Origin: Mucilaginibacter sp.
Lineage (GTDB): Bacteria > Bacteroidota > Bacteroidia > Sphingobacteriales > Sphingobacteriaceae
NCBI GenBank assembly: GCA_016763755.1
Contig: JAESTD010000339.1
Coordinates: 1 to 32,185, forward strand
Length of the DNA: 32,185 bases
Direction of reading: 5' to 3'
The notes beneath the pieces were generated by a model, which saw nothing but the letters and a program-made list of their open reading frames with translations, ran no database searches and was not told the origin of the DNA. Made by a program: the position numbers and the translations under genes. Of this stretch, positions 1 through 32,185 are shown piece after piece; within the stretch, counting starts at the first letter, position 1; the number at the start of each line of letters is the position of its first letter.

Positions 1-52
1 CACCAGGTAGCGCTTGCGGTACGGAGCGAGGAGCTCGGAGTAGCGACGGAGC
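1..52. other. GC-rich segment unlike the rest; probable chimeric junction at the window start
   Basis: The first ~52 bases are about two-thirds G+C, well above the following sequence. In the DUF3570 reading frame they contain stops at 8-10 and 41-43. On the minus strand the segment is open in one frame with GC-rich third positions and reads ...LRRYSELLAPYRKRYLV, which looks like coding sequence from a high-GC organism. Native DUF3570-like coding sequence seems to start near position 53. A joining artefact at a contig end, or a real rearrangement breakpoint, would both explain this. The segment is too short to identify its source. Confidence 0.45.
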
Positions 53-103
53 GCCTCTGCGTCATCGGACAAAATTGATCCTAATACCATATCCTCAGCA
101 TCT

Positions 104-985
104 ATGCAGGATACCCGTATTTACCCATCGCTAAACTGGACGGTATCAAACGAAAAAACGGGCCGGTCATTCGGGCTTACGGCGTCCTATTCCCACGAGT
201 ATGATTACCAGTCTTTTGGTGGCGGCATCAATTACACCTGGCTTTCCAAAAACAAGAACACGCAGTTCGATTTTAAAGGTATGGCCTTCCTGGATAGATG
301 GAAGGTGATTCTCCCTGTTGAGTTGCGGCCTGTTGGTTATGGTTCAGGTTCAGAAAGGGATGAGCGCAATGGCGGTGGTCCGGTTGATTATCGTCCGCGA
401 AACTCCTTTAGCACGGCGCTCTCGATCTCGCAGGTCATTAATTCCAGGCTACAAGCCCTGCTTATTGTAGAGCCATCTTATCAGCACGGTTTATTGGCAA
501 CCAAATACCAGCGGGACTATTTTACAGATGGCTCTGAACGTGCCGAGAACTTACCGGATGACCGTTATAAATTGCCGATAGGCGTACGCTTTAACTATTT
601 CCTGGATGATCATTTTATCATCCGTTCTTTCTACCGTTATTACATGGATAGCTGGGGAATACGCGCTCATACTGCCGAATTGGAAGTGCCGGTTAAACTG
701 ACGTCTTTTGTTTCGGTAAGTCCGTATTACCGTTACAACAACCAGGCAGGTACGCGCTATTTTGCCCCTTACGGACAGCATGACCCGAATGCAGCATTTT
801 ACACCAGCGATTACGACCTTTCGACCCTGAATAGTAGTTTTGTAGGGGCCAATATTCGGCTTGCCCCGCCTAAGGGTGTTTTTGGCTGGCAGCACTTTAG
901 CGCCCTGGAGATCAGGGCAGGTCATTACATACGTTCGACCGGCCTTACTTCGAACATCGTAACTTTAGCTATGAAGTTTAAATAA
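104..985 (+). CDS. DUF3570 domain-containing protein, 5'-truncated
   Basis: The product looks like the C-terminal two-thirds of a DUF3570 family protein, a predicted outer-membrane beta-barrel. Alternating aromatic/polar beta-strands run throughout (YSHEYDYQSFGGGINYTW, FIIRSFYRYYMDSWGI, SVSPYYRYNNQAGTRYFAPY). A YTSDYDLSTLNSS stretch is family-like, and the chain ends in a beta-strand terminating MKFK. The 293 residues are short for the family, which from memory is nearer 400. There is no signal peptide at the ATG at 104. The same frame is open upstream from 44 and reads ASASSDKIDPNTISSAS before the ATG, so the ATG is probably internal and the true start is lost at the junction near position 53. 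The VIT transporter gene follows after 5 bp, suggesting an operon. DUF3570 genes often occur with DUF4266 and ApbE-type flavinyltransferase genes; none is visible here. Confidence 0.8.
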   Translation: MQDTRIYPSLNWTVSNEKTGRSFGLTASYSHEYDYQSFGGGINYTWLSKNKNTQFDFKGMAFLDRWKVILPVELRPVGYGSGSERDERNGGGPVDYRPRNSFSTALSISQVINSRLQALLIVEPSYQHGLLATKYQRDYFTDGSERAENLPDDRYKLPIGVRFNYFLDDHFIIRSFYRYYMDSWGIRAHTAELEVPVKLTSFVSVSPYYRYNNQAGTRYFAPYGQHDPNAAFYTSDYDLSTLNSSFVGANIRLAPPKGVFGWQHFSALEIRAGHYIRSTGLTSNIVTLAMKFK

Positions 986-990
986 GCGTT

Positions 991-1680
991 ATGCACAGAG
1001 AAAAACATGTGACCAGTTCTGAAACCATCAGGGATATTGTTATCGGTATGTCTGATGGTTTAACAGTGCCCTTTGCGTTGGCCGCCGGCCTCAGCGGCGC
1101 CGTAAGTGCTTCTGGGTTGGTGGTAACTGCAGGTGTTGCCGAAATTGTGGCAGGCTCAATAGCGATGGGACTTGGTGGTTATCTGGCGGGTAAAACCGAT
1201 GTAGACCATTACCGCTCTGAGCTTAGACGTGAATACGACGAAGTAGACCGTGTACCTGACCAGGAAAAACAGGAGGTGAAAGATGTTTTTGCAGGATTTG
1301 GGCTGTCGGAAAAATTACAACAGGAAATTGCAGATGAAATGGCCAAGGATAAACAGAAATGGGTTGACTTTATGATGCGGTATGAGTTGGGGCTGGAAGA
1401 GCCAAACACTAACCGTGCCACCAAAAGCGCGTTGACAATAGGCGTATCTTATATCATCGGCGGTATTATACCTTTATCACCATACTTTTTTGTGCATCAA
1501 GCGCATCTCGCTCTACAATACTCATGCATGGTTACGCTGGTTTGCCTGTTTGTTTTTGGCTGGTTTAAAAGCAAGATGACAGGGCAACCGCCAGTGGCAG
1601 GAGCATTAAAAGTTGTGGTAATAGGCACTTTGGCCGCAGGGGCCGCATTCGCGATGTCGAAATTGATATCTGGAAACTAG
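991..1680 (+). CDS. VIT1/CCC1 family Fe(II)/Mn(II) transporter
   Basis: A 229-residue membrane protein of the VIT1/CCC1 family, which moves ferrous iron or manganese across membranes. The N-terminal signature is clear: IRDIVIGMSDGLTVPFALAAGLSGA (residues ~14-38), then a helix with EIVAGSIAMGLGGYLAGKTD (~51-70). The acidic cytoplasmic loop (~75-140) is rich in Glu and Asp (ELRREYDEVDRVPDQEKQEVKD), matching the metal-binding domain of the family. Three more hydrophobic helices lie at ~148-168, ~175-192 and ~203-222. Length is normal. The gene starts 5 bp after the DUF3570 gene, and its stop overlaps that of the convergent cytochrome b gene. Direction and metal specificity cannot be told from sequence. 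Confidence 0.92.
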   Translation: MHREKHVTSSETIRDIVIGMSDGLTVPFALAAGLSGAVSASGLVVTAGVAEIVAGSIAMGLGGYLAGKTDVDHYRSELRREYDEVDRVPDQEKQEVKDVFAGFGLSEKLQQEIADEMAKDKQKWVDFMMRYELGLEEPNTNRATKSALTIGVSYIIGGIIPLSPYFFVHQAHLALQYSCMVTLVCLFVFGWFKSKMTGQPPVAGALKVVVIGTLAAGAAFAMSKLISGN

Positions 1681-2354
1681 GCCATGCCTTTGCCTCCGTT
1701 GATCATGTCTGACACAATGCCGCTGCTTTCCTTGCGCTCCGCCAGGTAAACGCCTGTCAGGTGCACCACAATAAAGGCAAGCACCAGGTACATGCAGAAG
1801 CCATGCAGTTCTTTTACGCTGTGACGTATAGCCTTAAATGGCGCCAGCAGATCTTCGAATGCCAGGAACAAACCCGTGACCACCATGATGAATAATATGA
1901 AATAAAACCCTGCGTAAATGATCTTTACGGTAAGCTCATGGAAAGTCCGCTCCCGTTTAAATTTCGTGTTGGCGTAAGCCTTATAGGCCTCACGCAGTTT
2001 TTGGATGAACTTTTGATCGGCCAGTTGAAAATATTCGAGCACTATCCTAAACAGGAACAATGCCGCCAAAGCGTAGCCGAACCAGATGTGTATCCCCCAA
2101 ACTTTATCTTCTAAACCATGGCTGATGGCACCGGCCTGCTCCTCCGTAATCTCGCCAGCTGTATCTTGCATAGATTCCTTCACCAAGGTGGTGAAGCCTA
2201 CCCGGTCGGTCAAAGTGGAATTAAGTAATACGGTAATGAGCGAGCCGCTGATGATCAACGTATTTGCCCAATGCCAAAGCCGTATAGCTGCCGAATGCTT
2301 TTTAATTTTACCAGGATGATTTCGTTCCGCTCTTAATGGTTCTATCATGCTCAT
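1677..2354 (-). CDS. cytochrome b/b6 (cytochrome b561-type) integral membrane protein
   Basis: A 225-residue membrane protein resembling bacterial b-type cytochromes (HyaC/cytochrome b561-like) that pass electrons between the quinone pool and a partner. Likely haem ligands are visible: His20 and His28 (KKHSAAIRLWHWANT), His89 (WGIHIWFGYALAALF), His184 (KELHGFCMYL) and His198 (FIVVHLTGVYLAER). The four predicted membrane helices are at ~28-45, ~88-108, ~143-166 and ~183-204. The region between the first two helices contains an acidic segment (residues 59-84). The ATG at 2354 is used, with a second ATG two codons in. It is convergent with and overlaps the VIT gene, and is divergent from the two-component pair. 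A ferric reductase-like role next to a metal transporter is inference. Confidence 0.85.
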   Translation of the reverse strand: MSMIEPLRAERNHPGKIKKHSAAIRLWHWANTLIISGSLITVLLNSTLTDRVGFTTLVKESMQDTAGEITEEQAGAISHGLEDKVWGIHIWFGYALAALFLFRIVLEYFQLADQKFIQKLREAYKAYANTKFKRERTFHELTVKIIYAGFYFILFIMVVTGLFLAFEDLLAPFKAIRHSVKELHGFCMYLVLAFIVVHLTGVYLAERKESSGIVSDMINGGKGMA

Positions 2355-2457
2355 AACTTAAAATTAAAAATCAATACTGTAGTAATCCTGAAGCGGTATG
2401 CTAACTTCAGAATTTCTCCAAAATAATAACTTATCTTAATCGCATATTGATACACCC

Positions 2458-3138
2458 TTGAAGATACTGGTTATAGAAGACGAACCCGGCTTGCGGGATG
2501 ACATTAGTGCTTATCTGAACGCTGATGGCAATTTATGTGAAAGCTGCGAAGACCTAACTACGGCTACCCAAAAGCTGGCCATTTATTCCTACGATTTTGT
2601 GTTGCTTGACATTGGCCTCCCGGATGGTGAGGGCTTTGCGATACTTAACTACCTGCAAAGCAACAAAAGGCCCGAGGCTGTTTTGATTATTTCCGCTCGT
2701 AATTCTTTGGATGACAAGCTTAAGGGCCTCAACATAGGTGCAGATGACTATCTTACGAAACCTTTTCACCTGGCAGAATTAAAGGCAAGGTTAATGGCTG
2801 TCTACAGGCGCAAATCATTAAATACCAATAACCGCAACCTGGTTCTTAACGAAATAAATATTGACCTGCTGTCCAGAGAGGTGATGATCAACGAGGAGAC
2901 GGTGTTACTTACCAAAAAAGAATACGACATGCTCCTCTATTTTTTTGCAAACAAAAACAAGGTCATCGCCAAAACCGCCATTGCAGAACATCTTTGGGGC
3001 GATGAAATGGATATGCACGATAATTTAGATTTCATTTACACACACATTAAAAATCTCCGCAAAAAAATGATTGATGCCGGCTGCAACGATTACATCAGAT
3101 CAGTTTATGGCATAGGGTATAAATTCACCATTGGATGA
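2458..3138 (+). CDS. response regulator, OmpR/PhoB family
   Basis: A 226-residue DNA-binding response regulator. The receiver domain (1-115) has the acidic pocket E7/D8, the phosphoacceptor D51 in FVLLDIGLPDGEGF, the switch Ser79 (LIISARNS) and K101 in the YLTKPF motif. A trans_reg_C winged helix (~125-225) includes LTKKEYDMLLYFFANKNKVI and HIKNLRKKM, ending in IRSVYGIGYKF. The start is TTG (CCCTTGAAGATA); no ATG gives the complete N-terminal MKILVIEDE strand, so TTG is the likely true start. The kinase gene follows with a 4-bp ATGA overlap, so the two are translationally coupled. The divergent cytochrome b gene shares the 103-bp upstream region and is a plausible target. Confidence 0.93.
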   Translation: MKILVIEDEPGLRDDISAYLNADGNLCESCEDLTTATQKLAIYSYDFVLLDIGLPDGEGFAILNYLQSNKRPEAVLIISARNSLDDKLKGLNIGADDYLTKPFHLAELKARLMAVYRRKSLNTNNRNLVLNEINIDLLSREVMINEETVLLTKKEYDMLLYFFANKNKVIAKTAIAEHLWGDEMDMHDNLDFIYTHIKNLRKKMIDAGCNDYIRSVYGIGYKFTIG

Positions 3139-4382
3139 AATTAGCTGCTCACTACACAAGAACCAGCATCCTCACCAGTTTGCTGGTATTGCTTGCCGGA
3201 GCTGTTGTATACTTTGTGGCCCTCAATTCCGTAGCCGAAAAACAACTGGATAAAAGCCTCGAACAGGAATTGTACGAAGCGCGGGAATATGCCAATAACA
3301 GTAGCTTGCCGCCACAGCGCTATGATGCCGACCGGGACCATGTCGTATTTACACCAACAAAAAGTTCCGTTATCAAACGACGCTTTTTTGATACCACCTA
3401 CCGCAACTCATGGGACCGCAAGGTAGGGCGGGGCCGTGCAGTAGAGGATCAGGTAAAAGTAAACGGCATAAATTACAAAGTAACCATCACTATGTCTCGC
3501 GAGGGGACGAAGTATTTGGTAGAAATGATCACCTTCATCACGTTGGCGCTTATTGCCGGATTGCTGGTTGTTTTATTTATCACGAACAAGTATTTACTTA
3601 AAGGGTTATGGCAACCATTTTTTGACACGCTGGCGCAGGTAACGGACTTTGATATCGAGAAAAGGCAATTGAGATTAAAAAGCAGTAAGGTTGACGAATT
3701 TTCAGAACTTAACGTGGCGATAAACGAAATGGCTGAGAGGATAAGTACAGACTATCAAAACCTGAAACAATTTTCTGAAAATGCGTCACATGAATTGATG
3801 ACACCCCTGGCCGTGGTTACGACCAAGCTCGATACATTGATACAGGATGAACAGCTAACGGCAGATCAGTTGCAGCGCATACAAGATGTTTACACGTCAG
3901 TTAATAAATCTGTAAAGCTTAATCAAACCTTATTACTGCTCGTGAAGCTCGACAACGATTTGATCATTGGTAAGGAGCCCATAGATCTTAAGGCGGGTAT
4001 TGAGGAGAAGCTCAAACAGTTTGAAGAATTAGCCGCAGCAAAAGGCGTGGTGATCCATGCGCAACTAGGGAATAAAACGCTTGACGCAAGCAGGTATTTG
4101 TTGGACATTTTACTTAATAACCTGTTAAGTAACGCCATCAGGCACAACTATTCTGGCGGTGAAGTAAAAGTATGTTTAACGGACAACGGAATAGCCATTC
4201 TTAACACCAGCACCAATAATGAAATTCCTCATGATAAGGTATTTGAGCGCTTCCACAAAGGCACCGCATCACACGGCACGGGTCTAGGGCTTGCACTGGT
4301 AAAAAAAATAGCAGAACAATACGGCCTCTCTGTAAGCTATTCTTTTTCCCGGGGATGGCATAATTTCAACATAAATTTCTAG
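3135..4382 (+). CDS. sensor histidine kinase
   Basis: A 415-residue membrane histidine kinase. TM1 is at ~12-30, a periplasmic domain of ~100 residues follows, and TM2 is at ~132-150. A HAMP-like linker (~152-205) leads to the DHp helix with the H-box FSENASHELMTPL (His219). The ATP-binding domain has the N-box LLNNLLSNAIRHN (N329/N333), a weakened G1-like region (TDNGIAILNTS), the F-box VFERFHKG and the G2 box HGTGLGLALVKKIAEQ. The degenerate G1 and short C-terminus are common in Bacteroidota kinases. It overlaps the response regulator stop by 4 bp. The signal is unknown; its place beside a Fe/Mn transporter and b-type cytochrome suggests a metal or redox cue. Confidence 0.93.
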   Translation: MKLAAHYTRTSILTSLLVLLAGAVVYFVALNSVAEKQLDKSLEQELYEAREYANNSSLPPQRYDADRDHVVFTPTKSSVIKRRFFDTTYRNSWDRKVGRGRAVEDQVKVNGINYKVTITMSREGTKYLVEMITFITLALIAGLLVVLFITNKYLLKGLWQPFFDTLAQVTDFDIEKRQLRLKSSKVDEFSELNVAINEMAERISTDYQNLKQFSENASHELMTPLAVVTTKLDTLIQDEQLTADQLQRIQDVYTSVNKSVKLNQTLLLLVKLDNDLIIGKEPIDLKAGIEEKLKQFEELAAAKGVVIHAQLGNKTLDASRYLLDILLNNLLSNAIRHNYSGGEVKVCLTDNGIAILNTSTNNEIPHDKVFERFHKGTASHGTGLGLALVKKIAEQYGLSVSYSFSRGWHNFNINF

Positions 4383-4404
4383 GAACAGTGGTGTGTTCTT
4401 TAAT
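4381..4404 (+). terminator. weak hairpin after the histidine kinase gene
   Basis: AGGAACA (4381-4387) and TGTTCTT (4394-4400) can pair around a 6-nt loop. The outermost pairs include a G-U and overlap the stop codon. A short T/A run (TTTAATTT) follows. It is a marginal intrinsic terminator. Confidence 0.3.
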
Positions 4405-5100
4405 TTAAGGCTAATTCAACCGACAGATACGCCCAGGTTTAGCTATCTTTTGGCAGTTCATATTTCATTACCCAGACGCCATACGATTGTGATCGAGGCA
4501 TATACGTCATATCAAATTATTCTCTACAATGAATCGCCCCGGACACTCGCTGCCCAGAGCGATTGCCCCTAAAATTAAAGCATGTATATTGCACAATACA
4601 TGCGGATTTAAATATATCGATTAATTTGTTAACCCCATAGTCGTTAAGGTATCGTTGACTTGCAGAATTAAACATGCTGACCTTTTCGCGTTGGTTGGCT
4701 ATCCTTCACGGTTCGGTAATCTCTCCTTGTTAAGGCAGAAGGTAGAGGGTAACGCCTGGTCTGGAAGCTTTTAAGCCACCTCCGGAAGTTGTACAGGAAT
4801 GATCGAACTGTGGGACGAGGAAAAACAATCAACGATTGGGCATGGAATTTCTCACAGTTCTATACGCTTGGATCATTCAGCGGAATGTGAATTACCATAG
4901 CGACATGGAATGGGAAACTGATCAACACGGTTAATCTGAATTAAAGTGATCAGGTAATATGAGATACTATTGGTGACTCTTGCGTTCACAACCATTCAAA
5001 GGCGCTAAAGAGTAAAGAAATTCTCATAGAGCTATATGTTTCGAAATCATTTGCCGTTGAACTGGACACGATGAATTTTGAATCGTGTAAAAAGCTAACA
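4405..5100. other. intergenic region with no recognised gene
   Basis: About 700 bases without a convincing reading frame, tRNA or repeat family. Stops are frequent in all frames. An inverted repeat, GCATGTATATTG/CAATACATGC, spans about 4580-4603 with its arms nearly touching; it could be a hairpin or an operator. Nothing else could be assigned. Confidence 0.4.
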
Positions 5101-5105
5101 ATAGG

Positions 5106-5129
5106 TTGACCATGAGTTGACATGGTGAA
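5106..5129. promoter_or_regulatory. inverted repeat (candidate operator) over the -33 region
   Basis: TTGACCATG (5106-5114) and CATGGTGAA (5121-5129) are inverted copies with one mismatch, separated by AGTTGA. The same stretch holds GTTGAC twice with an 11-bp period (5105 and 5116). It covers the TTG of the promoter below, which is where a repressor would block polymerase. The cognate regulator is unknown. Confidence 0.45.
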
Positions 5130-5149
5130 GTTGTAACCCCTTATCTTTG
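5117..5149 (+). promoter_or_regulatory. Bacteroidota-type promoter for the small gene at 5170
   Basis: A perfect -7 element, TATCTTTG (5142-5149, consensus TAnnTTTG), lies 22 bp after TTG (5117-5119, consensus TTTG/TTG). Transcription would start near 5155. This places the GTG at 5149 inside the promoter and supports the ATG at 5170. Confidence 0.65.
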
Positions 5150-5169
5150 TGTACCCTAATTTGATACGA

Positions 5170-5394
5170 ATGGACTTACAGAAGCTTTCTGATAATTGCC
5201 GCGAATTGCGCCGGCAATCAAATAATCGTTTAAGACACCTGTCTTCCGAACAAGCAGCGCAAAGTAGTAATATGATATTTAAGGCTTATTCAGCAGTACA
5301 CGCCATACTTGTCCATCGCAAGAAATTAGCAGAGGCAGCTTATCTGTTACTAATTATTGACGAGATTCATCAGAAAACTACAGTTGTCAACTAA
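5170..5394 (+). CDS. small hypothetical protein, 74 residues
   Basis: I do not recognise this protein. It reads MDLQKLSDNCRELRRQSNNR and onward, is predicted to be mostly helical, has a basic N-terminal half (several Arg), and ends in a hydrophobic helix LAEAAYLLLIIDEIH followed by a short polar tail. It has no signal peptide and no convincing membrane span. The start at 5170 is chosen over the in-frame GTG at 5149 because the latter overlaps the -7 promoter element. The gene is isolated between two long non-coding stretches and has its own promoter and palindrome, which favours a real, separately regulated gene. Confidence 0.6.
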   Translation: MDLQKLSDNCRELRRQSNNRLRHLSSEQAAQSSNMIFKAYSAVHAILVHRKKLAEAAYLLLIIDEIHQKTTVVN

Positions 5395-5788
5395 GTTGTT
5401 TTTGCTTTCCAGTCAAAATCGGTTACCAAACCAAGGTCCGTCATGTCTTTACAGGGAGCGCTAACCGGGCTTATATAGTATTCTCACGGTACAACGCTAA
5501 TATATTTTTTGTCAGTCAGGAAGCAGTTTCCGTTAAATCTTTACGCTGGATCGTTCTCTTGATATTATCGTTTATTCAGGGTCAGGCAGGACTGTTGGCT
5601 TCAGGATGTCAATAAAATACCATGGGTACTACAGCCAGGCGACTTATCCGGTAAGTCCTCGGGAAAAGATAGCGAAAGAAGAAACGCAAGAGACATTTAA
5701 GTCAGACCGATAGTCAGTGTATTTGGTCGAAAATTTCACAATTTAATTCTAAAGCGATAGCTAAATCAAGAACTTTTTGAAAAAACGA
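5395..5788. other. intergenic region with no recognised gene
   Basis: About 400 bases between the small gene and the glycosyltransferase operon. No open frame with coding character, RNA gene or clear repeat was found. The 3' end leads into the promoter proposed below. Confidence 0.4.
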
Positions 5789-5818
5789 TTGTAGCGTTAT
5801 AGCAGGTAAATATATTTT
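5789..5818 (+). promoter_or_regulatory. probable promoter of the glycosyltransferase operon
   Basis: TTG (5789-5791) is followed after 19 bp by TATATTTT (5811-5818), which matches TAnnTTTG at all but the last base. The first glycosyltransferase ATG is 22 bp downstream. Surrounding DNA is AT-rich. Confidence 0.45.
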
Positions 5819-5840
5819 ATATCTGTAAGTAATCTCCTTT

Positions 5841-6944
5841 ATGAATATATTACTCGTTTCGGGCCCCGGGATATCATTAAAAGAACCTTATGACAGTGGA
5901 ATAGAAGCTTTCATCGTTTCACTTGCCAATGAACTTACCAAGCAGGGACATCGCGTGGATGTTATTGCTCAAGAGGCAGAAGACGATGCAAAATTTAATC
6001 TCGTTAATCCTTTTAAATCAGCTTTTACCGGAAGCAACTCTCTTTTGAAACGGTTTGTCGAAAGGCGTCAGTTCAGAAAGCTGGACGTAGCCGGTTATGA
6101 CATCGTCCATTACAACATGTTTTATCCCCATCTGATGGCGGCAGGTTCGCACTTCCGTAAACAATCCGTAATTACCTTACATTCCCCCGCAGATAAAGCC
6201 CGCGTACAAGCCTATATAAAATTTGCAAGGCTGGGCGACATAACATTTGTGGCCGTATCGGGCCGTATAAAACAGCAATGGGACAAAGCACTTGGGGTTG
6301 CTACGAACTTAATAACCAACGGAGTTGACACCCGGTTATGGGGCGGACCTGTATCCCGGAACAGCCGATACTTACTTTGGTCTGCCCGCATAAATAAAGA
6401 AAAGAATGTAAAGGCAGCTATCAACCTGGCAAAGCGCATGGGATTACCGCTCAAGATTGCAGGACGAATTGCTGATCAGAAATATTTCGACGAGAACGTA
6501 AAGCCTCATTTAAATGACCAGATTGAGTATGTGGGCCATGTTACTCAGCATGAACTTTGCAGCCTGGCAAAAAACGCCTCTGCATACCTGGCAACGGCTA
6601 CATGGCAGGAACCATTTGGTTTAACAGCCCTGGAAATGCTGGCGAGCGGCGTGCCGGTTGTTGGCTTTGATACGGCCGTGCCGTCAGATTGGGCACACGA
6701 AAGTGTGCTGACAACCCCGGAGCCAAGTTGGGAAAAACTGGCGGAACTGGTTATCAAAAGCTATACCGTCAGTTCTGACTCATGCAGAGCGTTTGCATTG
6801 AATATGGATGTTCAAAAAATGGCTGCCAATTATATTCGTTTATATAGGGGCTTATTACCCAAAGAAACCCCTCGGCATACTGGAAACATGCTTAAAGATC
6901 AAGCGCTACCCAGAGTCGATCCGCAATTTCAGGCAATAGATTGA
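5841..6944 (+). CDS. glycosyltransferase family 4 protein (first paralog)
   Basis: A 367-residue GT-B fold retaining glycosyltransferase. The N-terminal Rossmann half opens MNILLVSGPGISLKEPYDSG with IEAFIVSLANELTKQGHRVDVI. The C-terminal donor-binding half has ITNGVD (~158-163), SARINKEKN (R183, K187), and the GT4 EX7E motif E257-PFGLTAL-E265, then MLASGVPVVGF. Like the third paralog it starts with the same GP(G/S)xSLxEP pattern, so the two are likely a duplication. It has a ~27-residue polar C-terminal tail. It is the first gene of a five-transferase run; the next gene starts 7 bp downstream. No membrane segment is seen, so it is cytoplasmic or peripheral. Donor and acceptor sugars are unknown. 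Confidence 0.92.
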   Translation: MNILLVSGPGISLKEPYDSGIEAFIVSLANELTKQGHRVDVIAQEAEDDAKFNLVNPFKSAFTGSNSLLKRFVERRQFRKLDVAGYDIVHYNMFYPHLMAAGSHFRKQSVITLHSPADKARVQAYIKFARLGDITFVAVSGRIKQQWDKALGVATNLITNGVDTRLWGGPVSRNSRYLLWSARINKEKNVKAAINLAKRMGLPLKIAGRIADQKYFDENVKPHLNDQIEYVGHVTQHELCSLAKNASAYLATATWQEPFGLTALEMLASGVPVVGFDTAVPSDWAHESVLTTPEPSWEKLAELVIKSYTVSSDSCRAFALNMDVQKMAANYIRLYRGLLPKETPRHTGNMLKDQALPRVDPQFQAID

Positions 6945-6951
6945 GCCGGAC

Positions 6952-7974
6952 ATGAAGATTGCTGTTATAGCCAAAACCAGATTACCGATTGCTGTGCCGT
7001 TCAGGGGTGGCCTTGAAGCTTTTACGCACTCAATATGCAAGGAATACTTAAAACTTGGTCATGAAATTACGCTTTATGCGCATGCCGAAAGTGACCCTCA
7101 ACTGAATGTAAAGGCATTTTATGGAAACGCGCACAGGGAAGACAGGCAATTCGAAATTTACGAGAACGATGAATACTTTTCGATTCTGAAAGATATTGAA
7201 CTTGGCAACTTTGATGTCGTGCATAATAATGCTACACATGAGTTACCGGTGATTTGGGGCATGAGAGCGCCGTTACCTGTGGTGACTACGATACATACCC
7301 CTCCAACAAGCAAGTTGAAGGCAGTGGTCAAAATCTGTTCGGGCTCGCCCAATCTTCATTTCATTGTGCCATCCGTGTCGTTCGAAAACACCTGGCAGCC
7401 TTACCTGGACAAGCAACCTGCTGTCGTTCACAATGGTGTTGATATTGATCAATGGACACAGATCAGATCGCGCAACGAGTACCTCTTTTGGTACGGAAGG
7501 CTGGTGCATGCCAAAGGGCTGGATATCGTTCTGGATGCTGCTAATGAAATGAGTATGCCTCTGAAATTTGCCGGATCAATTGACGATGCAGCATATTTTG
7601 AAGAACAAATAAAGCCGCGCCTCGGCGATTTACATACCTACCTTGGCCATTTAAGCCAGCCGGATATACACCAGCAGATGAAGGGGGCCGCAGCTATGGT
7701 GAGTGCTGTGCGTTGGGAGGAACCTTTCGGCCTCACCAATATTGAAGCCATGTCTGCAGGTGTTCCCGTGGCCGGGTTTGACCGCGGTGCTTTCCGCGAA
7801 TTAATTAGTGAGGACAGCGGCGTTGTCGCAGCGCAAAATAATGTTACGTCGCTGGCGAAAGCAATAACTTCTGCAATACTGCTCGATAGCGACAAGGTAA
7901 GGCAGCACGCAGAAAAATTTTCATTACGTACGATGGCTGAACGCTATGTCAACTATTTTGAAGAGCTATTATGA
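6952..7974 (+). CDS. glycosyltransferase family 4 protein (second paralog)
   Basis: A 340-residue GT-B fold transferase. The N-terminal sugar-acceptor half begins MKIAVIAKTRLPIAVPFRGG with LEAFTHSICKEYLKLGHEIT. Donor-side motifs are HNGVDIDQW (~160-168), WYGRLVHAKG (R183, K188), and EX7E as E257-PFGLTNI-E265 followed by AMSAGVPVAGFDRGAFREL, which is the most canonical GT4 C-terminus of the three. It starts 7 bp after the first paralog and ends in a 4-bp ATGA overlap with the third, indicating translational coupling. It differs from its neighbours in the N-terminal loop and lacks their shared SLxEP motif, so it probably adds a different sugar or linkage. Confidence 0.92.
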   Translation: MKIAVIAKTRLPIAVPFRGGLEAFTHSICKEYLKLGHEITLYAHAESDPQLNVKAFYGNAHREDRQFEIYENDEYFSILKDIELGNFDVVHNNATHELPVIWGMRAPLPVVTTIHTPPTSKLKAVVKICSGSPNLHFIVPSVSFENTWQPYLDKQPAVVHNGVDIDQWTQIRSRNEYLFWYGRLVHAKGLDIVLDAANEMSMPLKFAGSIDDAAYFEEQIKPRLGDLHTYLGHLSQPDIHQQMKGAAAMVSAVRWEEPFGLTNIEAMSAGVPVAGFDRGAFRELISEDSGVVAAQNNVTSLAKAITSAILLDSDKVRQHAEKFSLRTMAERYVNYFEELL

Positions 7975-9035
7975 AAATACTCATCGTTGCCGGTCCTTCC
8001 GTTTCGCTTCGTGAGCCCTTTAACGGCGGTACCGAAGCCTTTATCGTAGAGCATGCCAATCAATTAGTAACGCTCGGGCATGACGTCGATGTAATAGCAA
8101 AGGATGCTGATGAGAAAAATCTTTTCCATGTGATCGCTTTTCCTGAAAGCCCGCTTAGTATGAAGGATGACTCATACCGGCCGGTTACCGAAGAGCAGGG
8201 ACAAGCGCATTTTCAGTCGCTTCAGTATGGTACTTTTGATGTTAGTGCTTATGACGTTATTCACTACAATTCTTATGTACCGGAAATATATGCCATCGGC
8301 GCACTTTTTGATAAACCTGCCGTACTAACGTTACATTTGCCGCCAAGCGAAAGGTTTGCGTTGCTATACCAGTTTTTTACCAAACATGCGCCGGTAACTC
8401 CTATCGCCATATCCGACCGGATGAGCCGGCAATGGCAAACTGTTCTTGACCAGGATATAGAGGTTGTTCTCAACGGTATACCCCTCGGAAAATGGAAGGT
8501 TAAACCAAGAAATGAACAGGGGTACTTATTATGGAGCGGGCGCATAGCAAAGGAAAAAAATATTGAAGCTGCCATACAATTGGCTACCCATTTAAAGCAA
8601 CCGCTTAAAATTGTCGGTGCTGTTTTTGACGATGCTTATTTTCGTGATTGTGTGCAGCCGCACTTAAAAGGAAATATCGAATATTTGGAACACCTATCCC
8701 AGCAACAGCTAAGTGAGGTGGTGGCTGGCGCTTCTGCTTTTTTAGCGACTGCCACCTGGGAGGAACCTTTTGGCCTGAGCACGGTAGAAATGCTTGCGAG
8801 CGGCCTCCCGGTTGTAGGATTTAACACAGCTATCCCTACTGAATTGCGACACGACAAAGTGTCAATAGCCGTCGATTCGAATAAGTGGGAAGATCTTGTT
8901 GCCCCATTAAATGAGTTGAAAAAAGTGAACCCTGAGGATTGCAGGGCCTTTGCAGCCTCCTTCGATGTTATTAAAACAGTTGCCGGATATGTCAACGTTT
9001 ACAGGCGTATTGCCGGAAATAAGTTAATACAATGA
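7971..9035 (+). CDS. glycosyltransferase family 4 protein (third paralog)
   Basis: A 354-residue GT-B fold transferase closely resembling the first paralog: MKILIVAGPSVSLREPFNGG, TEAFIVEHANQLVTLGHDVDVI, LWSGRIAKEKN (R191, K195) and EX7E as E265-PFGLSTV-E273 then MLASGLPVVGFNTAIP. Compared with paralog one it has a longer insertion at ~60-95. It overlaps both neighbours by 4 bp (7971-7974 and 9032-9035). The shared N-terminal and C-terminal motifs with paralog one, but not paralog two, suggest duplication with an older GT4 between them. Substrates cannot be inferred. Confidence 0.92.
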   Translation: MKILIVAGPSVSLREPFNGGTEAFIVEHANQLVTLGHDVDVIAKDADEKNLFHVIAFPESPLSMKDDSYRPVTEEQGQAHFQSLQYGTFDVSAYDVIHYNSYVPEIYAIGALFDKPAVLTLHLPPSERFALLYQFFTKHAPVTPIAISDRMSRQWQTVLDQDIEVVLNGIPLGKWKVKPRNEQGYLLWSGRIAKEKNIEAAIQLATHLKQPLKIVGAVFDDAYFRDCVQPHLKGNIEYLEHLSQQQLSEVVAGASAFLATATWEEPFGLSTVEMLASGLPVVGFNTAIPTELRHDKVSIAVDSNKWEDLVAPLNELKKVNPEDCRAFAASFDVIKTVAGYVNVYRRIAGNKLIQ

Positions 9036-10057
9036 AGCCTGTAATATTCTATTTTGTACATGCACATGGAAACGGACACCGGGCTACTTTTAATATGCTG
9101 TACCCGGCATTATCGGCATATTTTAAGGTAATTGCTATAACTACCAACAGCGAGATAACAGCTTATCTCCATAGTAAATACCAGGTTGAAGTGGTGCAAC
9201 TGCCCCCGAAGTATCCCGTCGGCTACCACGTACCGGAGCACACCTTTTCCAGACCCTTTGAAGTAACACCCTACGCCGTTGAGCCGGCAAACCGGGCAAG
9301 AGCGCTGGCTGATGCGATCCTTCACTATCAACCAAAAACTTTTTATTGTGATGGCGTGCCCGAGCTGGCTATCCTGGTTCGCGGAATGGGTGTACCCGTT
9401 GTTTTGGTACACCTGCCCGGAAACATCATGAGCGACCCAACGCAGGTGTTCGCCCATCAGTTAGCGGATCATATCATCGCCCATTTCCCGGAAAAATTAG
9501 AACAGCCCGACTACCAATTTGGGGCTAAGACTTTCTATAGCGGATACATCTCTCAATACGCAGACCGAAAATTTAGTAATGACCAGTATGCTAACAGCAA
9601 TGAAATTACTATTTTGCTAGGTTATGATAATTACGATGAGCAAGTGCTGAGCAACATTACCGCTGATAATCATGCAACATTCACGATTGTCGGCAATAAA
9701 AACCATTACAATTTAAGGGACAATTGCAAACAACTTGGACGGGTTGCTGACATCAGCACGGCTATTGTCGGCGACGTGGTCATATCGGCCGCGGGCCAAA
9801 ATACGATCGCAGAGCTCTTGTCATTGAACAAAAGTTTGGTGCTGCTTCCCGAGCCGAGACCTTATTACGAGCAGGACGTACACGCACAGGTATTGGTCAA
9901 AAATAACGTAGCGCTGCTGGCCCGCGAAAATTTTAGTGCTTTGCAATGGCAGGACGTACTATCCAAAGCAAAATATTTTAAAGCTTCAAATACGTATCTG
10001 GTGAATCGATCTGGGCCCAAAATGATTGCACAAAAACTACAAGAGTGGTATGCGTAA
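9032..10057 (+). CDS. MurG-like (GT28-type) glycosyltransferase
   Basis: A 341-residue GT-B protein of a different type from its neighbours. The N-terminus MKPVIFYFVHAHGNGHRATF carries the HGNGHR loop typical of MurG/diacylglycerol glucosyltransferase-like enzymes. The donor-binding half includes VVISAAGQNTIAELLSLNKS (E261) and LVLLPEPRPYYEQDVHAQVL, matching the GT28 C-terminal motif. Sequence around the acceptor site is not MurG-like, and true murG lies in the dcw cluster in other bacteria, so this is an accessory transferase. It overlaps the third GT4 by 4 bp and the GT2 gene by 8 bp. It may use a UDP-sugar donor by family analogy. Confidence 0.85.
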   Translation: MKPVIFYFVHAHGNGHRATFNMLYPALSAYFKVIAITTNSEITAYLHSKYQVEVVQLPPKYPVGYHVPEHTFSRPFEVTPYAVEPANRARALADAILHYQPKTFYCDGVPELAILVRGMGVPVVLVHLPGNIMSDPTQVFAHQLADHIIAHFPEKLEQPDYQFGAKTFYSGYISQYADRKFSNDQYANSNEITILLGYDNYDEQVLSNITADNHATFTIVGNKNHYNLRDNCKQLGRVADISTAIVGDVVISAAGQNTIAELLSLNKSLVLLPEPRPYYEQDVHAQVLVKNNVALLARENFSALQWQDVLSKAKYFKASNTYLVNRSGPKMIAQKLQEWYA

Positions 10058-10883
10058 TTTTAGTGTGGTTACCCTTGTTAAAGGGAGGCGAAAGCAATTG
10101 GCCAATCTCCTTCAATCAATTATGGCATCTACTCTTTTGCCATTTGATGTGCAGGTAATTTGTATGGATAACCTAGAAGGTATCATAACGCCCCGCGGTT
10201 TAGATGTAAATCTTCATCTGATCAACGACATCCATCATTTACCCCTGGCTGCTGCAAGAAATGCAGGGATAGCGGCCACAAAAACTGATAATGTCATATT
10301 TGTTGATGCAGACTGCCTTGTATCGCCAACGTTATTCGAAAGTATGCTTGCACCTCTTTCGACAGAAACCATTATCACAGCTTACCCTTTGTACCTCAGC
10401 CAAGTGCCTGACAACGGGACTTTTACTATGTTAAAACCACAGGCAGTTCACCACCCCTCACGTCAAAGCATACCCGCCGGCCGGCCGGTTGATCATTTGC
10501 AATTCTGGTCGCTGATCTTTGCCGTTCGAAAGCTTACGTTTCAAAAGCTTGGCGGCTTTGACGAAAAATTTGTGGGATACGGCGCAGAAGATACAGATTT
10601 TGCAATGACGTTTAACGAGGCGAATATGAAGCTGATTTTTGTAAAAGACTACGTACTGCATCAGTACCATGATAAATACGATCCGCCATTGAATTACTTT
10701 GAGTCTATCATAAAAAATGCCAAGCGCTACAAGCAAAAATGGGATGTATTACCCATGCGCCGCTGGTTATCCGCATTCGAAAACATGGGTCTTATCACCA
10801 TCGACGCTGACGACCAAATAACCGTTCACAGCAATCCTACCGGCGAGCAGGTTAAAAATTGTATATCCAAAAATCCGTATTAA
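10050..10883 (+). CDS. glycosyltransferase family 2 protein with galactosyltransferase-type C-terminal motif
   Basis: A 277-residue GT-A fold inverting transferase. The nucleotide-binding N-terminus is FSVVTLVKGRRKQLANLLQS, the HLPLAAARNAGIAAT segment is typical of GT2, and the DXD metal site is D86-A-D88 in VIFVDADCLV. GGFDEKFVGYGAEDTDF (168-184) matches the glyco_transf_7C motif seen in chondroitin polymerase-type and beta-galactosyl/N-acetylgalactosaminyl transferases. The ATG at 10050 is preferred because the frame begins cleanly with MRNFSVV and overlaps the previous stop by 8 bp; an upstream TTG at 10026 would add eight polar residues of no evident use. The stop is interlocked with the convergent permease stop. 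Confidence 0.87.
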   Translation: MRNFSVVTLVKGRRKQLANLLQSIMASTLLPFDVQVICMDNLEGIITPRGLDVNLHLINDIHHLPLAAARNAGIAATKTDNVIFVDADCLVSPTLFESMLAPLSTETIITAYPLYLSQVPDNGTFTMLKPQAVHHPSRQSIPAGRPVDHLQFWSLIFAVRKLTFQKLGGFDEKFVGYGAEDTDFAMTFNEANMKLIFVKDYVLHQYHDKYDPPLNYFESIIKNAKRYKQKWDVLPMRRWLSAFENMGLITIDADDQITVHSNPTGEQVKNCISKNPY

Positions 10884-12220
10884 TAAACTTCTTCCTTAAG
10901 CGGTTCGATACTTTGGTTTTCCATATCCTCAATTTGCTGTTCTAATTGTTTGATATTTAAAACACTGAGATTAACGGCACATAACACCATCATAACCGCA
11001 AAAAACACAAAAGAAATTTCCCAGCTAAAATTATTTTTAACCGGGCTGATCAAAGCAGCCCCAACCATAGACCCTACAGCGCCTATCGTCATATAAAAAG
11101 TAAACTGGCTGGCAGACACCCGCTTTGAGCAGCATTGGATGGCAATAGCGAATACGCCGATTTTCGCAAAGGCGTTCACCCACCTGTACACCACAATATA
11201 CCCATACAAATAGTTACTTTCTTTCCAATATTGGTGTAATGTACTTAAAAGCAAAGTTTGGGCACAGATAAAGAAGAAGTACACATAGATCATCCGCTTC
11301 ATCCCGAAGCGCTCGATCAGCCAGCCGCCAAGCAAAATGCCTGCAACGCCGCCGGTAAGGTCGGCAACGGCAAACGTGTTTGAGTAATAAACATGGCTCC
11401 ACCCGGTCACTTTTACGGCAAAAATGGGCAGCAGCTTTTCGAAATAATTGTATGCTCCCTGGGAAAGGAATAACAACAGGGCCAGTAAAAAGGCATTTTT
11501 TAAGCTAAATGCTGCATATAACGACCGGTACATTTCCACCCAACTATTGATCTGGATCTCTTGGTTGGCTTTATTTGCCTGCCCGTCCGACCATGGCAAT
11601 AGTCGCTCTTCGGGATGCTCCTTTATCAGAATGGGCACCAGGGTGACCAACCCTACCATTATACCGATGGTAGCCGTAGAAACGAAGAAATCATAGCGCT
11701 CTAACAAAAAGGTACTAAGCGCTAGTGCACAGGAGCTGCCGATCATCCTTGCACCGCCCATGAATGCATTGGCCCGGGCTTGCTCTTCTGCAGGGATATT
11801 GTCTACCGCGAGCCCGTCGGTCGCTGCATCCTGAGCAGCCCCGAAGACCGATACCAGAAATCCACCGGCGACCAGCAGTGATAAATTATTCAAAGGGTCA
11901 TTGACAGATGACATGACCAGCAAACTTAAAAACAACCCGAGTTGACATAGGATTACCCATGGGCGCTTACGTCCCATGGGTAAAAAAGTATACCGGTCCA
12001 TCATCGGGGCTATGAAAAACTTAAAGGTCCAGGGCATCGCACAAGCCACATCAAAAGCCCCGATTTCCGTGACGGATTTATTATTCATTGCCATCCAAGC
12101 CGGGATCCCTATAAAAAGGATGCCCATGGGCAGACCTTCTGCGAAATAAAGCGCAATAAATGTAAAATACCTGAGCCGGCTGCGCTCCGCTAAAGAAGGA
12201 AATCTGATTTTTGATATCAT
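10880..12220 (-). CDS. MFS permease, AmpG/PAT-like
   Basis: A 446-residue inner-membrane transporter with about 12 hydrophobic helices. It opens FIALYFAEGLPMGILFIGIPAW and contains APMMDRYTFLPMGRKRPWVILCQLG (the MFS A-like loop) and VFGAAQDAATDGLAVDNIP, which matches the (A/T)QD...D motif of AmpG and acetyl-CoA transporter-type (PAT) permeases. AmpG imports anhydromuropeptides, but the family is broad. It begins 20 bp after the SusD stop, so it is the third gene of a susC-susD-permease operon and probably moves the imported ligand from periplasm to cytoplasm. The C-terminal tail is acidic (QLEQQIEDMENQSIEPLKEE). Its stop overlaps the GT2 stop. Confidence 0.85.
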   Translation of the reverse strand: MISKIRFPSLAERSRLRYFTFIALYFAEGLPMGILFIGIPAWMAMNNKSVTEIGAFDVACAMPWTFKFFIAPMMDRYTFLPMGRKRPWVILCQLGLFLSLLVMSSVNDPLNNLSLLVAGGFLVSVFGAAQDAATDGLAVDNIPAEEQARANAFMGGARMIGSSCALALSTFLLERYDFFVSTATIGIMVGLVTLVPILIKEHPEERLLPWSDGQANKANQEIQINSWVEMYRSLYAAFSLKNAFLLALLLFLSQGAYNYFEKLLPIFAVKVTGWSHVYYSNTFAVADLTGGVAGILLGGWLIERFGMKRMIYVYFFFICAQTLLLSTLHQYWKESNYLYGYIVVYRWVNAFAKIGVFAIAIQCCSKRVSASQFTFYMTIGAVGSMVGAALISPVKNNFSWEISFVFFAVMMVLCAVNLSVLNIKQLEQQIEDMENQSIEPLKEEVY

Positions 12221-12240
12221 ATGAAAATTGATCTTCTACT

Positions 12241-13671
12241 TTAAGGAAATACAGGAAGTTTCGTGAATTGATCGGGTAGTGGTTTGGGTACATTAGGATT
12301 CGTATTGATCTCCACCTGTGGGTATATAAAACGTTGCGGTTTTTGCGTGCCGGTATTTAACGGTATAGGCAGCTGCACGACAGGAACTGCACTGGCAAGG
12401 CGGCGATAGTCATTAAAGGCCTCATACTGCATCAGGAAACAAATGTAACGTTGCGAAATGATCTCGTACAGCAAAGCTGCCTGCAGATCAGTTGTCTTGA
12501 TGTTATTTGCCAAACCTACCGGTCCGAAATCAGCAAGGGTATAAGCATCATACTTCCTGCCATCGCTGCCAAACCTCCCCCCATTAAACATACCATTGTT
12601 CAAGTTCGCTCTGATACTGTTTAAGGAGCTTAAAGCATCAGCCAATTGTCCAAGCCTGGCCTCCGCTTCTGCGAGGATCAATTGATTTTCATAATAGGTG
12701 ATCAATGGATGCGAGGCATTATTAACAAAGGCACCATCAACGGTATTACCATCAAGACTATTGGTTGCAGTGAGACCCCGCTTAAAGAAATAATTATACA
12801 AGGCGGTTTCGTCTGTTTTGGTGTTGGCAGAACCTATGCGCGATTGCATCAGCTTTGGCAGGTAAGCGCCGTCAAATCCGGCGTCTCCGATGCGCGACAC
12901 CGCGAAAAAATCGTAGTTCTGGTTGATGTCAACACCTATGGCTGTACCGTGAGGCATGAGCGCATCGGCTGCCGGTGATGCTATCCCCCGTTGGGCAAAT
13001 TGTATGGCCTGAGTGTAATGACCGGTGTGCAGGTATAAGCGTGCTTTTAAAGTATTGGCAGCCGCCAGCCATTTTTTAATGTCGCCCTTGTAAATGAAAT
13101 CCTTGGCAGGGTATGCCGAACCTGTTGAAGCAGATAGATTGGTAATTGCTTGATCGAGTGTGGTTTGCAGTGTGGTATATACATCCTGCTGCTTATCAAA
13201 TACCGGGGTAGGGAAGCGTGCTGCGTCAAAAGCCTGGCGGTAAGGTACGTCGCCGTATAAGGCGGTGGCTTTGGCGATAACCATTGCCTCAAGGACCTGG
13301 CCAATACCTTTTCCCCAGGCATTGCCGACCGAATCCGCTTTTGATTGCATTAACCTTGCCTGGCCGGCCACCGCGTATAAAGGGCTCCAGGAAAAATTTT
13401 GTGCTGAGACAATGTATTGCGCGTATCCCAAGTGCGCACGGGCTAGGCCATTGAGTTCGCCGGCCCACATAGAGGCTATGCGTACGTCGGTATCCTCGTG
13501 CAGTAAGCCTACACCCAACAGGGTACCGCCCATTAACGTCGGCAAGTCCACGTTGGTAACCGCGTTTGGGTTGGTGTTGATGTCGGGGTTTTCGAATATT
13601 TTTTTGCAGCTGCTGAGCAGGCCGACCGTAAATGCGGCAAATATTAGGATAACAGTTGTAAATTTCTTCAT
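12241..13671 (-). CDS. SusD/RagB-family outer-membrane lipoprotein (SusD-like, PF12771 type)
   Basis: A 476-residue surface lipoprotein partner of the upstream SusC. The signal peptide MKKFTTVILIFAAFTVGLLSS ends in a lipobox with Cys22, followed by KKIFENPDINTNPNAV, the typical start of the SusD-like PF12771 group. TPR-like helical segments are visible (KALGDVPY-like ATALYGDVPYRQAFD, WLAAANTLKARLYLHTG, ITYYENQLILAEAEARLGQ). The C-terminal RFIYPQVEINTNP is characteristic of the group. The ATG at 13671 is preferred; seven upstream codons from 13692 would disrupt the signal peptide. It lies 27 bp after susC and 20 bp before the permease. Ligand unknown. Confidence 0.92.
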   Translation of the reverse strand: MKKFTTVILIFAAFTVGLLSSCKKIFENPDINTNPNAVTNVDLPTLMGGTLLGVGLLHEDTDVRIASMWAGELNGLARAHLGYAQYIVSAQNFSWSPLYAVAGQARLMQSKADSVGNAWGKGIGQVLEAMVIAKATALYGDVPYRQAFDAARFPTPVFDKQQDVYTTLQTTLDQAITNLSASTGSAYPAKDFIYKGDIKKWLAAANTLKARLYLHTGHYTQAIQFAQRGIASPAADALMPHGTAIGVDINQNYDFFAVSRIGDAGFDGAYLPKLMQSRIGSANTKTDETALYNYFFKRGLTATNSLDGNTVDGAFVNNASHPLITYYENQLILAEAEARLGQLADALSSLNSIRANLNNGMFNGGRFGSDGRKYDAYTLADFGPVGLANNIKTTDLQAALLYEIISQRYICFLMQYEAFNDYRRLASAVPVVQLPIPLNTGTQKPQRFIYPQVEINTNPNVPKPLPDQFTKLPVFP

Positions 13672-13698
13672 GTTTATTTCAATGCAGATCAAAATGGA

Positions 13699-16600
13699 TT
13701 AATACCTGATTTGTAACGAGAAAAGGAACGAGCGGGTATTAGGGTTGTTGAACCAATCCTGCCCGCGGGACAAACCTGCCCCGGTGACGTTAGTCTCCGG
13801 ATCAACGCCGCTATATTTTGTCCACAGCACCAGGTTCCTTCCGGTAATGCTAAAGTCTACCGCAGCCAGGTGTGTCAAGTGTTGAAAGGCGGGCGAGTTC
13901 AACGTGTAGCTTAAGGTCACCTCGCGCAAACGCGTAGCGCTGCCGTCTTCCACAAACTGTTTGTATGACGCCGTATTGCTGGCCGAGCCACGTCCCTGCC
14001 ACCAGGCCTGGTTAATCGCCACGGGCCCGCCGCCGAAGTCGGTTATATAACCCTGGAACGAGGTGCCGGCCGGTATCAGGGCACCGGTGACATCCCGCAC
14101 ACCTCCTGCAGGTGAAACCGCCACCTTACCCTGATCACCATGTGTACCTTTACTGTACAGGGAGCCACGTGTTCCGTTAAATATGGAGTTGCCCGCAACG
14201 CGGCTGAATAGCACGTATAGCGATATCTTTTGATAGGATAAGGTGTTGCCCAAGCCGCCTTGCCACTTTGGATTGGGGTTGCCTACGACCTCGTTACGGA
14301 TACCGGGTTGTGGGAAGCCATTGCCATCCAGGATGTATTTGCCTGATCCGTCTTTTAGGAAATCGGTAGAATAGAAAACCCCGAACTGCTGACCGGGAAT
14401 GAGCGAAGCCAGCCCTAAAAATGCATCGGGCAAGGTATATACGGTAGCGCCGGCTAAAGAATTTACTTTGCTGCGGTTGGCAGAAAAGTTGGCTGATATA
14501 TTCCACCGGAAAGCATTCCGGCTGATCACATCTGCCCCGGCCTCAAGCTCAATACCTTTGTTCGATAACACGGCCGCGTTGGTGTTCCTTACGGTAAAAC
14601 CGGTTTCATTCGGCACATTAAGCGAGAGGATCACATCTTTGGTTCTATTGGTATAAACCGTTGCCGAAAAGGTTACCCTGCTTTTAAACATGCGCATATC
14701 GAGGCCCAGTTCTGTTTCCGTTTTACGCTCCGGCTTTAAATAATCGTTGCCTTGTACAAAGCTGCGGCTGTAGCCCCCGCCGTAAAGCGCACTGGCCGAT
14801 GATAGCCCGCGGGTAAAGGTATCGCCATATACGGCAGGGTTAAAAGCTGTAAAATTTTGATAAGGCTGCGGCTGGATACCCACTTGTCCCCAGGTCGCGC
14901 GGAACTTAGCGAAGTTAAGAAAGGATATCCGGCTAAAGGCTTTAAGTTTGGTGAGTTGCCAGGCCAGTGCCGCCGATGGAAAGAAGAAGCTGCTGTTTGT
15001 CTTGTTTCCAAAGGTAGATGCACTTTCGTTGCGACCGGTTAAAGTAAGGTAAAACATATCAAGCGCTTCTGCTTCTGTTTGCAAATAATAAGCATAAGTT
15101 CTGATGAGCGAGGTGGTATTGCCCGCAACCAGGTTTGAGTTAAGCGCATTGGTTAATATATCCGGGGCGGTAGGCACAATTAAGTTTGATATCGCGTCTG
15201 AACGTGTGCTGCGGCGCCTGTTATTGTAGTTAAAGCCGGCAAGTAATGATCCCTTAAACTTATCGCTCCAGCTTTTGTGAGCGCTTGCAAAAACATCGCT
15301 GTTAAACTGCTTTTCCATCAGCAGATTTTTGGATAGATAACCGTTTAAGAAAGTGGCCGAATTGCGCGCAAAACGCTCGGTGCGGTCATCTGTGTAGTTA
15401 TCAATACCCGTGCGGCCGGTGATGCTAAGCCAGTTGGTGGGTGTAACGTTTAATTCAAGCGTTCCGGTTATCCGGTCCACATCACTGCTGTTGCGGTTAT
15501 TATACAGGTTCCAAACAGGATTGGCATAAATGGTGCCGAGGTCTTTACCTAAGGGGTTACGGTAGGATACATGCGCATTCTGGAACATTTCACCGGTAAC
15601 ACTTGTGTAGGTACCTGTATAATAGCGGTTGTCAAAATCGGCAGGGGTACGCGTTGCACCGAGCATCAGGCCGTCCACATTGTCCCCTTCTTGGTTGCGC
15701 TGCGAACTGGTTTTTGAATAGCCGATATTGGCCGATCCCCGCAACCAGCTATTAAATTGTGTAGCGGCGTTAACGCGTGCGGTATTGCGCCCGTATTTAC
15801 TGAAAGCCTTTGCTATACCATCCTGGTTGAGATTTCCATAGCTCATTAAGAAACTTGATTTGCTGTCGCCGCCACTTAAGGTCAGGTTGTTTTCCCAAAA
15901 GTGCCCGGTCTGAAAAATGTCCTGATACCGACTATAGGTCTCGTTATCGTTTTTGCCGCCGTGCGGATTGGCCGCATTGCCCGCTTGGATGGCATAGCGC
16001 TGTGATCCGTCCTGAAAGGTAACATAACCCTGGTAACCCGCTTCACCGGGCGAAGTAATATAGGTATCGCCCCCACCGCTACGCGATGGTATAAAATCTC
16101 CGAAACTTAGTTTGTTACCCTGATTATAAAAACCACCCGTACCCTGACCGTATGTGGATTGCAAGGGGGGTAACTTATTGACGCGGTCAATAGAGAGGGT
16201 TGATTTATAGGTGATGTTTAATTTGCCATTTGTGTTTTTGCCGCGCTTGGTTTTAATAATGACAACGCCGTTTGCAGCACGCGTACCCCACAAGGCCGCA
16301 GCAGAAGCCCCCTTCAGCACCTCCATACTTTCGATGTCTTCAGGGTTGATATCATTAATGCGTGATTGCTGCACAATGCCATTCGCCGCTGCGGCGCCAA
16401 GATTATCATTCGAGTTGCTAACGGGCATGCCATCTACAATAAAAAGCGGTTGCGCATTACCATTGATGGTGTTTTGCCCGCGTACCTGGATATAGCCCCC
16501 CGAGCCGGGATCGCCTCCGTTCCGGGTTATCAGTACGCCGGAAAGCTTGCTGCTCATGCCTGTAAGCAAATTGGTCTCGCCGCTTTGAGCAACGTTTTTT

Positions 16601-16983
16601 CCTTTTACGGTTGAAACAGATGATGCAAATTTATCACGCTGGGTTTCAACGCCAATGGCATTGACAATTACCTCTTTTAATTGCCGGGTATCCGGCTTAA
16701 GCTGAACATTAATGATTTGTTGCTTGCCGACGCTTACTTCGGTTGCCTGCAAACCGATTTGGGAAAACACCAGCATCGCCTGGCTTGATGGAACGTTTAT
16801 TGAATATCCACCGGCGGCATCAGTAACAACACCGATTGTGGTTCCTTTCACATTAACGGTAACGCCGGGCAGTATCGCGCCGGTCTCATTTTCGCTAACC
16901 TTACCGCTGATCGTTATGCCTTGCGCAAAACTATTGAAAAATAAAAAATGGGCAACAATACCTAATAGTATAGTTTTGATCAT
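13699..16983 (-). CDS. SusC/RagA-family TonB-linked outer-membrane transporter
   Basis: A 1094-residue TonB-dependent transporter. A signal peptide (MIKTILLGIVAHFLFFNSFA) precedes a carboxypeptidase-regulatory-like domain (~22-105: ITISGKVSENETGAILPGVTVNVKG begins it), a plug with the SusC signature region (VRGQNTINGNAQPLFIVDGMP, ~167-187) and EVLKGASAAALWGTRAANGVVIIKTKRG-type sequence (~221-248), then a long beta-barrel ending LFSLQIRY with a terminal aromatic. There is no STN domain, so it should not signal through an anti-sigma factor. It is first in the operon with SusD and an MFS permease, and no glycoside hydrolase accompanies it, which fits uptake of a small ready-made ligand. Confidence 0.95.
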   Translation of the reverse strand: MIKTILLGIVAHFLFFNSFAQGITISGKVSENETGAILPGVTVNVKGTTIGVVTDAAGGYSINVPSSQAMLVFSQIGLQATEVSVGKQQIINVQLKPDTRQLKEVIVNAIGVETQRDKFASSVSTVKGKNVAQSGETNLLTGMSSKLSGVLITRNGGDPGSGGYIQVRGQNTINGNAQPLFIVDGMPVSNSNDNLGAAAANGIVQQSRINDINPEDIESMEVLKGASAAALWGTRAANGVVIIKTKRGKNTNGKLNITYKSTLSIDRVNKLPPLQSTYGQGTGGFYNQGNKLSFGDFIPSRSGGGDTYITSPGEAGYQGYVTFQDGSQRYAIQAGNAANPHGGKNDNETYSRYQDIFQTGHFWENNLTLSGGDSKSSFLMSYGNLNQDGIAKAFSKYGRNTARVNAATQFNSWLRGSANIGYSKTSSQRNQEGDNVDGLMLGATRTPADFDNRYYTGTYTSVTGEMFQNAHVSYRNPLGKDLGTIYANPVWNLYNNRNSSDVDRITGTLELNVTPTNWLSITGRTGIDNYTDDRTERFARNSATFLNGYLSKNLLMEKQFNSDVFASAHKSWSDKFKGSLLAGFNYNNRRRSTRSDAISNLIVPTAPDILTNALNSNLVAGNTTSLIRTYAYYLQTEAEALDMFYLTLTGRNESASTFGNKTNSSFFFPSAALAWQLTKLKAFSRISFLNFAKFRATWGQVGIQPQPYQNFTAFNPAVYGDTFTRGLSSASALYGGGYSRSFVQGNDYLKPERKTETELGLDMRMFKSRVTFSATVYTNRTKDVILSLNVPNETGFTVRNTNAAVLSNKGIELEAGADVISRNAFRWNISANFSANRSKVNSLAGATVYTLPDAFLGLASLIPGQQFGVFYSTDFLKDGSGKYILDGNGFPQPGIRNEVVGNPNPKWQGGLGNTLSYQKISLYVLFSRVAGNSIFNGTRGSLYSKGTHGDQGKVAVSPAGGVRDVTGALIPAGTSFQGYITDFGGGPVAINQAWWQGRGSASNTASYKQFVEDGSATRLREVTLSYTLNSPAFQHLTHLAAVDFSITGRNLVLWTKYSGVDPETNVTGAGLSRGQDWFNNPNTRSFLFSLQIRY

Positions 16984-17081
16984 AAGTAATATTTAGAAGT
17001 TGAATAAAAAATGAATCGTAGATACCTACTTCGAAAAGCTTAGCAGGGCTTTAATTCGTAGTGCAGCTAAAGGCAAATTGG

Positions 17082-17089
17082 CAAACTTA
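17082..17089 (-). promoter_or_regulatory. -7 promoter element of the minus-strand susC operon
   Basis: On the minus strand TAAGTTTG matches the TAnnTTTG consensus. Transcription would start near 17076, giving a ~92-nt leader. No TTG/TTTG is seen at -33, where AT-rich repeats lie instead, so activation by a bound protein is plausible. Confidence 0.45.
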
Positions 17090-17100
17090 TAAAATTTAAT

Positions 17101-17138
17101 TACTAATTTACTTAGTTGAATAGTAATTAATACTAATT
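17101..17138. promoter_or_regulatory. AT-rich direct and inverted repeats upstream of susC (candidate operator)
   Basis: TACTAATT occurs at 17101-17108 and 17131-17138, exactly 30 bp apart (about three helical turns). Between and overlapping them TAGTA-ATTAA-TACTA (17121-17135) forms an inverted repeat. The block starts 11 bp upstream of the minus-strand -7 element. It differs from the TTAACCC boxes at the other susC, so a different regulator is likely. Confidence 0.4.
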
Positions 17139-17268
17139 AATTACAACTCTTAGGAATGCAGTTTTTCTCAGCTAATGACGTAGGCGACCATTAGTTTTTA
17201 ATTTTCAAAATAATGTTTTATCAGGTAAGCTCAAAACCTATCCGGTACGCAGATTGTATTAGTTCAAT

Positions 17269-17454
17269 ATGCAGACAGAAAAGGATAATGCGCCCATTGA
17301 GAACCTTATGGGGCCAGCCGATTTAGCACACACAGACGCCGACGGTGCAAATGCCGGAAAAGATGCCGTTCAGGAAAATCTGGAAGGCGCTGAGCCATCG
17401 AAAGAAGAAACGGAGGTTGATCCGAAAGATGCAGACCTCAGCCGGAGCGAATAG
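17269..17454 (+). CDS. small acidic hypothetical protein, 61 residues
   Basis: I do not recognise this sequence as a named family. The product (MQTEKDNAPIENLMGPADLA at the start, DADLSRSE at the end) is rich in Glu, Asp, Ala, Gly and Lys, has no Cys, Trp, Tyr or Phe and no hydrophobic core, and should be disordered. It is divergent from the susC operon and lies 474 bp before the membrane-tethered regulator. A hairpin with arms GCTGGC (17461-17466) and GCCAGC (17480-17485) starts just after the stop but lacks a T-run. No clear promoter was found, so it may be a chance frame. Confidence 0.45.
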   Translation: MQTEKDNAPIENLMGPADLAHTDADGANAGKDAVQENLEGAEPSKEETEVDPKDADLSRSE

Positions 17455-17485
17455 GATTTTGCTGGCAGTGGGGTTAGCAGCCAGC

Positions 17486-17855
17486 TAAGTGCCTAGCGTT
17501 TAGGATCAAGAGATGATTTTTGCGCCGAAATGGTTATCGCATCACGCTCCAGCCATTACAGCGTATAGACATGTTTAGATTCCATACAAAGCCTAAGGAA
17601 TTAAAGTGGTTTGGAGTAACGGTTAGAAAACCTGTTGTATGATGTTCATTTTTTAATTTCGTGGCGGCGCTAAAAGTATCGGGGGACTGCGATTTTTACC
17701 GAATTTAACCTGAATGTTGTATTTGAACACTGAATATATTGAAAAGAGAAGAGATGAGCACTGGACAACAAACAGAGGTGTGCTTTTGCCTCTTAGTTCG
17801 TAAGGTCGGGCGGTGCGCTGTCTTGCCTGATCTAAAATTGTCTCAGGTTACTAAC
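17486..17855. other. intergenic region upstream of the regulator gene
   Basis: About 370 bases without a recognised gene. The sequence GCTTTTGCCTC/TTAGTTCG region and neighbours give no clear RNA fold. One isolated TTAACC (17705-17710) is present but is not part of an array. The 3' end leads into the promoter region described next. Confidence 0.35.
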
Positions 17856-17880
17856 TTGCCGACCCATCTAATGCAAAAAG

Positions 17881-17920
17881 CTTAGATTTGAAATTGTTTC
17901 ATACGAAACTACTTAGATTT
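17881..17920 (+). promoter_or_regulatory. promoter and direct repeat upstream of the membrane-tethered regulator
   Basis: CTTAGATTT occurs twice, at 17881-17889 and 17912-17920, 31 bp apart (three helical turns). The first copy with the following G gives TAGATTTG (17883-17890), a perfect TAnnTTTG -7 element, with TTG at 17856-17858 as a loosely spaced -33 box. The second copy ends 8 bp before the ATG. It may be an autoregulatory site, or the second copy may be an alternative -7 element. Confidence 0.4.
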
Positions 17921-17928
17921 CGTTACCA

Positions 17929-20466
17929 ATGTCACTTCGTTCGAAACTCGTTTTAATCATTTTGCTCTCGTTTACTTTTTGCGCCTTGCAAGGGCGTGGG
18001 CAGGGCCTGCAGTTCAATTCTAACGACAGCCTCATGAGCAGGCGTACGTCTTATACCGTATTCAGGGAAGCTCCGACCTTTCATGATAGCTTTCAAATGA
18101 CGTTTGATCTGTCCCTTTGGGATAACGATCATTTGGGCTATGTTTTTAACATAACCGATACAAAAAATAACTCCTATAGCTTAACCTACATCTTTAATCA
18201 CAACGGCTCGCCAACGCTGAATTTTAATATTGATAGCAAAAGCAATAAAATAGAAATACCCCTCAATATTGATCTGCTTAAGCGCCGGAAGTGGATGAGG
18301 GTTAAGGTAATTGTTGATCTTTTAAAAAACAGCGTAGAAATCAACATAAACAGCAAATCTTACCGCGCAATTGGTTTCGGGTTTGATAAAAGTATTACAC
18401 CTAAAATAAGTTTCGGGCTAAATCCGCACTACTCGGATGTGCCTAAAATGGCTATCAAAGATCTTACTGTAAGTAGTCACGAAGATAGCTATCATTTTCC
18501 GCTTGATGAATGGAAGGGAAACATTGTACATGCTGATGATGGCGAAACCTTGGGTTTTGTGGATCATCCCAAGTGGCTTATCAATGGGTCGTTCTTTTGG
18601 GCTTTAAAGTTTAAGCGGAATTTTAAAGAAGTGGCAGGGCTCAATTTTAATGATGCCACGCAACAATTACTGATGTTCAAAAGTGATTCTGTAGTTCGCT
18701 ACAATTTACAAACAGAAGGCATAGATGCAAAACCGTACGCCAACGCCAACCCGATAAAGCTGTTCCTGGGTAAAAGTTTTTTAAATGCGGATCAGGGGAA
18801 GCTCTACGTATACGAAGTGCAGCCGCGGGATACTGCCAATAGTATTGTCTCGCTGGATTTAAATACACTCCTATGGGAACGGATTGGTAAAGCCTCTACA
18901 AAGGATCAACGGCATCACCACAATATCTTCCAAGATCATACGGGCCGTAATTTTTATCTTTTTGGAGGTTACGGTTCTTTCTCTTACCACAATGATTTTC
19001 TTGCATATAACAAAGCGACTGATACATGGGAAGCCGTAAGTTTTAAAGGCGACACCATTTTACCACGATTTTTTGCTGGCAGCAGCAAGGCTGACCATAA
19101 AAACGAGGTTTATATTTTTGGCGGGTATGGAAATCAATCCGGCAACCAGATCGTCGGGGGGCGGCATTTTTATGACCTGTACAGGGTAGATCTTAACAGC
19201 AGAACCATCAAAAAGATTTGGGAGATCAAACCTCCGGGAGAGTCCTTTGTACCTGCCAACAATCTTATCGTTTCAAAAGATGGCAAGTATTTTTACGCCC
19301 TTTGCTATCCGCATGAGAAACCTAAGACAGCACTGCGTTTATATAAGTTTTCTATCAAAGATGGGTCGTACGAAGTCGTAAGTGGTATTTTACCGGTAAC
19401 ATCGGAGCGTATTGAGAGCGATTTTAATTTGTTCTACGATGCTAAGCAGGACGAGTTTGTTTGCACTGCCCAGGAATTTACCTCGCCCGACCAGTCTTCG
19501 ATCCGCATTTATACCCTAACCGCCCCGCCAATAGAACAGAGCGTTTACCTAGCATCTTTAAAGCCCGCAAACAGTGGCATGAAAACCCGCTATATATACG
19601 TTATCGTCGGTGCCCTGTTATTGCTGACGGTTTTTTCAGCTATCTATCTGGTCAGAATAAGGAGTTATCACAACGTACCCCTAAAAAGCGAAGATGACAG
19701 TCGACCGTTTTATAAAACTAATAACATTGAAACCGAGAAAAGACCTGATAGTGTCTACCTATTCGGTGAGTTTACGGCATATGATAAATCCGGAAAAGAT
19801 ATTACGTATTTATTTAGTCCTAAAATAAAACAACTTTTTATCTTACTGCTACTCAACAGTAAGGATGGACAAGGTGTTGTCCCAAAAAAGATATCCGCCA
19901 CACTTTGGCCTGATAAGGAAATAACCAAAACCAAAAATATTCGCGGTGTAACCATCAATCACCTGCGCAGCATTATTGCAGATATCAATGGCCTGGAGCT
20001 AACATTTGTAAATGATACCTACCGCTTTTTATTCAGCAACGGCTTCCAGTGCGACTATTTCAAATTATCAGCTGAGCTTGGTCGTCTGCAATGCGGCGAA
20101 ATATCAGCAGCGCAGTTAGTTGAAGAACAGTTTGGGTTATTTGCCCGGGGGGCATTATTGCGTGATGTTCCTGAGCACTGGCTGGATGATTTTAAACAAA
20201 ACCATGAAGAGCTGTTGCTCAGCATTATCCTGCCGGAGGTAAAGCGTATTTACGAAACCGGTAAGCACAAACATGCTCTTGAACTAGCCCGCTTGACCTT
20301 AGCTATGGATCCCTTTAATGACGTCGCTATCAAATACAAATTGAAGGCGCTTCGCAGAATAAAGGGCGTAGAGTATGCCCGCAAAACTTACGACGATTTT
20401 GCTGCTGATTACGAGCGATCATTAGGCAGCCCATATGCCATTCCGTTTGAGAAGATCTGCAAATGA
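17929..20466 (+). CDS. membrane-tethered SARP-like regulator with LamG- and Kelch-like periplasmic sensor
   Basis: An 845-residue protein that appears to sense a periplasmic cue and bind DNA directly. In order: signal peptide (1-25); LamG/concanavalin-like beta domain (~45-185); beta-propeller with Kelch-like motifs FYLFGGYG (342-349) and VYIFGGYG (394-401) spanning ~220-535; one transmembrane helix (555-577, YIYVIVGALLLLTVFSAIYL); linker; winged helix (~605-705) with KIKQLFILLLLNSKDGQGV, ATLWPDKEITKTKNIRGVTI and NHLRSIIADINGLEL; then a helical BTAD-like region (~705-840) with ALELARLTLAMDPFNDVAIK and a YDDFAADYERSLG ending. This output half resembles SARP/AfsR activators, but sits at the C-terminus after a membrane helix. 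There is no kinase or receiver. It directly precedes the GH76 PUL and is the likely activator of that locus. Function is inferred, not known. Confidence 0.82.
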   Translation: MSLRSKLVLIILLSFTFCALQGRGQGLQFNSNDSLMSRRTSYTVFREAPTFHDSFQMTFDLSLWDNDHLGYVFNITDTKNNSYSLTYIFNHNGSPTLNFNIDSKSNKIEIPLNIDLLKRRKWMRVKVIVDLLKNSVEININSKSYRAIGFGFDKSITPKISFGLNPHYSDVPKMAIKDLTVSSHEDSYHFPLDEWKGNIVHADDGETLGFVDHPKWLINGSFFWALKFKRNFKEVAGLNFNDATQQLLMFKSDSVVRYNLQTEGIDAKPYANANPIKLFLGKSFLNADQGKLYVYEVQPRDTANSIVSLDLNTLLWERIGKASTKDQRHHHNIFQDHTGRNFYLFGGYGSFSYHNDFLAYNKATDTWEAVSFKGDTILPRFFAGSSKADHKNEVYIFGGYGNQSGNQIVGGRHFYDLYRVDLNSRTIKKIWEIKPPGESFVPANNLIVSKDGKYFYALCYPHEKPKTALRLYKFSIKDGSYEVVSGILPVTSERIESDFNLFYDAKQDEFVCTAQEFTSPDQSSIRIYTLTAPPIEQSVYLASLKPANSGMKTRYIYVIVGALLLLTVFSAIYLVRIRSYHNVPLKSEDDSRPFYKTNNIETEKRPDSVYLFGEFTAYDKSGKDITYLFSPKIKQLFILLLLNSKDGQGVVPKKISATLWPDKEITKTKNIRGVTINHLRSIIADINGLELTFVNDTYRFLFSNGFQCDYFKLSAELGRLQCGEISAAQLVEEQFGLFARGALLRDVPEHWLDDFKQNHEELLLSIILPEVKRIYETGKHKHALELARLTLAMDPFNDVAIKYKLKALRRIKGVEYARKTYDDFAADYERSLGSPYAIPFEKICK

Positions 20467-20490
20467 TCTTATCGTGCTCGGCACATTATC

Positions 20491-20515
20491 TCACGGTTAA
20501 AAATATCACGGTTAA
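20491..20515. promoter_or_regulatory. tandem TCACGGTTAA repeats upstream of the PUL susC
   Basis: TCACGGTTAA occurs at 20491-20500 and 20506-20515 (15-bp period). GGTTAA is the reverse complement of TTAACC, so these may be opposite-strand copies of the box in the adjacent heptamer array. They lie ~60-80 bp upstream of the -7 element. Confidence 0.5.
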
Positions 20516-20531
20516 CGAAAAATATAACGTC

Positions 20532-20562
20532 TTAACCCGAAAGTTAACCCATCTGTTAATCC
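20532..20562 (+). promoter_or_regulatory. three TTAACCC-type heptamers at 12-bp period (candidate activator site)
   Basis: TTAACCC at 20532-20538, TTAACCC at 20544-20550 and TTAATCC at 20556-20562 are direct repeats with 5-bp spacers. The last ends 9 bp before the -7 element TATACTTG. Actinobacterial SARPs bind heptamer repeats at an 11-bp period ending about 8 bp before the -10 box, so the layout is closely analogous. The likely binder is the regulator encoded just upstream. Confidence 0.65.
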
Positions 20563-20571
20563 ATCAAAGTT

Positions 20572-20579
20572 TATACTTG
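20572..20579 (+). promoter_or_regulatory. -7 promoter element of the PUL susC operon
   Basis: TATACTTG differs from TAnnTTTG at one position. The place where a -33 TTTG would sit (~20548-20552) reads CCCAT, inside the heptamer array, so the promoter appears activator-dependent. A further CGGTTAA (20585-20591) lies at the predicted transcription start. The leader to the ATG at 20658 would be ~70 nt. Confidence 0.5.
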
Positions 20580-20657
20580 TTCACCGGTTAACGAACTGCA
20601 GGCCGTAACCAGGGCTTGTCTGCCGGTATTTATAAACCAATTTTAACCAATTATTCT

Positions 20658-23600
20658 ATGGATGAAAACTCTACCAACTATGGTGTGCGCCATTGCGCGC
20701 GCTATGTTGCAAAGATGAGGGGGAGTATGGCTTTTTGCTTGCTATCGTTCTGGTTTTTGCTGCTGTGCATGAATGTAAGTGCACAAGTCACGCCGGTTAC
20801 GGGTGTAGTGTCGGACCAGTCGGGTGTTCTGCCCGGTGTGTCTGTTGCGGTTAAAGGAACTACAACAGGTGCTGTTACGGATATTAACGGCAAATATGTC
20901 CTCAATGTAGCCAGTGGTCAAACACTTATATTCAGCTTTCTGGGTTATGCTACCCAAGAGATTGTTTATGGTGGCCAAAGGCAATTGAATGTAAAGCTTG
21001 CAACAAATGCCTCAACCTTAAACGAAGTTGTTGTTGTAGGTTATGGTACGCAACGCAAAGCTACGCTTACCGGGTCGGTAGCCAGTGTCACCGGAAGCGA
21101 GATCACCACAACTAAAAATGAGAACGTCTTAAACTCTTTAACCGGTAAGGTTGCGGGTTTAAGGGTCACCCAAAATTCGGCCGAACCCGGCTCATTTGAT
21201 AACTCTTTCAGTATACGTGGTTTCGGCGACCCACTTGTGGTGATCGACGGGGTTCCCCGCGATAACATTACCCGCCTGGATCCGAATGACATCGAAAGTG
21301 TATCGGTACTTAAAGATGCATCTGCCGCTATCTACGGCGTGCGTGCGGCAAACGGCGTGATATTGGTAACCACCAAACGCGGCAAAAAAGGAACGCTTGA
21401 ACTTAGTTATTCCGGCACCTACGGCTTACAGGTACCATCTGGCTTGCCTAAACCGGTTGGCGCGTTAGATTTTATGACGCTCGTTAACGAACAGCTATTG
21501 CACAACGTTAACGGCGGCCAGGTGAAATATTCCCAGACAGATTTTGAGGCCTTCCGAAACGGTACCCGCGCCAGTACAGATTGGTACACCCCGGTCATCA
21601 AAAACAGTGTACCGCAATCGCAGCACAATTTAAATGCCATGGGTGGCAGTGAAAATACCACTTACTTTGTTAGCATGGGTATCACCCAGCAGGATGGTTT
21701 TTTGCGCAGTAACGATCTTAATTACAAACGTTACAACCTGCGCTCTAACTTAACTACCCGCATTACCAAAAATTTAAGTGTCGATGTAAACATCAACGGA
21801 ACACTTGATGAGAAAAACCAACCATACCAGGATGCTTGGTGGATCATCCGCTCGTTTTGGCGCCAAGTACCGACGCAGTCTGTTTATGCCAACAACAACC
21901 CGGCTTATCTGAACATTGGCGAGGTGGATGGCAGTAATCCGGTGGCCCTTGCAGATGCAGATGTGAACGGTTACCGTAAGTATACTAACCGCTGGCTGCA
22001 ATCGCAGGTATCTGCAACGTGGCAAATCCCTTACCTGAAGGGCTTAAGCGCTAAGGGTTTATTTGCTTACGATTACTATCATTCTAACAATAAGCTTTAC
22101 CAAAAAACTTATAATCAGTACACCTACGACGCCAACAGCGATACATACAGGCCTACAGCTTACCAGTCGCCAGCCACCATTCGTAATGAGTCGTTTGAGC
22201 GCCCGGGCACGCTTATGCAGTTATCGTTGAATTACGACCATACCTTTGGCGATCACAGCTTTACCGGTTTGTTGTTGTATGAAGAGAATCACCGCCAGCA
22301 GGACAACTTCTACGCACAGCGTGAACTATCCCTGCCTGTCGACCAGATATTTGCCGGTAATGCACAAAACCAGATAGGTTCTGCTAATACCGGTGACATC
22401 TACGACTATGTGAACAAATCGGTAGTGGGTCGTATCAATTACAACTACAAATCCAAATACCTGGCAGAGGTCAGCTTCCGCCAGGATGGCTCCTCGCGTT
22501 TTTCACCGACAAAACGATGGGGTTTTTTCCCGGCAGCCTCTGTCGGATGGCGGATAACCCAGGAAGATTTCTGGAAGAACAGTGGCCTTTCATTTATAAA
22601 TGACCTGAAACTAAGGGCGGCTTACGGTAAAGTGGGTGATGATTCTGCTTTGGCCTACCAGTTTCTTACCGGCTACCGTTATCCCGCAAATGGCTCCAAC
22701 AACCAACTGCCGCCAGGCTCCGTGTTTGACGGCACATTTGTAAACGCCGTTGAAAACCTGGGTATAGCTAACCAAAACCTTACTTGGTTCAATGCCGAAA
22801 CCTACAATATCGGAGTAGATGCCGAAGCGTGGAATGGATTGATAGGCGCTACCTTCAACGTGTTCAGACGCGATCGGTCAGGCTTGTTAGGGACGCAGAT
22901 CTTAAATTTGCCAAGTGTGGTAGGTGCAACCCTGCCGCAGGAAAACCTGAACAGCGACAGAACACAAGGTTTTGAGATAGAGCTGAGTCACCGCAACCAT
23001 ATCGGCGCATTCAATTATAACATTCGCGGTAACGTTGCTTTTGCGCGCACGAAGAACCGCACCGTCGTACAAGCGCGTTTCGGAAATTCACAGCTCAACT
23101 GGCATAACAACCAGAATAATCGCTGGAACAATATTTATTGGGGCTATGGCGCGGGAGGTCGCTATACCAACTACCAGGACATCCTGAATAACAATCAGTT
23201 CGTATCACGCAACGCGGTGGTAGGTGATTACATTTACCAGGATTGGAACGGCGACGGACAGATCACTGGCGATGACGTACACCCAATTGCTTACAACAGC
23301 GCTCCGCTCACAAACTTCGGTTTAACGATTGGCGGCTCTTATAAAGGGTTCGATTTTAACATGGTCTGGCAAGGTGCTACCGGTGTTACGGTATCCTACC
23401 AGGAGCAATTAAATATCCCATTATGGGGAGGGGGCAGTGCATTAGCAATGTTTATGGACCGGTATCACCCTACAGACCCTAATGCGGATCCGTACAATCC
23501 TAATACCATATGGACCCCTGGTAGTTATGCTTTAACAGGCACCACTGCCGATGTTAATTCGATGTTTAACATCCAGGATGCCTCGTATGTGAGGTTAAAA

Positions 23601-23801
23601 TCTGCTGAAATAGGCTACAGCCTATCGCCCGGTGCGATCAGAAAGATCGGCATCAAAGGCGCGCGGATATTTGTCAACGGTTATAACGTGCTGACGTTTA
23701 CCGGTGTCAAGTACCTTGATCCGGAGCACCCATCATCAACCTATGGTTACCTGTACCCGCTCAATAAGACCTTTTCATTAGGTGTCAATGTTAAGCTTTA
23801 A
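20658..23801 (+). CDS. SusC/RagA-family TonB-linked outer-membrane transporter
   Basis: A ~1047-residue TonB-dependent glycan transporter. From the ATG at 20658 there is a 43-residue extended signal peptide (hydrophobic core MAFCLLSFWFLLLCMNVSAQ); ATGs at 20715 and 20727 are alternatives that leave only the core. Next come a carboxypeptidase-regulatory-like domain (~45-120: VTGVVSDQSGVLPGVSVAVKG, then FSFLGYATQE), the VVVGYGTQRKATLTGSV TonB-box region, the plug (FSIRGFGDPLVVIDGVPRD, SVSVLKDASAAIYGVRAANG) and a long beta-barrel ending SLGVNVKL. No STN domain. It is the first structural gene of the PUL; SusD follows after 11 bp. Confidence 0.95.
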   Translation: MDENSTNYGVRHCARYVAKMRGSMAFCLLSFWFLLLCMNVSAQVTPVTGVVSDQSGVLPGVSVAVKGTTTGAVTDINGKYVLNVASGQTLIFSFLGYATQEIVYGGQRQLNVKLATNASTLNEVVVVGYGTQRKATLTGSVASVTGSEITTTKNENVLNSLTGKVAGLRVTQNSAEPGSFDNSFSIRGFGDPLVVIDGVPRDNITRLDPNDIESVSVLKDASAAIYGVRAANGVILVTTKRGKKGTLELSYSGTYGLQVPSGLPKPVGALDFMTLVNEQLLHNVNGGQVKYSQTDFEAFRNGTRASTDWYTPVIKNSVPQSQHNLNAMGGSENTTYFVSMGITQQDGFLRSNDLNYKRYNLRSNLTTRITKNLSVDVNINGTLDEKNQPYQDAWWIIRSFWRQVPTQSVYANNNPAYLNIGEVDGSNPVALADADVNGYRKYTNRWLQSQVSATWQIPYLKGLSAKGLFAYDYYHSNNKLYQKTYNQYTYDANSDTYRPTAYQSPATIRNESFERPGTLMQLSLNYDHTFGDHSFTGLLLYEENHRQQDNFYAQRELSLPVDQIFAGNAQNQIGSANTGDIYDYVNKSVVGRINYNYKSKYLAEVSFRQDGSSRFSPTKRWGFFPAASVGWRITQEDFWKNSGLSFINDLKLRAAYGKVGDDSALAYQFLTGYRYPANGSNNQLPPGSVFDGTFVNAVENLGIANQNLTWFNAETYNIGVDAEAWNGLIGATFNVFRRDRSGLLGTQILNLPSVVGATLPQENLNSDRTQGFEIELSHRNHIGAFNYNIRGNVAFARTKNRTVVQARFGNSQLNWHNNQNNRWNNIYWGYGAGGRYTNYQDILNNNQFVSRNAVVGDYIYQDWNGDGQITGDDVHPIAYNSAPLTNFGLTIGGSYKGFDFNMVWQGATGVTVSYQEQLNIPLWGGGSALAMFMDRYHPTDPNADPYNPNTIWTPGSYALTGTTADVNSMFNIQDASYVRLKSAEIGYSLSPGAIRKIGIKGARIFVNGYNVLTFTGVKYLDPEHPSSTYGYLYPLNKTFSLGVNVKL

Positions 23802-23812
23802 ATTTTATCAAC

Positions 23813-25720
23813 ATGAAAAAAACGATATACACTGCACTTTGCTTTTTAATATGCTGGACAACGGCCTGTAAAAAGCTTGATGTACCGCCAATCAATATCA
23901 TACAGGATAAAGACGTATTAAGCAACGCTGGTGGCGTGCAAGCTTACATGGCCCGTCTTTACGCACAATTACCTATTGAGGATTTCAGATATTCGCCTGA
24001 GCGTGGCTTAAATTTCTTCTGGATCATCAGCCCGTTCCCTGCGGTTACGGGCGAGGCGCTTAGCCGCGACCAGCGTGGGGCCATGCAGGAAAACGTCAAC
24101 GAATCGCCGTGGGCGGATTGCTACCGGCTGGTGCGGGATGTAGATTACTTTTTAGAGAACATAGACCAGTACAGCAGTGACTTTAGTGAAGCGCAAGTCA
24201 ACGGTTGGAAAGGGGAGGCTCGCTTTATACGTGCCGCAACTTACTTTGCCCTGGTTAAACGTTATGGTGGTGTTCCTTTGGTCGATAAGGTTTTACAATA
24301 CCCATCCAACGATCTGGAAGGGTTGAATATGGCGCGGGCATCAGAAGAAGCTTCCTACGATTTCATCGCTGCCGACCTGGATTACGCCTACCAAAATATG
24401 AGCGAAACCAACCAGGCGGGTCGTGCAAATAAATATGCTGCTGCCGGCTTCAAATCAAGGGTAATGTTATTTGCAGGTTCTATCGCCAAATACAACAATA
24501 TTACTTTAATCGATGGGGGCGCCCGTATATGTGGTATCCCGTCATCAAAGGCAGTTACGTATTTTAAAGCCGCTTGCGATGCCGCCAAACTGCTTGATGG
24601 AAAATACAGCCTTTATAAGAAAACATGGGCAGCAGGCGACAAAGAAGCCCAATACCAAAACTTTGTTAACTTGTTTTTTGATGCCAGCAGTCCTGAAAAT
24701 ATTTTTGTAAAACAATATCACTACCCTGAATCGGTTCATGGTTATGATGCTTACAACGTTCCGCGTCAATTGATGGGTGCAAATGGTTATTCCGCAGAGG
24801 TTAATCCCACGCTGGATTATGTTGAACTACTTGATGGCCTGCCTAAAAACAGCGACGGCACATTAAAAACCACCACTGCCGGTAAGTATGATCTGTACAC
24901 CAACACTATGGACCTGTTTGCCAACGCCGAGCCGCGTTTACGGGCCACCGTTGTTTTACCCGGCGACCAGCTGAAAGGGCAAAGTATCGAGATCCGTCGT
25001 GGTATCTATACCGGAAGCTCTGCGGGCGGTATAACTCCGCTATTACCGGCCGGTTCAACAGCCAATTACCCAACGGCAGATATTGTCCAATCATCAAACG
25101 CCAACCAGACCCCTTACAAACTACCCGATGGTACAACCATGAATCCTGCAGGTCTAAGCGGGATATTCACAGGCGATGGTACCTGCGCTATTTCAGGCTT
25201 TTCTATACGCAAGTGGTTGGTGCCGGATAAACCTACATCAGAAGTTTTGGAGAACCGCTCTGACCAGACCTGGATAGAAATGCGTTACGCCGAAGTGCTT
25301 TTGAATTATGCCGAAGCTGCTTGGGAACTAAACAGCCTGGGGCAAAACGGCACTTACTTATCCGATGCGATGACCGCTATTAACCAGATACGTGAACGTG
25401 CAGGCGCAACATCGCTTACGGGCGCGGGCGATCTGCTAAGCGTTGACGCTATCAGGAAAGAAAGAAGGAAAGAGCTTGGTTTTGAAAACAAAATATGGTG
25501 GGATATGCGCAGATGGAGGACTGCCGATAAAGAGCAAAATGCAACATTGTACCGTGTGCTGATGCCGTTTTACGCTGCCAATGATAAGAAATATTTCTTT
25601 GATGCCCGTACTGATGAGCGCAATGTAAGATACACTTTCGATGTGCGCTGGTACTATGAGCAGATCCCTAACGGAGAGATACAAAAAAGCCAAAAGTTAG
25701 TTCAAAACCCAGGTTATTAA
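23813..25720 (+). CDS. SusD/RagB-family glycan-binding lipoprotein
   Basis: A 635-residue outer-membrane lipoprotein with a lipobox Cys at residue 19 (MKKTIYTALCFLICWTTAC), followed by KKLDVPPINIIQDKDVLSNA. Helical SusD_RagB segments are visible: ARFIRAATYFALVKRYGGVPLVDK, ANKYAAAGFKSRVMLFAGS and EMRYAEVLLNYAEAAWELN, with the C-terminal region ending in RKERRKELGFENKIWWDMRRWRTADK-type sequence (near residues 543-569). It should cap the SusC channel and hold oligosaccharide. It is longer than many SusD proteins (500-600). DUF3823 lipoprotein follows after 10 bp. Confidence 0.95.
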   Translation: MKKTIYTALCFLICWTTACKKLDVPPINIIQDKDVLSNAGGVQAYMARLYAQLPIEDFRYSPERGLNFFWIISPFPAVTGEALSRDQRGAMQENVNESPWADCYRLVRDVDYFLENIDQYSSDFSEAQVNGWKGEARFIRAATYFALVKRYGGVPLVDKVLQYPSNDLEGLNMARASEEASYDFIAADLDYAYQNMSETNQAGRANKYAAAGFKSRVMLFAGSIAKYNNITLIDGGARICGIPSSKAVTYFKAACDAAKLLDGKYSLYKKTWAAGDKEAQYQNFVNLFFDASSPENIFVKQYHYPESVHGYDAYNVPRQLMGANGYSAEVNPTLDYVELLDGLPKNSDGTLKTTTAGKYDLYTNTMDLFANAEPRLRATVVLPGDQLKGQSIEIRRGIYTGSSAGGITPLLPAGSTANYPTADIVQSSNANQTPYKLPDGTTMNPAGLSGIFTGDGTCAISGFSIRKWLVPDKPTSEVLENRSDQTWIEMRYAEVLLNYAEAAWELNSLGQNGTYLSDAMTAINQIRERAGATSLTGAGDLLSVDAIRKERRKELGFENKIWWDMRRWRTADKEQNATLYRVLMPFYAANDKKYFFDARTDERNVRYTFDVRWYYEQIPNGEIQKSQKLVQNPGY

Positions 25721-25730
25721 TTCAAAGTTC

Positions 25731-26486
25731 ATGAAAAATAGAATATATACCATAGCTGCATGCGCTATAGCTTTATTAGCTGCATCGTGTAGCAAATTAG
25801 ATAATTACGAGGATCCTAAGGAGACCTTAAAGGGAAGCGTGATAGATGCCGGTACGGGTAAAACCGTACAAACCGAACAAGGCAGCGGTACACGTATTAA
25901 ACTGCTTGAGATAAGCTGGAGCGATAACCCTACGCCATTTTATATTGCCTCGATGCAAGATGGTACATACAACTATACCAAGCTTTTTAAAGGCACTAAC
26001 AAAATAAGTGCGGAGGGGCCATTTGTGCCTTTGGTACAAACGGACAATACCGGCGCTACGGTTGTTGATAAAAGCCAAACCGTTGAAATAAATGGTACGA
26101 AGACCGTAGACTTTCAGGTTGAGCCTTTTCTGCGTATAGAGTGGGTGGGCGAGCCAACCGTAAACTCAGACGGAACCATTACGGCTAGCTATAAGATAAC
26201 CCGTGGTACTAACGATCCTAACTTTCAGCAAAATGTAACTGATCTGCGGTTATTTGTCAACTCAAATAAATACGTTGGTAACAATAACTTTGATGATCGT
26301 TATTCTACCCAGGTAAACTTCAATGGATCAGAGGCTAACGCAACTCTAAACCAAACGGTTACCATCACTACAAAAGGTGGCCCGCTGCCTAAAACACGTC
26401 AATATTTCATCCGAGTAGGTGCCCGTATCGATTATGGCCTTAAATACTACAACTACTCTGATGTAAAAACAGTAACCGTACCTTAA
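25731..26486 (+). CDS. DUF3823 domain-containing lipoprotein (SusE-position)
   Basis: A 251-residue lipoprotein with lipobox Cys20 (CAIALLAASCSKLDNYEDP). The N-terminal half (LKGSVIDAGTGKTVQTEQGSGTRIKLLE, FYIASMQDGTYNYTKLFKGTN) matches DUF3823, a carboxypeptidase-regulatory-like beta-sandwich. The C-terminal half (~130-250) looks like a second beta domain (WVGEPTVNSDGTITASYKIT, QYFIRVGARIDYGLKYYNYS). Such proteins usually follow susC/susD in Bacteroidota PULs and are thought to be surface glycan-binding. It lies 10 bp after SusD and 63 bp before the putative hydrolase. Confidence 0.9.
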   Translation: MKNRIYTIAACAIALLAASCSKLDNYEDPKETLKGSVIDAGTGKTVQTEQGSGTRIKLLEISWSDNPTPFYIASMQDGTYNYTKLFKGTNKISAEGPFVPLVQTDNTGATVVDKSQTVEINGTKTVDFQVEPFLRIEWVGEPTVNSDGTITASYKITRGTNDPNFQQNVTDLRLFVNSNKYVGNNNFDDRYSTQVNFNGSEANATLNQTVTITTKGGPLPKTRQYFIRVGARIDYGLKYYNYSDVKTVTVP

Positions 26487-26549
26487 TCTGCCTGTTAATA
26501 CCGGCCATGCGCGGTGCGGCGCAAGACTGGTTTACAACTATCTTTACCT

Positions 26550-28730
26550 ATGAAAAAACTACTATTTACCTGTTCGTTGGCGGCGATGGTCGTTGGTGTT
26601 TCGGCACAAACAAAAAAGTCGGTTGCTGCTAAACAGAAAACAGCTTTTCAAACCAGCAGTCCCTGGATGCCGGAAATTGATGTGCGGTCTGATATCGCCA
26701 TTGTTTACTGCGTTAACGACAGAAAAGGAATGACCTTTGAGCAACGCGTACAATCGTGGCGAGACCATGGCTACCAAACACAATTTATGACCGGTATTGC
26801 TTGGGGCAGTTACGAAGATTACTTTTTGGGCAAGTGGGATGGCATCAATCATCTCGGCGTTGGCCAGGTGACACAAAAGGGTGATACCATTTTCCACGGT
26901 AAAAATATGCCTTACGTGGTACCTGTAAAATCATTCATCGAGTATATGAAAACCGCCGTGGTTAAACGCGTGATAGATGCAGGCATTACCACTATATTTT
27001 TAGAAGAGCCCGAGTTCTGGGCTCGTGCAGGTTATAGCGCACCTTTTAAAGAAGAATGGCAAAAGTACTATGGTTTCCCATGGAAGCCACAGCATGAATC
27101 GGCGGAGAATACTTATCTGTCAAGTAAGTTGAAATACCATTTGTATTATGAGGCTCTAAAGGTTGTATCTAACTATGCAAAAGCTTATGGTAAAAGTAAG
27201 GGCAAAGCTATCAAAGTATTTATTGCCACACACTCGTTGGTCAATTACTCGTCGTGGCAAATTGTTAGTCCTGAGGCAAGTTTAGCATCGCTGCCAGGTA
27301 TTGATGGTTACATCGCCCAGGTTTGGACGGGTACCTCCCGCGAACCTACTTACTTTAACGGCGAGAAAAAAGAACGGGTGTTTGAGAATGCTTTTCTGGA
27401 GTACGGCTCTATGGTATCTATGACAGCACCAACCGGTCGTAAAATGTATTTTCTAACAGACCCGATAGAAGATTGGCCTCGCGATTGGGCTGATTACAAA
27501 AAGAACTATCAGGCAACTTTCACCGCTAAACTCTTGTATCCAATGGTCGCCGATTACGAGGTGATGCCATGGCCGGAACGCATTTACACCCATCCGTACA
27601 AAGTTGCCAACAGCGATGAGAAAGTACTGATACCGCAGTATTACTCCACGCAAATGCAGATAATGGTAAATGCGCTCAACAGTATGCCACTATCAGCCAA
27701 CAAGGTAACCGGCGTAAACGGCATTGGTGTGCTCATGAGCAATTCACTCATGTTTCAGCGCTTCCCTACACATAACGGTTTCGAGGATCCGCAATTTTCA
27801 AACTTCTATGGGCAAACACTTCCGCTCCTTAAAAGGGGGGTGCCGGTACAAACCGTGCACATGGAAAACCTGAACTATGCTGCTACATTGAAGAATATCA
27901 AAGTATTAGTAGTTAGCTACTCGAACATGAAACCTAACGCACCCGATGTGCACGAAGCATTGGCCAAATGGGTCAAACAGGGTGGCATATTGATCTACAC
28001 CGGAAAGGATGATGACCCTTACCAATCGGTAATGGAATGGTGGGATACTAAAGGCAACGGTTTTAAATCGCCTTCAGAACATTTGTTTAAACTTTTGGGC
28101 ATTACACCGGCTAATGGTAAAGAAAAACATAAGGTAGGGAGAGGTGCCGTTTATGTTCTGCGCCAAAACCCTAAAGAGTATGCCATGCAAAGCAACGGTG
28201 ACAGCCACTATGTAGAAACAATCAAACAAGCTTATGAAGCAGATGCCAAAGCCGGTAAGCTGGAATTTAAAAATAACCTTTACCTGGAGCGTGGCGCCTA
28301 CGACGTGGTTTCGGTGTTGGATGAAAATGCGGACGCCAAACCTTATACCATTAAAGGGCCCGTGATAGATCTGTTCGATCCGCAACTGCCTGTATTGGTA
28401 CAAAAGGTGATCAACCCGGGTGAGCAATCATTGCTGTATAATGTAAAGCGTGTAGCCGTTAAAAGTAAACCACAGGTTTTAGCCGCTGCCGCCCGTGCCT
28501 ATGATGAAAAGGTGCAGGGAAATACCTATTCATTCGTTGTAAAAAGTCCCGTTAAAACGCTGAACAGCATGCGGGTGCTTTTGCCTGCCAAGCCAAAGTC
28601 TACTAAAGTTACAGATGCTTCAGGGCAGCAAATTATGGATGTAAAAACATCGTGGGACGAATCATCAAAAACCGTTTACCTGGGCTTTGCGAACAGCCCG
28701 GACGGAATAAAAGTGACTTTGAGTTGGTAA
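26550..28730 (+). CDS. putative GH42-like glycoside hydrolase, family not assigned
   Basis: A 726-residue secreted protein with a type I signal peptide (MKKLLFTCSLAAMVVGVSAQ). The N-terminal ~350 residues look like a TIM barrel: the strand ITTIFLEEPEFWARAGY (E152/E153/E155) could carry the acid/base, and YEVMPWPERIYTHPY (E337, E343) or the LTDPIEDWPRDW segment could carry the nucleophile. A Rossmann-like domain follows (NIKVLVVSYSNMKPNAPDV with KWVKQGGILIYTGKDDDPY), like the class I glutaminase-like trimerisation domain of GH42 enzymes, then a beta-rich C-terminus (~520-726). The architecture resembles GH42, but I cannot match it to a known CAZy family. The start at 26550 gives a clean signal peptide; an upstream in-frame codon at 26514 would not. 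Confidence 0.6.
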   Translation: MKKLLFTCSLAAMVVGVSAQTKKSVAAKQKTAFQTSSPWMPEIDVRSDIAIVYCVNDRKGMTFEQRVQSWRDHGYQTQFMTGIAWGSYEDYFLGKWDGINHLGVGQVTQKGDTIFHGKNMPYVVPVKSFIEYMKTAVVKRVIDAGITTIFLEEPEFWARAGYSAPFKEEWQKYYGFPWKPQHESAENTYLSSKLKYHLYYEALKVVSNYAKAYGKSKGKAIKVFIATHSLVNYSSWQIVSPEASLASLPGIDGYIAQVWTGTSREPTYFNGEKKERVFENAFLEYGSMVSMTAPTGRKMYFLTDPIEDWPRDWADYKKNYQATFTAKLLYPMVADYEVMPWPERIYTHPYKVANSDEKVLIPQYYSTQMQIMVNALNSMPLSANKVTGVNGIGVLMSNSLMFQRFPTHNGFEDPQFSNFYGQTLPLLKRGVPVQTVHMENLNYAATLKNIKVLVVSYSNMKPNAPDVHEALAKWVKQGGILIYTGKDDDPYQSVMEWWDTKGNGFKSPSEHLFKLLGITPANGKEKHKVGRGAVYVLRQNPKEYAMQSNGDSHYVETIKQAYEADAKAGKLEFKNNLYLERGAYDVVSVLDENADAKPYTIKGPVIDLFDPQLPVLVQKVINPGEQSLLYNVKRVAVKSKPQVLAAAARAYDEKVQGNTYSFVVKSPVKTLNSMRVLLPAKPKSTKVTDASGQQIMDVKTSWDESSKTVYLGFANSPDGIKVTLSW

Positions 28731-28953
28731 ACTTTGGGGGTTGGTTTAAGAAAGGCTGCTTACTACCATAGACGATGCATAGCGTGTATGTGTAGCGCAG
28801 CTTATTATCGCCCTGTTTTACCTTTAACCATATATCAAATTGAAACTTTAGCTTCTCTTTTTTTACTGCATTTGAATGGTCTTTTCGAGGCTGATCACTG
28901 TGTAAATATCAGAGCGGTTCTCTATTTTTTTAGGAATAAACACTTATTTACTT

Positions 28954-30084
28954 ATGAAAAAAACATACATGGTATTACTTACCGGCTTTTTGATAGCAGC
29001 GGCGAGCTGCAGCAAAGGCAATGAAGGTGTAAAGACGGAAACAACCAAACCAGGGAGTAGCACAACAACAGACAGTCCTGCATTTACCACCACAGATGCA
29101 ACAAAGGCGTATACGGCTTTTAACCGTTATTACTACAACCCAACAAAAAAACTGTATTACGCCAACACGTTGCAAACCAATTTGGGTGCCATTTGGACAC
29201 AGGCTATTTATTGGGATATGGCCATGAACGTTTATGAGCGTACAAAAGACCAATCGCAGATGGCGATGATCGATGATATATACCAGGGCGGCTATAACGA
29301 ATACGACGGTTATAACTGGGACAATACCACTGCCTGGTTTATTTATGATGATATGATGTGGTGGGTAATGGCCCTTGCGCGTGCAAATCAATTAACGGGC
29401 AACGCGACCTACCTGCAAAAGGCGATCGCCGGGTTTGACAGGGTGTGGAATGGCTCATACGACCCGGTTGATGGTGGTATGTTCTGGGACTTTAACCACA
29501 GCGGTAAAAACGCATGTATAAATTTCCCAACGGCGATCGCTGCCATGCGTTTGTATAAGTTAACCGGTAACAAAATCTATTACGACAGAGCCTTGTCTGT
29601 TTACCAGTGGGCAAAAGCTAACCTCGTCAATTCAGAAGGCCGTGTCGCCGATCATAAAATAGGTAACAATGCTCCAGGGTATGAAGATTATACGTACAAC
29701 CAGGGTACTGCTATTGGTGCGGCGATAGCTTTGTATAATGAAACTAAGGATGCTGCCTATCTTAACGATGCAAAGTTGATCGCCGATTATACCAAAAATA
29801 AAATGTGCACCAACAACATACTGCCTGCCGAAGGTGACTTCAACGAACAAGGTGTCTTAAAGGCGATCTTCGCGCAATATATTATGCAACTCATCAAAGA
29901 TGCCGGGCAAACACAGTATTTGAGCTGGATACAGCAGAATGTTGATGCCGGGTGGAACAACCGCGATAAACAGCGTGACCTTTGCTGGCGCAATTATGCC
30001 CTGCCGGCACCGACAGGTGTCATGCAATCCTATGAAAGTAGCAGTATTGTAACGTTTATGCAACTGTGTCCGCCTGACAAATAG
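28954..30084 (+). CDS. GH76 family glycoside hydrolase (endo-alpha-1,6-mannanase-like) lipoprotein
   Basis: A 376-residue lipoprotein with lipobox Cys19 (MKKTYMVLLTGFLIAAASC) and a ~30-residue Thr/Ser-rich linker. The catalytic (alpha/alpha)6 domain carries the GH76 signature around IYDDMMWWVMALARAN, with the Asp132-Asp133 pair expected to be nucleophile and acid/base. Other family-like segments are YWDMAMNVY, NWDNTTAWF, FDRVWNGSYDPVDGGMFWDF, INFPTAIAAMRLYK and YTYNQGTAIGAAIALY. Family members hydrolyse alpha-1,6-mannan backbones, for example of fungal cell-wall mannan. It lies 223 bp after the GH42-like gene and may have its own promoter, though none was clear. It gives the best clue to the PUL's substrate. 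Confidence 0.92.
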   Translation: MKKTYMVLLTGFLIAAASCSKGNEGVKTETTKPGSSTTTDSPAFTTTDATKAYTAFNRYYYNPTKKLYYANTLQTNLGAIWTQAIYWDMAMNVYERTKDQSQMAMIDDIYQGGYNEYDGYNWDNTTAWFIYDDMMWWVMALARANQLTGNATYLQKAIAGFDRVWNGSYDPVDGGMFWDFNHSGKNACINFPTAIAAMRLYKLTGNKIYYDRALSVYQWAKANLVNSEGRVADHKIGNNAPGYEDYTYNQGTAIGAAIALYNETKDAAYLNDAKLIADYTKNKMCTNNILPAEGDFNEQGVLKAIFAQYIMQLIKDAGQTQYLSWIQQNVDAGWNNRDKQRDLCWRNYALPAPTGVMQSYESSSIVTFMQLCPPDK

Positions 30085-30381
30085 CAACGAGCTTTAAACG
30101 AGTACCAATCGTGCCTAATCAACAAGCGCTTACGCTATTGGCGATCTTTACGGCTCAGGTGATTTGACCTATTTATCCGATCTGCATCATATCTTGCTGA
30201 AGAGAGGTGTTTCCGGAGCTGGTGTTATCTAGCATTTGATTAATCAATAATTGGCTCAACGGACCGAGGATGGCGGCCGGATCAGGCTCAATGTACTAAA
30301 TGTTTTGATCTCATTGGTTGTCTTTTTCGGACAGTTTGCAATCCACTAAACTGATTTATCGATTTACATCAGGTTAAAAGT
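30085..30381. other. intergenic region before the strong terminator
   Basis: About 300 bases between GH76 and the terminator, with no coding frame of note and no recognisable promoter. It could be a long 3' untranslated region or hold a small RNA ending at the terminator. Confidence 0.35.
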
Positions 30382-30414
30382 CCCCGGCCATATCCCATAT
30401 AGCCGGGGTTTTTT
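30382..30414 (+). terminator. strong intrinsic terminator
   Basis: CCCCGGC (30382-30388) pairs with GCCGGGG (30402-30408). Inside, ATAT pairs with ATAT across a CCC loop with one mismatch. TTTTTT (30409-30414) follows. It most likely ends the PUL/GH76 transcript, although it lies 298 bp past the GH76 stop. Confidence 0.85.
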
Positions 30415-30658
30415 AATTTCAAAATTTTTATGCGCAGATAGGGATAGAAATCCCGCAATACTCTCCCGAATTGATAAAAAGGAATAGCGAAAGCAAGGGT
30501 TGCTAGCATACAGGTTAGTGGGCAAGACCATTCGCATTAACCGAATCAGTAAGCCCAAACTAATCAGGAAGATCCCTGTTGCATGAACAGACATTGATCC
30601 ATGAATTACCCGCAGTCCTCAGGCCTGCCAAATGAGGGGAGCAATCAATTTATACATA
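30415..30658. other. intergenic region upstream of the AI-2E-family permease
   Basis: About 240 bases with no gene I can support. A minus-strand frame at 30364-30594 starts with a hydrophobic stretch but its C-terminus is encoded by the terminator hairpin. No clear promoter for the permease was identified. Confidence 0.35.
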
Positions 30659-31768
30659 ATGACAAGAACATATCCTGAACCGCGTAAACCGGTGCTTTAT
30701 CTTTTGCTGCTATTCCTCGTTTTCAGCGGTCTCTATTTCACTGCCGGCATCCTGATGCCCGTCGCACTTGCCGCGGTCCTCGCCATGCTGCTGCTACCCT
30801 TGAGCCGCTGGCTTGAAGGGAAGGGGGTAAACCGGACGGTCGCTGCTGTTATTTGCATCCTGGTGCTCCTGGCAGCGGTTGCTGGGTTTATTTTGTTGCT
30901 GAGCTGGCGGGTCTCCAATATCCAGACCAATTTGAACCAGGTAGAGGAGCAGATCAAAAAATTGCTCACGGGATTACAGCAGATGGTCAACGACCGGTTT
31001 GGCGTTTCCAGAGAGCAGCAGGAGCAGCTGATCAAAAAGCAGGGCTCATCCGGGGCAGGCAGTGCCGCCGGCTATTTGGCTTCGCTGGCTACCGGATTTC
31101 TTGGCTCGTTGACCACCGCTGTATTAATATTGATCTACGTGTTCCTTTTCGTCAGCGCCCGCAGTCATTTCAAGCGTTTTATCCTGAAACTTGCCGGTAA
31201 GGAAAAAGAAGAAAAAGCGGGAAGGATCATGACCGAAGCCACCGGTGTTGCCCAGAAATATCTTTCCGGCCTTGCTAAAATGATTCTTTGCTTATGGATC
31301 ATGTATGGCATCGGTTTTTCCATTGTCGGCGTCGAAAACGCTTTTTTCTTTGCCATACTCTGCGGCACCCTGGAGATCATCCCGTTTGTCGGCAATATTA
31401 CCGGCACCTCTTTGACCGCTATGATGGCGCTTGCGCAGGGTGGCGGCAGCTCCATGGTCGTCCAGGTATTGATCACCTACGGGCTGGTGCAATTCATACA
31501 GAGTTACATTCTGCAGCCGCTGGTCGTTGGAAAGGATGTTGACATTAATCCTTTCTTCAGCATTTTCGTGTTAGTGGTTGGCGAAGCTGTTTGGGGCGTT
31601 GGCGGTATGGCGCTGGCCATTCCGCTATTAGGTATGCTCAAGATCGTATTCGATCATGTTGAGCCGCTGAAGCCATACGGTTACCTTATCGGCAACGATG
31701 ATGAAAGCCGGGACCGACCGTCACTTTGGTCCAGGGTCAAGGCCTGGTTCGGTAAAAGGTCCAGCTGA
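30659..31768 (+). CDS. AI-2E (PerM/UPF0118) family transporter
   Basis: A 369-residue membrane protein of the AI-2E exporter/PerM family. N-terminal helices (PVLYLLLLFLVFSGLYFTAGIL and PVALAAVLAMLLLPLSRWLE, then AAVICILVLLAAVAGFILLL) precede a hydrophilic, coiled-coil-like segment (~95-135), and three or more helices follow (GSLTTAVLILIYVFLFVSA; MILCLWIMYGIGFSIVGVENAFFFAILCGTLEIIPFVGNI). The conserved ILQPLVVGKDVDINPF...VVGEAVWGVGGMALAIPLLGMLKI block is diagnostic. The ATG at 30659 is favoured; an in-frame ATG at 30632 would add nine residues. Substrates vary in the family (AI-2, Na+/H+, others), so none is assigned. The gene looks somewhat GC-richer than the PUL genes. Confidence 0.9.
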   Translation: MTRTYPEPRKPVLYLLLLFLVFSGLYFTAGILMPVALAAVLAMLLLPLSRWLEGKGVNRTVAAVICILVLLAAVAGFILLLSWRVSNIQTNLNQVEEQIKKLLTGLQQMVNDRFGVSREQQEQLIKKQGSSGAGSAAGYLASLATGFLGSLTTAVLILIYVFLFVSARSHFKRFILKLAGKEKEEKAGRIMTEATGVAQKYLSGLAKMILCLWIMYGIGFSIVGVENAFFFAILCGTLEIIPFVGNITGTSLTAMMALAQGGGSSMVVQVLITYGLVQFIQSYILQPLVVGKDVDINPFFSIFVLVVGEAVWGVGGMALAIPLLGMLKIVFDHVEPLKPYGYLIGNDDESRDRPSLWSRVKAWFGKRSS

Positions 31769-31920
31769 TTCCTGCTATTTGAGATTTTAGCATCTGCCGG
31801 ACAGACAGGGAAGGGAACGCAATAATGAATTATATGCCACTGTATTTAGCCTGAATAAAGTTTAGATGTCCTCATGGTAATGATAGGTGAAGTCCTTCCT
31901 AAGATGTAACTTATCAGTAA
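31769..31920. other. non-coding stretch after the permease
   Basis: No terminator, promoter or gene was recognised between the permease stop and the HTH remnant. Confidence 0.3.
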
Positions 31921-31924
31921 AAAT

Positions 31925-32119
31925 TTATGATTCCAACTCGCTTACGAAGATCTTAGCATAATGGGAGGGATGTTCCACTCCCGGTTTACAGGCTATTTCA
32001 CAGATCTTATTATTGGTGCGCAGCAGATGACTTGCCTTACCTATGATTTGAAATAAATATGTTCTAAGTCGGATTAAATTTTTTTGAGAAATATCGTGCC
32101 CGGCCATGCTGGGGGCCAA
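31925..32119 (-). pseudogene. remnant of an AraC-type helix-turn-helix domain
   Basis: The minus-strand frame contains KASHLLRTNNKICEIACKPG then VEHPSHYAKIFVSELE. This aligns with the second half of an AraC/HTH_18 domain (A..LL.TN..I.EIA..VGF..PS.F.K.F..EFG), as found in AraC regulators and hybrid two-component proteins. Expected residues are altered: KPGVE replaces the usual xVGFx, and the tail ends at once after SELES. Upstream the homology fades, and an in-frame TAA lies just before a TTG at 32119, so no sensor or first HTH is attached. It is probably a decayed gene fragment; a frameshifted gene continuing beyond the window is the alternative. Confidence 0.5.
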
Positions 32120-32185
32120 AAAATATGTTTATAAGAGAGCGCAGCAAATGCTTTACCTGCCGGCGATGCGTCCTTTACGCCGATG

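Follow-up and report, generated by a model that had tools for sequence, protein, structure and literature searches.

A protein encoded in Mucilaginibacter directly upstream of a glycan-uptake operon is, quite probably, a one-component transmembrane transcription regulator of that operon. The best reading of the sequence is that it represents a kinase-free, one-component transmembrane PUL activator with a SARP-type output, and a candidate operator in front of the operon, which tracks the regulator across genomes, provides new evidence for this. A sequence-only reading of the window (the whole stretch of DNA that was analyzed, 32,185 nucleotides) had proposed that the protein could pass a glycan signal across the membrane. 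The architecture and the predicted control of the neighboring PUL are now well supported, the latter by the operator, which that reading did not contain, while glycan sensing in the periplasm, binding of the site by the protein, and activation as the effect are putative.

Architecture of the regulator

The regulator gene and the parts of its product are as follows.

17929..20466, + strand: regulator gene, 845 aa (open ORF, Pfam, homologue alignment)
17929..18000, + strand: signal-peptide-like segment, residues 1-24 (hydropathy, alignment)
18004..18576, + strand: LamG-like stretch, residues 26-216, a weak assignment (family profiles; relative L100)
18679..19380, + strand: Kelch propeller, residues 251-484, the span of the Pfam models (Pfam)
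19585..19662, + strand: transmembrane helix, approximately residues 553-578 (hydropathy)
19744..20064, + strand: likely winged-helix region, approximately residues 606-712 (profile alignment, Foldseek)
20107..20430, + strand: likely BTAD (TPR-type) domain, residues 727-834 (Pfam protein and genome scans, model)

The protein is the only match to its own sequence in its genome, which is 87% complete. Hydropathy analysis reveals a signal-like N-terminus and one transmembrane helix at about residues 553-578, followed by the positively charged stretch RIR; the expected topology therefore has the Kelch part in the periplasm and the C-terminus in the cytoplasm. No kinase, receiver, sigma, HisKA, HATPase, or AraC domain is present among the Pfam matches of the regulator up to E 1, and the combination of a predicted DNA-binding domain and at least one transmembrane helix in a single chain without a kinase places it among the transmembrane one-component regulators. 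The union of a signal-like N-terminus, a Kelch-like propeller, a transmembrane helix, and a C-terminal output in one protein, as originally noticed, is confirmed by Pfam and hydropathy. The least certain parts of the architecture are the LamG stretch and the winged helix.

The Kelch assignment is secure. The Pfam model PF24681 matches residues 300-484 (E 4e-17, 62.7 bits against a cut-off of 50), four single-Kelch Pfam models also score above their cut-offs, and PF24681 is matched by all 31 aligned family members, the regulator included. The NCBIfam matches to the regulator were limited to mutarotase- or epimerase-like Kelch models, far below cut-off, and the Kelch part was not read as an enzyme, given the output domain fused to it. 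Of the two sensor domains proposed from the sequence, the propeller emerged above cut-off, while the LamG-like domain is retained as a weakly LamG-like stretch that has no Pfam match in the regulator itself. Among the 31 members, Laminin_G_3 was matched in one (5e-4) and Laminin_G_2 in four (best 2e-3), and a search of the N-terminal profile against PDB sequences returned one match, at E 0.75. A relative from another family of the class, L100, contains two Laminin_G_3 stretches (151.7 bits in all), against which hhalign gave 13.5 and 0.9, with shuffles reaching up to 2.3. The L100/L221 relative has a homologous output domain and, by eye, a transmembrane helix, and shows no Kelch match at E <= 0.1. 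As LamG rather than Kelch is here joined to the homologous output, the output module is not tied to a single type of sensor, and these sensors may have LamG as their common element.

The output is likely, though not proven, to consist of a winged helix followed by a BTAD domain. Residues 727-834 match BTAD with 19.9 bits in the protein scan (cut-off 22.1) and with 23.8 bits in the genome scan, in which this is the sole BTAD match of the genome at E <= 0.001; six of the 31 family members match BTAD at E <= 1. The winged helix has no Pfam match in the regulator. An output profile built from 27 C-terminal regions was aligned by hhalign with L116, in which BTAD scores 48.5 bits, and the alignment extended over 217 columns across winged helix and BTAD (probability 84, E 7e-6; 50 shuffles gave 2.0 at best and three TPR-bearing proteins 1.3). 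At this level of likelihood, with BTAD near its cut-off, the regulator displays the winged helix directly before BTAD that is found in SARPs. The structure model of the output has a mean pLDDT of 54 and is confident in the TPR half only, with the winged-helix part below 50. In Foldseek searches with this model AfsR ranked first and second (E 0.05 and 0.11), a third AfsR chain ranked 23, and none of the 887 matches reached E <= 0.001. The output-domain profile found no SARP among PDB sequences, where the rows other than TPR and designed helical proteins were at chance level, and VIA-align aligned the TPR half only, to generic TPR rows, with AfsR absent from its 50 rows. A full-length model from two sequences had a pLDDT of 30.6. 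The proposal that residues 605-840 fold as a winged helix plus BTAD resembling AfsR is thus favored by the hhalign probability and by the top rank of AfsR, and is weakened by the Foldseek E values and the mean pLDDT.

Across the class PF03704 was matched in 55 of 247 genomes, a figure excluded as a SARP census since many of the matches look like TPR cross-matches, a judgment made from frame sizes and the longest ORF at 12 PF03704 loci. In several cases the match fell in an ORF other than the longest, and further true SARPs may therefore hide among these loci; L116, the C-terminal half of which is a clear winged helix plus BTAD, was the sole clear case seen.

Distribution and gene neighborhood

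Homologues were found in 19 of 60 genomes, all of them Mucilaginibacter, the same genus; the M. achroorhodeus orthologue is 86% identical to the regulator. They fall into group A, approximately 43-100% identical to the regulator, and group B, paralogues with approximately 25% identity. At the scale of the family Sphingobacteriaceae, where the search scored up to three candidates in each genome, matches were obtained in 72 of 251 genomes and at least 67 carry a homologue, after G092, G107, G110, G118, and G127 were dropped (short, four with Kelch only). The class search, which scored up to two candidates per genome, matched 19 of 395 genomes, of which at least five were counted: G000, G129, G553, and G619 with full-length proteins and G473 with the output domain. 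The uncounted remainder comprised a 52-aa fragment (G374) and 13 Kelch-only matches. In-frame stops lie inside the regulator-homologue matches at G619:C70, G264:C22, and G233:C1.

In the window, the regulator gene stands ahead of an operon with the following genes.

20658..23801, + strand: susC (Pfam; the start is more likely ATG 20658 than the mechanical TTG 20616)
23813..25720, + strand: susD (Pfam)
25731..26486, + strand: DUF3823 protein (Pfam)
26514..28730, + strand: ORF738, conserved, 738 aa as called, start uncertain (no Pfam family above cut-off)
28954..30084, + strand: GH76 protein (Pfam)

The census thus places the architecture mainly in this genus and family, with a PUL gene directly 3' of the regulator in 13 of the 17 group-A loci, the window included; the gene in question is susC or ORF738, except in L047, where GH92 stands first and susCD next. 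In L037-L040, the remaining four, the regulator lies apart from the PUL. Group-B regulators adjoin GH92, GH99 (above cut-off in one of three), GH3, and susCD genes, and L053 has nucleoside-hydrolase-like and rhamnosidase genes nearby. With GH76 in the operon and GH92 and GH99 as neighbors, our best guess for the theme of these loci is alpha-mannoside degradation, from which L053 differs.

In most group-A loci no protein of the operon is better conserved than ORF738, with identities of approximately 75-85%; elsewhere its identity falls to 53-60%. It matches no Pfam or NCBIfam family above cut-off, with only a weak hint of DUF4350, and it is possibly an undescribed glycoside hydrolase family. 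In G000:C126 (L214) a second copy, 85% identical, lies on a 6-kb contig with no susC or susD in view. The window also contains a second susC/SusD-like_2/MFS set on the minus strand (10880-16983), 945 bp from the regulator gene, in which no heptad site of the kind described below was found at up to two mismatches, as well as the genes of a two-component pair at 2458-4382 and five successive glycosyltransferase genes at 5841-10883.

ORF738 is present in 21 of 37 genomes of the genus, and five of these genomes (G001, G016, G019, G025, and G036) lack the regulator. In G001 and G036 genes for FecR and an ECF sigma factor stand directly before the ORF738 operon, the susC and susD products of which are 58% and 65% identical in G001 and 30% and 24% in G036. 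Of the regulator module and the FecR/ECF-sigma pair, one thus seems to have replaced the other, clearly in G001 and less so in G036. In G553 a group-B regulator and a FecR/ECF-sigma pair are located side by side, and hence the two modules are not exclusive.

A candidate operator that accompanies the regulator

The intergenic region between the regulator and susC contains three elements.

20510..20516, + strand: upstream half-site GGTTAAC (sequence inspection)
20532..20562, + strand: candidate operator of three heptads, 20532-20538, 20544-20550, and 20556-20562, with a 12-bp period (pattern search)
20572..20579, + strand: putative -7 box of the TAnnTTTG type, TATACTTG, 9 bp after the third heptad (sequence inspection)

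The repeats, which were first noticed by reading the gaps between regulator and PUL, have the form TTAACCC-N5-TTAACCC-N5-TTAATCC in the window. An exact TTAACCC-N5-TTAACCC is found between regulator and PUL in 13 of 17 loci, the same 13 in which a PUL adjoins, and it lies 63-328 b behind the regulator stop codon, or 896 b in L036. The culturable species M. achroorhodeus is among those that carry it. When periods of 7 to 22 were compared at one mismatch, 12 gave 15 matches and every other period 0 to 2. An 11-bp period was also tried for group A and gave no match in the window or its genome, and the period was taken as 12. Every one of 26 distinct operators, a set from which the duplicate L251 and two GH76 sites, L184 and L243, were excluded, displays TAnnHTTG at 8 or 9 bp past the third heptad, and this box was outside the search pattern; conservation of the heptads themselves is inflated, since they were the search pattern. 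TAnnTTTG is the consensus of the sigma-A -7 box as described for a flavobacterium (PMC9723704). Given the position of that box at -12 to -5 (PMC9723704), susC transcription would be expected to begin near 20584. SARP sites are described as heptads with 4-15 nt spacers that overlap the -35 element (PMC10972967), and the predicted site likewise has heptad repeats with spacers in this range at a putative promoter. The likeness lies in design, not in sequence.

The pattern TTAACCC-N5-TTAACCC-N5-TTAA was searched in 37 whole genomes of the genus. The exact three-part site occurs in one copy in each of the 16 genomes with a group-A regulator and in none of the 21 without (some genomes of both sets are incomplete); the latter set includes the five in which ORF738 is present without the regulator. 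The pattern had been defined with 12 of the 16, and the other four constitute a true prediction: in these the regulator is away from the PUL, and susC-susD-DUF3823-ORF738, located elsewhere in the genome, is preceded by the site at a distance of 103-156 bp. A reversed-pattern control gave one match with up to one mismatch in the 37 genomes. In hold-out genomes, for which the prediction was written first, the site was exact in eight of nine positives and had one mismatch in the ninth; without G269, which is the strain of L002, the clean count is seven of eight exact and one with one mismatch. Among the 19 hold-out negatives none had an exact site and three had a one-mismatch match, while the reversed control matched in two at up to one mismatch. 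In G266, left open beforehand, an exact site was found behind a group-A regulator (48%). In these ten genomes the site precedes susC, in G201 with an unscanned 781-aa gene between them, and G280 provides a fifth unlinked case, with the regulator away from site and susC. Fisher tests gave 8e-11 (16/16 versus 0/21) and 3e-6 (8/9 versus 0/19), values that ignore kinship and the G269 overlap and are a guide only; the genomes are related, and the counts are not independent events.

In nine genomes of other genera no exact site was found, and G142 had a one-mismatch match. G619 carries a 34% group-A homologue beside ORF738, DUF3823, and susD homologues and has no site even at one mismatch, which marks a limit of the regulator-site rule. 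Of 27 group-A regulators examined for a triple TTAA within 700 b downstream, 20 have one at period 12; a period of 10 was found in two cases and of 18 in one, and the seven that lack the period-12 triple comprise G619, the five unlinked regulators, and L036, the site of which is at 896 b.

Seven extra one-mismatch sites were present among the 37 genomes, six of them no farther than 150 bp from where a GH76 gene begins; that in G006 does not adjoin GH76. G280 also has a one-mismatch site near a GH76 gene start. GH76-side sites were recorded in six genomes at 97-144 bp from the gene start in reverse orientation (L181, L182, L183, L185, L186, and L243), and such sites point away from the GH76 gene in all but G026. 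Further one-mismatch sites occur in G073, G216, G272, and G142, and a second one in G237.

The paralogues provide an independent check on the pairing of family and predicted operator. Of 37 distinct group-B regulators, with same-regulator loci counted once and L221, the LamG relative, included, 19 have a triple TTAA at period 11 within 700 b downstream, and among the other periods from 8 to 24 there was one case, at 23. The remaining 18 have no triple repeat within 700 b downstream; for four of these, such a repeat stands at another place in the locus. A scan of 20 group-B loci (368,915 bases) revealed 23 period-11 sites in 14 loci, all of the sites outside mechanical ORFs of at least 100 aa, as compared with two sites at period 12 and none at 8-10 or 13-16; raw counts double each site because TTAA is its own reverse complement. 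A strict 7-mer triple search of these loci found 11-bp triples in L057 and L066 only, the others having emerged in alignment. By eye, CAAWTTTG stands exactly 8 bp after the third heptad in nine of the 19 group-B cases, the majority of the nine having a gene context in common.

A model for signaling and its alternatives

In the proposed mechanism, the periplasmic part would bind a glycan or glycan fragment, for which an alpha-mannoside is the best guess from the GH76, GH92, and GH99 neighbors. The ligand would bring together or reorient approximately three cytoplasmic winged helices, several copies of which would bind side by side to the heptads over the -33 region. The bound output might then recruit RNA polymerase as SARPs do, and thereby switch on susCD, ORF738, and GH76, acting either at the membrane or after being cut loose. 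The latter variant, in which regulated proteolysis frees the cytoplasmic part as a soluble SARP, is conceivable but distinctly the less probable form of the model. The linker of varying length that the homologue alignment shows between the transmembrane helix and the winged helix would suit it, and regulated proteolysis of a membrane activator is known for TcpP; however, no sequence feature demands release, and no protease family was found among the 20 window ORFs scanned with Pfam.

Alternatively, the heptads could serve another transcription factor, the Kelch protein being merely inherited with the PUL. PUL genes are often inherited as a block, the distant homologue in G619 stands beside related genes without a site, and the window itself encodes a two-component system approximately 13 kb away. 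We nevertheless regard this explanation as improbable, because site and regulator go together even when unlinked, the five genomes that have ORF738 without the regulator also lack the site, and the paralogues have a repeat that differs from it but is built alike, which would be expected of a site read by the family itself. We give equally little credence to a repressor in the membrane that would occupy the -33 region until glycan relieves it. The last repeat is 8 or 9 bp from the -7 box, and a protein bound there could exclude polymerase, but in two relatives the slot of the regulator holds the gene for an ECF sigma, an activating factor, and SARPs usually activate from heptads that overlap the -35 element (PMC10972967).

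Activation by the regulator itself thus remains the preferred explanation. With somewhat less assurance than for control of the adjacent operon, we consider it likely that these proteins form a further class of PUL signaling, in which an envelope Kelch/LamG sensor is joined through a transmembrane helix to a SARP-type activator that reads heptads of its own period (12 or 11 bp), is able to replace a FecR/ECF-sigma pair, is tied to alpha-mannosides, and occurs mainly in Mucilaginibacter and its family.

Relation to known regulators

Published descriptions of PUL control invoke hybrid two-component systems (HTCS), regulators of the SusR kind, and pairs of ECF sigma and anti-sigma factors (PMC11697453). 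According to PMC3878776, SusR sits in the membrane, has its sensor in the periplasm and its DNA-binding domain in the cytoplasm, and acts on starch-utilization operons. By this description it resembles the regulator in uniting a membrane sensor and a cytoplasmic DNA-binding part in one protein, but the motifs predicted for SusR come as two sites separated by 67 or 77 bp (PMC3878776). The "kinase-free" label of the sequence-only reading is therefore correct as far as Pfam domains go, and the property is not new, given the SusR precedent (PMC3878776). HTCS likewise carry sensor and DNA-binding part in one membrane protein and have predicted direct-repeat operators, with an average distance of 21 bp (PMC3878776); by Pfam the regulator has no histidine kinase, receiver, or AraC domain and falls outside this class. 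FecR/ECF-sigma pairs can occupy the same position, directly before the ORF738 operon in G001 and G036, but consist of two proteins with a sigma-type output and have no Pfam domain in common with the regulator.

In CadC and ToxR the cytoplasmic winged helix is N-terminal. The regulator instead has a signal-like N-terminus and a C-terminal output and is not of this type, and the contrast originally drawn, that its sensor is N-terminal, holds. All are one-component, membrane-bound, and DNA-binding or predicted to be so (PMC10269533). Transmembrane one-component regulators are widespread, as surveyed in PMC10269533, the main text of which does not contain the words BTAD or winged helix. Membrane-bound single-protein PUL regulators (SusR and HTCS; PMC3878776) and transmembrane one-component regulators (PMC10269533) are thus already known. 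No description of a Kelch/LamG-TM-SARP architecture was found in titles and abstracts of open-licence PMC papers, and as far as these searches show, this architecture, the mannoside-PUL link, and the operators are new. A separate control route through one protein, with its operator predicted, would make it possible to infer regulons from sequence in this family, and a compact sensor-activator with a matching promoter offers a bench model for transmembrane one-component signaling.

Small SARPs are soluble proteins with an N-terminal winged helix. The regulator does not share this plan: as the sequence-only reading stated and as Pfam and hydropathy bear out, its output is C-terminal, behind a transmembrane helix and an envelope part, and its likely targets are glycan-uptake genes. 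Like AfsR, DnrI, ActII-ORF4, and PimR, it likely has a winged helix followed by BTAD, and like theirs its putative sites are heptameric direct repeats near a promoter, with three heptads in several SARPs as described in PMC10972967. The period is 12 bp in group A as opposed to the classical 11, which is that of the paralogues. With this regulator, a promoter geometry of the SARP type, associated with actinobacterial antibiotic genes, would extend to glycan foraging in the Bacteroidota.
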